From Rhodovarius sp. (GTDB lineage Bacteria > Pseudomonadota > Alphaproteobacteria > Acetobacterales > Acetobacteraceae): a DNA stretch of 48,832 nt. The DNA lies in the NCBI GenBank assembly GCA_025057055.1, contig JANWYF010000117.1, forward strand, positions 1 to 48,832, in the 5' to 3' direction. Both the position numbers and the translations under genes were made by a program. Positions 1 to 48,832 of the stretch are shown here, piece after piece (position 1 is the first letter of the stretch; each line of letters starts with the position of its first letter). The notes beneath the pieces are model-generated. The model was not told where the DNA came from. It did not search any database and saw only the letters and a program-made list of their open reading frames with translations.

Positions 1-1046
1 GGCAGGGCCTCGAGGCGCGCCGGCCCCCCGGCCGGGCGGGAGGCCGCGGCCTCCAGCCACGCGGCGTTGTCGGAGGGGAACACGGAGGAATCCGCCCGGT
101 GGTCCACCACCAGCACCGGCACGCTCGTCTCGGCGAGGCGCGCCGGCCCATCCGCGCGCGAGGCGGCGGACCACTGGCTGAGCCAGGACCGCAGCGTGGA
201 GAAGCGCCCCATGGCGTTGGCCGCGCGGTTCACCGCCCGCGGATCGCCCCAGATCGAGCCCGCCGCGCGCTCGTTCGGATCGAGCGAGAGGTCGAGGAAG
301 CGCGGATCGGCATGGGTGCGGTGGACGAGCAGCGCCTCGTCCTGCGGGCCGGAGGGATCGGCCCCCAGCATGCGAAGCCGCGCGCGCACCCGCTCCTCGA
401 TGCGGTCGCGCCGGGCGCGCTGGCGCTCGCGGTAGGCGGCAAGCCACGCCGGATCGTAGGGCGGGCCGTTCGCGGGGTTGAACATGTCCCAGGCGGGGTC
501 GGTCGCCTGCGGGTCGGCCTCGTCGATCACCGAGGGATCGAGCCAGGCGAGGAGCGTGCGCGCCCGCCCCGGATGGGCGGCGAAGAGGGCGATCGCATCC
601 GCAGGCGGAGTCTCCTCCGGCGCGAGCGGGAAGGGCCTGCCGCAGGGCAGGTCGTGCAGGAAGCGGCGTTCCGCCTGCGCCTGGTAGAGCGAGACGAGCG
701 CCCCCCCGCCGGAGTTGCCGAGCAGCAGCACGCGGCCGAACCCCGCCTCGCGCAGGTGCCGCACCCCCGCGCCGAGATCGGCGATCGCCTGCTCCATCAG
801 CAGGGTGGTGTCGTTGCCGGCGTAGCGCGTGTTGAGGGCGAGCGCCGCGATCCCCCGCGCCGCCAGCGGCGCGAGGAGGTAGTGGTTGAGGAAGTTCGAG
901 GTGGGATGCGCGAGCACCGCCGCGCTCCGCGCCCCGGGCGGCGCAAGCAGCCGGCCGTAGATCCGCGGGGCGGCCTGGTTGAGGCCCGACTGGCTCTCCC
1001 CGGCCGCGCCGGGGCGGCCGGGCAGGATCAGGAGGCGCTCCTCCAT
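1..1046 (-). CDS. alpha/beta hydrolase (3' end beyond window)
   Basis: A single open frame runs from an ATG at 1046 leftwards to the window edge (about 348 codons, no stop reached). The predicted protein has the alpha/beta-hydrolase layout: an N-terminal strand region, an HPTSNFLNHY stretch after the first core strands, a nucleophile elbow GNSGGG near residue 110, and a late segment VPVLVVDHRADSSVFPS that looks like the strand carrying the acid residue. The catalytic His lies outside the window or near its edge. It starts 4 nt after the stop of the VOC gene, so the two are probably co-transcribed. The family covers esterases and C-C hydrolases. Pairing with a ring-cleavage-type VOC protein would suit a small aromatic or ester degradation step, but the substrate cannot be read from sequence. 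Confidence 0.8.
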   Translation of the reverse strand, partial: MEERLLILPGRPGAAGESQSGLNQAAPRIYGRLLAPPGARSAAVLAHPTSNFLNHYLLAPLAARGIAALALNTRYAGNDTTLLMEQAIADLGAGVRHLREAGFGRVLLLGNSGGGALVSLYQAQAERRFLHDLPCGRPFPLAPEETPPADAIALFAAHPGRARTLLAWLDPSVIDEADPQATDPAWDMFNPANGPPYDPAWLAAYRERQRARRDRIEERVRARLRMLGADPSGPQDEALLVHRTHADPRFLDLSLDPNERAAGSIWGDPRAVNRAANAMGRFSTLRSWLSQWSAASRADGPARLAETSVPVLVVDHRADSSVFPSDNAAWLEAAASRPAGGPARLEAL

Positions 1047-1050
1047 CGCC

Positions 1051-1563
1051 TCAGGCCCTGGCCGCCTTCTCCGCCGTCCAGGCGGCCAGCCGCGCATGCG
1101 GATCCGGCGCCCGGGCGGCGAGCTCCTCCTCCTCGAGCGTGCGGGTGGTGAGCTCGACGCGCAGGCCGTTCGGGTCGAACACGTAGATGGACTTGATGAA
1201 GTGGTGGTCCGTCACGCCCACCACGCGGTGGCCGGCGGCCTCGAGCCGCGCCTTGGCCGCAAGCAGGGCGGCCTCGTCCGGCACCTCGAGGGCGATATGC
1301 GTCACCCACTCCGGCGTGTTGGGCGAGGGAAGCGGGCCCTGGCCGTCGCCGAGGTCGAAGAAGGCGAGGAAGGAACCGTCGCCCATGCGGAAGAAGATGT
1401 GCAGGTGCGGCGTCTCCTCTCCGGTCGAGGGCACGCGGGGGTTGTGGATCACGTGGGCGAGCGGCAGGCCGAGCAGGTCCTCGTAGAAGGCGCGGGTCTC
1501 CTCGGCGTCTCGGCAGCGCCAGGCGAAGTGGTGCAGGCCCCGGATCGGGGGCGGCGGGGTCAT
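1051..1563 (-). CDS. VOC family (glyoxalase/extradiol dioxygenase-like) protein
   Basis: 170-aa protein that opens MTPPPPIRGLHHFAWRCRD, a classic first betaalphabetabetabeta unit of the vicinal oxygen chelate fold (H in GLHHFAW as candidate metal ligand). The second unit contains WVTHIALEVPDE and ends with YVFDPNGLRVELTT, where the E of VELT is the usual last metal ligand. The putative ligands of both halves are therefore present and the protein is probably metal-dependent. The start is supported by an AGGAGG ribosome site a few bases upstream. It is transcribed away from the TRAP operon and is followed after 4 nt by the hydrolase gene. The reaction (dioxygenase, isomerase or glyoxalase) is unknown. 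Confidence 0.88.
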   Translation of the reverse strand: MTPPPPIRGLHHFAWRCRDAEETRAFYEDLLGLPLAHVIHNPRVPSTGEETPHLHIFFRMGDGSFLAFFDLGDGQGPLPSPNTPEWVTHIALEVPDEAALLAAKARLEAAGHRVVGVTDHHFIKSIYVFDPNGLRVELTTRTLEEEELAARAPDPHARLAAWTAEKAARA

Positions 1564-1584
1564 GGGCGTTCCTCCTTGGGCGTG

Positions 1585-1614
1585 TTGCGCGCCGGCGCGC
1601 GCCGCCCCTACAGT
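1585..1614 (+). promoter_or_regulatory. possible sigma70-type promoter for the TRAP operon
   Basis: TTGCGC at 1585-1590 and TACAGT at 1609-1614 are separated by 18 nt in the 103-nt gap between the divergent VOC and dctP genes. They match the consensus at 3/6 and 4/6 positions. This is the best-looking pair by eye in the gap but is weak, and in such GC-rich DNA it could be chance. Confidence 0.25.
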
Positions 1615-1666
1615 CGTGCGGCGGGGGGCATCTTGCGCCCCTTGGGCAGCGGGGGGAAGCGGAAGC

Positions 1667-2698
1667 ATGGCGGGGATCACGCGGCGGGCGCTCGGCGCCC
1701 TAACGCTCGCGGGGGCGGTCACGCAGGCGAAGCCGATCCGGGCGCAGGGGCCGATCCGTCTGCGCCTCGGGCATGGGGTGCCGGCGCCGCATCCGGTCTC
1801 GCAGTGGCTTGCCCGCTGGGCCGAACGGGTGGGGCGCGAGACGAACGGGGCGCTGCAGATCGAGGTGTTCCCGGGCGGCCAGCTCGGCCCCATGCAGGCC
1901 TATTACGACCTGATCCGCCGCGGCGCGGTGGACATCGGCTGGATCCTGCACGGCTCGACGCCGGACCGCTTCCCGCTCACCGGCCTCGTCGAGCTGCCCT
2001 TCACTGTCTCCACCGCCGCCATCGGCACGCGCGTGCTGAACGAGCCCGAGATACGGGCGCGGCTCGAGCCGGAGCACCGCGGCCTCAAGGTGCTGTTCCT
2101 CATGACGCACCAGGCCGGGCATCTTCTCACCGTCACCCGCCCCGTGCGCACGGTGGCGGATCTGCGCGGGATGCGGATCCGCTTCCCCTCCGGCCCGACG
2201 CGGGCGCTGCTCGCCGGGCTCGGCGCCTCGCCGGTGGCGATGCCGCCGCAGGCGATCGCCGAGAACATCGAGCGGGGCGTGGTGGACGGGCTGCTGATGG
2301 ACTACGGGGGCGCGGGCATCGCCTGGCGGCTGGCCGGCATCGTCAAGCACAGCCTGGAGATCGGGGCCTATGTCGCCTCCTTCGCCATCGCGATGAACGA
2401 GGATTCCTACAACCGCCTGCCCCCCGACCTCCGCCGCGCCTTCGACGCCACGCTGGCGGATGCGCCCGCTGAGGTCGGGCCGCTGTGGGACGGGCTGGAC
2501 GGCCCGGGCAAGGCCGCGCTGGTGCAGGGGGGCATGGAGGCGCTCGTGCCCACGCCCGAGGCGATGGCCGAGTTCCGCGCCATCGGCCGGCGCGTCGGCC
2601 AGGAGATCATCGCCGAGACCGACCGCCGCGGCCTGCCCGCTTCGGCCACCTACCAGGCGATCCTGTCGGCCGCCGAACGCCACGCGCGCGGGGCGTGA
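1667..2698 (+). CDS. dctP: TRAP transporter solute-binding subunit (DctP family)
   Basis: 343-aa periplasmic binding protein. The chosen ATG gives an export signal (MAGITRRALGALTLAGAV followed by an AQG cleavage-like site); upstream in-frame codons would add an implausible Cys/Ala-rich leader. Family signatures include LRLGHGVPAPHPVSQWLARW, the FPGGQLGP turn, DIGWILHGSTPDRFPL and the ADLRGMRIRFPSGP strand whose Arg usually binds the substrate carboxylate in DctP proteins. It captures an organic acid in the periplasm and hands it to DctQM. The stop overlaps the GTG start of dctQ (GTGA), so the three genes form one operon. The ligand is not predictable from the sequence. Confidence 0.92.
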   Translation: MAGITRRALGALTLAGAVTQAKPIRAQGPIRLRLGHGVPAPHPVSQWLARWAERVGRETNGALQIEVFPGGQLGPMQAYYDLIRRGAVDIGWILHGSTPDRFPLTGLVELPFTVSTAAIGTRVLNEPEIRARLEPEHRGLKVLFLMTHQAGHLLTVTRPVRTVADLRGMRIRFPSGPTRALLAGLGASPVAMPPQAIAENIERGVVDGLLMDYGGAGIAWRLAGIVKHSLEIGAYVASFAIAMNEDSYNRLPPDLRRAFDATLADAPAEVGPLWDGLDGPGKAALVQGGMEALVPTPEAMAEFRAIGRRVGQEIIAETDRRGLPASATYQAILSAAERHARGA

Positions 2699-3192
2699 GC
2701 CACACGGGCCCCGTCTGCCGCGCCGTCTCGGCGCTGCTCGCCCCGCCGCTGCGCCTGCTCGGCGCCGCGGCCATCGCCGCCATGGCCGGCGTGACGCTGG
2801 CCGACATCCTGCTCCGCGCCACCATCCGCCTGCCCATCCCGGGGGTGGTGGAGGTGGTCGAGGTGTCGCTCGCTCTGGCCACCTTCGCCGGCATCGCGCT
2901 CGCCTTCCTGCGCGGCGAGCATGTGGCGGTGGATCTGCTCGGGCGCCTGCCGCGCCGGCTGCTGCTTCTGCTCGATTCGGCGGTGGCCGCCGCGGTGATC
3001 GCCCTGCTGCTGCTGCTCGTGTGGCTCCTGCGCGAGGATGTGGCCGATGCGGCGGAGTTCGGCGATGCCACCGCCGTGCTCGGCATCCCGGTTGCGATCC
3101 CGCTCGCCGCGGTGGTCGGCGGCTTCGCCGCCTCGGCGGTGGCGCTGGCTGCGCGCGCGCTCGATGCCCTGCTCGCGCTCGCGCGGGGGTGA
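2695..3192 (+). CDS. dctQ: TRAP transporter small permease subunit (DctQ family)
   Basis: 165-aa integral membrane protein starting at a GTG that overlaps the dctP stop. Hydrophobic stretches give about four membrane helices (around residues 10-35, 50-70, 85-110 and 125-150). The signature region between helices 2 and 3 reads FLRGEHVAVDLLGRLP, a clear form of the DctQ R-x-x-x-H-(V/I)-x-V-D motif. The subunit scaffolds the large DctM subunit in sodium-driven TRAP transporters. The gene ends 3 nt before dctM. Size and motif are typical of the family. Confidence 0.92.
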   Translation: MSHTGPVCRAVSALLAPPLRLLGAAAIAAMAGVTLADILLRATIRLPIPGVVEVVEVSLALATFAGIALAFLRGEHVAVDLLGRLPRRLLLLLDSAVAAAVIALLLLLVWLLREDVADAAEFGDATAVLGIPVAIPLAAVVGGFAASAVALAARALDALLALARG

Positions 3193-3195
3193 GGG

Positions 3196-4500
3196 ATGTC
3201 GGCCGAGCTCGTGGCCCTGCTCGCCTTCCTCGGGCTGCTCGCGGCGATCGGGCTGCGCGTGCCGATCGGGGCGGCCCTCTTCGGCGCGGGCTTCCTCGGC
3301 ACCGTGGCGCTCGACGGCTTCCCGCGCGCGGCGGTGGCGCTCGCCGCCGTGCCGAAGGAGATGGTGAACGGCTACTCCTTCTCGGTGGTGCCGCTGTTCG
3401 TGCTGATGGGGGCGATCGCCGCGCGCGCCGGCCTCTCGCGCGAGCTCTACGAGGCGGCGCGCGCGCTCGGCCGCGGGCGGGGGCGGGGCTCGCTCGCCTC
3501 GGCCACCATCGGCGCCTGCGCGCTGTTCGGGGCGATCTGCGGCTCCTCGGTGGCGACGGCGGCGACGATGAGCCGCGTCTCCATCCCCGAGATGCGGCGG
3601 GCGGGCTACGCCGATGCCCTCTCGGCGGGGGCGGTGGCGGCGGGCGGCACGCTCGGCATCCTGATCCCGCCTTCGGTGGTGCTGGTGGTGTACGGGCTGA
3701 TCGCGCAGCAGTCGCTCGCCGCGCTGTTCGCCGCCGCGCTGCTGCCCGGCATCCTGCTCACCCTGTTCTGCATCCTGGTGGTGTGGGGGATCGTCCGGCT
3801 CCGGCCCGGCTGGGCGCCGCCCGCGCCGGCGTCGGAGGAGGGGCGCGGGCGGCTCGCCCGGCTCGGCGCCGCGTGGCAGGTGCTCGGCATCTTCGCCCTC
3901 TCGCTCGGCGGCATCTATCTCGGCTGGTTCAGCGTGACGGAGGCGGCGGCCGTCGGCGCCGGGGCGACGGCGGCGGTGGCGCTGGCGGGCCGGCGCCTCT
4001 CCTGGCGCGGGCTCCTCGCCGCCATCGAGGAATCCGTCCTGCTCTCGGCCTCGCTGTTCTTCATCTTCCTCGGTGCGCTCGTGTTCGCCCGGTTCGTCGC
4101 CGTCACCCGGCTGCCGGCGATGCTTGCCGAGTGGGTGGCCGCCTCGGGGCTGCCGGTGTTGGCGGTGATGGCGCTCATCGTGCTGTTCTTCCTGGTGCTC
4201 GGCTGCTTCCTCGAGACGATGAGCATGGTGCTCGTCACCGTGCCGGTGCTGCTGCCGGTGGTGGAGGCGCTCGGCTTCCATCCGGTGTGGTTCGGCGTGC
4301 TGATCGTGGTGGTGGCCGAGATGGGGCTGATCACCCCGCCCGTCGGGATGAACCTGTTCGTCATCCGCGCCGCGGAACCGGGCATTCCGCTCTCCACCAT
4401 CGCCTACGGCTCGGCCTTCTTCCTCCTTGCGCATCTCGCGCTGGTGGCGGTGCTGGTGCTGGCGCCCGGGGTTGCGATGTGGCTGCCTTCGCAGCTGTAG
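3196..4500 (+). CDS. dctM: TRAP transporter large permease subunit (DctM family)
   Basis: 434-aa polytopic membrane protein, the transport-channel subunit. DctM landmarks are present: LRVPIGAALFGAGF near the N terminus, the GAICGSSVATAATMSRV re-entrant hairpin around residues 115-130 with IPEMRRAGY after it, GTLGILIPPSVVLVVYG, and the C-terminal LITPPVGMNLFVI hairpin. These two hairpins line the sodium and substrate sites in the ion-transporter superfamily. The length matches the family (about 425-440 aa). It is the last gene of the dctPQM operon; the next gene begins 82 nt on. Confidence 0.94.
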   Translation: MSAELVALLAFLGLLAAIGLRVPIGAALFGAGFLGTVALDGFPRAAVALAAVPKEMVNGYSFSVVPLFVLMGAIAARAGLSRELYEAARALGRGRGRGSLASATIGACALFGAICGSSVATAATMSRVSIPEMRRAGYADALSAGAVAAGGTLGILIPPSVVLVVYGLIAQQSLAALFAAALLPGILLTLFCILVVWGIVRLRPGWAPPAPASEEGRGRLARLGAAWQVLGIFALSLGGIYLGWFSVTEAAAVGAGATAAVALAGRRLSWRGLLAAIEESVLLSASLFFIFLGALVFARFVAVTRLPAMLAEWVAASGLPVLAVMALIVLFFLVLGCFLETMSMVLVTVPVLLPVVEALGFHPVWFGVLIVVVAEMGLITPPVGMNLFVIRAAEPGIPLSTIAYGSAFFLLAHLALVAVLVLAPGVAMWLPSQL

Positions 4501-4582
4501 CGGGGGCCGGCGCGGGCGCGGCCGGGCTTGCGGCGCGCCGCTGCCGCGCTAGCCTTCCCCCCATGGAGGGAGACGGCCCGGC

Positions 4583-5585
4583 ATGAACGACGCACGCCGA
4601 CCGGCACCGCCCGGCCTGCTGCCGCTCCGGACCGTCGCCGCCTCGCTCGTGCGGCCAGACCCGCAGCCCGTCTTCCGGCCGCGGCGCCCGGGGCTGGGCG
4701 GGGCAGGTGCTTCCCGCCGCCACCGAGGCGGGGCGGCGCGTCTCGGCGCAGGAGGCGGAGCGCCGCGTGCTCCTGCTCGCCCACCCGGATTTCCCCCGCC
4801 CGGCCGAGACCCGCGCGCTCCTCGTCGGCATCCGGATGCTGCCCGGCGGAGAGGGCGCGCCGGCGCATCGCCACAGCCAGTCCGCCCTGCGCATGGTGCT
4901 GGCGGGCGAGCCGCTCGAGATGCGCCGGGGCAACCTGATCCTGACCCCGGGCGGCGCCTGGCACGCCCCTGCCAAGCCCTCCGGGGGGGCGATGATCTGG
5001 CTCGACGGGCCGGATGGGCCGGTGGTGAACCAGCTTGGCCTCGGGCTCTACGAGCATGGCGAGGATGCCGGCCCGGCCCGGCCGGAGGGCTTCTCGGCCG
5101 CCACCTTCGGGCGATCGCTGCTGCCGGATCGGCCGGCCGCGGCGCCCTCCGTGCCGCCGGCCTTCCGCGCGCCGCAGCTCCGCTACCCTTACGCGGATGC
5201 GCTCGCCGCGCTCGCGGCGCTGGCCGCCGCCGGGCCGCCCGATCCGCGGCACGGCTACCGGATCCGCTACGCCAACGCGCTGACGGGGGGGCATGTGCTC
5301 GCCACCATCGGCGCCTTCCTCTCGCTGCTGCCCGAGGGCTTCGCAGGCGCACCCGCCCGCGCGACCGACAGCCGCGTGCTGGTGGTGCTTGAAGGCGAGG
5401 GCGAGAGCGAGATCGGCAGCGAGCGCATCCCCTGGCGCGAGGGCGACATCCTGGCGGTGCCAAACTGGACGCGCCTTGCCCTTCGCGCCGCGAGGCGATC
5501 GGTGATCTTCGCCTTCTCCGACATCGCGCTACAGCAGCGCCTCGGGCTGTGGCGCGAGGACGACCCATCCCGGGAGGACCCATGA
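4583..5585 (+). pseudogene. cupin, gentisate 1,2-dioxygenase-like, with an apparent frameshift near its N terminus
   Basis: The main open frame (from GTG 4707) encodes two cupin domains: EGAPAHRHSQSALRMVLAGE early, with His pairs typical of the gentisate/1-hydroxy-2-naphthoate dioxygenase iron site, then TLGAF-type wording (ATIGAFLSLLPEGF) and a second barrel ending in a WREGDILAVPNW strand. At 292 aa it is shorter than usual for the family (about 340-360). The expected N-terminal lead-in (GLLPLRTVAASLVRPDPQPV) is found upstream in a different frame starting at ATG 4583. The frame changes within the GC-homopolymer stretch about 4690-4706, as if one base were inserted. This is either a sequencing error, giving an intact enzyme of about 333 aa, or a real disruption. 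Its stop overlaps the start of the YceI gene (ATGA). Confidence 0.72.
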
Positions 5586-6163
5586 TTGCCATACGCGTTC
5601 TTGCCTTCGCGCTCGGCCTCGCGATCGCCGCGCCCGCCCTGGCGCAGCCGGTGCGCCACGCGATCGACCCCGAGCACGCCTGGGTGACGTTCCGGCTGAG
5701 CCACCTCGGCTTCGCGCAGGCGATCGGAACCTTCCACAACGTGAGCGGCGAGATCCATTTCGATCCGCAGAACCCGGCAGCGAGCCGCGTGGTGGCGAGC
5801 ATCGACGCGCGCACCGTGAACACCGGACTGCCCGCGCGCGACGAGTGGATCCGCGCGGAGGCCCAGCTCAACACCGCCGCCCACCCGGCCATCACCTTCC
5901 GCTCCACCGCCATCGCGGTGACAGGCGAGAACCGCGGGCGCATGGAGGGGATGCTCTCGATTCGCGGGGTGGAGCGCCCGGTGGTGCTCGACGTCACCTT
6001 CAACCGCGCCGGGATCAACCCGATCAACCGGCTGCCGACGATCGGCTTCTCCGCCACCGGCACCATCCGCCGCTCGGAGTTCGGCATTTCCGCCTTCCTT
6101 GGGCCGCTCGGCGACGAGATCTCGGTGACGATCGAGATCGAGGCGAACCGCCCCGCCTCGTGA
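5582..6163 (+). CDS. secreted YceI family lipid-binding protein
   Basis: 193-aa protein with a signal peptide (MIAIRVLAFALGLAIAAPAL then AQP) and a lipocalin-like YceI beta-barrel. HAWVTFRLSHLGFAQAIGTF, the GEIHFDPQNP turn, DEWIRAEAQLNTAAHP and the closing IGFSATGTIRRSEFGIS are standard YceI positions. YceI proteins bind polyisoprenoid or other hydrophobic chains in the periplasm; the ligand here is unknown. The ATG overlaps the cupin stop and is preceded by GGGAGGAC, which supports the start. Length is as expected for the family. Confidence 0.93.
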   Translation: MIAIRVLAFALGLAIAAPALAQPVRHAIDPEHAWVTFRLSHLGFAQAIGTFHNVSGEIHFDPQNPAASRVVASIDARTVNTGLPARDEWIRAEAQLNTAAHPAITFRSTAIAVTGENRGRMEGMLSIRGVERPVVLDVTFNRAGINPINRLPTIGFSATGTIRRSEFGISAFLGPLGDEISVTIEIEANRPAS

Positions 6164-6185
6164 GGTGGGAGCATGCCCTCTCGCC

Positions 6186-6209
6186 GGGCGGAGGGGGGGT
6201 GCCGCCCTT
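6186..6209 (+). terminator. possible weak terminator after yceI
   Basis: GGGCGG at 6186-6191 pairs with CCGCCC at 6202-6207 across a 10-nt G-rich loop, 22 nt after the yceI stop. Only TT follows, so it is not a classical U-tract terminator. Confidence 0.25.
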
Positions 6210-6634
6210 CGTCCGGCCCCTTGCACGTGCCGGCGGGATGGTGCGTGGGGCGTTTCGCAGCAGTGTCGGAACGCTTGCGGTTCGCCCCCGCGGCATGTGG
6301 CGGGCATGCTGTCCCGTCCGCGGTGAAGGCGGGAACTGGTGCCTCGTCGTCCCGCCACCCGCCACAGGATCATCCCGAGGGTACCTCAGGCGTTCGTCGC
6401 CCGGCGGAACCGCCCGCGTCGGCGACGACGCGCCCGGTCCTGCCTTCCCGTCACCCTTCTTGGGCGCGTGGCAAGTCCACGAGGTCCGGAGAGACGGTCT
6501 GCCCCCGGCGGTCATCGCCGGGCGCGGCGGGAACGCCATCGGTGCGGGCGGAACCGGGAAGCCGACCGAGAGCCCCGACAGCCCCGCCCCGACAGCGGTG
6601 CCCAGCATCTGGCCGAAGTCTTCAGGTCGGGCGC

Positions 6635-6649
6635 CCGCCGACAATGTTG
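6635..6649. promoter_or_regulatory. element shared by the two cas transcription units (cas6 copy)
   Basis: CCGCCGACAATGTTG at 6635-6649 is identical over 15 nt to 16025-16039. Here 42 nt separate it from the cas6 ATG, against 43 nt in front of cas2. GCCGACAATGTTG followed by G/C-rich bases is nearly self-complementary, and a GC palindrome (6628-6637) abuts its left side. The conserved placement suggests a promoter or operator common to the effector and adaptation units. The function is inferred. Confidence 0.45.
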
Positions 6650-6691
6650 CCGCCCTGGCGCCGGCCTGATGCAGTTGCTTACATCCACGGA

Positions 6692-7585
6692 ATGGAGATG
6701 CCCTTCCGTCTTCCTCCCATCCGGCTGCTGGACTTCACCTTCGTGCCTCACGCAACGATGGTGGTGCAGTCCTATCCCGGGTCGGCCTGGCGCGGGGCGT
6801 TCGGGCATGCGCTGAAGCGCATCGTCTGCGCCATGCGCCTCAGGCCGTGCGACGGCTGCGCGCTGTCCGCCGTGTGCATCCACCCGGCCTTCTTCGGCGG
6901 CGGCGCGGCGGAGGAGGCAAGCCGACCGTTCATCCTCTGCCCCGATCGCGCGCCCCGCGACGGCCTTCTGCGGGCGGGCCGGCCCTTCCGGCTGCGGCTG
7001 ACGCTGCTGCCCTCGGCGGCTGCGGTCGCTCCCTACGCGGTGCGCGCCCTCCTCGCGGCGGCCGAGAACGGGCTGACCGCGCGCCGGGTCCCTCTCATCT
7101 GCACCGATATGCGCGACGGCGCCACCGGCCGGCCGTTCGATCCCTCCGGGTTCCTGCCGGAGCCGGCGGGCCAGGCCTGCCCTCCGGCACCGGCCGCCGT
7201 GCGGCTGCGGTTCACGACGCCGCTCCGGATCCGTCTGCGCGGCGATCTGCTGACCGGGGACAGCCTGTCGCCCCAGCATCTGGTCGCGGCGTCGGCACGA
7301 CGGTTGCGCCTGCTCGGCTTCGCTCTGCCGGAGGGGGCGGCCGAGGCGGCGCAGGCCGAAGCCGGGAACCTGCGCTTCGACGATCCTCGGTTCGGCTGGC
7401 TCGAGACGACACGCTTCTCCAGCCGGCAGAACACCGCCATGCAGATGGGGGGCATCGTCGGCGAGGCGAAGCTTGATCTCCGGCAGGCACCCCATGCGTG
7501 GCCGCTGCTGTGGGCGGCGACCGTCCTGCATCTCGGCAAGGGGGCCAGCATGGGTTTCGGGCGGATCGAGGCGGAGGCGCTCTGA
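6692..7585 (+). CDS. cas6: Cas6 pre-crRNA endoribonuclease (RAMP)
   Basis: 297-aa RAMP-fold protein. A Cys cluster near the N terminus (C46, then CDGCALSAVC at 53-62, followed by HPAFF) is the pattern of the Cas6 family with a C-terminal CRISPR_Cas6 domain. The C terminus has the Gly-rich loop LGKGASMGFGRIE typical of RAMP proteins. It would cut repeat RNA within the precursor to yield crRNAs with a short 5' handle. The ATG at 6692 (MEMPF) is chosen because similarity begins at once; ATG 6698 is an alternative. It leads the effector operon, one base before the next start. The catalytic residue cannot be assigned by eye. No CRISPR array is adjacent. Confidence 0.9.
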   Translation: MEMPFRLPPIRLLDFTFVPHATMVVQSYPGSAWRGAFGHALKRIVCAMRLRPCDGCALSAVCIHPAFFGGGAAEEASRPFILCPDRAPRDGLLRAGRPFRLRLTLLPSAAAVAPYAVRALLAAAENGLTARRVPLICTDMRDGATGRPFDPSGFLPEPAGQACPPAPAAVRLRFTTPLRIRLRGDLLTGDSLSPQHLVAASARRLRLLGFALPEGAAEAAQAEAGNLRFDDPRFGWLETTRFSSRQNTAMQMGGIVGEAKLDLRQAPHAWPLLWAATVLHLGKGASMGFGRIEAEAL

Positions 7586-7586
7586 G

Positions 7587-8660
7587 ATGGCCCGAGGGCT
7601 GCATCTCCTGGCCTTGGCCGGCCTCTCCCCGCAGGTGGTGACAGAGACGGTGTGGTGCCTCGCCAAGGCCGACCCGCCGCGTATCCCGCAACGGATCACC
7701 GTGCTGACAACCGGCGCGGGCCGCAGCCTGGGGGAAGGGGTGTTGCCCGGGGCTCTCGCACGGCTCGCCGCGCAGCTCGGCCAGGCGCTTCCGCGGCCCG
7801 AGTGGCGCATCCTCGCCGCGCCCGGGGGCGAGCCGCTCGAGGACATCGCCACCGACGCGGACAACCGCATCGCCGCCGACGCGATCCTGGCCGAGATCGC
7901 CGCAGCGACGCTCGATCCGGAGACGGACCTGCACGTCTCGCTCGCGGGCGGGCGCAAGACGATGGGGGCGCTGGCGGCGCTCTCCCTCAGCCTGTGCGGG
8001 CGCGAGACGGATGTGCTGTCGCACGTGCTCGTCGATCCGCGCTTCCAGGGCAGGCCCGACTTCTTCTTCCCGCCCGATCCTCCGGAATCGCTCGTGCTCG
8101 AGGACGGCACCGCCGTCAGCACCGCCGACGCCGCGCTGACGCTCGCGGAGATCCCCTTCGTCCGGCTGCGGTCGCAGTGGCGCCCGGCGCAGGAACACGG
8201 CCCCTTCGCCGAGACCGTGCGGGCGGTGCAGCAGCGCCTGATGCCGCCGCGGCTGGAGCTGGACGTGTCCTGCCTGTCGGTGCGGGTCGGCCCGCAGCAG
8301 TTGCGCCTTCCGCCCTCCCTGTTCGGCACGCTCTGGTGGTTCGCGGAACGCTGCCGCACCGGGGCGCCACCGGTCGCTTGGCGGACCGGTGCCGAGGCGC
8401 GGGCGCTTGGCCGTTCGCTTCTTTCCATGCTCGAACGGGCGGGCGGCCAGGACATCGCGGCCTCGCGCCAGGCGCTCGTCGAGGGTCTCGAGCGGACCTA
8501 CCTCGCCGAGAAGGTGTCCAGACTGAAACGCCGCTTCCGGGAGGCCCTCGGACCTGCCGCCGAACCGTTCCTGATCCGCGCCGAGGGCCGGCGGCCGCTC
8601 AGCGCGTATCGCCTCGCCCTCCCGCCGGAGGCGATCCTCATCACCGGGGGAAGCACGTGA
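7587..8660 (+). CDS. CARF-domain protein of the NE0113 family (putative cOA ring nuclease)
   Basis: 357-aa protein. Residues 1-200 form a CARF-like Rossmann domain: ALAGLSPQVVTETVWCLAK at the N terminus, ITVLTTGAGRS, and the ligand-loop motif LAGGRKTMGALAAL at about 119-132, then LVDPRFQGRPDFFFPP. These match the CRISPR-associated NE0113 family (TIGR02584), members of which are annotated as ring nucleases that degrade cyclic oligoadenylate. The C-terminal part (about 230-357) has helices ending in SRLKRRFREALGP and a basic strand RPLSAYRLALPPEAI, probably a winged-helix-like domain. I see no HEPN motif. Its stop overlaps the GTG of cas10, which places it directly with the cOA synthase. The ring-nuclease activity is inferred from the family name and position. 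Confidence 0.82.
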   Translation: MARGLHLLALAGLSPQVVTETVWCLAKADPPRIPQRITVLTTGAGRSLGEGVLPGALARLAAQLGQALPRPEWRILAAPGGEPLEDIATDADNRIAADAILAEIAAATLDPETDLHVSLAGGRKTMGALAALSLSLCGRETDVLSHVLVDPRFQGRPDFFFPPDPPESLVLEDGTAVSTADAALTLAEIPFVRLRSQWRPAQEHGPFAETVRAVQQRLMPPRLELDVSCLSVRVGPQQLRLPPSLFGTLWWFAERCRTGAPPVAWRTGAEARALGRSLLSMLERAGGQDIAASRQALVEGLERTYLAEKVSRLKRRFREALGPAAEPFLIRAEGRRPLSAYRLALPPEAILITGGST

Positions 8661-11158
8661 CCGCCCCAGCCCTGACGCCCATCGAAGCCGCCCTCGCCGG
8701 CCTCCTGCACGACGGCGGCAAGCTCGCCTAGCGCGCGCACCCGAACGAGGAGGCGCTGACCCGCGCCTATGCCGAGGCCGGGCGCGATCTGGCCGGCACG
8801 CAAAGCGCCATCCTGCCGGCGCGCGACGGCCGCTACACCCACAGGCATGCGCTGTGGAGCGACTACGCGCTGCTTGCCGCTGCGCAGGCCGGCGCCCGCT
8901 GGCCGAAGGAGCTGGACGGCGCCCGGCTGGAGGCGGTGGCCGTCCGCCACCACGCGCCGCGCCATGACGACGCTGGCGACTGGATCCTCGCCGAGGCCGA
9001 CCGCCTTGCCTTTGGCCTGGAGCGCAAGCAGCGGGACGAGGAGGCGGAGGCGAAGGGGCTGCCGCTGCGCGAGGTGGAGCTCGCGGCCCTGCTGCCCGCG
9101 CTCGACATCGGGCACGGCGTGCCGGCCGGACCGGCGCGGCGCCATCCCGCCGAGGAACTCTCGCCCGGGGCCCTGCTCCCGCGGGCCGGCAGCCCGGGCG
9201 ACCAGCCGCGGCGCTACGGGCTGCTGTGGGATGCGTGGCTCAGGCGGTATGTCGGCATCGCGCGGCATGGCCTCTCGCCACGCCGCCTGGAGCAGGCGAT
9301 CCTCGGCCTGTCGGAGCGGCTGCTGTGGGCGGTGCCCTCCTCCACGGTGGACCAGCCGGACGTGTCGCTGCACGACCACGCCCGCGCCGTCGCCGCGATC
9401 GCCGCGTGCCTCGCCGCGTGGCATCGCGCGCACGGGGCCTTCGACGTCGCCGCCGTGAAGGATCGGGCGGCGCCCAAGTTCCGTCTCGCCGCCCTCGATC
9501 TCTCCGGCATCCAGAACGCGCTGTTCCGCCTCGCCGGCCGGGGCGGGGCGAGCCGCATCCTGCGCGCGCGGTCCTTCCTGATGGGCCAGACGGTGGAGGC
9601 GGCGCTGCATCTGCTGCTCGATCGGCTCGATCTGCCCTTCTCCACCGTGCTGATCCATGCCGGGGGCAAGGCCGAACTGCTGCTGCCCGACCTGCCCGAC
9701 CTCCCGGCGCGGCTCGAGGAGATGCGGGAGGTGCTCGATCGCTGGATGGTCGAACACTGGCAGGGCGATCTGGCGCTGATCCTCGCCGCGGGCCCGGCCT
9801 TCGCCGCCGGCGAGTTCCTCCGCAAGGGCAAGGCGGGCGAGGTGGCGGAGGGCTATCGCCGGCAGCGCGACAGCCTGGCGCAGGCGCTGGAGGAGGCGAA
9901 GCTCCGTCCCTTCTCTGCGTGGCGCGGCGGCGGAGGACATGTCGGGACCGGGGTGATCCCCGCCCCCTTCGATCAGGCTGACGGCGCCTGCGCGACCTGC
10001 GGCGTTCGCCCCGCGGTACGGCAGGGGGCCCTGGACCGGCAGCGCCGCTGCCATGTCTGCGATGCCGCCCATGCCCTCGGCCAGGCGCTGCCCAAGGCCG
10101 AGGGCCATGCGCTGCTGGCGGCCGGCAGCGGCGCGGATGCGCCGGCAGCCCTGCCAAGCGGGATCAAGCTCGCACCCTGGCCTGCCCGCGGCCCGGAGGC
10201 CCTGAGCGTCACGAGCGCCGTGGCGGAGGAGGCGGGCAGCGCCGTCTATCGCCCCTTCGCCCATGTGCCCCGGATCACGGATCCCGAGGACAGGCGCTAC
10301 CGCCACGCGGGTGTGGGCGCCGAGGATGGCGAGACCTTCGCCCGCGGCGACCTGATGACCTTCGGCCACATCGGTGCGGAGGCGCTGGAGGAGTGGGACG
10401 GGGGGATCCTCGGGCGCGACCTGCTCGGCATCGTGAAGGCGGATGTGGACCGCCTCGGCGCCATCTTCGCGAGAGGCCTCGGGACGGACCGTTCCCCGGC
10501 GCGGGTCGCGCAGCTCTCCCGCCTCTTGGACGCCTATTTCGGCGAGCGCCTGCCCCGGCTGCTGCACCAGGAGTTTCCCGCGACCTACACCGTCTATGCC
10601 GGCGGCGACGACCTGCTGCTGGTCGCGCCGTGGCGCTTCGCGCTCCCGCTCGCGCACAGGCTGCGGGAGGATTTCGGGGCCTTCGCCGGCGGCAACCCGA
10701 ATCTCACCCTCTCGGCCGGGGTCGCCTTCGTGCATCCGAAACAGCCGCTGGCCCTGGCGGTGGCGGAGGCGGAGGAGGCCCTCTCCGCCGCCAAGGCCGA
10801 TGGACGCAACCGCTGCGGCGTGTTCGGCCGCACGCTCCCCTGGGAGCGGCTGAAGACGACGCTTGATCTCGCCGACCGGCTGACGGCCGCGGTGCGCGCC
10901 GGGCACCTGCCGCCGACCTTCCTGCACGGCATGGCGTGGTTCGCCGCGCGCCGCGCGCGCGCCGAGGCAGGCGAGACGCGCGCCGCGGATTGGAACGCCA
11001 AGTGGCGATACCAGGAGGCGCGGCTTCTGGACCGGGCAAAGCCGGAGGCGCGGGCGGAGCTGGAGCCGCTGCTGTCGGCCGCGCTGCCGCCGCCCCGGCA
11101 GGCCGCCGAGGCCGAGGCCGAGATCGCGATCACCATCGCGTCGTGGCGCAACCGCTAG
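8657..11158 (+). CDS. cas10: Cas10/Csm1, type III-A large subunit, interrupted by an amber codon
   Basis: Read from GTG 8657 (overlapping the previous stop), the frame encodes 833 residues with one in-frame TAG at 8729-8731, codon 25. The N-terminal HD domain begins LLHDGGKLA, then the stop stands where this family normally has Gln (the usual pattern is HDxGK-x-x-QRA), then RAHPNEEALT, THRHALWSDY, RHHAPRHDD and ILAEADRLAFGLER. A CAG to TAG change explains it. Downstream are a zinc-ribbon pair (C445/C448 and C465/C468), palm residue Asp596 in VKADVDRLG, and the cyclase motif GGDD at 649-652. The cOA-synthesis site therefore looks intact. A product reinitiated at GTG 8936 (740 aa) would lack the HD metal site and hence DNase activity. 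Confidence 0.9.
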
Positions 11159-11177
11159 CGGAGAGGAGAGAGGCCAT

Positions 11178-11738
11178 ATGTCTGGGTTTCGGAACAACAA
11201 CATGCCGGGCCGGGGCAGCTCCCCCCGGCCTGCCGGCGGAGGGAGGCAGCAGGGCCCCGGGCGCCAGCAGCCGGGCGGGCCGGGCGGCGGTGGAGCCGGC
11301 GGCGACGAGCGTGGCAGGCTGGAGGACCTTCTGAGGCCGCCTGCGCAGCCCGTGCGCTATTTCTCGGCCAATGACCCTGCCGCTCCCGACAGCACCCTGT
11401 TCGGGAAGCAGGCGGAGGAGGTGGCAAGGAAGCTCGCCACCGTGCCCGCCAGCCAGCTCCGCCGCTTCTACGCCGAGGTGATGGCGCTGAAGCGCCGCGC
11501 CGAGCTCACCGCGATCAGCGATGCGGAGGTCGTCGCGCAGCTGACGCTGCTGCGCGCCAAGGCGGCCTACACCTGGGGGCGGCAGACCCGCTACCCGGGC
11601 GAACTCGTCGCCTTCTTCACCCGCCATGCCCACAGCGTGACGTCGAAGAAGGATTTCCTGTGCGGCTTCCAGCCGCATTTCGAGGCCGTGATGGCCTTCC
11701 ACAAGGTGTTCGAGGACAAGAGGGGGAACGCGGCATGA
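11178..11738 (+). CDS. csm2: Csm2 small subunit with a long Gly/Arg/Gln-rich leader
   Basis: 186-aa protein. The C-terminal 130 residues are a helical Csm2 domain: ALFGKQ-like TLFGKQAEEVARKL, VPASQLRRFYAEVMALKRR, LLRAKAAYTWGRQ and FCGFQ-type LCGFQPHFEAVMAFHKVFE. Csm2 lines the Csm backbone and contacts target RNA. Residues 1-50 are low-complexity, rich in Gly, Arg, Pro and Gln (for example GGGRQQGPGRQQPGG), making the protein longer than ordinary Csm2 (about 120-150 aa). The ATG at 11178 follows a strong AGGAGAGAGG ribosome site, so the leader is probably translated. The stop overlaps the csm3 start (ATGA). Confidence 0.9.
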   Translation: MSGFRNNNMPGRGSSPRPAGGGRQQGPGRQQPGGPGGGGAGGDERGRLEDLLRPPAQPVRYFSANDPAAPDSTLFGKQAEEVARKLATVPASQLRRFYAEVMALKRRAELTAISDAEVVAQLTLLRAKAAYTWGRQTRYPGELVAFFTRHAHSVTSKKDFLCGFQPHFEAVMAFHKVFEDKRGNAA

Positions 11739-12514
11739 CCGACATCCGCGAAACGGGCCGCGTGCGCCTCGGCGCGCGGCTTCGGCTGAAGTCCGGCCTG
11801 CACATCGGCGCCGGGAAGGACAGCGTGGAGATCGGCGGGATCGACAACCCGCTGATCAAGCACCCCTTCACCGGCGAACCCTACATCCCGGGCTCCTCGC
11901 TCAAGGGCAAGCTGCGCTTCCTGCTGGAGTGGGCCTTCGGAAAGATCCGCGGGGACGGACAGGCGTGGGGGTTCAACGGCGACCAGCCTGCCGACGCCGA
12001 CGACCCGGTGCTGCGCATCTTCGGCAATGCGCTGAAGGACTGGAAAGGCGGACCGACCCGGCTGCTCATGCGCGACGCGCCGCTCTGCGAGGAGGACCGG
12101 AACCGTTACCTCGCGGCGCCCGACAGCTTCTTCGAGGAGAAGACCGAAGTGCTGATCGACCGGATCAGCGGCAAGGCGCATGACAGGGTCGGCCCGCGCC
12201 AGACGGAACGCGTCCCCGCCGGCGTCGCCTTCGATTTCGCCTGCGTCTTCCGCCTCTACGACACCGGCGATGGCGGCGCGCGCGATCTCGCCTGCCTCAA
12301 CTGGCTGATCCAGGGCCTCGCCCTGCTGGAGGAGGATGCGCTCGGCGGTTCGGGCTCCCGCGGCTACGGGCGGATCGCCTTCGAGGAACTCGTGCTCCAT
12401 GCGCCGGAGCGGGAGGCGGTCGCGCTCGACAACCGCTTCCGCGGCCACCGGTTCGATCGCGCCCGGCCCCCGGCCATCCTGCGGGCGGAGGAGATCCTGG
12501 GGGTGCCGGCCTGA
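11735..12514 (+). CDS. csm3: Csm3 backbone RAMP, target-RNA nuclease subunit
   Basis: 259-aa RAMP protein. The N-terminal segment contains SGLHIGAGKD, then GGIDNPLIKHPFTGEPYIPG and SSLKGKLRFLLEW, which is the Csm3/Cmr4 signature. Asp37 in the GIDNP loop corresponds to the catalytic Asp that cuts target RNA at 6-nt intervals in characterised Csm3 proteins, and it is intact. The second RAMP half ends with a Gly-rich LGGSGSRGYGRIAFEEL. Several copies of this subunit would polymerise along the crRNA. The start is set by overlap with the csm2 stop; the end overlaps the csm4 ATG by one base (TGATG). Confidence 0.95.
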   Translation: MTDIRETGRVRLGARLRLKSGLHIGAGKDSVEIGGIDNPLIKHPFTGEPYIPGSSLKGKLRFLLEWAFGKIRGDGQAWGFNGDQPADADDPVLRIFGNALKDWKGGPTRLLMRDAPLCEEDRNRYLAAPDSFFEEKTEVLIDRISGKAHDRVGPRQTERVPAGVAFDFACVFRLYDTGDGGARDLACLNWLIQGLALLEEDALGGSGSRGYGRIAFEELVLHAPEREAVALDNRFRGHRFDRARPPAILRAEEILGVPA

Positions 12515-13476
12515 TGGAACTGCGCCGCTTCCGCCTGCGGCTCGACGTGCTCTCGCCCTTCGCCACACCGCCGGGATCGGGCACGCTGTTCGGGCATCTC
12601 TGCTGGGCCAAGCGGGCGCGCGAGGGGCGCGAGGCCCTGAGAGCCTGGCTGCGGCGCCTGCCCGAGGAGCCGGTGGCGATCTCCGATCTGTTGCCGGCCG
12701 ACCATCTGCCGCGCCCGCTGCTGGCGCCGCCGCCTGGCGGGGAGGCAAGGCAGCCGGAGGACGCGAAGCAGATCAAGAAGCGCCGCTACCTGCCGCTTTC
12801 CGCATGGCGGCGGCTGCGCGCGGCGGCGGACGGGCGGACGCTCGAGGGCCTCCTACGGGAGGCGAAGGGGGACCCGCCCTTCCTCGCGCCGAGGCGCCTC
12901 GCGCACAACCGCATCGACCGCGCCAGCGGCAAGACGCCCGAGGCAGGCGGCGGGGGGCTGTGGTTCGCCGAGGAATTCTGGCCCACGCCGAGGCACCGCG
13001 GCGCACGGCACATCGAGGCGGATCTCTATGTCCGGAGCGCGCTGCCGGCGCGAGCCGTGGAAGACCTGCTCGCCCATGTCGCGGAAACGGGCTTCGGCGC
13101 GGACGCCGGGCTCGGGCGCGGGCGCTTCCATCTCGACGGCAGCGAGCCGGCGGGATGGCTCGACGACGCGCCGCGCGGCGCCGGCGAGGCGCGTATGTTG
13201 TCGCTGTCGCAGGGGGTGGTGACGGAGAACATGCGCGCGGCCCGCTGGCGCCGCTTCGTGCTGTTCGGCAAGCTCGGGCGCGAGATGGTGGCCGAAGGCA
13301 GGCGCCCGTGGAAGCTGCCATTGGTGCTGGCGGAGGCCGGGGCGACCTTCGCCCCCGACGGGCCCGGCCCTTTCGGCGCCTGGGTGACCGGGCTGCATCA
13401 GGATGACGATCCCTCCGACCCGGTCGGCCACAATGCCTGGCACCTCGCCATCCCCTACACGGAGGCGCGCGCATGA
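12514..13476 (+). CDS. csm4: Csm4 RAMP (5'-handle-end subunit)
   Basis: 320-aa protein beginning MELRRFRLRLDVLSPFATPP, then SGTLFGHLCWAKR, the Csm4-type first RAMP half. A mid-region segment RHIEADLYVRSALPARAVED and the Gly-rich TGFGADAGLGRGRFHLDG form the second RAMP half. In known Csm complexes Csm4 caps the crRNA 5' handle and docks Cas10. The identification rests on RAMP features, length and invariant gene order between csm3 and csm5. The start overlaps csm3 by one base and the stop overlaps the csm5 ATG, showing translational coupling along the operon. Confidence 0.9.
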   Translation: MELRRFRLRLDVLSPFATPPGSGTLFGHLCWAKRAREGREALRAWLRRLPEEPVAISDLLPADHLPRPLLAPPPGGEARQPEDAKQIKKRRYLPLSAWRRLRAAADGRTLEGLLREAKGDPPFLAPRRLAHNRIDRASGKTPEAGGGGLWFAEEFWPTPRHRGARHIEADLYVRSALPARAVEDLLAHVAETGFGADAGLGRGRFHLDGSEPAGWLDDAPRGAGEARMLSLSQGVVTENMRAARWRRFVLFGKLGREMVAEGRRPWKLPLVLAEAGATFAPDGPGPFGAWVTGLHQDDDPSDPVGHNAWHLAIPYTEARA

Positions 13477-14705
13477 ATGTCTATGCCGGACCGGAGAGGG
13501 TCATCACCCGCGTGACGCTTCGCCTCGTGCCGCTGACGCCGATCCATATCGGCGACGGCACGGAATGGCGGCCGGACGAATATCTGATCGAGGACGGGCG
13601 GGCGGCATACGACGACGAGAGCACGGATGAACCCGGCTCCGCCGCGGCGCATGCCCCTGCCACGCTCTGCCGCTTCGACCAGCAGGCGGCGATGCGGGCG
13701 ATGACCCCGACGCAGCGGACGGCCTTCGCCACGGCCCTGGATCGCGGCAAGCTGGTGGAGGCGGCGAAGGTGCTGCGCGCGGCCGGGCGGAGCGACATCC
13801 TCGAGCGCATTCCCCTCTCGGCGGCATCCAGGAGCGATCTGGCACGGGCGATGGAGGAACCGCTCCGCGCCGGGGCGGTGAAGCCGTTCATCCGCAGCGG
13901 CGGACGGCCCTATATCCCCGGCTCCTCCATCAAGGGGGCGTTCCGCACGGCGCTTGCCTCGGCCGCATTGCCGCGCGGCAGCCGCGACGATGCCCGCTGG
14001 ACGCACGACTTCGCCTTGACCGATGCCTTCGGGCTCGAGCAGGGAAAGACCGAGACCGATCCCTTGCGCTTCCTCTCGGTTTCGGACGCCGCGCTGCCGG
14101 ATGGCGCCACGCTGGTCGACAAGGCGGAGGTGATGAAGCGTGGCGGCGCTGCGCCATCCGGGGCGAAGGGGGGCGGCGGAATCCAGATGCACTACGAGCG
14201 GACGCGGTCCCTGAGCGAGGACCCGCAGCTGGCCCCGGCCTTCTCCGTCACCCTCGCCGTGGACGGGCGGGCCGCCGGACCGGACGGCGTCAGGCGGCCC
14301 GAGGCGCGCTTCGATCTTTGGCGCGCCTTGCGCGTCACGCGCGATTTCCACGTGAAGCTGTTCAATACGGAGGCCAAGACGTTCTTCGAGGGGCCGACAA
14401 AGGCGCTGCTGACGCAACGTCTGCAGGGCCATTCGGGCCCCGGGAAGGAGCCGCCCTTCACGCAGGCGGGATGGACGCCGGGTTTCCTGCTCCTCCGCCT
14501 CGGCCGCTTCGGGCATTTCGAAAGCAAGTCCCTCGAAGGCGTCCGACGCGGGCAGTTCCTGCAGGCGAGGAATCCCGCCGACAAGATCCGCCCGCCGAAC
14601 GCCTGGGGCGTGACCCGCACCGTCACGCGCGATACCAAGGGCAACCCGATCCCCTTCGGCTGGGTGATCGGCTGGGTGGCGAAGGAGGAACGGCCGCCGT
14701 GCTGA
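13473..14705 (+). CDS. csm5: Csm5 RAMP (crRNA 3'-end subunit)
   Basis: 410-aa RAMP protein. LRLVPLTPIHIGDGTEWRP followed by EYLIEDG is the usual Csm5 opening. PYIPGSSIKGAFRTALASA near residue 150 is the RAMP Gly-rich/helix element, and FLLLRLGRFGHFESKSLEG occurs near the C terminus. Csm5 caps the crRNA 3' end of the Csm complex and helps its maturation. It starts within the csm4 stop (ATGA) and its stop overlaps the GTG of the following Csm6-like gene. Length is within the family's normal range. Confidence 0.92.
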   Translation: MNVYAGPERVITRVTLRLVPLTPIHIGDGTEWRPDEYLIEDGRAAYDDESTDEPGSAAAHAPATLCRFDQQAAMRAMTPTQRTAFATALDRGKLVEAAKVLRAAGRSDILERIPLSAASRSDLARAMEEPLRAGAVKPFIRSGGRPYIPGSSIKGAFRTALASAALPRGSRDDARWTHDFALTDAFGLEQGKTETDPLRFLSVSDAALPDGATLVDKAEVMKRGGAAPSGAKGGGGIQMHYERTRSLSEDPQLAPAFSVTLAVDGRAAGPDGVRRPEARFDLWRALRVTRDFHVKLFNTEAKTFFEGPTKALLTQRLQGHSGPGKEPPFTQAGWTPGFLLLRLGRFGHFESKSLEGVRRGQFLQARNPADKIRPPNAWGVTRTVTRDTKGNPIPFGWVIGWVAKEERPPC

Positions 14706-15967
14706 TCCTCGTCGCCTCCGTCGGGGGCTCGGCTGACCCGATCGCCTCCGCCATCGCGGCGAGGCGGCCAGATCGCGTGGTTTTCCTCGCCTCCGAACCG
14801 CGCGGGGAGAAGCCCGGCTCCGTCGGGGAGATTCCCGGTATCCTCCAGGCGGCCCAGCGCCCGAAGCAGGCGCACGACATCGTCCGTCTGGCGGATCCGG
14901 ATGATCCGGAAGCGGACTTCCTCGCGCTGCGCGAGGCGGTCGGGCGGCTGCGCGCCGATCATCCCGGCGCGCGGCTGCTGTTCGACTACACGGGCGGCAC
15001 GAAATCCATGACGTCCGCCGTCTTCCAATGCGCCCTGGCCATCGCCGGGGCGGAACTGCAGTTCATGGCCGGGCGGCGGGAGGATTTGCGAACCGTCAAG
15101 CCCGGCACCGAACGGCCGACCGCCATCCCCGTCGCATGGCTGCTGGCGGAACGGCAGGAGGCGCGGCTGCGCGCCGCGTGGAAGGCCTTCGACTACGCCG
15201 CCGCAGCGGCTGGCTACCGGCGGCTGCATGAGGATCTCGGCGGCGACGAGAAGGCGCCCGAGGAGCTTCGCCAGCGCCTCGCTGATCTTGCCGCGATCTC
15301 CGAGGCCTTCGAGCTTTGGGATCGCTTCCGGCACGCCGATGCCGCGGCGATCCTCGCCGCCGTGGAGCCGAGGGTGCGCGGGCTCCGGCCGTTCCGCGAG
15401 CAGGCCGAGGCCTGCACCCGGCAGACGCCGGCGCGCATCCTCGACCTCTGGCGCAATGCCGAGCGCTGCGCCGCCCGTGGCCGGCACGATGACGCGGTGG
15501 CGCGGCTCTATCGCCTCGTCGAGTGGATCGCGCAGTGGCGGCTTCACGAGAAGCACGGCCTCGACGCATCGAGGATGGACTGGAACCGTCTTTCCCAGAA
15601 GCAGATCGCGGCCGCCGGGCTTTCGGAGCAGACGGGGAAGAAGACCCTCTCCGGCTCGGTGCAGGCTTGGAAGCTGGTTGCCACAGTGGAGCCGGAGGGT
15701 GTCGTCTCCGAGTTCCTGTCGGCTCCCTTCTCCGCCAAGGATCGGAAGAAGACCGGCGAGGGACGGCTGCGCGACATGCTCGACCTCAGGAACCACTCCA
15801 TCCTGGCGCACGGGGAGCGCCCGCTCGGCGAGGCGGAGTGGGAGAAGTGGATGGTGTTCGCGGACGAACTCCACCGGCGCGTACTCTCGCCGCTGCTGCA
15901 GGAGGCCGGCGTGTCGGGGCGGTTGCCCCCGCAGCTGCCCAGGGATCCGGCCGAGCTCGGCCTGTGA
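14699..15967 (+). CDS. Csm6-like CARF-HEPN ribonuclease (Cas02710 family)
   Basis: 422-aa protein from GTG 14699, overlapping the csm5 stop. The N-terminal CARF domain opens LILVASVGGSADPIASAI and has the ligand-loop sequence FDYTGGTKSMTSAV at about residues 95-108, characteristic of the TIGR02710/Cas02710 family. The C-terminal half is helical and contains R364-NHSILA-H371, an R-x6-H motif fitting the HEPN ribonuclease active site. The expected role is a cOA-activated, non-specific RNase that adds collateral defence to the Csm complex. It is the last gene of the effector operon; 115 nt separate it from cas2. Start and motif are intact, so the effector arm looks functional even though cas10 carries a stop. 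Confidence 0.85.
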   Translation: MLILVASVGGSADPIASAIAARRPDRVVFLASEPRGEKPGSVGEIPGILQAAQRPKQAHDIVRLADPDDPEADFLALREAVGRLRADHPGARLLFDYTGGTKSMTSAVFQCALAIAGAELQFMAGRREDLRTVKPGTERPTAIPVAWLLAERQEARLRAAWKAFDYAAAAAGYRRLHEDLGGDEKAPEELRQRLADLAAISEAFELWDRFRHADAAAILAAVEPRVRGLRPFREQAEACTRQTPARILDLWRNAERCAARGRHDDAVARLYRLVEWIAQWRLHEKHGLDASRMDWNRLSQKQIAAAGLSEQTGKKTLSGSVQAWKLVATVEPEGVVSEFLSAPFSAKDRKKTGEGRLRDMLDLRNHSILAHGERPLGEAEWEKWMVFADELHRRVLSPLLQEAGVSGRLPPQLPRDPAELGL

Positions 15968-16004
15968 GCCCGGCCGCGCTGCTTGACAGGTGAATCCGGA
16001 CGTG

Positions 16005-16027
16005 CGGCCGGCGTTCCGGGCCGGCCG
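16005..16027. other. GC hairpin between the effector and adaptation units
   Basis: CGGCCGG (16005-16011) pairs perfectly with CCGGCCG (16021-16027) over a 9-nt loop, directly left of the ACAATGTTG element. It may end the effector transcript or be part of an operator. There is no T-run, so terminator function is uncertain. Confidence 0.3.
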
Positions 16028-16039
16028 CCGACAATGTTG
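16025..16039. promoter_or_regulatory. element shared by the two cas transcription units (cas2 copy)
   Basis: Exact 15-nt match (CCGCCGACAATGTTG) to the site upstream of cas6, with 43 nt to the cas2 ATG. As at cas6, a GC-rich inverted repeat abuts its left flank. The same spacing in front of both first genes points to co-regulation. No good -35/-10 pair can be assigned around it. Confidence 0.45.
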
Positions 16040-16082
16040 GCGCCGCTGCGGGACTGGGCGGCGGCGGGGTATCCGCCGCGGC

Positions 16083-16367
16083 ATGACGCAGCGCGCCCTC
16101 CACCTCGTGGCCTATGACGTCGCCCATCCGCGGCGCCTTGCGCGCGCCCTGAAGGCCACGCGCGCCCATGCCACCGGCGGGCAGAAGTCGGCGCATGAGT
16201 GCTGGCTGACCGGAACGGAGCGCAAGGCGCTGGTGGGCCGCCTGCGCGCCCTGCTGCATCCGCGGGCCGATCGGATGCTGTCCATCCGGCTAGATCCGCG
16301 GCTGCCGCCGCGGCTGCTCGGCATCGCCGTGCCGCCCGAGCCGCCCGGATTCAGGATCATCGGCTGA
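16083..16367 (+). CDS. cas2: Cas2 (first copy)
   Basis: 94-aa ferredoxin-fold protein. HLVAYDVAHPRRLARALK gives the first strand with the conserved Asp12 and first helix. The middle reads GGQKSAHECWLTGTERKALV, the second strand and helix, and HPRADRMLSIRLDPR follows as usual. Cas2 dimers bridge Cas1 dimers in the spacer-integration complex. The ATG at 16083 gives a normal Cas2 length, and an upstream in-frame extension has no family similarity. It leads the adaptation unit, 4 nt before cas1. It differs clearly from the second Cas2 at 18117, so this is not a recent duplication. Confidence 0.88.
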   Translation: MTQRALHLVAYDVAHPRRLARALKATRAHATGGQKSAHECWLTGTERKALVGRLRALLHPRADRMLSIRLDPRLPPRLLGIAVPPEPPGFRIIG

Positions 16368-16371
16368 TGTC

Positions 16372-17348
16372 ATGACGACGCTCTACATCGACCGCCGCGA
16401 TGCGCTGATCGAGGCGACGGACGGCGCGCTCCTCGTGCGCGGGGCCGAGGGCACGCTTGCCCGCGCGCCGCTCGCGCCGCTCGAGCGCGTGGTGCTGCGG
16501 GGCCCCGCCAGCGTGACCACCGGCGCCATCGCCGCCATCACGGCGCAGGGGGCGTCGCTGCTCGTGCTGTCCGGCCGCCACGGGAGGCTTGCGGGCATCA
16601 TGAGCGGCGCCGCGCATGCGGATGCCGCGATCCGGCTCGGCCAGTTCCGCCTCGCGCTCGACCCTGCCGCGCGCGACGCGATCGGGCGCCTCGTGCTTCG
16701 CCACAAGCTGCTCGGCCAGCACAGGCTCCTGGCCGAGGGGCTGCGGCTGCGGCCGGGCCAGCGCCGGCTGCTCCTGCGCGGGCAGGCGGCGATTGCGGAC
16801 GCGCTGGCGAGGCTGCGCGAGGCCGAGGCCCTGTCCGCGGCGCAGATGATGGGCATCGAGGGCGCCGCGGCGGCGGCGTACTTCGAGGCCTTCGGCGCGC
16901 TGCTGCCGCCCTCGGCCGGCTTCGTCGGGCGAAACCGCCGTCCGCCGCGCGATCCGGCGAATGCGCTGCTGTCGTTCGCCTACACCCTCGCGCATCTGGA
17001 AGCGGTGACGGCGGCGCAGCGCGCCGGCCTCGACCCCGCCGTCGGCTTCCTCCACGGCCTGTTTCCCGGCCGCGAGAGCCTCGCCTGCGACCTTGTCGAG
17101 CCTCTGCGCCCGTTCTGCGAGCGGCTTGTCTGGCGCCTCTCGCCGAGGAGACGCTGCGCGCGGCGCATTTCACCCGGGACGGGGAGGCCTGTCTGCTCGG
17201 CAAGGCCGGGCGGCTCGCGTTCTACGCCGCCTGGGAGGAGGCGGCAGAGCCGCTTCGCCGGAAGCTCCGCCGGGGCCTCAGGCCGCTGGTGCGGGCCGCG
17301 AGGGCGGCTTCCGCTGGCCTGTTTTCCGAGCGAGACGGCGATGCTTGA
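16372..17348 (+). pseudogene. cas1: Cas1 integrase, active site intact but frameshifted near the C terminus
   Basis: The first 255 residues are a normal Cas1: an N-terminal beta-domain (MTTLYIDRRDALIEATDG onward) and a helical domain with metal ligands E163 (GIEGAAAAAYF), H228 (GFLHG), D240 and E243 (CDLVEPLRP). After VWRL (about 17138) the frame breaks. The expected tail, LAEETLRAAHFTRDGE then CLLGKAGRLAFYAAWEE and RRKLRRGLRPLVRAAR, is in the next frame and ends at TGA 17346-17348. One missing base within CGCCTCTCGCC restores a 325-aa protein of typical Cas1 size. As written, the frame instead runs into the following gene and predicts a false 582-aa fusion. It is either a sequencing error or a real inactivation. 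Confidence 0.85.
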
Positions 17349-18120
17349 GGCGCTGCATCTGGACGCGGCGGAGCGGCCTGTCGCGGTTCTTCTCGAAGGG
17401 CCGGCGCTTCGGCTGCGCCGGGCCGGCCTGCCGGACGTCTTCGCCCCGCTGCCGCGGCTCGCGCGTGTTGTCGTCCATGGGCCGCGTGTGCAGTGGCGCA
17501 CCGAGGCGCTGCTGGCCTGTGCGGAGGCTGGCGTGCCGGTGCTGCTGCTCGGCGGGCGCAGCGACCTGCTGGCGGTGGTCGTGCCCGCGCGGCCACCTGC
17601 GCAGCGGCGGAGCCTGGCCGCGGCGCTGGATGCAGCTGCTGCATTGCCTGGTTTCCGGGCCATGCTCGAGAACTTCTGCCGCGCCGAGGTGCGCCGGGCC
17701 TGCCTCGCCGCGCTGCGGGCCGAGGGACGCCAGCCGGAGGGGCTGGACCTGCGCCCGGCGATGCTCGCGCGGTTCTGGCTCGGGTCGGCGGAAGCGGAGG
17801 GCCCTGTGGGCAGGGCATGGCGGGTGCTGCGCGGCCTCGGCGCAGCCGCCGTCGCCGACGGCATGGCCCGCCGGGGTGTGGGGCCGGAGTTCCTGGCCCG
17901 CCGCAGCGGCTGTTTCCCGCTGGCGGAGATGCTAGGGGAAGCCCTTGCGATCCATTTCCTTCCGGCGGTGGGCCGGCTGGCACCGGAGCTCGCTGGCGCG
18001 TCCGAGGAGATGGCGCGCCGCCGCATCATCCGGCTGTTCGATGGGGCGGACCCGAACGGCGAGCGTGACCGGATGCTCGCGCGGCTTGCGCTTCGCCTGG
18101 CGGGGGAGGTCTTGGCATGA
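17341..18120 (+). CDS. degenerate Cas1-like protein
   Basis: 259-aa protein starting at ATG 17341, eight bases inside the repaired end of cas1. Its N-terminal 80 residues follow the Cas1 beta-domain almost step by step: VAVLLEGPALRLRRAG, PLPRLARVVVHGPRVQW and AEAGVPVLLLGGRSDLLAVV. The helical half includes E153-G at the place of the Cas1 catalytic Glu and PEFLARRSGCFPLAEML at the place of GFLHGLFPGRESLACDL. In a manual alignment the metal-binding His becomes Ala186 and the Asp becomes Met197; E200 may remain. It also lacks the basic C-terminal tail of true Cas1. I infer an inactive partner of Cas1 in a heteromeric adaptation complex. The stop overlaps the second cas2 start (ATGA). Confidence 0.7.
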   Translation: MLEALHLDAAERPVAVLLEGPALRLRRAGLPDVFAPLPRLARVVVHGPRVQWRTEALLACAEAGVPVLLLGGRSDLLAVVVPARPPAQRRSLAAALDAAAALPGFRAMLENFCRAEVRRACLAALRAEGRQPEGLDLRPAMLARFWLGSAEAEGPVGRAWRVLRGLGAAAVADGMARRGVGPEFLARRSGCFPLAEMLGEALAIHFLPAVGRLAPELAGASEEMARRRIIRLFDGADPNGERDRMLARLALRLAGEVLA

Positions 18121-18464
18121 GCCGCCGCCGGACATGGCTGATCGGGTACGACATCACGTCGCCGCGCCGCCTGCGGCGGGTGGCGCGGTTGCTCGAGCGC
18201 CACGCCTACCGGCTGCAATATTCCTTGTTCGTAGGCTGCTGGACAGCGAGCGAGTTCGATGCGGTCTGGGGGCAGGTGGCGGCGCTGATCCACCCGCGCC
18301 GAGACGACGTTCGCGCGTGGCCGGTGGCGGAGAACGCGGAGTTGGAGCTTTGGGGGAGGAACTGGCCGGAGGACATCGTTATAGGGGGCTTGGGGTCGGT
18401 GCCCTTGCAGCGGCTGCTCCGGGCTGGTGTGATTGAAGATGACACGAAGGACGGAGGAGGATAG
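18117..18464 (+). CDS. cas2: Cas2 (second, divergent copy)
   Basis: 115-aa protein. TWLIGYDITSPRRLRRVARL carries the conserved Asp12 of Cas2, followed by YRLQYSLFVGCWTASEFDAV and LIHPRRDDVRAWPV, the second strand and helix of the fold. The C-terminal 30 residues (LWGRNWPEDIVIGGLG onward) extend beyond a minimal Cas2 and could carry contacts to Cas1. It is translationally coupled to the degenerate Cas1-like gene, so this pair is probably a partner set parallel to cas2-cas1. It is the last gene of the unit; a gene-poor stretch with a CRISPR-repeat-like sequence follows. Confidence 0.87.
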   Translation: MSRRRTWLIGYDITSPRRLRRVARLLERHAYRLQYSLFVGCWTASEFDAVWGQVAALIHPRRDDVRAWPVAENAELELWGRNWPEDIVIGGLGSVPLQRLLRAGVIEDDTKDGGG

Positions 18465-18918
18465 ATCCGGAGACAGGCACGGGGATTGCGACCGCTGCCC
18501 GTAAACCATTGTTTGCAAAGGGTTTCTCGGAGGGGAGGGTTTTTCAGCAGACCCGATTTTCAGGGGGTCAAAACGCCGGCCGCCAGGCAAGGGGCGCCCG
18601 GCATCCCAGTTTCAGCCAAACGGATCATCAACCGGTCGGGAACAGGGCGGTCGCAGGCTGCAGCCGCCTGCCTCCCCCCGCCCGTCTGAACCCTGGGCCC
18701 TCACCACCTCCGGCAGCCGCCAGACGGGCCACGCCGCCCAGGATCCGGGGGTGTCCCGCCGCCCCGCAGCCTGCCTGCCGGCGGCCCAGGCCCATCCCGC
18801 GCCCGCCCCCGCCGCGGTGAAGGCAAGCCGGCCGCAGCCCGACAGCTGGGGGCGCGCCCGCCGGCCCCCGTGACCCCGCCGGTCGGCCGGGCCTCTCGGC
18901 TGCGGCCCGGCTTGGGGC
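18465..18918. other. 454-nt gene-free stretch after the second cas2
   Basis: No credible gene. The left part (about 18500-18640) is visibly richer in A/T than its surroundings and holds the repeat-like units listed separately. The right part (18650-18918) is very GC-rich and without recognised features. The minus-strand DUF1194 gene ends at 18919, so both flanking genes point into this region. Confidence 0.6.
18539..18643. CRISPR. possible CRISPR remnant: one repeat-like unit plus a degenerate second unit
   Basis: Unit 1 (18539-18574) is exactly 36 nt, begins GTTTTTCAGCAG and ends GGGTCAAAAC. Its ends are inverted (GTTTT/AAAAC) and it holds an internal GACCC/GGGTC stem, all typical of a CRISPR repeat with a crRNA handle. 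After 34 nt (18575-18608), a usual spacer length, unit 2 (18609-18643) is 35 nt, begins GTTTCAGC, contains GAT, TCA and GGTC at matching places and ends AAC. I count about 23 of 37 aligned positions identical. A decayed last repeat would look like this. With only two units, one poor, chance is quite possible. Confidence 0.3.
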
Positions 18919-19686
18919 TCAGGCGAAGGCGCGCTCCATCACCGCACCGGCCCGCCCCGCAACCTCGCGGATGATCTTGCGCCGCACCGCCGGTTCGAAG
19001 GCCTCGTAACCTTCGGCCACCATCACGAAGGCGCCGGGCCCGCCGATCACCCGATCCCGGAAATACTCATCAAGCGGGGGCAAATGCATCAGCCCCGGCG
19101 GCGGAGGAGACCGATCCAACACCGCCAAGCCGTTGATGATGATGCCACGCTCCACCGCCTCTTGCCGGGCCAGCGCCACATCCCGGCCGGAGTTGTTGAC
19201 GCCGTCGCCGGAAATGTCCACCACTCGCCGCGTGCCCTCGAACACCTGCCCGAACAGGCGGACGGCAAAATCGATGGCGCCGGAGATCGAGGTGTAGAGA
19301 TGCGTCCGGCGGGGGGCGGCATCGATGGCGGCGGCGAAGCGATAGGCATCGGCTGCCGTCGCCAGCTTCATCCAGGGCACGAGATGCTCCTGGATGTTCC
19401 AGTCGCTCCAGGTGAACAGCGTCACCGCGATGGCCCCGATCGGCCCGGCCGAGAAACTCTCGATCAGCCGGGGGTCGCGGAAGGCGTTGGCATAGCCGCG
19501 GAACTGCATCTCCATCTCCTCCGCATCGACGGAGCGCGAGACATCCACGGCCAGCACCAGCTCCACATCCACCGGCTCGGGCCCATCCTGGCCGGCGCGG
19601 GCGGGGCGCGCCCCCCACAGCGCCGGCATGGCCAGCAGCGAACCGCCCAGGAGCGAACGACGGCCAAGAGAGATACGACGGTGCAT
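18919..19686 (-). CDS. DUF1194 (von Willebrand A-like) exported protein
   Basis: 255-aa protein. The start at 19686 gives MHRRISLGRRSLLGGSLLAM, a twin-Arg-like signal ending in ARAGQDG. The mature part is VWA-like: ELVLAVDVSRSVDAEEM contains the D-x-S-x-S metal-adhesion motif, and RRVVDISGDGVNNSGRDV supplies the second conserved Asp region, both standard for DUF1194. Further segments are GPIGAIAVTLFTWSDW and PGAFVMVAEGYEAFEPAVRRK. The role is unknown; VWA proteins usually mediate protein contact through a bound divalent metal. It stands alone, diverging from the methyltransferase gene over 215 nt. Confidence 0.9.
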   Translation of the reverse strand: MHRRISLGRRSLLGGSLLAMPALWGARPARAGQDGPEPVDVELVLAVDVSRSVDAEEMEMQFRGYANAFRDPRLIESFSAGPIGAIAVTLFTWSDWNIQEHLVPWMKLATAADAYRFAAAIDAAPRRTHLYTSISGAIDFAVRLFGQVFEGTRRVVDISGDGVNNSGRDVALARQEAVERGIIINGLAVLDRSPPPPGLMHLPPLDEYFRDRVIGGPGAFVMVAEGYEAFEPAVRRKIIREVAGRAGAVMERAFA

Positions 19687-19842
19687 GCAAGCCCCCAGTC
19701 CTTGCGTGGCCTGTGCGGCGTTCCCAGCGCGGCCCCGGGACTGCTTGTTCTGCCTCGGCCCACCCGCCAAGGTGGACAGCGATGCTGCCCTGTCGGCCAC
19801 GCCCCTCTCCTAACTCATTGCCGACCAAAAACAAGAGGCTTT

Positions 19843-19853
19843 TTGCATCGCAA
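19843..19853. promoter_or_regulatory. palindrome in the divergent DUF1194/methyltransferase gap
   Basis: TTGC-ATC-GCAA at 19843-19853 is a perfect inverted repeat in the least GC-rich part of the divergent intergenic region. It could be an operator or overlap a -35 (TTGCAT), with CATAGC 17 nt on as a poor -10. Confidence 0.25.
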
Positions 19854-19901
19854 TAAGAGGGGCAACATAGCTGCCGTTTCATCCGTCCGGGCTGAACCGC
19901 C

Positions 19902-20801
19902 ATGTCCAGCACACCCATCGCCGATGCCATCTATCTCCAGCTCCGCGCCCTGGAGGCGGAACACCGCCAGATGCAGGAGACGCTGAAGGCCCTGCGCGCC
20001 GCCCCGGGCGGGGCCGACTTCGCCACCCTCGAGGCCCTGCAGAAAGAGAATGCCCGGCTGCGCGCCGAACTCGCCCGGCTCAGCCAGCACGCCCGCTACG
20101 AGGAATGGTTCGAACGCCATTTCGGCATCCGCCTGCCCACGCCCAACACCTGGCCCTTCACCACCTTCGGCCCCGGCACGCCCTGGGGCGACAAGGCCGC
20201 CTTCGGCCTGCAGGATGCCGAGATCCTCTTCGCCGAACACCTGCTCGAGCAGCTGGAGGCCGAGGGCATCCCGGGTGCGATCGTGGAGTTCGGCACCTAC
20301 TACGGCCATTGGCTGCAGGTGCTGGACGGCATCCTGGAACGGCGCGGCTGGCGGCGCGACATCTGGGGATTCGACAGCTTCGAAGGCCTGCCCCCGCCGC
20401 AGGAGGGGCTGGACCCCGGCGTCTGGCAGGCGGGCCAATACGCCGCGCCCTATGAGGAGGTCCAGGCCCGCCTGCGCACCGCCGAACGACCCTGGATCCG
20501 CCTCGTCAAGGGCTGGTTCCACGAGAGCCTGCGCCAGGAGCCGGCCGTCAGCATCCGAGAGATCGCCTATGCCCGCATCGACGGCGACCTTTATGCAAGC
20601 TGCGTCGAATGCCTCGCCTACCTCACGCCGCGGCTGGTCAAGGGCGCGATCCTCGTCTTCGACGACTGGCAGTTCGACCCGACCATCGGCGAACCGCGCG
20701 CCTTCGACGAATGGCGCGCCGCCAATCCAGGCTGGGAGTTCGAGTTCCTCGGCATGAATCTCTGGGCCCACCTCTACCTCAGGGTCAAGGCGCGGCCGTG
20801 A
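19902..20801 (+). CDS. TylF/MycF-family SAM-dependent methyltransferase with N-terminal coiled coil
   Basis: 299-aa cytoplasmic protein. Residues 15-70 form a charged, heptad-like helix (LRALEAEHRQMQETLKAL, LQKENARLRAELARL), a probable oligomerising coiled coil. The methyltransferase domain follows: GAIVEFGTYYGHWLQVLD (SAM-binding glycine loop), WGFDSFEGLPPP, and ARIDGDLYASC plus FDDWQFD supplying the acidic metal/catalytic positions of the TylF family. Such enzymes O-methylate sugars in antibiotics or surface glycans. The stop overlaps the GTG of the next gene, a sugar-nucleotide epimerase, which favours surface polysaccharide modification. Confidence 0.85.
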   Translation: MSSTPIADAIYLQLRALEAEHRQMQETLKALRAAPGGADFATLEALQKENARLRAELARLSQHARYEEWFERHFGIRLPTPNTWPFTTFGPGTPWGDKAAFGLQDAEILFAEHLLEQLEAEGIPGAIVEFGTYYGHWLQVLDGILERRGWRRDIWGFDSFEGLPPPQEGLDPGVWQAGQYAAPYEEVQARLRTAERPWIRLVKGWFHESLRQEPAVSIREIAYARIDGDLYASCVECLAYLTPRLVKGAILVFDDWQFDPTIGEPRAFDEWRAANPGWEFEFLGMNLWAHLYLRVKARP

Positions 20802-21772
20802 GGGTGCTGATCACCGGCTCGGCCGGCTTCATCGGCTATCACCTGGCGGAACGGCTGCTGGCCCAGGGCGCCGTCGTGGCCGGGGTGGATGACATGAACC
20901 CCTACTACGACGTCGCCCTCAAACAGGCGCGCCATGCCCGGCTGGCGCGGTATCCGGGCTTTTCCGCCCATATCCAGGATGTGGCCGACCGCAGCGCGCT
21001 GGCGGCGCTCTTCGCCACCTTCCGGCCGGAGCTCGTCATCCACCTCGCCGCCCAGGCCGGGGTGCGGCACGCCCTCATCGCCCCGCAGGATTATCTGCAC
21101 AGCAATGTCGAGGGCAGTTTCTCGGTCCTCGAGGCCTGCCGCCTGCACCCGCCGCGGCATCTGCTCATGGCCTCGACCAGCAGCGTCTACGGCGCCTCCA
21201 CCCGCATCCCCTTCACCGAGGATGACCCGGCCGACACCCCGCTCAACATCTACGCCGCGAGCAAGCGCGCGATGGAGCTCATTGCCCACAGCCACGCCCA
21301 TCTCTGGCGGCTGCCCGTCACGGCCTTCCGCTTCTTCACCGTCTACGGCCCCTGGGGGCGGCCGGATATGGCGCTCTTCACCTTCACCCGCCGCATCCTG
21401 GCCGGAGAGCCGATCGCCCTGCACGGCCATGGGGAGATGGAGCGCGATTTCACCTACATCGACGATCTGGTGGAGGCGGTCCTGCGCCTTGCGGAGCGGC
21501 CGCCGCAGGGGGCGGGCGCGGCGGCGCCCTTTCGCATCGTCAATATCGGCGGCGGCAGGCCGGTCCGGCTTGCCGATTTCCTGGCCGAAGTGGAACGCGG
21601 CCTCGGCCGGCAGGCCCAACGGCAGCTGGTGCCCGCCCTGCCCGGGGAGCTGCGCATCACCTGGGCCGATCCCTCCCGCCTGCGGGCGCTTACGGGCTAT
21701 GTGCCGCAGACCCCGATCAGCGTCGGCGTGCCGGCCTTCCTCCGCTGGTATCGGGAGTTCTACGGGGTGTGA
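20798..21772 (+). CDS. NAD-dependent sugar epimerase, UDP-glucuronate 4-epimerase-like
   Basis: 324-aa extended short-chain dehydrogenase. VLITGSAGFIGYHLAERLL is the NAD-binding glycine motif; ASTSSVYGAS and YAASK provide the catalytic Ser/Thr and Tyr-x-x-x-Lys. DDMNPYYDVALKQARHARL is characteristic of the UDP-glucuronate 4-epimerase subgroup (LspL/CapI-like), which makes UDP-galacturonate for capsule or LPS. The GTG start overlaps the methyltransferase stop. Its last 13 bases overlap the 3' end of the convergent nicotinate phosphoribosyltransferase-like gene. Substrate assignment is by similarity only. Confidence 0.9.
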   Translation: MRVLITGSAGFIGYHLAERLLAQGAVVAGVDDMNPYYDVALKQARHARLARYPGFSAHIQDVADRSALAALFATFRPELVIHLAAQAGVRHALIAPQDYLHSNVEGSFSVLEACRLHPPRHLLMASTSSVYGASTRIPFTEDDPADTPLNIYAASKRAMELIAHSHAHLWRLPVTAFRFFTVYGPWGRPDMALFTFTRRILAGEPIALHGHGEMERDFTYIDDLVEAVLRLAERPPQGAGAAAPFRIVNIGGGRPVRLADFLAEVERGLGRQAQRQLVPALPGELRITWADPSRLRALTGYVPQTPISVGVPAFLRWYREFYGV

Positions 21773-22911
21773 TGGTTGCGGCCGCGCCCCTTGGCCCGGC
21801 GCAGCAGGAACTCCCGCCCGACCTTGACCCGCGGCACGCCGTCATAGGCCACGATGTCGGCGGTGGCGTAGGTCTCGCTCCAGATCTCGGGCAGGAAGCT
21901 GCCGGTGCCGACGACGTCGATCGGCGCCTTCGCCTCGGCCATCACCCGGCATTTGCCGACCCCGAAGCCCGAGGAGGCGACGATGCGCACCTTGGGGAAG
22001 CCGGCCTCATCCAGCGCCTCGCGCATGCGCCAGACCGCCGCGGCCGAAACGCCGGTGCCGACCAGGTAGCGGAGCTCGGTCTCGCTGCGGTAGCGGCGGA
22101 CGGCGGCGGGGGCATGGCGTTCCAGCACGGCATAGGATTCGGCCGGATCCAGCCCCTCGAGGAAACGCCCGCCATGGGTGTCGAGCCGGACCGCCAGGCG
22201 GCCGGCGGCGGCGAGATCCGGGAAGCGCCGCGCCACCGCGATCGCATCCGTCACCTCCCGTCCGAAATAGTCGACCAGCACCGTCAGCGGCTCGTCGGGG
22301 AAGGTTTCGTGGAACATCTCGGCGGCGCGCACCGTGCTGCCGGCATAGCCGATCAGGGCATGCGGCATGGTCCCGCGCCCGGCATTGGCGCCGAACCAAT
22401 GCGCGGTCGCATCATTGGCGTTGCCGATGAAGCCGACCGCCCCCTCGCGCTTCGCCGCCGCGCTGCCCACGCTGGCGGCATAGGCCATCATCTCCTGCAT
22501 CTCGGCCCCTGCGCAGTGCCGCGCCTCCATGGCGAGGAAGGCGACCTTGGGCAGCTCCAGGCACATCTGGTAGGCGTTGTGGGCAGCGACGCAGGCCGCG
22601 CCGATCTTCTGCAGGTAGAGCGTCTCGAGATCGGCCAGCATCGCGAAGGAGCCGGTGAGGTAGAAGAGCGGATCGCCCGCCCCGACCCACTCGCCCTCCT
22701 CGTGCTCCAGTTCGATGTGGAACTCGGTCCCCCGCGCCTTGGCCACCGCACGCAGCCAGTCGAGTGCGATGCGCGGCGCGCAGATCACGGGGCGGCGGAG
22801 GAAGACGGCGTAGGTCACCTGCACGTCGCCGAAACGCTCGACGATCGCGCGGGTGCGGTTGAAGTAGGTATCGGTGCGCGCCGCGATCTCGCGGTCGATA
22901 TCGGCGCTCAT
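21760..22911 (-). CDS. nicotinate phosphoribosyltransferase family protein
   Basis: 383-aa protein. Conserved landmarks include [13 protein letters not shown] at the N terminus (as in NAPRTase ARTDLY/DRT-type openings), LRLDTH-type [31 protein letters not shown] and [16 protein letters not shown], the phosphate-binding end of the barrel. It would convert nicotinate plus PRPP to nicotinate mononucleotide in NAD salvage. Its ATG overlaps the DAHP synthase stop (ATGA), so it is expressed behind that gene, an uncommon pairing. A distant paralogue acting on another base is possible. Confidence 0.82.
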
Positions 22912-24287
22912 TCGGCCGCGCGCGCCCTCCGGCTGGGGGAGGCCCGCCGGAGCTTGAGCTCCTCCGCGCTCAGGAAGGCGAGCTCCAGCGACTGTGCGGC
23001 ATTGAGCCGCGGGTCGCAGGAGGTGGCGTAGTTCTCGGCCAGATTGGCCGCGGTCAGGCGATAGGCCCCGCCGGTGCATTCGGTGACATCCGCACCGGTC
23101 ATCTCGACATGCACACCGCCCGCCACCGTTCCGACCTCGGCATGGGCGTCGAAGAAGGCCCGCACCTCGGCCAGGATGTCGTCGAAGCTGCGGGTCTTGA
23201 AGCCGGCCTGGACGGTGGTGTTGCCGTGCATCGGATCGCACAGCCAGACCACCCGGCAGCCGGCATCGCGCACGGCGCGCAGCAGCGGGGGCAATTTGGC
23301 GGCGACCTTGCTGGCCCCCATGCGGGAGATCAGGGTCAACCGCCCCATCTCGTTGCCCGGGTTGAGCCGATGGCAGAGTGCGACCAGCTCCGCCGGTTCC
23401 ATGGTCGGCCCGACCTTGAGGCCGATCGGATTGGCCACGCCGCGCAGGAATTCGACATGGGCCCCGTCGAGCTGGCGCGTCCGATCGCCGATCCAGAGGA
23501 AATGCGCGCTGCAGGCGTAGTACTTGTTGTGCGTGGTGCTCCAGCGGGTCAGCGCCTGCTCGTAGGGCAGCAGCAGGGACTCGTGGCTGGTGTAGAAGGC
23601 GGTCTCGCGGATCTGCGGGGCATTGTCGCTGTTCATGCCGCAGGCGGCCATGAAGGCGAGGGTCTCGTCGATCCGCTGCGCCAGCCCCTCATAGCGGGCC
23701 CAGACGCTGCTGCGGCCCAGGAAATCGAGGTTCCAGCGATGCACCTGGTGGAGGTCGGCGAAGCCGCCGGTGGCGAAGGCGCGCAGCAGGTTGAGCGTGC
23801 CCGCCGATTGCATGTAAGCGAACTCCATGCGCGCGGGGTCGGGGGTGCGCGCCTCGGCCGTGAACTCGGCGCCGTTGATGATATCCCCGCGGTAGGAGGG
23901 CAGGGTCACCCCGTCGCGCGTCTCGGTGTCGCTGCTGCGCGGCTTGGCGAACTGGCCGGCCATGCGGCCGAGCTTGACCACCGGCACGGTGGCGCCGAAG
24001 GTCAGGATCACCGCCATCTGCAGCAGGACGCGGAAGCTGTCGCGGATCGGATCGGCCCGGAAATCGGCGAAGCTCTCGGCGCAATCGCCCCCCTGCAGCA
24101 CGAAGGCCCGGCCCTCCCCCGCCTCGGCCAGGGCGGCTTTCAGGCGCTCGCACTCCCCGGCAAAGACCAGGGGCGGAAACTTGGACAGCTTGGCCTCCAC
24201 CGCCGCCAGCGCGGCGGGGTCGGGGTATTCGGGCACCTGCCGGATCGGCATGGCGCGCCAGCTCGACGGGCTCCAGGCGCCGGACAT
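22908..24287 (-). CDS. aroG: class II 3-deoxy-7-phosphoheptulonate synthase
   Basis: 459-aa enzyme catalysing condensation of PEP and erythrose 4-phosphate, the first shikimate-pathway step. Class II signatures are plain: [37 protein letters not shown], the metal-site regions [13 protein letters not shown] and [15 protein letters not shown], and [18 protein letters not shown]. The chosen ATG gives [17 protein letters not shown], the usual N terminus; upstream in-frame codons have no similarity. It lies 58 nt after gor and overlaps the downstream phosphoribosyltransferase gene. The gene symbol is by analogy with other class II enzymes. Confidence 0.94.
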
Positions 24288-24345
24288 GCCTGCGCTCCTC
24301 CACTTCCACAGCGGGGCGCAACATATGGCGGAAAGATGGCGCGCG

Positions 24346-25722
24346 CTACTGTGCCGCCTCGGCCGTCCCCACAACCCTGGTCAGCGTGCGGAGGGTGACG
24401 AACTCCTCCGCCGCCGTCGGGTGGATGCCGATGGTGCGGTCGAAATCCTGCTTGGTGGCCCCCATGGCGATCGCGATCGCGATGCCCTGCATGATCTCGG
24501 GCGCATCCTCCCCCACCATATGGGCGCCGAGGACCCGCTGTGTGGCCCGATCGACCACGAGCTTCATCATCGTCCGCCGCCCGCTGCGGCCGGTGATGGT
24601 ATGCCGCAGGGGGGTAAATCGCGTCAGGTAGATCTCGACCGGCCCGCGTGCGGCGGCCTGCTCCTCGGTCAGGCCGACCGCCGCCACCGGCGGGCTCGTA
24701 AAGACCGCGGTCGGCACATGGGCGTAGCTGATCCGCCGCGGCCGGTTGCCAAACAAGGTATCGGCCAGGGCATGGCCGGCGGCGGTAGCCACCGGCGTCA
24801 GGTTGAGCCGGTCCGTCACATCGCCCAGGGCATAGATGTGCGGGACATTGGTCGTATGGTCCTCATCGACCGGGATCGCGCCCGAGGGGGCGACCCGCAC
24901 CCCCGCCCGCTCCAGCCCGAGCCCCTCGGTGGCAGGCTTGCGCCCGGTGCAGAAGAAGACGGCATCGACATCGCGCATCCCGCCGTTGGAGAGTTCGAGC
25001 AGCAGCCCGCCCGCCACCCGGTCGATGCGGGTGGCGGTGACCCCGCCTTCCAGCCCGATGCCCTGGGCCTGCATCGCCTCCTGCACCGCCAGCCGCACAT
25101 CCTGGTCGAAGCCGCGCAGCAGCTGCGGGCTGCGGTGGAACACCGTCACCTCGGCGCCCAGGCCGCGCAGCAGGCAGGCGAATTCGAGCGCGATGTAGCC
25201 CGCCCCCAGCACCGCCACCCGCCGCGGCAGCGCCTGCAGGGCGAAGAGATCATCCGAGACGAGGCCGTATTCCTGCCCGGGGATGTCGAGCCGCACCGGC
25301 CGCCCGCCGACCGCGATCGCGATGCGCGTGGCGCTGATGCGCCGGCCGCACACCTCAAGCGTGTGGGGGTCGAGAAAGGTCGCGCGGCCCTCGAAGGTGG
25401 TCACCCCCGCCCCGGCGAGCAGCCGGGCATAGATGCCGGAGAGGCGCTTGACCTCGGCATCGCGGGCGGCGGCGAGCTTGGCCCAGTCATGCCCGTGGTT
25501 GCGGATGTTCCAGCCGAAGGCGGCGGCATCCTCGGCCCACATCCCGTATTCGGCGGCGTTGACCATGATCTTCTTGGGCACGCAGCCGACATTGACGCAG
25601 GTCCCGCCCCAGAAGCGTTCCTCGGCGATCGCCACCCGCGCGCCGTGCCCGGCCGCGATGCGCGCAAGCCGCACCCCGGCCGATCCGCCGCCGATGACGA
25701 AGAGGTCGAAGTCGTAGGCCAT
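24346..25722 (-). CDS. gor: glutathione-disulfide reductase
   Basis: 458-aa flavoprotein of the pyridine nucleotide-disulfide oxidoreductase family. [17 protein letters not shown] binds [17 protein letters not shown] holds the redox pair C42 and C47; [17 protein letters not shown] is the NADPH-binding fold with Arg-containing FHRSPQ after it; the C-terminal [14 protein letters not shown] carries the catalytic His-Glu. It regenerates glutathione in the cytoplasm. It sits 17 nt after gabD on the minus strand and probably shares its transcript. Length and active-site motif are those of glutathione reductase rather than lipoamide dehydrogenase. Confidence 0.94.
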
Positions 25723-25739
25723 CGCCGCTCATCCCCCCC

Positions 25740-27215
25740 TCAGCTGCCGATGCCGCCGAGGGCGAGGTATTTGATCTCCAGATATTCGTCGATGCCGTGC
25801 CGGCTGCCCTCCCGCCCCAGCCCCGATTGCTTGACGCCGCCGAAGGGTGCCTCGGCGGTGGAGATGATGCCTTCGTTGATGCCGATGATGCCGGCCTCCA
25901 GCGCCTCCGCCACCCGGAAGATGCGGCCGACGTCGCGCGCGTAGAAATAGGCGGCAAGGCCGAACTCGCTGTCATTGGCCAGGCGGATGCCCTCCTCCTC
26001 GGTCGAGAAGCGGATGAGCGGCGCGACCGGCCCGAAGGTCTCCTCGTGGAAGATCCGGGCCGTCGGCGGGACATCGGCCAGCACGGTGGGGGCGAAGAAA
26101 TTGCCGTTGCCCAGGCGCTGGCCCCCCAGGAGCACGCGGGCCCCCTTGGCCAGGGCATCGGCGATGTGCTCCTCCACCTTGGCCACCGCCGCGGCGTTGA
26201 TCAGCGGGCCCTGGGTGACGCCGGGTTCCATGCCGTTGCCGACCTTGAGCTGGCGCACCGCCGCGACGAGCTTCTCGGCGAAGGCGTCATAGACCCCTTC
26301 CTGCACCAGGATGCGGTTGGCGCAGACGCAGGTCTGGCCGGTGTTGCGGTATTTGCTGGCCATCGCACCCTGCACCGCGGCGTCCAGATCGGCGTCGTCG
26401 AAGACCAGGAAGGGAGCGTTGCCGCCCAGCTCCATGCTCGTCTTCTTGATCGTGTCCGCGCATTGGCGCAGCAGCACCCGCCCCACTTCCGTGCTGCCGG
26501 TGAAGGAGAGCTTGCGCACCAGCGGGCTTTCGGTCAGTTCCGCGCCGATCGGCCCCGAGGGGCCGGTGACGATATTGCACACCCCAGGCGGCATGCCGGC
26601 GCGCTCGGCAATCACGCCGAGCGCGAGCGCGGAGAAGGGCGTCTGCGAGGCGGGGCGGATCACGCCGGTGCAGCCGGCCGCCCAACCCGGCCCGGCCTTG
26701 CGCGTGATCATGGCGGAGGGGAAGTTCCACGGCGTGATCGCGGCGAAGACGCCGACCGGCTCCTTGAGCACCAGGATGCGCCGGCCGTGGGCGTTCTGCG
26801 GGATGGTCTCGCCGTAGACGCGGCGCGCCTCCTCGGCGAACCATTCGAGGAAGCTCGCGGCATAGGCGATCTCCCCGCGCGCCTCGGCCAGCGGCTTGCC
26901 TTGTTCGGCGGTCATGATGATCGCCAGATCCTCGGCGTGGGCGAGCATGAGCTCGGCCATGCGGCGCAGGATCGCGCCGCGCTCCTTGGCCAGCATGCGG
27001 CGCCAGGCCGGGAAGGCCGCATGCGCGGCGGCGATCGCGCGTCGCGTCTCGGCCGCGCCCATCGCGGGGACCTGGCCGATCACCTCGCCGGTGGCGGGAT
27101 TGCGCACGGTCATGACGGCCCCGTCATCGGCCTGCAGCCACTGCCCGCCGATCAGATTGGCCTGACGCAGCAGGGTAGGGTCCTTGAGCGGCAGCTGGGC
27201 GATGGCATCGAGCAT
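25740..27215 (-). CDS. gabD: NAD(P)-dependent succinate-semialdehyde dehydrogenase
   Basis: 491-aa aldehyde dehydrogenase. KTSMELGGNAPFLVFDDADL contains the catalytic Glu region and NTGQTCVCANRILVQ the nucleophilic Cys, both as in GabD. ITPWNFPSAMITRKAGP is the cofactor-pocket motif, and the C terminus PFGGVKQSGLGREGSRHG is typical. It oxidises succinate semialdehyde to succinate, linking 4-aminobutyrate or 4-hydroxybutyrate catabolism to the TCA cycle. The ATG follows a GGAGGAGGAG-type ribosome site. It leads a minus-strand set with gor and diverges from fumarylacetoacetase over 92 nt. Confidence 0.9.
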   Translation of the reverse strand: MLDAIAQLPLKDPTLLRQANLIGGQWLQADDGAVMTVRNPATGEVIGQVPAMGAAETRRAIAAAHAAFPAWRRMLAKERGAILRRMAELMLAHAEDLAIIMTAEQGKPLAEARGEIAYAASFLEWFAEEARRVYGETIPQNAHGRRILVLKEPVGVFAAITPWNFPSAMITRKAGPGWAAGCTGVIRPASQTPFSALALGVIAERAGMPPGVCNIVTGPSGPIGAELTESPLVRKLSFTGSTEVGRVLLRQCADTIKKTSMELGGNAPFLVFDDADLDAAVQGAMASKYRNTGQTCVCANRILVQEGVYDAFAEKLVAAVRQLKVGNGMEPGVTQGPLINAAAVAKVEEHIADALAKGARVLLGGQRLGNGNFFAPTVLADVPPTARIFHEETFGPVAPLIRFSTEEEGIRLANDSEFGLAAYFYARDVGRIFRVAEALEAGIIGINEGIISTAEAPFGGVKQSGLGREGSRHGIDEYLEIKYLALGGIGS

Positions 27216-27307
27216 GGCGGCTCCTCCTCCTGCCGCCGATGCTAGGCCGGGCTTTCCGCCCGCGCCAGGGATCGGCATGATCCCGCTTGAGGGAGGGAGG
27301 AGACCGG

Positions 27308-28594
27308 ATGGATGCCACGCACGCGCCCGGCCTCAGGAGCTGGGTGGAGAGCGCCAATGTGCCCGGCCATGATTTCCCGATCCAGAACCTGCCCTTGGGC
27401 GTGTTCTCGACGCCGGGCAGCCGACCGCGGGGCGGGGTGGCGATCGGCGATATGGTGCTGGACATCGCGGCTGCGCTGGCGGCGGGCAGGCTCTCCGGCG
27501 CGGCGGCGGAGGCCGCGGCCGAACCCACGCTCAATCGCCTCATGAGCTACGGCCAGGATGCGGCGGCGGAGCTGCGCGCGCGCCTCTCCGCCCTGCTCGC
27601 CGAAGGTGCTGAACCCCTGCCCGATCTGCTCCACCCGCAGTCGGCGGTGACCATGCATCTGCCGGTCGAGGTGCGGAACTTCTCCGACTTCATGGCCAGC
27701 CGCCCGCATTGCGAGAGGCTGGGCCGCGCCCGCAACCGGGACAACCCGCTGCCGCCCGCCTTCCATCACCTGCCGGTCGCCTATCACTCCCGCGCCTCCT
27801 CGGTGCGGCCCTCCGGCACGCCGCTGCGCCGGCCCTGGGGCCAGTTCCAGCGCGACGGCGCGGTGGTCTTCGCGCCGACCGAGGCGCTGGATTTCGAGCT
27901 CGAGCTTGCGATCTGGATCGCCGAGGAGAATGTGCTGGGCGAGCCGACGCCGATCTCGGCCGCCGATCGGCGGATTTTCGGGATCGGCCTGCTGAATGAC
28001 TGGTCCGCCCGCGACATCCAGCGCTTCGAGATGCCCCCCCTCGGCCCCTTCCTCTCGAAATCGGTGATGACCAGCGTCTCGCCATGGGTGGTGACGATGC
28101 AGGCGATGGCCCCCTTCATGGCGCCGCTGCCGCCGCGGGCCGCAGGCGATCCGCCCTGCCCTGCGCATCTGCACAGCTCGCGACCGGATGCGATGCGTAT
28201 CACCATGCGCGCGGCGATCCAGACACCGCGCATGGCCGCGGCCGGCATCGCGCCCCATGTCGTGACCGAGGCACCCTTCGAGGAGATGTACTGGTCGGCC
28301 GCGCAGATGGTGGCCCATCATACCTCCAACGGCTGCAATCTGCTGCCTGGGGATCTCTTGGGCAGCGGCACCGTCTCCGGCTCGCGGCCCGGACAGGAGG
28401 CTTGCCTGGCCGAGCTCTTGCTGCGCGGGCCGATCATCCTGCCGAGCGGTGAGACCCGCCGCTTCCTGGAGGATGGGGACTGCGTGATCTTCACCGCCCG
28501 CGCCGAGGCGCCGGGCGCGGTGCCGATCGGCTTCGGCGAATGCCGCGGCAGCGTCCTGCCCGCCGCCGCTTGGCCGGTATCCGAGGAGGGATGA
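27308..28594 (+). CDS. fahA: fumarylacetoacetase
   Basis: 428-aa enzyme of the fumarylacetoacetate hydrolase family, full-length type. VRNFSDFMASRPHCERLGR, HHLPVAYHSRASSV and SGTPLRRPWGQ match the catalytic and metal-binding N-terminal half. LDFELELAIWIAEENVLGEP provides metal-ligand acids, followed by GIGLLNDWSARDIQ and SKSVMTSVSPWVV. It cleaves fumarylacetoacetate to fumarate and acetoacetate in tyrosine/homogentisate breakdown. The start follows GGGAGGAG. The usual partners (hmgA, maiA) are not adjacent; instead it overlaps a cyclase gene, so its true substrate could differ. Confidence 0.9.
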   Translation: MDATHAPGLRSWVESANVPGHDFPIQNLPLGVFSTPGSRPRGGVAIGDMVLDIAAALAAGRLSGAAAEAAAEPTLNRLMSYGQDAAAELRARLSALLAEGAEPLPDLLHPQSAVTMHLPVEVRNFSDFMASRPHCERLGRARNRDNPLPPAFHHLPVAYHSRASSVRPSGTPLRRPWGQFQRDGAVVFAPTEALDFELELAIWIAEENVLGEPTPISAADRRIFGIGLLNDWSARDIQRFEMPPLGPFLSKSVMTSVSPWVVTMQAMAPFMAPLPPRAAGDPPCPAHLHSSRPDAMRITMRAAIQTPRMAAAGIAPHVVTEAPFEEMYWSAAQMVAHHTSNGCNLLPGDLLGSGTVSGSRPGQEACLAELLLRGPIILPSGETRRFLEDGDCVIFTARAEAPGAVPIGFGECRGSVLPAAAWPVSEEG

Positions 28595-29382
28595 CCATGC
28601 GCCGCCTGATCGACATCTCGGCCCCGCTGATGGCCGGCATCAAGTCCGACCCGCCGGGGATGGAGCCGGAGATCGAATACCTCGACCACCACATGACGGC
28701 CCCGCGCATGGCCGAATACATGGGCGTTCCGGTCTCCGCCCTGCCGGAGGGGGAATACGCCGCGATCGAGCGCGTGCGGATCAGCACCCACAACGGCACC
28801 CACATGGATGCCCCCTATCACTACTTCTCGCGCCAGGATGAGAGGCTGGTCCCGGGCGGGCGGCCCTCGCTCAGGATCGACGAGATCCCGCTCGAGTGGT
28901 GCTTCCAGCGCGGCGTGAAGCTGGATTTCCGGGCCAAGCCGGATGGCCATGTGGTCCAGCCCGAGGAGGTGGAGGAGGAGCTTGCGCGCATCGGCCATAC
29001 CCTGCAGCCGCTCGACATCGTGGTGGTGAACACCCGCGCCGGCAGCCGCTACGGCCATGACGACTACATCGATGCCGGCTGCGGCATGGGCCGGGCCGCC
29101 ACGCTCTGGCTGCTCGAGCGGGGGGTGCGGCTGGTCGGCACCGATGGCTGGTCCTGGGATGCGCCCTTCAGCTACACCCGCCGCCGGGTGGCCGAGACCG
29201 GCGATGCCAGCCTGATCTGGGAGGGCCACCGCGCCGGGCGAGAGATCGGCTACTGCCACATGGAGAAGCTCCACAACTTGGAGGCGCTGCCCTCGACCGG
29301 CTTCATGATCGCGGCCTTCCCGGTCAAGATCCACCGCGCCTCGGCCGGCTGGGTGCGCGCGGTCGCCATCATCGAGGAGTGA
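28591..29382 (+). CDS. cyclase family protein (metal-dependent amidohydrolase-like)
   Basis: 263-aa protein of the cyclase/kynurenine-formamidase fold. RISTHNGTHMDAPYHYF is the hallmark H-x-G-T-H-x-D-x-P metal-binding motif. DISAPLMAGI opens the fold and DIVVVNTRAGSRYGHDDY and RLVGTDGWSWDAP continue it. The enzymes hydrolyse N-formylkynurenine, cyclic imides or lactones; the exact reaction is not evident. The ATG 28591 overlaps the fumarylacetoacetase stop, with ATG 28597 as the next choice. Followed 5 nt later by a Bug receptor, it belongs to a small uptake-and-degradation operon. Confidence 0.85.
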   Translation: MTMRRLIDISAPLMAGIKSDPPGMEPEIEYLDHHMTAPRMAEYMGVPVSALPEGEYAAIERVRISTHNGTHMDAPYHYFSRQDERLVPGGRPSLRIDEIPLEWCFQRGVKLDFRAKPDGHVVQPEEVEEELARIGHTLQPLDIVVVNTRAGSRYGHDDYIDAGCGMGRAATLWLLERGVRLVGTDGWSWDAPFSYTRRRVAETGDASLIWEGHRAGREIGYCHMEKLHNLEALPSTGFMIAAFPVKIHRASAGWVRAVAIIEE

Positions 29383-29387
29383 CGGCG

Positions 29388-30320
29388 ATGCGCATCCTTC
29401 TTCTGCTTCTGGCGATGATGATGCCCGCTGCCGCCTTTCCGGAGCGGACCATCACCATCATCAACCCCTATGCGCCCGGCTCATCGACCGATGCGGTGGC
29501 GCGCGCGCTCGCCGAATCCTTCAGCCAGCAGTTCGGCCAGAACGTGGTGGTGACCTCGATCTCGGGCGCCTCCGGGGTGGTGGGCATGCGCGCACTCGCG
29601 GCGGCCCCGCCGGATGGCCATACGCTCGCCTATTCGCCGCTGGTGCCGCTCGCCTTCCAGCCGCATCTCGTGCGCAACACCGGGCTTGGGCCCGATGCGG
29701 TGGCCCCGGTGTGCAACGTCACCGAGAACATCCTGGGCGCAATGGTGCGCGCCGACAGCCCGATCCGCAGCCTTCGCGATCTGGTCGAGGAGGCGAAGCG
29801 CCGCCCCTTGAGCTTCGGCTCGCCAGGCCCCAACTCCGCGCCCTTCCTGGCCATCCATCGCGTGCAGGCGGCTGCCGGCGGGCAGTTCACCCACATCCCC
29901 TTCCGCGGCGATGCCGCCTCGCTGACCGAGGTGCTGGCCGGTCGGCTCGATTTCGCGGCGATCGTGGTCGCCAGCGGCGTGCCGATGGCCCGCGCCGGGC
30001 AGATGCGGCTGATTGCCGTCTTCAGCGAGGGGCGCCATCCTGCCTTCCCCGATGTGCCGACGGCGCGCGAACAGGGGATCGACGCGCTGCAGCCGAGCTA
30101 TGCCGCGCTCTTCGCGCCGCGCCAGACGCCCCCTGCCCTGCTGGAGCGCCTGGAGCAGGCCTGCGAGCGGGCGATGCAGACCGAGACCTTCCGTCGGGTG
30201 GCGGAAACCTGGGGCGTGGTGCCCCAGTTCGGCAGCCGCGAAGTGCTCGCGGCGCGGCTGGCCGCGGAATACGAGGCGACGGGGCGGGTGCTGCGCGCAC
30301 TTGGGGTGCAGCCGGAATAG
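29388..30320 (+). CDS. Bug-family tripartite tricarboxylate receptor (periplasmic)
   Basis: 310-aa exported receptor. It has a hydrophobic signal (MRILLLLLAMMMPAAA) and the first-lobe sequence ITIINPYAPGSSTDAVARAL, a Bug-family hallmark. It continues with NVVVTSISGASGVVGMRALA, GSPGPNSAPFLAIH, HIPFRGDAASLTEVLAGRLDF and FPDVPTAREQGID. Bug proteins bind carboxylates, amides or aromatic acids and feed TTT transporters, but no TctAB membrane genes are present here, as is common for orphan Bugs. The ATG at 29388 has GAGGAG 8 nt upstream; an in-frame GTG lies 9 nt earlier. Confidence 0.9.
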   Translation: MRILLLLLAMMMPAAAFPERTITIINPYAPGSSTDAVARALAESFSQQFGQNVVVTSISGASGVVGMRALAAAPPDGHTLAYSPLVPLAFQPHLVRNTGLGPDAVAPVCNVTENILGAMVRADSPIRSLRDLVEEAKRRPLSFGSPGPNSAPFLAIHRVQAAAGGQFTHIPFRGDAASLTEVLAGRLDFAAIVVASGVPMARAGQMRLIAVFSEGRHPAFPDVPTAREQGIDALQPSYAALFAPRQTPPALLERLEQACERAMQTETFRRVAETWGVVPQFGSREVLAARLAAEYEATGRVLRALGVQPE

Positions 30321-30328
30321 GTCGGGGC

Positions 30329-31417
30329 CTACCAGCCGCCGATCCGCCTCCAGATCGCGATCACCGCCCGGCTGCCGTCCACGACGTGGTAGCGGTCGTG
30401 CTGCGCCACGGTCAGGCAGCTGTGGTTGGGGGCGATGCGCACGCGATCGCCCACGCGCAGCCCGGCCGGGGCCGGCCAGACCTCCCCGTGCTCCTGATAG
30501 ACGCGGCGGATGACCGGCTGATCCGGATAGGGCCGTCCGTCGAGATCGCGCACCTCCCCGAAGCCGAAATCCCGCGGCGTAGCCTCGGTGCTGCGGTCCT
30601 TGCTAAGCGCGATCGCCCCGGCATCGACCAGCAGCGTGCCGCGGTCGGGCCGACGCCCGATCACGCTCGCCAGCACCGTGACCGCGATATCCGCAAAGCC
30701 ATGGGTGCCGATCTGGGCCTGGAACAGATCGCCGAACATGTAGACGCCGGCGCGCAGTTCGGTGACACCGGCCAGCTGATCGGCATGCAAGGCGGTCGGT
30801 GAGGAACCGACCGAGACGATCTCGACCGCAAGCCCCGACTGCCGCACGGCCTCGGCCGCACGGCAGATGCCGCGGCGTTCCTCCTCCGCGATGCGGCGCA
30901 TCTCCTCCACGCTGCGGCCGGCATAGGAATGGCCGGCATGGGCGATCACTCCGGCAAGCCTCGGGCCGAGCAGCCGGGCCAGGGCCGGGGCCTCCTCCGG
31001 CGCGACGCCGCCGCGGTGTTCGCCGACATCGATCTCGATCAGGGCACGCAGCGGCCCGGGATGGGCGGCGATGGCGCGGGCGGCATCGGCGTCGTCGGTG
31101 ATCACCTTGACATCCGCCCCCGCCGCGTTGAGGGCGGCCACCCGATCCAGCTTCTGCGGCGTGATGCCCACCGCATAGATCTGGTCGCGCCAGCCGCCGG
31201 CGGCGAAGAACTCAGCCTCGGCCAGGGTGGAGACCGTGATCGGCCCGCTGTGGGGTGCGGCGAGGGCCGCCACCTCCAGGCATTTTGCGGTCTTGAGATG
31301 CGGGCGGAAGCGCAGGCCCGGATGCCGCGCCAGAGCTGCCTGCATGCGCGTGAGGTTGCGGCGCAGCACGCCCAGGTCGAGCACCAGGCAGGGCGTCTGC
31401 AGCTCTTCGATCCTCAC
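30329..31417 (-). CDS. DSD1-family PLP enzyme (D-threonine aldolase / D-serine dehydratase-like)
   Basis: 362-aa fold-type III PLP enzyme. TPCLVLDLGVLRRNLTRMQ and RFRPHLKTAKCLEVA place the PLP-binding Lys in HLKTAK; ALIEIDVGEHRGG, AHAGHSYAGRS and SVGSSPTALHAD continue the barrel. The C-terminal APNHSCLTVAQHDRYHVVDG contains His residues that bind the divalent metal in D-threonine aldolase and eukaryotic-type D-serine dehydratase. The GTG start overlaps the threonine-synthase-like stop (GTGA), so the two PLP enzymes are coupled. It may act on D-threonine, D-serine or beta-hydroxyaspartate-type substrates. Confidence 0.87.
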   Translation of the reverse strand: MRIEELQTPCLVLDLGVLRRNLTRMQAALARHPGLRFRPHLKTAKCLEVAALAAPHSGPITVSTLAEAEFFAAGGWRDQIYAVGITPQKLDRVAALNAAGADVKVITDDADAARAIAAHPGPLRALIEIDVGEHRGGVAPEEAPALARLLGPRLAGVIAHAGHSYAGRSVEEMRRIAEEERRGICRAAEAVRQSGLAVEIVSVGSSPTALHADQLAGVTELRAGVYMFGDLFQAQIGTHGFADIAVTVLASVIGRRPDRGTLLVDAGAIALSKDRSTEATPRDFGFGEVRDLDGRPYPDQPVIRRVYQEHGEVWPAPAGLRVGDRVRIAPNHSCLTVAQHDRYHVVDGSRAVIAIWRRIGGW

Positions 31418-32532
31418 AGCGCCACTCCCAGGAACTCGGCGAAACGCGCCGTCGCCTTGAGGCCGGTGCCGGTCAGCACGAGCACGGTCGTCTCGCCAGC
31501 GGCGATGCGCCCGGCGGAGAGCAGGCGTTCGAAGGCCGCCGCGACCTGGGCGCAGGTCGGTTCGACGTAGAAGCCGCGCTCCGCAAGCCTGAGGGCGGCA
31601 TCGCGGATCGCCTCCTCCTCGATCAGGATCGCCCCGCCTTCGCTCTCGCGCAGCGCGCCGAGGCATTCGGCGAGGCGGAGCGGATGGGCAATCGCGGTGC
31701 CTTCGGCGATGGTCGGCCGCGGCGGTTCGAGCGGCAGGCCGAGGGCGGCGCGCGCGATCGGCCCGCAATGGGCAGGCTGGACGGCGAAGATGCGCGGCAG
31801 GCGCGCAATCTGCCCGGCGCGCAGCAGTTCGGAGAAGCCGATCCAGCAGCCGAGCACATTGGAGCCCGCACCGCAGGGCACGACGACATTGTCCGGTGCC
31901 CGGAAGCCCAGATCCTCCCACAGCTCATAGGCCAGGGTCTTGGTGCCCTCGAGAAAGAAGGGGTGCCAGTTGTGGCTGGCATAGAAGATGCGGGCCGCTT
32001 CGCGCTCGGCCGCCTCGGCGCAGTCCTGGCGGCTGCCCGGCACCAGGGTGATCTCCGCCCCCGCGGCGCGGGCCTGCACTGTCTTGGCCGCGGCGGTGCT
32101 GGCCGGCACCATGATCCGCGCCGCCATGCCCCCCGCGGCGGCATAGGTCGCGATCGCGGCGCCGCCATTGCCCGAACTGTCCTCCAGCACGGCGCGCACG
32201 CCCTGCGCTCGCAGCAGGGAGAGCATGACCGAAGCGCCGCGGTCCTTGAAGGAGCCGCTCGGCATGAACCATTCGCATTTTGCCAGCGCCTCGCCCTCCC
32301 CGAGCCGCAGCGGGATCAATGGCGTGCATCCCTCGCCGAGCGTGATGGGTGCGGCGGGCAGGAAGGGAAAGGCGGCGGCATAGCGCCAGATGCTGCGCTG
32401 TTCGCGCTGGATGTCCTCCCGGCCGATGCCGCGGCGCGGGGTGAGCAGCAGCGGCTCTCGGCCGGGGCCGCACCAGCGCGGCGGATCGAGCGGCCAGGTG
32501 CGGCCGGAGCGCGGATCGAGATAGGCGACCAT
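31414..32532 (-). CDS. thrC: threonine synthase-like PLP-dependent enzyme
   Basis: 372-aa fold-type II PLP enzyme. LGEGCTPLIPLRLGEGEAL is the usual threonine-synthase lead. WFMPSGSFKDRGASVM holds the Schiff-base Lys; DSSGNGGAAIATYAAAGGM binds the phosphate/substrate carboxylate; CGAGSNVLGCWIGFSELL is the later PLP-phosphate loop. It is shorter than classical ThrC. With its neighbour being a DSD1-like enzyme, it may function as a threonine or hydroxyamino-acid dehydratase rather than in threonine synthesis. It diverges from the M20 peptidase gene over 45 nt. Confidence 0.78.
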   Translation of the reverse strand: MVAYLDPRSGRTWPLDPPRWCGPGREPLLLTPRRGIGREDIQREQRSIWRYAAAFPFLPAAPITLGEGCTPLIPLRLGEGEALAKCEWFMPSGSFKDRGASVMLSLLRAQGVRAVLEDSSGNGGAAIATYAAAGGMAARIMVPASTAAAKTVQARAAGAEITLVPGSRQDCAEAAEREAARIFYASHNWHPFFLEGTKTLAYELWEDLGFRAPDNVVVPCGAGSNVLGCWIGFSELLRAGQIARLPRIFAVQPAHCGPIARAALGLPLEPPRPTIAEGTAIAHPLRLAECLGALRESEGGAILIEEEAIRDAALRLAERGFYVEPTCAQVAAAFERLLSAGRIAAGETTVLVLTGTGLKATARFAEFLGVAL

Positions 32533-32577
32533 CGCCCCAGGGTTGCGCCGGGGCGCTGCGGCTGCAAGCCTGCCCCC

Positions 32578-33678
32578 ATGGGCGATCGTGAACTGGCCGG
32601 GCTGGCCCAGGATCTGGTGCGGATCGACAGTCGCAGCGGCGTCTCCAACCTGGCGTTGGCCCAACGGATCGAGGCCGAACTTGCGGGCTTCGAGATCGAA
32701 CGGATCGACTTCACCGACCCGCAGGGGGTGGCCAAGCGTGCCCTGGTGGCGCGGCGCGGCCCGCCGGGGGGCTACGGGCTGTCGGGGCATATGGACACGG
32801 TGCCGGCCACAGGCTGGAACGAGGACCCGTGGTCCGGCCGGATCGCGGGCGGCCTGCTGCACGGACTGGGCAGCCAGGACATGAAGGGGCCGCTCGCTGC
32901 CTGCATCCTGGCGGCCCGCCGCGCCCCGCCCGAAGTGCCGGTGACCTTGCTGCTGACCACAGATGAGGAGACGACCAAGCAGGGCGCGCGGGAGATCCTC
33001 GCCCGCAGCCGGCTCGCCCGGGGCTTGGCCGGCATCGTCGTGGCCGAACCCACGGGGATGGTCCCGGTGCGGGGCCATCGCGCCAGCATCCGCTTCACGG
33101 CGGTGGCCAAGGGGGTGCAAGCCCATTCCGCAACCGGGAAAGGAGTGAATGCCAACTGGCAGCTGATCCCTTTCCTGGCCGAGATGCGGATGCTGTTCGA
33201 CCGGCTGCGCACCGACCCTGCGCTGCAGGATCCCGCCTATGAACCTCCCTTCCCCGATTTCAACCTGGTCATCGACAACCACGGCACAGCGGTGAACGTC
33301 ACCGTTCCCCTGGCTACCGCTGAGATCAAATTCCGCTTCAGCGCCGCGATCGATTCTGAGCCGATCCGTGCCCAGCTGCGCGCCGCGGCCGCCCGCGCCG
33401 GGCTCGAGCTGCGCGAGGTCGAGGAGGGGCGCCCACCCGAACTCGCCGCCGATCATCCGCTGGTCCGGCATGCCGTGCGCCTGACCGGCAAGCCGGCGGC
33501 AACGGCGGCCTTCGGCACCGATGCCAGCCTGCTGCAGGCCTTGGCGCCCTGCCTGGTGCTCGGACCTGGCAGCATCGCCACCGCCCATACGCCGCAAGAG
33601 GCGGTGGCCCTGGCCGATCTCGAAGCGGCGTGCGACCTCTTCGGCCGATTGGTGAGGGAGGCCCCGAGCTGTCCATGA
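32578..33678 (+). CDS. M20 family metallopeptidase (ArgE/DapE-like amidohydrolase)
   Basis: 366-aa di-zinc hydrolase. LSGHMDTVPATGWNEDPW gives the first metal His and Asp, LGSQDMKGPLAACILA the bridging Asp, TTDEETTKQGAREIL the catalytic Glu and metal Glu, and AFGTDASLLQA the C-terminal ligand segment. A dimerisation lid begins near GVQAHSATGKGVNA. It would hydrolyse an N-acyl amino acid or related amide in the cytoplasm. The stop overlaps the start of the acyl-CoA synthetase gene (ATGA), suggesting that the acid released is activated with CoA next. Confidence 0.87.
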   Translation: MGDRELAGLAQDLVRIDSRSGVSNLALAQRIEAELAGFEIERIDFTDPQGVAKRALVARRGPPGGYGLSGHMDTVPATGWNEDPWSGRIAGGLLHGLGSQDMKGPLAACILAARRAPPEVPVTLLLTTDEETTKQGAREILARSRLARGLAGIVVAEPTGMVPVRGHRASIRFTAVAKGVQAHSATGKGVNANWQLIPFLAEMRMLFDRLRTDPALQDPAYEPPFPDFNLVIDNHGTAVNVTVPLATAEIKFRFSAAIDSEPIRAQLRAAAARAGLELREVEEGRPPELAADHPLVRHAVRLTGKPAATAAFGTDASLLQALAPCLVLGPGSIATAHTPQEAVALADLEAACDLFGRLVREAPSCP

Positions 33679-35792
33679 CCTCATTCCGCTCGCTCGAACC
33701 TCTGATCCGCCCGGGATCGATCGCCGTGATCGGCGCTTCCGACGAACCCACCCGCATCGGCGGGCGGCCGATCGCCTACATGAAGGAGCAAGGCTTTCGC
33801 GGTGCGATCTATCCGGTCAATCCGCGCCGCGCGATGGTGCAAGGCCTGCCGGCCTTTCCCGATGTCGCTGCCCTGCCGGCCGCACCCGATGTCGGCCTGA
33901 TTGCCGTGCCTGGCGAGGCCGCGCTGCAAGCGGTGGAGGAGCTCGGCCGACGCGGCTGCAAGGGCATCATCATGTTCACCGCCGGCTTCGCCGAAGTGGA
34001 TGAAGCCGGGGCCGGTCGCCAACGCGAGCTTGCGGCGACGGTGCGGCGCTACGGCATGCGTCTGCTCGGGCCCAATTGCCTTGGCCTGTTCAACGCCTCA
34101 ATCGGCTTCTATCCGATCTTCTCCTCCTCCTTCGAGACCGGCTGGCCCTTGCCTGGGCGGATCGGCATCGCCTCGCAGTCGGGCGCCTATGGCACCCATG
34201 TCTACAGCGCGGCGCGCAATCGCGGCCTCGGCACGCCAATCTGCGTCACCACCGGCAATGAGGCCGACGTCACGCTCGGAGAGGTGTTGGGCTGGATGGC
34301 CGAGGCGGAGGAGGTCGAGGTGATCTGCGCCTATGCCGAGGGCATTCGCGACGGCGCCTCCTTCCTCGCCGCGCTCGATCTGGCCAGGCGGAACCGCAAG
34401 CCGGTGGTGATGATGAAGGTCGGCCGCAGCGCCCTGGGCGGAGAGGCCGCCCGTTCGCACACCGCGAGCATCGCTGGGGATGACCGGGTCACCGATGCGG
34501 TGCTGCGGGAGTTCGGGGTCTGGCGCGCCCGCAGCACCGAGGAGGCGCTCGATATCGCCTATGCCGCGACGAAGCGCATCTATCCGGCCGCCAACACGCT
34601 CGGGATGCTGACGGTCTCGGGCGGGGCGGGGGTGCTGGTCTCCGATGCGGCGGAAGCGCTCGGCCTGCCCATGCCGCCCATGCCGGAGGCCGCCCAGGCG
34701 CGGCTTAAGGCGCTGATCCCCTTCTGTGCTCCGCGCAATCCGGTCGACTGCACGGCCCAGACCTTCAACCAGCCAGATCTGATCGGGGAGTTCGCCGAGA
34801 GCCTCGCTCGCGAGGGGGGCTATCAGAGCATCCTGGGCTTTTTCACCCAGGCCGGCGGCAGCCTCACCATGGGTCCGCATATCCGCACCCAGATGGCACG
34901 AGTCCGGCAAGCCTTTCCCGACCGGCTGTGGTGCATGAGTGTGATCGCCGCCCCTGAGGTGGTGCGCGCCTATGAGGCCGACGGCTTCCTGGTCTTCGAG
35001 GATCCGACCCGGGCGGTGGTCGCACTCTATGCCATGGGCTACTTCGGCCGCGCCTTCGCGGCCGGGCCGCCGACAACGGTTCCCCTGCCCGAGGTCACCC
35101 TGCCCGAGGCGACGCCCCATGAGGCCGAGGCCAAGCGGATCCTCGCGGCTGCCGGCATCCCGACCGTGCCGGAACGCATCTGCCGCGATGCCGAGGCGGC
35201 GGTGCAGGCGGCCGAGGCCCTGGGCTATCCGGTGGTGCTCAAGATCCTCTCGCCCGACATCCTGCACAAGAGCGAGATCGGCGGCGTTCTGCTCGATCTG
35301 GCCGATGCCTCCGCCGTGCGGGCGGGCTATGCTGAGCTTCTGGAACGGGCGAGGCGCTGCACGCCGGCGGCACGGATCGAGGGCGTTCTGGTGGCCAAGC
35401 AGCTCCGCGGGGCGACCGAACTCGCCTTCGGCATCCTGCGCGATCCGGTCTTTGGGCCGGTGGCGATGGTGGGGCTGGGCGGCATTTTCATCGAGGTGCT
35501 GCAGGACGTCGTCTTCCGCCGCTGCCCCTTCGATGCGGCGGAGGCGGAGCGGATGATCCGCAGCTTGCGCGGCTTTCCGCTGCTCGATGGGGCGCGCGGG
35601 CGGCCGCGGGCCGATCTCGGCGCGCTGGCACGGGCCCTCTCGGCGCTCTCGGCCTTTGCGGTGGCGGCGGGGCCACGGCTGCTCAGCGTGGATGTCAACC
35701 CGGTCCTGGCCCTGCCCGAGGGGTGCTGGGCGGCCGATGCGGTGCTCGAACTCGCGCCGCGCCCCCTGGTCGGGTCAGAGCGGGAGGGGTAG
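33675..35792 (+). CDS. NDP-forming acyl-CoA synthetase (acetate--CoA ligase family)
   Basis: 705-aa fused alpha-beta acyl-CoA synthetase. The N-terminal CoA-binding domain reads IRPGSIAVIGASDEPTRIGG. The succinyl-CoA-ligase-like domains include GIASQSGAYGTHVYSAAR and CVTTGNEADVTLGEV, and the conserved His region RSHTASIAGDDRVTDA. The C-terminal ATP-grasp begins near PHEAEAKRILAAAGIPTVPE and includes VVLKILSPDILHKSEIGGV. Phosphorylation occurs on the His in this family. It forms acyl-CoA from a carboxylic acid using ATP with ADP release. There is no GNAT domain. It leads the acyl-CoA degradation genes that follow. Confidence 0.9.
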   Translation: MTSFRSLEPLIRPGSIAVIGASDEPTRIGGRPIAYMKEQGFRGAIYPVNPRRAMVQGLPAFPDVAALPAAPDVGLIAVPGEAALQAVEELGRRGCKGIIMFTAGFAEVDEAGAGRQRELAATVRRYGMRLLGPNCLGLFNASIGFYPIFSSSFETGWPLPGRIGIASQSGAYGTHVYSAARNRGLGTPICVTTGNEADVTLGEVLGWMAEAEEVEVICAYAEGIRDGASFLAALDLARRNRKPVVMMKVGRSALGGEAARSHTASIAGDDRVTDAVLREFGVWRARSTEEALDIAYAATKRIYPAANTLGMLTVSGGAGVLVSDAAEALGLPMPPMPEAAQARLKALIPFCAPRNPVDCTAQTFNQPDLIGEFAESLAREGGYQSILGFFTQAGGSLTMGPHIRTQMARVRQAFPDRLWCMSVIAAPEVVRAYEADGFLVFEDPTRAVVALYAMGYFGRAFAAGPPTTVPLPEVTLPEATPHEAEAKRILAAAGIPTVPERICRDAEAAVQAAEALGYPVVLKILSPDILHKSEIGGVLLDLADASAVRAGYAELLERARRCTPAARIEGVLVAKQLRGATELAFGILRDPVFGPVAMVGLGGIFIEVLQDVVFRRCPFDAAEAERMIRSLRGFPLLDGARGRPRADLGALARALSALSAFAVAAGPRLLSVDVNPVLALPEGCWAADAVLELAPRPLVGSEREG

Positions 35793-35814
35793 TGTCCCGC
35801 CGCGAGGGAGCGGA

Positions 35815-36495
35815 ATGATCAACAAGATCGTACAGTCGCTGGCGGAGGCCGTGGCCGGCATCAAGGACGGCTCGACGGTCCTGATCGGAGGTTTCGGCAG
35901 CGTCGGGCAGCCCGATGCGCTGATCGAGGCGCTGATCGAGCAGGGCGCCAAGGATCTGACCTGTGTGGCGAACAATGCAGGCAGCGGCCGCACCGGCCTG
36001 GCGCGGCTGATGGAGCTTGGGCGCGTGCGCAAGATCATTTGCTCCTTCCCGCGCAGCAGCGGCTCCGTCGTGTTCGAGGAGCTCTACAAAGCCGGCAAGA
36101 TCGAGCTCGAGATCGTCCCGCAGGGCACGCTGGCCGAACGGCTGCGGGCTGCCGGTGCCGGCATTCCCGCCTTCTACACGGCGACCGCGCAGGGCACGCT
36201 GCTTGCCCGCGGTAAGGAGGAGCGGGAGTTCGACGGCCGGCTCTACATCCTGGAGCGCGCGCTGCGCGCCGATGTCGCGCTGATCGAGGCCTGGGAGGCG
36301 GACCGCTGGGGCAACCTGACCTACCGCGCGAGCGGGCGGAATTTCAACCCGGTGATGGCGATGGCGGCCGACCTGACCATCGCGCAGGTGCAACACATCC
36401 GCGAATTGGGCGAGATCGATCCGGAACGCGTCATCACCCCCGGCGTGTATGTGCAGCGGGTGGTCCGCGTCGATCGCGGCAGCCCTTGGGTGTAA
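35815..36495 (+). CDS. 3-oxoacid CoA-transferase subunit A
   Basis: 226-aa alpha subunit of a class I CoA-transferase. GSTVLIGGFGSVGQPDALIE is the CoA-binding motif of subunit A, followed by LTCVANNAGSGRTGLARL, RKIICSFPRSSGS and RGKEEREFDGRLYILE. With subunit B, 22 nt downstream, it would move CoA from succinyl-CoA to a 3-oxoacid, for example 3-oxoadipate (PcaI) or acetoacetate (ScoA). The ATG follows GAGGGAGCGG. The specific substrate is undetermined. Confidence 0.92.
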   Translation: MINKIVQSLAEAVAGIKDGSTVLIGGFGSVGQPDALIEALIEQGAKDLTCVANNAGSGRTGLARLMELGRVRKIICSFPRSSGSVVFEELYKAGKIELEIVPQGTLAERLRAAGAGIPAFYTATAQGTLLARGKEEREFDGRLYILERALRADVALIEAWEADRWGNLTYRASGRNFNPVMAMAADLTIAQVQHIRELGEIDPERVITPGVYVQRVVRVDRGSPWV

Positions 36496-36517
36496 GGTCG
36501 GGAAGGGAGGGACCGAC

Positions 36518-37159
36518 ATGCCCTACAGCCGAAGCGAGATGGCAGCCCGCGCCGCTGCCGACATTCCGGAGGGGTGGGTGGTCAACCTCGGCATCGGGAT
36601 GCCGACGGCGATCGCCGACCACGTCCCGCTGGAGCGGGAGGTGATCTTCCAGTCCGAGAACGGGGTGATCGGGATGGGGCCGGCCCCCCCGCCGGATCGG
36701 GTGGACCCCTGGCTGATCAATGCGGGCAAGCAGCCGGTCACGCTGCGCCCGGGGGGGTGTTACGTCCACCACGCTGACAGCTTCGCCATGATCCGCGGCG
36801 GGCATATCGACCTCTGCGTGCTAGGCGCTTTCGAGGTGGCGGAGAACGGGGACCTCGCGAACTGGGCGACCAGCGAGAACGACACCGCCCCGGCGGTAGG
36901 CGGGGCGATGGATCTGGGCGCCGGTGCCAAGCGCCTGTGGGTGCTGATGGAGCATACGACCAAGGATGGCCGCCCCAAACTCGTGCCATCCTGCAGCTAT
37001 CCGCTGACCGCCCTGCGTGCGGTGCGCCGGGTCTATACCAATCTCGGTGTCTTCGACGTGGTGCCGGGGCGCGGTTTCGTGGTGGTCGAGCTCGCGCCCG
37101 GGGTCTCTCTCGAGCAAGCCCAGGCCGCCAGCGCGGCCCGCCTGCACACCAGCGCATGA
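36518..37159 (+). CDS. 3-oxoacid CoA-transferase subunit B
   Basis: 213-aa beta subunit. VVNLGIGMPTAIADHVP opens the fold, and FQSENGVIGMGP contains the catalytic Glu in the invariant SENG motif of subunit B. GGHIDLCVLGAFEVAENGDL and LWVLMEHTTKDGRPKLV are also standard. The start has GGGAGGGACC upstream. Its stop overlaps the ATG of the small acyl-CoA dehydrogenase (ATGA). It is the functional partner of the subunit A gene directly before it. Confidence 0.93.
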   Translation: MPYSRSEMAARAAADIPEGWVVNLGIGMPTAIADHVPLEREVIFQSENGVIGMGPAPPPDRVDPWLINAGKQPVTLRPGGCYVHHADSFAMIRGGHIDLCVLGAFEVAENGDLANWATSENDTAPAVGGAMDLGAGAKRLWVLMEHTTKDGRPKLVPSCSYPLTALRAVRRVYTNLGVFDVVPGRGFVVVELAPGVSLEQAQAASAARLHTSA

Positions 37160-38184
37160 GCGAAGCGGCGGGCATCCCACCCTATTCCGAAGACCAGGCG
37201 GAGAGTGCCCGTCTGGTGCGGGAGAGCGCGGCCGGATTTCTTGATGTCGGGCGGGCGCGCGCCCTGCGCTTCACCATGCCGGGCTTCAGCCGGGAGGCTT
37301 GGCGAGAGATGGCGCAGCTCGGCTGGATCGGGCTGCTGGTGCCGGAATCGGCCGGGGGCGCCGGGTTGTCCATGATCGAAATGTGCGCCCTGGCCGAGGA
37401 GTTGGGCCGGGGCTTGGCGCCGGAGCCGCTGATTCCCTGCGCCATCTCCGCCCTGCTGCTGGCCGAGGCCGGCGAGCGCGAGGTGCTGGGCCAGCTGCTG
37501 GCAGGAGAGGCGGTGGTGCTGACGGCCTGGCAGGACCGGCCGAACACGCTCGAGGTCTGCACCGACCTCGACCGGCCGCGCTGCTCAGTGCCGATGGCCG
37601 GGGGTGCGACGCATCTGCTGCTGCCGGGGCCGGATGGGTTGCACCTTCTCAAGGCGGCCGATTGCACCATCACGACCGAGACCACGGTTGATGGCGGGCA
37701 TATCGGCACGGTGCGGGCGCAGCCCGGGCGGCCGATCGGGCAGGCCGCGCTCGGCCCCGCCCTGGATCGCGCAGCGCTGGCCACCGCGGCCTATCTCCTG
37801 GGCGGGATGGAGGCGGCCTTCGCCATGACGCTCTCCTACCTCAAGACGCGCCAGCAGTTCGGCCGGCCGATCGGGAGTTTCCAGGCGCTGCAGCACAAGG
37901 CGGTGGATACCCGGCTCCAGATCGCGCTGACGCGCGCCGTCGTCGAGGAGGCCGCCGCGCGGCCCGAGCCTGCGCTCTGTTCGCGCGCCAAGGCGCGGGC
38001 GAGCGAGGCGGCGATGCTCGTGCAGCAGAACTGCCTGCAGATGTCGGGCGGGATTGGCTATACCGACCAGTACGACCTTGGCCTCTATCTGCGCAAGGCG
38101 ATGGTCCTGGCCCCTGCCTTCGGCGGTCCGGCCCTGCATCGCGCGCGCTTCATGGCGCTCTCGCCCGAGCTTGAGGAGGTCTGA
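37156..38184 (+). CDS. acyl-CoA dehydrogenase, short and probably non-catalytic subunit
   Basis: 342-aa acyl-CoA dehydrogenase-fold protein. The N-terminal helical domain has MAQLGWIGLLVPESAGG. The C-terminal domain has TRQQFGRPIGSFQALQHKAVD and MSGGIGYTDQYDLGLYLRKA, the FAD/dimer contact region. The middle beta-domain is shortened and degenerate, and the position where IVD/LCAD-type enzymes have catalytic Glu (ERL/ERI) reads ALDRAAL. The other possible Glu site (YEGT) is also absent. It therefore probably pairs with the full-length enzyme at 38959 as a heteromer, as known for some acyl-CoA dehydrogenase pairs. Confidence 0.85.
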   Translation: MSEAAGIPPYSEDQAESARLVRESAAGFLDVGRARALRFTMPGFSREAWREMAQLGWIGLLVPESAGGAGLSMIEMCALAEELGRGLAPEPLIPCAISALLLAEAGEREVLGQLLAGEAVVLTAWQDRPNTLEVCTDLDRPRCSVPMAGGATHLLLPGPDGLHLLKAADCTITTETTVDGGHIGTVRAQPGRPIGQAALGPALDRAALATAAYLLGGMEAAFAMTLSYLKTRQQFGRPIGSFQALQHKAVDTRLQIALTRAVVEEAAARPEPALCSRAKARASEAAMLVQQNCLQMSGGIGYTDQYDLGLYLRKAMVLAPAFGGPALHRARFMALSPELEEV

Positions 38185-38186
38185 GC

Positions 38187-38957
38187 ATGCAGGAGAGCGT
38201 GATGCGCATCCGGCGCGACCGCGACGGCGATGTCCTGGTGCTGACCCTCGACTATCCGGCGCGACGCAATGCGCTGGCCATGCCGCTGCGGCGCGAGCTC
38301 GAAGAGGCGCTGGAGGAGGCGGCCGAGAGCGGGGTGCGCGCGGTGGTGCTGACCGGCGCCGAGGGGCATTTCTGCTCGGGCGGGGACATCTCGGGGATGG
38401 ATGTGCGCGGCCTGCTCGAGGGGCGGGAGCGGATGCGCCGCACCCACCGTCTGGTCCGTCTCATGGCCTTCGGCGGCATGCCGCTGGTGGCGGCGGTGGA
38501 GGGCTGGTGCGTGGGCGCCGGGCTCTCTCTCGCCTGCTTGTGCGACACGGTGATCGCGGGCGAAGACGCGCGGCTTGCCGCCGGTTTCGGCAAGATCGGG
38601 CTGATGGCCGATCTCGGCCTTGCCTTCACGCTGCCGCAACGGGTCGGCGTCGCCAAGGCGCGACAGCTGCTGCTCTATCATCGCCAGCTGAGTGCGGCGG
38701 AAGCCCTGGCGATCGACCTGGTCGACGAGGTGGTGCCGACCGGACAGGCCTTGACGGTGGCGCTCGAACGCGCGCGCTTCCTGGCCGAACAGGCGCCGGC
38801 CCCGCTTGCCTTGACCCGACAGATGCTCGCCCAGGGCCTGCATGAGGCCCTGGAGATGGAACGTCACTTCCAGGCTGCGCTGTTTGCGACCGCGGATTTT
38901 CGCGAGGGGCGGCAGGCCTTCCTCGAGAAGCGGCCGCCGCGCTTTTCCGGAGGTTGA
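38187..38957 (+). CDS. enoyl-CoA hydratase/isomerase family protein
   Basis: 256-aa crotonase-fold protein. YPARRNALAMPLRRELEEAL, VVLTGAEGHFCSGGDISGMD (oxyanion-hole strand and loop) and GMPLVAAVEGWCVGAGLSLA form the standard signature. In the second half GFGKIGLMADLGLAFTLPQR replaces the catalytic Glu position of classical hydratases (usually a G-x-x-P-E context) with LMADLG, so isomerase, hydrolase or decarboxylase activity is equally possible. It starts 2 nt after the first dehydrogenase and ends 1 nt before the second, sitting between two dehydrogenase subunits. Confidence 0.87.
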   Translation: MQESVMRIRRDRDGDVLVLTLDYPARRNALAMPLRRELEEALEEAAESGVRAVVLTGAEGHFCSGGDISGMDVRGLLEGRERMRRTHRLVRLMAFGGMPLVAAVEGWCVGAGLSLACLCDTVIAGEDARLAAGFGKIGLMADLGLAFTLPQRVGVAKARQLLLYHRQLSAAEALAIDLVDEVVPTGQALTVALERARFLAEQAPAPLALTRQMLAQGLHEALEMERHFQAALFATADFREGRQAFLEKRPPRFSGG

Positions 38958-38958
38958 G

Positions 38959-40125
38959 ATGGACCTGATCACGCCGCGCGAGCCGCAGGACCTCAACGCG
39001 ATGGAGGATGAGGCGTTTCGCCTTCACGTGCGGCGTTGGATCGAGGCCAACTACCCGCCCGAACTGCGCTACCCGCCGCGGCGGCTGCACTGGAACGAGA
39101 ACAAGGTCTGGTACTTCAAGCTCGCGGAGAAGGGCTGGCTTTGCCCGGGCTGGCCACGCGAATATGGCGGGCTTGGCCTCTCCCCGGCCAAGCAGATCAT
39201 CTTCACCGAGGAGCTGGAGCGCTGGGGCTGCGCCCGCTGCAACGACCACGGCATCATCATGCTGGGGCCGCTGCTGATCCGCTACGGCACGCCGCAGCAG
39301 CGCGCCTTCTTCCTGCCCAAGATCCTGAGCGGCGAGCACATCTGGTGCCAGGGCTATTCCGAGCCCAATGCCGGAAGCGATCTGGCAAGCCTGCGGACCA
39401 CCGCCGTGCTGGAGGGCGATCACTACATCGTCAACGGGCAGAAGATCTGGACGACCCTGGCCCAGGACGCGAACTGGATGTTCATGCTGGTCCGCACCGA
39501 TCCTGCGGCCAAGAAGCAGGAGGGCATCAGCTTCCTGCTTGTGGACATGACCAGCCCGGGCATCACAGTCCGGCCCATCATCAACCTCGAGATGCATGAC
39601 GAGTTCTGCGAGGTCTTCTTCGACAACGTGCGCGTGCCGAAGGAGAATCTGGTGGGCGAGCCCAACAAGGGCTGGGAGATGGCAAAGGCGCTGCTCTCCT
39701 TCGAGCGGATCTATCTCGGCTCGCCGCGCCAGTCGGCCTATGCCCTGACCCGCCTGCGCGAGCTCGCCGAACGGATGGGGGTGTGGGAGGATCCGGTCTT
39801 CGCCGCCACCTATGCCAAGCACCGGGCCGATTTCGAGGATCTGAAATCGCTCTATGGCCGCTATGTCGAGGTGCTCAAGCGCGGCCGGCCGCTCGGTGCC
39901 GATGTCTCGCAGCTCAAGATCATCCAGTCGGAGCTGTTTCAGCGCATCACCGAGACCATGCTGGCCGTGGCCGGCGAGCATGGCGCGCTGTTCGAGCCCA
40001 TGGCCGGCAACCGCACGCTGCACCCGGCGGGGCTGTATCTGCAGGCGCGGCCGACCAGCATCTACGGCGGCACCAACGAGATCCAGCGCAACATCCTGGC
40101 CAAGAACGTGCTAGGCCTGCCGTGA
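38959..40125 (+). CDS. acyl-CoA dehydrogenase, catalytic subunit
   Basis: 388-aa flavoenzyme. CQGYSEPNAGSDLASLRT and IVNGQKIWTTLAQDANWM are FAD/substrate-binding strands of the acyl-CoA dehydrogenase family. The C-terminal SIYGGTNEIQRNILAKNVLG has Gly where medium-chain enzymes carry the catalytic Glu, while LLSFERIYLG offers the alternate Glu used by isovaleryl- and long-chain-type enzymes. The ATG has a CCGGAGG ribosome site. It would introduce the 2,3 double bond in an acyl-CoA, with the short dehydrogenase as probable partner. Last gene of the tight cluster. Confidence 0.92.
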   Translation: MDLITPREPQDLNAMEDEAFRLHVRRWIEANYPPELRYPPRRLHWNENKVWYFKLAEKGWLCPGWPREYGGLGLSPAKQIIFTEELERWGCARCNDHGIIMLGPLLIRYGTPQQRAFFLPKILSGEHIWCQGYSEPNAGSDLASLRTTAVLEGDHYIVNGQKIWTTLAQDANWMFMLVRTDPAAKKQEGISFLLVDMTSPGITVRPIINLEMHDEFCEVFFDNVRVPKENLVGEPNKGWEMAKALLSFERIYLGSPRQSAYALTRLRELAERMGVWEDPVFAATYAKHRADFEDLKSLYGRYVEVLKRGRPLGADVSQLKIIQSELFQRITETMLAVAGEHGALFEPMAGNRTLHPAGLYLQARPTSIYGGTNEIQRNILAKNVLGLP

Positions 40126-40363
40126 GCCGGCGCCCCCTGCGGCCGTGCTGCCCGCAAGAAACCCGTGCGGGCGCGCGCCTTGCCTTGTCCTGTCCTGGCC
40201 GGGCGTCCGGGCAGTTCGGCCGCATCCGCCGGCCGGCCCAGCCAGCGCCCCACCGCGCGGGCGGTGGTGTCCGCTCCGCTTGCTGCTCTTGCCTCGGCTC
40301 AGGGCGAGTGGGGGCTCCAGGCCGGGCGCATGAGCCTACGATATGGACCGCGATGGTGGCCGC

Positions 40364-41761
40364 ATGAGCGATGTGTATGCGCTGTCCGCAACCGAGATCG
40401 CAGCCCGGGTGCGGGCCCGTGAGCTCCGCGCGGTCGAGGTGGTGGCCGCCGCCCTTGCCCGCCTCGACCAGGTCAATCCGCGCATCAACGCGGTGGTCGA
40501 GCCGCTGCATGAGGAAGCCATGGCCGCTGCGGCCGAGGTCGATGCCGCGCTGGCGCGGGGGGAGGATCCCGGCCTGATGGCGGGCGTGCCGGTCACGGTG
40601 AAGGTCAATGTCGACCAGAAGGGCCATGCCACCACCAACGGGCTGACCCTGCAGAAGGACCACATCGCCCACGAGGACAATCCGGTGGTGGCCAATCTGC
40701 GGCGCGCCGGGGCGATCATCATCGGGCGGACCAATACCCCTGCGTTCTCGGTGCGGTGGTTCTGTTCCAACAAGCTGCATGGCCATACGCGCAACCCGCG
40801 CAATCCCGCGATCACGCCTGGCGGCTCCTCGGGCGGGGCAGGGGCGGCGGTGGCTGCCGGGATCGGCGCGGTCGCGCACGGTACCGATATCGGCGGGTCG
40901 ATCCGCTATCCGGCCTATGCCTGCGGGGTGCACGGGCTGCGCCCCACCCTCGGCCGGGTTCCGGCCTGGAACCCCTCGCTGCCCGAACGCGACATCGGTC
41001 CGCAGCTGATGGCCGTCTCCGGTCCGCTCGCGCGCAGCATCGCGGACCTCCGCTTGGCGTTCCACGCCATGGCCCAGCGCGATGTGCGTGACCCCTGGTG
41101 GACGCCGGTGCCGTTCGAGCTCGGCCCGGCGCCGCGCCGCGCCGCGCTGGTGATCCGGCCCGACGGGATGCCGGTGGTGCCGGAGGTCGAGGCCGCGCTG
41201 CGCGATGCCGCACGCCGCCTGCAGGACCGGGGCTGGACTGTGGTCGAGATGGACAATCTGCCCCCCTTGAGGGAGCCAGCCCGCCTGCAGACCCTGCTCT
41301 GGATGGCGAATATGCATCTCGGTGGGCTGGAAGCGGTGCGGCGAGAGGGGGAGCCGGCGGCCCTGGCCGTCCATGAGCATTTGATGCGCCTGCACCCGCC
41401 GCCCGATCTTGCCTCGCTGATGCAGGCGCTGACCGCGCGCGCGGGCTTCGTGCGGCAGTGGCAGGCCTTCTTCGAACGCTACCCGGTTGCTCTCTGTCCC
41501 GTCTCTGGCGAACTCCCCTTCCCCGATCAGCTGGATACGGCGGGTTTCGAGACATTCCAGCGCATCCTGGAGGCGCAGCTGACCCAGATCGGCCTGCCCT
41601 TGATGGGCTTGCCAGGGCTGGCTGTGGCGACCGGCATGGTGGGCCGCACGCCGGTCGGGGTGCAGCTGCTCGCCGGCCGCTACCGCGAGGATCTGCTCTT
41701 CGCTGCCGCTGCCGACATCGAGGCTGGCGGCGTTCCCCCCTCTCCCGTGGAGCCTGAGTGA
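40364..41761 (+). CDS. amidase signature family hydrolase
   Basis: 465-aa enzyme with the Ser-Ser-Lys triad: Lys80 in VPVTVKVNVDQKG, the cis-Ser in ITPGGSSGGAGAAVAAG and the nucleophile in HGTDIGGSIRYPA. The N-terminal YALSATEIAARVRARELRA is the usual lead-in. ATG 40364 (MSDVY) is preferred; an in-frame ATG at 40343 adds seven residues. It hydrolyses an amide to acid and ammonia. The 238 nt before it hold no gene or clear promoter. The stop overlaps the next ATG by one base (TGATG). It may supply a carboxylic acid to the acyl-CoA genes upstream. Confidence 0.9.
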   Translation: MSDVYALSATEIAARVRARELRAVEVVAAALARLDQVNPRINAVVEPLHEEAMAAAAEVDAALARGEDPGLMAGVPVTVKVNVDQKGHATTNGLTLQKDHIAHEDNPVVANLRRAGAIIIGRTNTPAFSVRWFCSNKLHGHTRNPRNPAITPGGSSGGAGAAVAAGIGAVAHGTDIGGSIRYPAYACGVHGLRPTLGRVPAWNPSLPERDIGPQLMAVSGPLARSIADLRLAFHAMAQRDVRDPWWTPVPFELGPAPRRAALVIRPDGMPVVPEVEAALRDAARRLQDRGWTVVEMDNLPPLREPARLQTLLWMANMHLGGLEAVRREGEPAALAVHEHLMRLHPPPDLASLMQALTARAGFVRQWQAFFERYPVALCPVSGELPFPDQLDTAGFETFQRILEAQLTQIGLPLMGLPGLAVATGMVGRTPVGVQLLAGRYREDLLFAAAADIEAGGVPPSPVEPE

Positions 41762-42081
41762 TGACACGCGTCCTGTTACTTCTGCCGCTGCTGGCTGCCT
41801 GTGCGGGGCCGGGCGGGGCCGGCTGTCCGGGCGATATCACCCTGGTCAACCAGGGGCAGCGCCCGATCGAGCAGTTCTATGCCGGTGGCCCACAGGATCT
41901 GCTGGATCCCGACCTGCTGCCGCCGGGGCAGAGCCGTCCCTTCCGGGCGACCAACCCGGCGGCGGCGCGGCTACGCGTGGTCTTCGACGATGGCCGCGCG
42001 GCGGAGCTTGGTCCCGTCAATCTCTGCGAGCTGCCCAGGATCACGGTGACGGCTCGGGGGATCGTGGCGACGGCACGCTGA
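41761..42081 (+). CDS. small conserved lipoprotein of unknown function
   Basis: 106-aa protein with a lipoprotein signal peptide: MTRVLLLLPLLAAC has the lipobox LAAC with the lipidated Cys14. The mature part contains DITLVNQGQRPIEQFYAG, DLLPPGQSRPF and LRVVFDDGRAAELGPVNLC, short strands suggesting a small beta-sandwich with a C-terminal Cys. I do not recognise a named function. It overlaps the amidase stop and precedes a Bug receptor, so it may share their transcript; a GTG start 3 nt earlier is possible. Confidence 0.75.
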   Translation: MTRVLLLLPLLAACAGPGGAGCPGDITLVNQGQRPIEQFYAGGPQDLLDPDLLPPGQSRPFRATNPAAARLRVVFDDGRAAELGPVNLCELPRITVTARGIVATAR

Positions 42082-42224
42082 GGGCGGCTGGCTTCGGCTG
42101 CCGCTGCTTCTGGCACGCTTTTTGCTTCCCCTCACCGTCGGCTCGTCCATTCCGGCCGAGTTTCCAGCTCGCTGCCCAAGCCCCGAGCAGGGCGGGCGGC
42201 GTCGATGTTTCGGGGGAGCAACAC

Positions 42225-43208
42225 ATGATCCATCGTCGTCGGCTTCTGGCCTGCACCCTGGCCGTTCCGCTCGCTGCGCCAGCGGTCGCGGCGGCGCAGG
42301 GCGCCTGGCCGACCCGCGGTTCCATTCGGCTGATCGCGCAGTTCCCGCCGGGGGGCTTGGTCGATACCATCAGCCGCCTGATGGCGCCGATCATGTCCCA
42401 GATGCTGGGCCAGACGGTGCTGGTCGAGAACCGGGCAGGCGCCGGGGGCGTGATCGGGACCGACTTCGTGGCCAAGTCCCCGCCCGATGGCTACACCCTG
42501 CTGGTCAGCCATGCATCGGTGCATGTCTTCTCGGCAGCCACCTTGCCCAGCCTGCCCTTCCACCCGATCGACGACTTCACCCACATGGGTCACTTGGTGG
42601 AGGCGCCGAACGTCCTCCTGGTGCGCGCCAACTCCCCCTTCCAGACGCTCGAGCAGTATCTGGCCGCGGCCAGGACCCGACCGGTGCGTTTCGGTTCCTC
42701 GGGCATCGGGTCGGCGCCGCATATGCTGGGTGCGCTGCTCGCGGATGCGGCACGCGCGCCCCATCTCGACCACGTGCCCTACCGCGGCAGCGCGCCGGCG
42801 ATGCAGGATCTGCTGGCCAATCAGATCGAGAGCATGATCGATCCGATCACCACCAATGTGACCATGCTGCGCGATGGCACGCTGCGGGCACTGGCCGTCT
42901 CCTCTCCGCAGCGCCTGCCTGCCTTCCCGCAGGTGCCGACCTTTGCCGAGTTCGGTTTTCCCAACCTGACCTCGGCGCAGTGGCTGGGGCTGTCCGGCCC
43001 GCGCAACCTGCCGGCACCGATCGTCGAGCGCCTGACGGCGATGATCCCGCAGATCCTCTCCCAGCCCGCACTGCTCGCCCGCTGCGAGGACCTGCAGACC
43101 CTGCCGCGCGCTCACCCCGCACTGGGGCCGGACTTCGTCAAGATCATCCGCGAAGAGCTGACGCACTGGACCAGCGTGGCGCGCCGCTTCAACATCCAGG
43201 CCGCCTGA
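42225..43208 (+). CDS. Bug-family tripartite tricarboxylate receptor (periplasmic)
   Basis: 327-aa exported binding protein. The signal MIHRRRLLACTLAVPLAAPA ends before AQGAWP. Mature-protein landmarks are IRLIAQFPPGGLVDTISRLM, VLVENRAGAGGVIGTDFVA, SPPDGYTLLVSHAS, HVPYRGSAPAMQDLLANQIE and FPQVPTFAEFGFPN, all Bug-family positions. It probably captures a carboxylated or amide compound that the neighbouring amidase and acyl-CoA genes process. It lies 143 nt after the lipoprotein gene and ends at a strong hairpin. No TctAB genes are nearby. Confidence 0.93.
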   Translation: MIHRRRLLACTLAVPLAAPAVAAAQGAWPTRGSIRLIAQFPPGGLVDTISRLMAPIMSQMLGQTVLVENRAGAGGVIGTDFVAKSPPDGYTLLVSHASVHVFSAATLPSLPFHPIDDFTHMGHLVEAPNVLLVRANSPFQTLEQYLAAARTRPVRFGSSGIGSAPHMLGALLADAARAPHLDHVPYRGSAPAMQDLLANQIESMIDPITTNVTMLRDGTLRALAVSSPQRLPAFPQVPTFAEFGFPNLTSAQWLGLSGPRNLPAPIVERLTAMIPQILSQPALLARCEDLQTLPRAHPALGPDFVKIIREELTHWTSVARRFNIQAA

Positions 43209-43215
43209 ACCCTGC

Positions 43216-43238
43216 GGGGCCGTCTCCGGTACGGCCCC
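43216..43238. terminator. hairpin between convergent genes, possible bidirectional terminator
   Basis: GGGGCCGT (43216-43223) pairs with ACGGCCCC (43231-43238), an 8-bp perfect stem with a 7-nt loop, 8 nt after the Bug stop. It faces the 3' end of the minus-strand FAD oxidoreductase. It lacks a T-run on either side, as often in GC-rich genomes. Confidence 0.5.
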
Positions 43239-43292
43239 GTCTCGCAGCACCGAGACTTGGTCGGAGGCAAGCGCCGCCGACCTTCGCTCGCC

Positions 43293-44426
43293 TCAGGGGC
43301 GCGGCCCGCCGGCCGGCAGGGGGAAGCGTCGTGGATCGACCAGGGCGACCGCCTCCTCCGTGCCGGGCGGAGGTGCCTCTCCGCGCAGCAGGGCAGCGAG
43401 CAAGGCCCCGGCCGCCGGGGCGGTCTGGATGCCATAGCCGCCTTGGCCGCACATCCAGAAGAAGCCGTCGCTGCGCCCGGGCCCGATGGCGAGCGATCGG
43501 TCAGGCGTGAAGGTGCGCAATCCCGCCCAGGCGTGTTCGACGCGCCGGACCTCGATCGCCAAGGCCTGCTGCATGCGCTCCACCGCGAGCGCGACGTCGA
43601 TCTCCTCGGGCCAGGCATCCATCGGCGGGCTGTCGGTCTCATCGGCCGGGCTCAGCATCAGCTTGCTGCGGGCTTCCGGTCGGGCATACCAGCTGTGGGC
43701 GGCATCGCCGACCAGCGGCCAGTCGCGCACGGCATATGGGGCAGGGTCGATGATGCAGGCGGTGCGCCGCTTCGGGGCGAGGCCAAGGCGCGGCTCCCCT
43801 GCCATCTCTGCCACCTCATCGCCCCAGGCCCCCGCGGCATTCACCAGGAACGGGGCGGTGAAGACGTCACCGCCCGAGGTCTCGGCATGCCAGAGCCCGC
43901 CTTGGCGCCAGATGCGCGAGGCCCGGCGGCGCAGGGCCAGCACCCCGCCCGCCTGGCGCAGCGCGCGCAGGAAGCCGGCATGCAGGGCCGCGACGTCGAT
44001 GTCGAAACAGTCGGTCTCCACCGCGGCGGCCACCGCATAATCAGGGCGCAGGGCCGGGACCATGGCCCGCGCCCGGTCGAGACCGATCGGCTCGATCATC
44101 TGGCCGCCGGCCACCAAAGCTTCGAGCAGCGGCACCTGTTCAGGCGGCGCGAGGTGCAGCACCGGCCGCGGCGAGGAGAGCGGCGCCTCGGTGAAGCCTG
44201 CGGGCGGAGCCAGGAAGAAGCTGCGCGAGGCGGCGGTCAGGATGCGCACGTCGCGGTTGCCGTAGTTGCGGATCCAGATCGCCGCGCTGCGGCCCGTGGC
44301 GTGGTAGCCGGCGCTCTCCTCGGCCTCCAGCAGGGCGACGCGGTGGGTGGGCGCCAGATGCGCCGCCGCCGTGGCGCCGGCCATGCCGGCACCGATCACC
44401 ATCACATCGGCCGCGTGCCGTTCCAT
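43293..44426 (-). CDS. FAD-dependent oxidoreductase (DAO/glycine oxidase-like)
   Basis: 377-aa flavoprotein. ADVMVIGAGMAGATAAAHLA is the FAD-binding Rossmann motif; GYHATGRSAAIWIRNYGN follows as in D-amino-acid oxidase-family enzymes; FLVNAAGAWGDEVAEMAG is the second FAD contact; GFFWMCGQGGYGIQTAPAAG closes the flavin site. The substrate is probably an amine or amino acid, by family. It starts 4 nt after the der stop and is therefore likely co-transcribed with it. The start gives a normal N terminus with the GXGXXG loop at about residue 12. Confidence 0.9.
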   Translation of the reverse strand: MERHAADVMVIGAGMAGATAAAHLAPTHRVALLEAEESAGYHATGRSAAIWIRNYGNRDVRILTAASRSFFLAPPAGFTEAPLSSPRPVLHLAPPEQVPLLEALVAGGQMIEPIGLDRARAMVPALRPDYAVAAAVETDCFDIDVAALHAGFLRALRQAGGVLALRRRASRIWRQGGLWHAETSGGDVFTAPFLVNAAGAWGDEVAEMAGEPRLGLAPKRRTACIIDPAPYAVRDWPLVGDAAHSWYARPEARSKLMLSPADETDSPPMDAWPEEIDVALAVERMQQALAIEVRRVEHAWAGLRTFTPDRSLAIGPGRSDGFFWMCGQGGYGIQTAPAAGALLAALLRGEAPPPGTEEAVALVDPRRFPLPAGGPRP

Positions 44427-44430
44427 CGCC

Positions 44431-45774
44431 TCACCCTCGCTCCTGCTGGTCATCGTAGGGGTTGTCGGTGCCCCGCAGATGGAGGCGGATCGGCGTGCCA
44501 GGAAGGGCGAAGGCCTCGCGCAGCGCATTGACCAGGTAGCGCTGGTATTCGACCGGCGTCCGTTCGGCCCGAGTGCCGAACAGGGCAATGGTGGGCGGGC
44601 GGGTGGCCGGCATCGTCGCGTAGCGCAGCTTGAGCCGCCGCCCCTGGACCAGCGGCGGCGGGTGTCGTGCCAGCGCCTCCTCGAGCCAGCGGTTCAGCGC
44701 GGCGGTCGGGATGCGCGTCGACCACACGGCAACCGCACGCCGCACCGCGGGCATCAATCTTTCCACCCCCTCCCCCGTCGCCGCGGACAGCGGCACCACC
44801 GTGATGCCCTTGAGCTGCGCGAGCTGATCGGCGAGCTGCCGGTCGAGGCCGCGTCGGGTGGCATCGCGTTCGGCCACCGCGTCCCATTTGTTGAGCGCGA
44901 TCACGATCGCCCGCCCCTCCCGCTCGGCCAGCCGGGCGATGCGCAGGTCCTGTTCGTGCAGGCCGAGGGTGGCATCGACCACCAGCACCACCGCCTCCGC
45001 CTCGCGCAGGGCGGCAATGGTGGCGGCCACCGACAGCCCCTCCAGCCGTCCGGTGATGCGGGATTTGCGCCGCAGGCCCGGGGTATCGACGAGCTGCACC
45101 GGCCCTTCGGCGTCGCGCCATTGCACCGGCACCGCATCACGCGTCAGCCCTGGTTCGGGCCCGGTGATCATCCGCTCCTCCCCGACCAGGGCGTTGAGCA
45201 GGGTGGATTTTCCCGCATTGGGCCGACCGACCAGGGCAAGACGGAGCGGCCGTTCCGGTTCGGGCGGCGGCTCGGGCGGGTCAGGCAGGCTGCGCGCCAC
45301 GGCGGCGTGCAGTTCCCCAAGCCCCTCCCCATGGGCGGCGGAGATCGGGATCGGATCGCCAAGACCAAGCGCATAAGCCTCCAGCGCCGCGGCCGCGCCG
45401 GCCCGGCCCTCGGCCTTGTTGGCAATGAGCAGCACCGGCTTGCCGCGGCGGCGGATCAGGTCGGCGAAGGCGTGATCGGGCGGGGTGATGCCGGATTTGG
45501 CATCGACCACGAACAGCACGAGGTCGGCCTGATCCAGCGCTGCCTCGCTGCTCTGCCGCATCCGCCCCGGGATGGTATCGGCCGGCGCCTCTTCCAGGCC
45601 CGCGGTGTCCATCAGACGCACCCGCCGCCCGCCGAGCTCGACCTCCACCTCGCGCCGATCCCGGGTCACGCCCGGGGTATCGTCGACGATCGCCAGCCGC
45701 CGCCCTGCCAGGCGGTTGAACAGGGTGGATTTGCCGACATTGGGCCGGCCGAGGATCGCAACCACAGGCAGCAT
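44431..45774 (-). CDS. der: ribosome-biogenesis GTPase Der (EngA)
   Basis: 447-aa protein with two tandem GTPase domains and a C-terminal KH-like domain. G1 motifs are GRPNVGKSTLFNRL (about residue 9) and GRPNAGKSTLLNALV; the G3 motifs are MDTAGLEE and VDTPGLRRKSR; G4 motifs are ANKAEG and LNKWDAV. The C-terminal domain (ATMPATRPPTIALFGTR onward) matches the KH domain that binds 50S precursors. Der is essential for large-subunit assembly. The first-domain G4 reads NKAEG where NKxD is usual (Glu for Asp), which is tolerated in some Der proteins. Confidence 0.96.
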   Translation of the reverse strand: MLPVVAILGRPNVGKSTLFNRLAGRRLAIVDDTPGVTRDRREVEVELGGRRVRLMDTAGLEEAPADTIPGRMRQSSEAALDQADLVLFVVDAKSGITPPDHAFADLIRRRGKPVLLIANKAEGRAGAAAALEAYALGLGDPIPISAAHGEGLGELHAAVARSLPDPPEPPPEPERPLRLALVGRPNAGKSTLLNALVGEERMITGPEPGLTRDAVPVQWRDAEGPVQLVDTPGLRRKSRITGRLEGLSVAATIAALREAEAVVLVVDATLGLHEQDLRIARLAEREGRAIVIALNKWDAVAERDATRRGLDRQLADQLAQLKGITVVPLSAATGEGVERLMPAVRRAVAVWSTRIPTAALNRWLEEALARHPPPLVQGRRLKLRYATMPATRPPTIALFGTRAERTPVEYQRYLVNALREAFALPGTPIRLHLRGTDNPYDDQQERG

Positions 45775-45875
45775 GCGCAGCACATGCCAGCGCTGCGCGG
45801 GCTGGCCAAGCAGGCGGCCGAAACAGAGGGCAAAAACCGTTGCGCGTCCGCCGCGGAGCAGCCATTCTGCCGGCC

Positions 45876-46232
45876 ATGAGCCCGCGTACTCGCCTGCGCC
45901 GCGCTTGGCGCGGCATCCCGGTTGCCGTGCGCTTCTTCCTGCTGCATGGGCTGATGGGCTTCGGCCTCTCAGCCCTGTTGACGGGCGCGATCCTGTGGGC
46001 CGATCCGGGCGGGCTCGGGCGGCTGCTGCTTTCGGCCGAGGCGCATCCCTTGCCGCTTCTGCTGCTGTGGTTCTTCTTGGGCCTCTCCTTTGGCGGGGTG
46101 CAGACCGCAGCGGCCGTGATGCTGTTGGGCGAGCCCAACTCGGCGCCTCGCCCGCCGCGCGGCGCACCCGCTCCCGTGCTGGCGGCGCTGCGGGCCCGCC
46201 GCCGGCTGCGGGCCGATCAGCGGATCGCGTAG
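45876..46232 (+). CDS. small predicted inner-membrane protein
   Basis: 118-aa protein of unknown function. Two hydrophobic helices are visible: residues about 14-38 (GIPVAVRFFLLHGLMGFGL onward) and 58-82 (LPLLLLWFFLGLSFGGVQTA). A basic N terminus and an Arg/Pro-rich C-terminal tail surround them. The ATG at 45876 gives MSPRTRLRRAWRG, a basic leader suited to membrane insertion. It diverges from der over 101 nt, and its last 16 bases overlap the convergent DUF3237 gene. Confidence 0.7.
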   Translation: MSPRTRLRRAWRGIPVAVRFFLLHGLMGFGLSALLTGAILWADPGGLGRLLLSAEAHPLPLLLLWFFLGLSFGGVQTAAAVMLLGEPNSAPRPPRGAPAPVLAALRARRRLRADQRIA

Positions 46233-46687
46233 ACGTCGTAGCGCGGGCCGGAAGGCGGGCGCTGCCCGACCCCGACCGCCAGCACGCGGTTGAGCCAGGC
46301 GAGGTCCTGCGCACCCGTCTCGAAGCGCATGGCGACCCGGAAATAGTATTCGGAGGGCGAGACCGGCTCCCCAGCTGCGAGGCGGGCGAGCACCTCCGGC
46401 GCCCCGGTGCGGATGCCGCCGTACGAGACATAGACGAGCGCGCCAGAGGCGGCGCGAATGGTCAGCCGCACATCCATATGCGCCGTGCCGTCGGGTTCGA
46501 GGCGGAGCCAATCGGCCGCGGTGCCGGGCAGGATCTCCCCTTGCAAGGCGGGGCCGGCGACGCTGCCCCCGACCACCGGGACGATGCGCAGCTCCTCCCG
46601 CCCCGGGGCGCGCCCCACCATCTGCGGCGGACCGACCAAGATCTCGAGGCTGAACAAATACTCCGTAACCAGCGGCAGCGGGGCCAT
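46217..46687 (-). CDS. DUF3237 domain-containing protein
   Basis: 156-aa protein. LVTEYLFSLEILVGPPQMVG, then RIVPVVGGSVAGPALQGEIL and PGTAADWLRLEPDGTAHMD follow the DUF3237 pattern, as do VYVSYGGIRTG and the ending SEYYFRVAMRFETG. The family is a small beta-barrel of unknown function, often beside catabolic genes. The ATG at 46687 gives MAPLPLVTEYLF, the expected N terminus. The gene lies 82 nt after the ABC permease gene on the same strand. Confidence 0.88.
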   Translation of the reverse strand: MAPLPLVTEYLFSLEILVGPPQMVGRAPGREELRIVPVVGGSVAGPALQGEILPGTAADWLRLEPDGTAHMDVRLTIRAASGALVYVSYGGIRTGAPEVLARLAAGEPVSPSEYYFRVAMRFETGAQDLAWLNRVLAVGVGQRPPSGPRYDVYAIR

Positions 46688-46769
46688 GGCGGCGAACCTC
46701 CCATCTCTGAGCGGCGCCAGGGTGGGGGCGACGCGTCGGCCCGGCAAGCGGCCTGACCCGCAGCTCCCC

Positions 46770-47636
46770 TTATCCGGTGAGGTGGCGGCGCCGGAGCAGC
46801 CGTGCGCGCAAGCCCTCGACCGGGCCGGCCAGAACCGAGACAGCCCAGAGCAGCCCCGCTGCCAGCACGATCGCGGGGCCGGCCGGCACATCGGCGTGGA
46901 AGGAGGCAAGCAGGCCCGTGACGGTCGCAAGCAGGGCCAGTCCGACCGCGGCGTAGACGATACCGCCGACCTGACGCGCCCAGTGGCGCGCGGCGATAGC
47001 CGGCAGCATCATCAGCCCGACCGCCATCAAGGTGCCAAGAGCGGTGAAGGCCGCGACCAGATTGAGCACGACGGCGGCCAGGAAACCGAGATGCCAGGCC
47101 CCGCCCCGCGCCCCCACCGAGCGGGCGAAGGAGGGGTCGAAGCATTCCAGCACCAGGGGCCGCCAGGCGAAGGCGAGGAAGATGAGCGTCGCGGTCGCCA
47201 CGCCGGCCATCAGCAGCAAGGCGGCATCATCGATGCCGAGCACCGAGCCGAACAACACCTGGGTGAGCTCGACGGGCGAGCCGCGCCAGGAGAGCAGCGC
47301 CACTCCGGCTGCCAGCGCCACCAGGTAAAGGGCAGCGAGCGCTGCATCCTCCCGCCCGCCTGTGGCGCGCGAGAGCGCTCCCGCCCCGAGCATCACCAGA
47401 AGCCCGGCCAGCGCACCCCCCAGGGCCAGGGCAGGCACCGCGAGCCCGGCCAGCAGGAAACCGACGGCCACGCCGGGCAGCATGCCATGCGCCAAGACAT
47501 CGGCGGTGAGCGACATCCGCCGCAGCATGAGGAACACCCCGAGCGGCGGGGCGGAGAGCGCCAGCGCCAGCCCGCCGACCAGCGCGCGGCGGAGGAAGCC
47601 CAGTTCGAGCAAGGGGGCGAGCAGCCATTCCGACAT
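46770..47636 (-). CDS. metal ABC transporter permease (Zn/Mn type, ABC-3 family)
   Basis: 288-aa membrane protein with about eight hydrophobic helices. The N terminus has FLRRALVGGLALALSAPPLG, then FLMLRRMSLTADVLAHGMLP. The latter is the ABC-3 family pattern in which a SL..DA.SH-type motif follows helix 2 (here SLTADVLAHGMLPG). LVLECFDPSFARSVG and FTALGTLMAVGLMMLPAIAA are further family landmarks. It would form the channel for Zn2+ or Mn2+ uptake with the ATPase at the window end. A 724-nt gap separates the two, unusual for this operon type, and no substrate-binding gene is visible. Confidence 0.9.
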   Translation of the reverse strand: MSEWLLAPLLELGFLRRALVGGLALALSAPPLGVFLMLRRMSLTADVLAHGMLPGVAVGFLLAGLAVPALALGGALAGLLVMLGAGALSRATGGREDAALAALYLVALAAGVALLSWRGSPVELTQVLFGSVLGIDDAALLLMAGVATATLIFLAFAWRPLVLECFDPSFARSVGARGGAWHLGFLAAVVLNLVAAFTALGTLMAVGLMMLPAIAARHWARQVGGIVYAAVGLALLATVTGLLASFHADVPAGPAIVLAAGLLWAVSVLAGPVEGLRARLLRRRHLTG

Positions 47637-47740
47637 GGCTCTGCTTCTCCGCTGGGCCGAGCGGTAAGGCAATCGCTTCCGCGCCACGGGTGCCAGCCAA
47701 TCGACGCCTGGTTCCTGGCTGGCTCGATCATGCGGCGGGC

Positions 47741-48000
47741 CTAGTCGATCGCGCTGCCGAGCCCCTCGCGCATCCTCTGCCCATGCTGGAGGGAGGCTCC
47801 CTCGGCGGTCGCAGGGCGCTTGCCGAACGTGCCGCGCGCGATGGGGTGGCTGACCACGGGCAGGTGCAGCGCAGCCATCGCGGGCTGAGGGATGGTGTTG
47901 GTCAGCGGCACCAGCGTGCCGATCCTGCCCTGCAAGCCTCCTGCATCCCCCGCTCCATGCGTTTCCCAGCCGCGGTAACTGGCGGTGCCATTGGTATGAC
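47741..48000 (-). pseudogene. possible remnant of an Asp/Glu racemase-family gene
   Basis: The minus frame ending at 47741 contains GRIGTLVPLTNTIPQPAM, which resembles the first strand and helix of maleate isomerase/arylmalonate-decarboxylase-type proteins (usual wording RIGLIVPSTNTxxEPE). Only about 75 residues follow before the stop, against about 240 in the family, and the second half shows no clear match. It could be a truncated remnant or chance. Confidence 0.25.
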
Positions 48001-48025
48001 TGTCTGACGCAAGACTGTTTGACGC
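47998..48025. repeat. two-copy tandem repeat, 15-nt period
   Basis: GACTGTCTGACGC (47998-48010) and GACTGTTTGACGC (48013-48025) differ at one base and are separated by AA. They lie in relatively A/T-rich DNA and could be a regulator-binding site for the ABC transporter genes. Confidence 0.45.
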
Positions 48026-48360
48026 TAAGGCACAAGCGTCCCGTCGGCCAGCCAGTGCCGCTGCCATGGGGCTGTCCCGCAACGGGATGGCGCGGCAGAG
48101 CGCGGCGCAGACCCGGCTGCGGGCACAGGCGTCCGAGCTTCGCGGCGGGGGGAACAGCTGCGGCCGGGCGGTCCTCAGCGTGCAGGCCATCTGCGCTGCG
48201 GGAGGCGTCGGAGGCCTCTCCCGGGTGGCGCCGCCTATCAGTGGCAGGCGCGTAGCCACGGCGTGCTCGCCGGCGGCTCACCCTGCCGGCCTGCGGCGCC
48301 GCGCGGGCCGGGCGACGAGGGGTCTTTGATCGCGGAAGAGCAGAGTGCCCGAGCCGGGCC

Positions 48361-48832
48361 TCACGCCGCCCGATGGCAGGGGGTGGCCTCGGCCGCCCAG
48401 TGTTCGGCCATGGCGCGGGCCCGCAGGCGGTTGGCGGGCGTCAGCACTTCCGCGGTGGGACCCCAGGCGATCGCATCGCGCGCCAGCAGCAGGGTCTCGG
48501 GAAAGTCGCGCCGCACCAGATCGAGGTCGTGCAACACCGCGACCACGGTCCGCCCCTCCCCATGCCAGCGGTGCAAGAGCGCCAGCATATCGCCCGCCGT
48601 GCGCTCATCGAGGGCGGTGAACGGCTCATCCAGCAGCAGGATGGGCGCATCCTGCACCAGCAGCCGGGCAAACAGCAGGCGCTGGAACTGCCCGGCCGAG
48701 AGGCTGGCAACCGGACGGTCCTCGAACCCGGCCAGGCCGACGGCGGCCAGCGCGGCCTCGGCCTCCGCGCGGGCGTGGCGGTCGAGGCGGCGAAAGGCAC
48801 CGGCCTTGGGCCAATGGCCGAACAGGACGACA
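48361..48832 (-). CDS. metal ABC transporter ATP-binding protein (5' end beyond window)
   Basis: The last 156 or so codons of an ABC ATPase. LSAGQFQRLLFARLL is the signature (C) motif, ILLLDEPFTALDERT holds Walker B and the D-loop, and VVAVLHDLDLVRR gives the switch His. The Walker A part lies beyond the window. Together with the ABC-3 permease downstream it suggests a Zn/Mn importer (ZnuC/AztA-like). The stop is TGA at 48361-48363. Reading starts shown inside this region would be false; the frame is open to the window edge. Confidence 0.9.
   Translation of the reverse strand, partial: VVLFGHWPKAGAFRRLDRHARAEAEAALAAVGLAGFEDRPVASLSAGQFQRLLFARLLVQDAPILLLDEPFTALDERTAGDMLALLHRWHGEGRTVVAVLHDLDLVRRDFPETLLLARDAIAWGPTAEVLTPANRLRARAMAEHWAAEATPCHRAA

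Follow-up and report, generated by a model that had tools for sequence, protein, structure and literature searches.

The locus described here raises the question of what a diverged second Cas1 does in a CRISPR adaptation module; ordinary Cas1–Cas2 works without a subunit of this kind. It lies in a stretch of 48,832 nt (the window) from a contig of Rhodovarius sp., where a csm operon of type III-A is followed by cas2A–cas1–cas1′–cas2B (16083-18464), the second cas1 being written cas1′. The features are as follows:

8936..11158, + strand: cas10/csm1 (NCBIfam TIGR02578, 3.6e-131)
11178..11738, + strand: csm2 (Pfam PF03750, 4.9e-18)
11738..12514, + strand: csm3, start approximate, named by its position and by matches (74-79% identity) that five relatives have in their csm operons, rather than by a family-library scan
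12514..13476, + strand: csm4 (NCBIfam TIGR01903, 3e-15)
13473..14705, + strand: csm5 (NCBIfam TIGR01899, 5.4e-13)
14693..15967, + strand: csm6/csx1-type CARF-HEPN gene, start approximate (TIGR02710, 4.6e-53; PADLOC CARF_HEPN, 7e-91)
16083..16367, + strand: cas2A, with the motif GGQKS..EC and the YD motif kept (Pfam PF09827, 3.6e-8; motifs by eye)
16372..17348, + strand: cas1, canonical, with E163, H228 and D240, broken by a 1-nt deletion (Pfam PF01867, 7e-59)
17341..18120, + strand: cas1′, a diverged second Cas1 of 259 aa with A186 in place of the His and M197 in place of the Asp (Pfam, PADLOC and predicted structure)
18117..18464, + strand: cas2B, with QYS and DDVR motifs (Pfam PF09827, 2.2e-13)
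18539..18574, + strand: a single CRISPR repeat of 36 nt, with no spacer in the window

The type III-A assignment follows from the presence of Cas10/Csm1 together with Csm2, Csm4 and Csm5 by Pfam and NCBIfam profiles. The cas2B gene overlaps cas1′ by 4 nt. Cas4 was matched in none of the ten stretches of the window's operon that were scanned against Pfam, and a search of Rfam gave no match.

Against the Pfam Cas1 family, the Cas1′ of the window scored 17.3 bits (0.0029), below the cut-off of 22.3, and 13 of 13 Cas1′ members matched PF01867 at E up to 0.01, the best at 2.2e-7. The best PADLOC family by E-value was PDLC01185 (5.5e-6 for the window), which all 13 scanned Cas1′ proteins matched. 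This family carries the label “Cas1, diverged variant, second in the loci”, and cas1 indeed precedes cas1′ at all 16 loci; Cas1′ belongs to it by both profile and place, and a family of second Cas1 proteins is therefore already known. A structure of Cas1′ was predicted by AF2 from 6 sequences (best pLDDT 85.8, pTM 0.64), two of the five models lying near 83-86 pLDDT and three near 68. When this model was used in a Foldseek search, the 50 matches listed, out of 386 at E up to 10, were all Cas1, Cas1–Cas2 or casposase by title, including 3god and the “Cas-DNA” titles, which we take to be of Cas1 type. The beta-domain was superposed at 1.7-2.3 Å over 78-82 residues. For the helical domain (90-254) the fit was 3.0 Å over 160 residues, subject to the structure tool's warning that Z below about 13 may occur among helical bundles; whole-chain TM-scores to the model were 0.27-0.43. 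Profile alignment with the helical domain alone gave no significant match (probabilities below 1%), so that the homology of this domain rests on structure. Matched domain by domain, Cas1′ is predicted to have the Cas1 fold in both, as the earlier note on this DNA had claimed for the protein at 17341.

The loss of the metal site, which that note had also proposed, stands for the His and only in part for the Asp. In the window the two sites are occupied by A186 and M197; at the His site H is found in 0 of 14 sequences, and at the Asp site D persists in 6 of 14. The pairing of A186/M197 with H228/D240 keeps the register of the earlier note and was made by eye and by structural match rather than from residue pairs printed by a tool. 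Residues 90-258 of the Cas1′ model match 97-279 of E. coli Cas1, whose ligand numbers were used in choosing the register; another register, in which “GLG” near residue 165 of Cas1′ would face GIEG of Cas1, was less favoured, given the near-equal lengths in comparison with E. coli Cas1. Judged by the His and Asp sites, not one of the 14 full-length Cas1′ has the complete ligand set, whereas Glu, His and Asp are kept in 15 of 15 Cas1 proteins from the other loci. Cas1′ therefore lacks the integrase active site (Glu, His, Asp), and the two genes are not a simple cas1 duplication with an active site in both copies. A fold unlike Cas1, or homologues with all ligands in place, were the outcomes that the earlier note had named in advance as contrary to its proposal, and the opposite was found in both respects.

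The order of the four genes is likewise real and conserved. The module was found at 16 loci in 15 genomes, beside III-A genes, beside III-B genes or without a nearby effector, and in the same position across families of different classes, so that the layout is not a matter of chance. The full order is present in 14 of 14 uncut loci (the self-match of the window included), and in these 14 Cas1′ is full-length. In the window's family, the eight genomes with an intact Cas1 of at least 56% identity to that of Crenalkalicoccus are the eight with a clear Cas1′ match, and in the other 42 genomes of the family (Cas1 of 38% identity or less) a one-protein query, which may have missed a very distant Cas1′, found none. 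Cas1 and Cas1′ are inherited as a pair, and cas1′ has been retained over a very long period. Outside the eight stands G093, with a broken cas2A, pieces of cas1 and no cas1′ or cas2B match in 9 kb. Dropped from the counts were G107 (E 7.5e-4 over 98 residues, with one internal stop; region L019 matches no module protein), G661 (L035, a canonical cas1–cas2 without cas1′) and weak matches of 19-45 bits over about 60-160 residues, those in G661:C86, G559, G467 and G511 lying in canonical cas1 and the others in G661:C208, G483, G567 and G670. Viral contigs gave no match, nor did plasmids with three Cas1′ queries.

The two domains of Cas1′ have evolved differently. When eight rows of the window's class were compared with five from the other two families, the mean identity in Cas1 was 30% for the beta-domain and 46% for the helical domain, compared with 30% and 17% in Cas1′; the beta-domain of Cas1′ is thus as conserved as that of Cas1, and the former catalytic domain has drifted. 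The gene is under purifying selection, with dN/dS of 0.28-0.44 in 5 pairs.

Both Cas2 proteins match PF09827 and carry the YD motif, which was seen by eye in 16 Cas2A and 14 Cas2B. In a tree, the Cas2A proteins fall into a group of their own and so do the Cas2B proteins (95/98; as low a value in 0 of 500 shuffles), the upstream cas2 being of the A-type in 16 of 16 loci and the downstream one of the B-type in 14 of 14 (window self-match included). The second Cas2 had been taken as the divergent one, which has to be reversed: by Pfam score it is the first that diverges more (33.9 bits for cas2A vs 50.6 for cas2B).

The description of the cas1 beside cas1′ as an intact-type gene does not hold for the window either. 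Residues 8-260 of the stretch scanned match Pfam Cas1 (7e-59), and E163, H228 and D240 all lie in the N-terminal part, but a DNA alignment with three relatives (L011, L012 and L013) revealed a 1-nt deletion at 17134/17135, the sole internal indel, which puts about 71 C-terminal codons in another frame, with a stop at 17346-17348. There is no single open frame for the full protein in 16372-17348; the deletion means that the copy is broken or mis-assembled and, as assembled, it cannot yield a normal Cas1. Since the tail is in the other frame, an ORF of 582 aa (16372-18120) merges Cas1, out-of-frame residues and Cas1′. A Cas1–Cas1′ fusion was considered and rejected, this ORF being a by-product of the deletion with no counterpart at the 15 other loci, and programmed frameshifting was ruled out because the cas1 of the relatives is in one frame at this site. 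The same draft genome has an intact cas1 on another contig, C187. The frameshift, the solitary repeat and the PADLOC profile are not mentioned in the earlier note.

At the place of the single repeat, four relatives carry large arrays. A protospacer search with one array against phages gave no match, and another array gave chance-like matches of 24-36 nt (E 0.03-0.4). With cas1 frameshifted and the array spacerless, integration may not take place here, and the chance that the window locus is a dead adaptation site, or one supplied with Cas1 in trans from C187, is only a little short of even; this concerns the copy and not the family. The 1-nt deletion and the lone repeat point to a dead site and the intact cas1 on C187 to supply in trans, whereas either finding, one indel or a collapsed array, can come out of a draft assembly, and the cas1′ and cas2 genes of the window have an ordinary dN/dS of 0.16-0.31. 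A dead site is compatible with the explanation of Cas1′ as a partner of Cas1 given below.

In the literature searched, which included portions of PMC12669027 (the 2025 classification), PMC6452270, PMC4406477 and PMC6688271, no function of a second or inactive Cas1 was found, and PDLC01185 was represented by its profile and label; no account of its function, its partner or its residues came up there. In an excerpt of PMC6119699, the III-A loci of a methanotroph and of Acidithiobacillus ferrivorans YL15 have “two copies of cas1/cas2”, a doubling that by its description is like that of the window, the excerpt giving no comparison or function. An Antarctic soil contig, listed in an excerpt of PMC11742911 as cas2-cas1-cas1-RT-csm3-csm3-csm3-cas10, is similar by its gene list in having two cas1 genes side by side at a type III-like locus, and differs by the RT and by the one cas2 listed.

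In the Cas1–Cas2 integrases of E. coli and P. aeruginosa, as far as the excerpts go, a single Cas1 protein fills the catalytic and the non-catalytic jobs; of the E. coli protomers Cas1a and Cas1b, one catalyses and the other contacts Cas2 (excerpt of PMC10011333), both being products of one gene, whereas here two genes would provide them. Compared with canonical Cas1 (PF01867), with which it has the predicted fold of both domains in common, Cas1′ is without the His site, has often lost the Asp, and has a shorter and fast-evolving helical domain. The reading that we prefer, at a probability of roughly 60%, is that Cas1′ serves permanently as the non-catalytic protomer, in a heterodimer with the catalytic Cas1 in the integrase. 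In this reading the four genes form a single adaptation module belonging to type III CRISPR systems, with Cas1 as the catalytic integrase and Cas1′ as an old Cas1 paralogue that has lost its metal site and kept the predicted fold, the beta-domain above all. Cas1 protomers pair through the beta-domain. Most likely, Cas1′ would sit permanently in the seat of the non-catalytic, Cas2-contacting protomer (Cas1b in E. coli), and two Cas1–Cas1′ heterodimers would clamp one Cas2 dimer, plausibly Cas2A–Cas2B. Type III systems select spacers without a PAM, and with two different Cas2 subunits at the centre the twofold symmetry would be lost, which could make the ends of a PAM-less prespacer easier to distinguish; the Cas2A–Cas2B heterodimer and any effect on orientation are suggested less firmly than the pairing of Cas1 with Cas1′. 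The stronger version, an obligately asymmetric integrase of type III systems made of four polypeptides (a catalytic Cas1, a dead Cas1 locked in the non-catalytic seat and two distinct Cas2), with the asymmetry serving in place of the PAM/Cas4 cue to distinguish the prespacer ends, is tentative and rather doubtful. The observation of the earlier note thus largely holds and its interpretation is partly supported, namely in the predicted Cas1 fold, the lost metal site, the conserved order and the idea of a structural Cas1.

Alternatively, Cas1′–Cas2B might be a separate non-catalytic accessory that takes up or shields prespacers, marks the leader or controls Cas1–Cas2A. The gene pairs cas2A–cas1 and cas1′–cas2B and the two distinct Cas2 lineages would suit such a division, a helper role may be open since no Cas4 was matched in the ten scanned operon stretches, and ordinary Cas1–Cas2 needs no such subunit. 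We consider it unlikely, as a split complex alone leaves unexplained why the beta-domain of Cas1′ is conserved over the DNA-facing helical domain. A nuclease or integrase activity of Cas1′ through other residues is far less probable: the Asp retained in 6 of 14 sequences and the acidic residue present at position 136 in 11 of 14 could hint at it, but columns 86-181 are acidic in at most 11 of 14, and the sole helical-domain position acidic in 14 of 14 is residue 234, whose apparent Cas1 counterpart (paired by eye) is the WE of the C-terminal helix, no metal ligand. The least credible reading is a decaying or selfish cas1 duplicate without a role; lost ligands and a fast-evolving helical domain would be expected of one, and the evidence largely contradicts it, in that Cas1′ is full-length in the 14 uncut loci, evolves at dN/dS 0.28-0.44, stands at the same point of the module in families from different classes, next to III-A as well as III-B genes, and has separate Cas2 partners throughout.

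If the jobs of the integrase are split between two genes, as the Cas1–Cas1′ heterodimer implies, each of its seats could be mutated on its own. Such a split, if true, would offer a direct test of how PAM-less type III systems set spacer orientation and length, and the natural division into an active and an inactive protomer may offer a way towards recording tools whose orientation can be controlled.

The window, 48.8 kb long with a G+C content of 67–76% in 2-kb steps, is contig C163 of a draft genome of 3.07 Mb that is divided into 251 contigs and is 97.5% complete. Directly after its type III-A operon come four adaptation genes, and a lone CRISPR repeat stands behind the last of them:

Type III-A operon, plus strand: cas10, csm2, csm3, csm4, csm5 and a Csm6-like CARF-HEPN gene, in this order
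16083–16367, plus strand: cas2A
16372–17348, plus strand: cas1
17341–18120, plus strand: cas1′, the second, diverged cas1 (259 aa)
18117–18464, plus strand: cas2B
18539–18574: single perfect CRISPR repeat of 36 nt, no spacer, behind cas2B

The identity of csm3 was assigned from its position and from matches in relatives. Cas1′ scores weakly with sequence profiles (17.3 bits with Pfam Cas1, against a cut-off of 22.3). In PADLOC its top match is to PDLC01185, a profile labelled "Cas1, diverged variant, second in the loci", which was matched by all 13 Cas1′ proteins scanned; a named profile for the family thus exists already. Comparable loci appear in two papers, one noting "two copies of cas1/cas2" at the type III-A locus of a methanotroph and of Acidithiobacillus ferrivorans YL15 (PMC6119699), the other listing an Antarctic contig as cas2-cas1-cas1-RT-csm3-csm3-csm3-cas10 (PMC11742911). 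The available parts of the open-licence papers searched yielded no function for the second Cas1, and a description elsewhere is possible.

With the window's Cas1′ as query, clear matches were obtained in 8 of the 397 genomes of its family, its own included, among them Caldovatus sediminis, Caldovatus aquaticus, Crenalkalicoccus roseus and Elioraea thermophila; a ninth match (G107) was weak and was dropped. One metagenome-assembled genome with the module (L040 in G065) is labelled Terriglobia and is put in the window's family by the genome set. With PDLC01185 and a 13-row alignment as queries, six further genomes came up in two more families of the same phylum (3/74 and 3/3 genomes), and genome G903 represents an additional family of the window's class (2/385 genomes of the class sample, own included). 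Of the phylum sample, 7/398 genomes have the module, own included. Altogether, the loci read number 16 and come from 15 genomes. Some Cas1 match at E ≤ 1e-10 occurs in 51 of the 397 family genomes, and the eight with an intact Cas1 at least 56% identical to that of Crenalkalicoccus, whose genome is itself one of them, are exactly the eight with Cas1′. The remaining 42 Cas1-bearing genomes (Cas1 identity at most 38%) gave no Cas1′ match with this single-protein query, which a very distant Cas1′ may escape. Genome G093, with a Cas1 at 50%, holds just broken pieces of cas2A and cas1 from the module's clade (L092 on contig C90, 5249–6271), with no match to cas1′ or cas2B at that locus; these pieces are probably a decayed remnant.

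The cas2-cas1-cas1-like-cas2 layout that the earlier note had described recurs, on one strand, in 14/14 loci uninterrupted by a contig end, and the two cut loci fit it as far as their sequence reaches. The overlap of cas1 with the Cas1-like gene, likewise noted before, is also general (15/16 loci by the start codons chosen, with a gap in L033). Every upstream cas2 (16/16 loci) scored as A-type and every downstream cas2 (14/14) as B-type, the queries being the window's own Cas2 proteins, which makes the window's row trivial. A tree built from 31 Cas2 sequences puts the 16 A rows in one group and the 14 B rows in another (95/98; none of 500 shuffles was as low); the one outside Cas2 included attaches between the two groups, on the side of A, and Cas2A and Cas2B are therefore not necessarily sisters. 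Sisters or not, both lineages are placed by the tree before the spread of the module. The effector setting varies: the window-family loci with upstream sequence (L011–L017, two of them cut) carry III-A csm genes, and L018 begins at cas2A. The scan of other-family loci covered four, of which three are type III-B by their Cmr or Cas10b genes (L030: Cas10b, Cmr1, Cas6 and a CARF gene; L033: Cmr4, Cmr5, Cmr6 and CARF-HEPN; L034: Cmr6); L029 has CARF-HEPN alone among effector-type matches. In 19.9 kb of the G903 locus, the window's csm queries, which were the effector queries used there, found no match.

The best AlphaFold2 model of Cas1′ (six sequences) reached a mean pLDDT of 85.8 and a pTM of 0.64, the five models having pLDDT values of 85.8, 82.8, 68.8, 68.4 and 67.3. 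The best 50 of 386 Foldseek rows, from E 4e-7, were all entries for Cas1, for Cas1-Cas2 or for a casposase; over the whole chain, their TM-scores to the model were 0.27–0.43. The Cas1 fold proposed earlier was borne out domain by domain with VIA-align: the beta-domain superposed on Cas1 at 1.7–2.3 Å over 78–82 residues, and the helical domain on 8flj_B (Cas1-Cas2/3) at 3.0 Å over 160 residues, with a Z of 12.8, values below about 13 being possibly unspecific for helical bundles. The whole-chain rmsd of 13–18 Å probably stems from a differing inter-domain angle in the model. A search of PDB sequences found no member of the Cas1′ family, the top matches being Cas1 beta-domains (E 1.7e-4 to 0.009). 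Profiles of Cas1′ from the window's family (8 rows) and the two other families (5 rows) aligned with an hhalign probability of 99.6 (E 3e-23, 248 columns), which identifies them, at the sequence level, as one protein family. The loss of metal ligands noted earlier extends to the family in part: at residue 186, which the earlier manual alignment pairs with H228 of Cas1, histidine is present in 0/14 Cas1′, and at residue 197, paired with D240, the window has methionine, but aspartate is kept there in 6/14 (L018, L029, L030, L031, L034 and L060, the G903 locus). Within residues 86–181, the most acidic column is position 136 (11/14). All three ligands are retained by the Cas1 of 15/15 other loci. 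Cas1′ is thus, on the modelled structure, a Cas1 by fold and not an integrase by site. The module is a real, conserved CRISPR adaptation variant in which the second Cas1 is dead and Cas2 comes in two lineages.

The window's own cas1, which had been taken as intact, does carry E163, H228 and D240, but its reading frame is broken: the N-terminal 254 residues, ligands included, share one frame and the final ~71 codons lie in another. An alignment with cas1 of three relatives shows one nucleotide missing from the window at 17134/17135 and no other internal indel, and the gene is uninterrupted there in 8/8 other window-family loci read, including L011 on contig C187 of the same draft genome. Past the deletion, the stop-less frame enters cas1′, giving a misleading 582-aa ORF (16372–18120) that would join Cas1 (1–254), about 69 out-of-frame residues and Cas1′. 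The deletion may be a genuine mutation or an error of assembly; as assembled, this copy of the module is probably unable to adapt. Where the window has its lone repeat, immediately after cas2B, four relatives carry 36, 49, 66 and 79 repeats in arrays, and in L060 at least 160 repeats lead directly into the module (1–11430). A single degenerate repeat replaces the array in two other four-gene loci (L013, 14066–14200; L030, 10895–10921); L013, from Crenalkalicoccus roseus, has an intact cas1 yet no other repeat, so array absence does not require a broken cas1. In the window's draft genome, contig C187 ends within a first repeat, and at the start of contig C49 there is a further array with a leader-like stretch (L061). 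By eye, the L029 array is followed by two GTPase-like genes that bear GKSS motifs (3423–5006), and a gene with a GKST motif adjoins cas2A in L032 (3331–4023). The window's draft genome also holds a third, distant Cas1 (35% identity) and a Cas2 on the minus strand of contig C48 (L093, 328–1625), which suggests a second CRISPR type; this Cas1 sits in a 667-aa open frame and could be a Cas4-Cas1 fusion.

When eight window-class rows were compared with five from the other two families, Cas1 averaged 30% identity in its beta-domain and 46% in its helical, catalytic one; the averages for Cas1′ were 30% and 17%, respectively. By these identities, the beta-domain of Cas1′ appears constrained as firmly as that of Cas1, and the former catalytic domain released. 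The dN/dS of cas1′ (0.28–0.44, five pairs) indicates that the gene is maintained. The contact of the Cas1 dimer is carried by the beta-domain. Every Cas1 dimer of the E. coli Cas1-Cas2 complex is asymmetric, with one protomer threading the 3′ end and catalysing, and the other contacting Cas2 and building the complex (PMC10011333). The simplest reading by analogy is that Cas1′ would be a second gene fit solely for the inactive seat of the dimer, and such a mechanism for a module with a dead Cas1′ is a well-motivated inference. No protospacers were found for a spacer-orientation test. Type III adaptation tested to date is described as PAM-independent and as requiring only Cas1 and Cas2 (PMC9048733); because of this independence, it may be speculated that an asymmetric complex could stand in for a PAM-derived cue.
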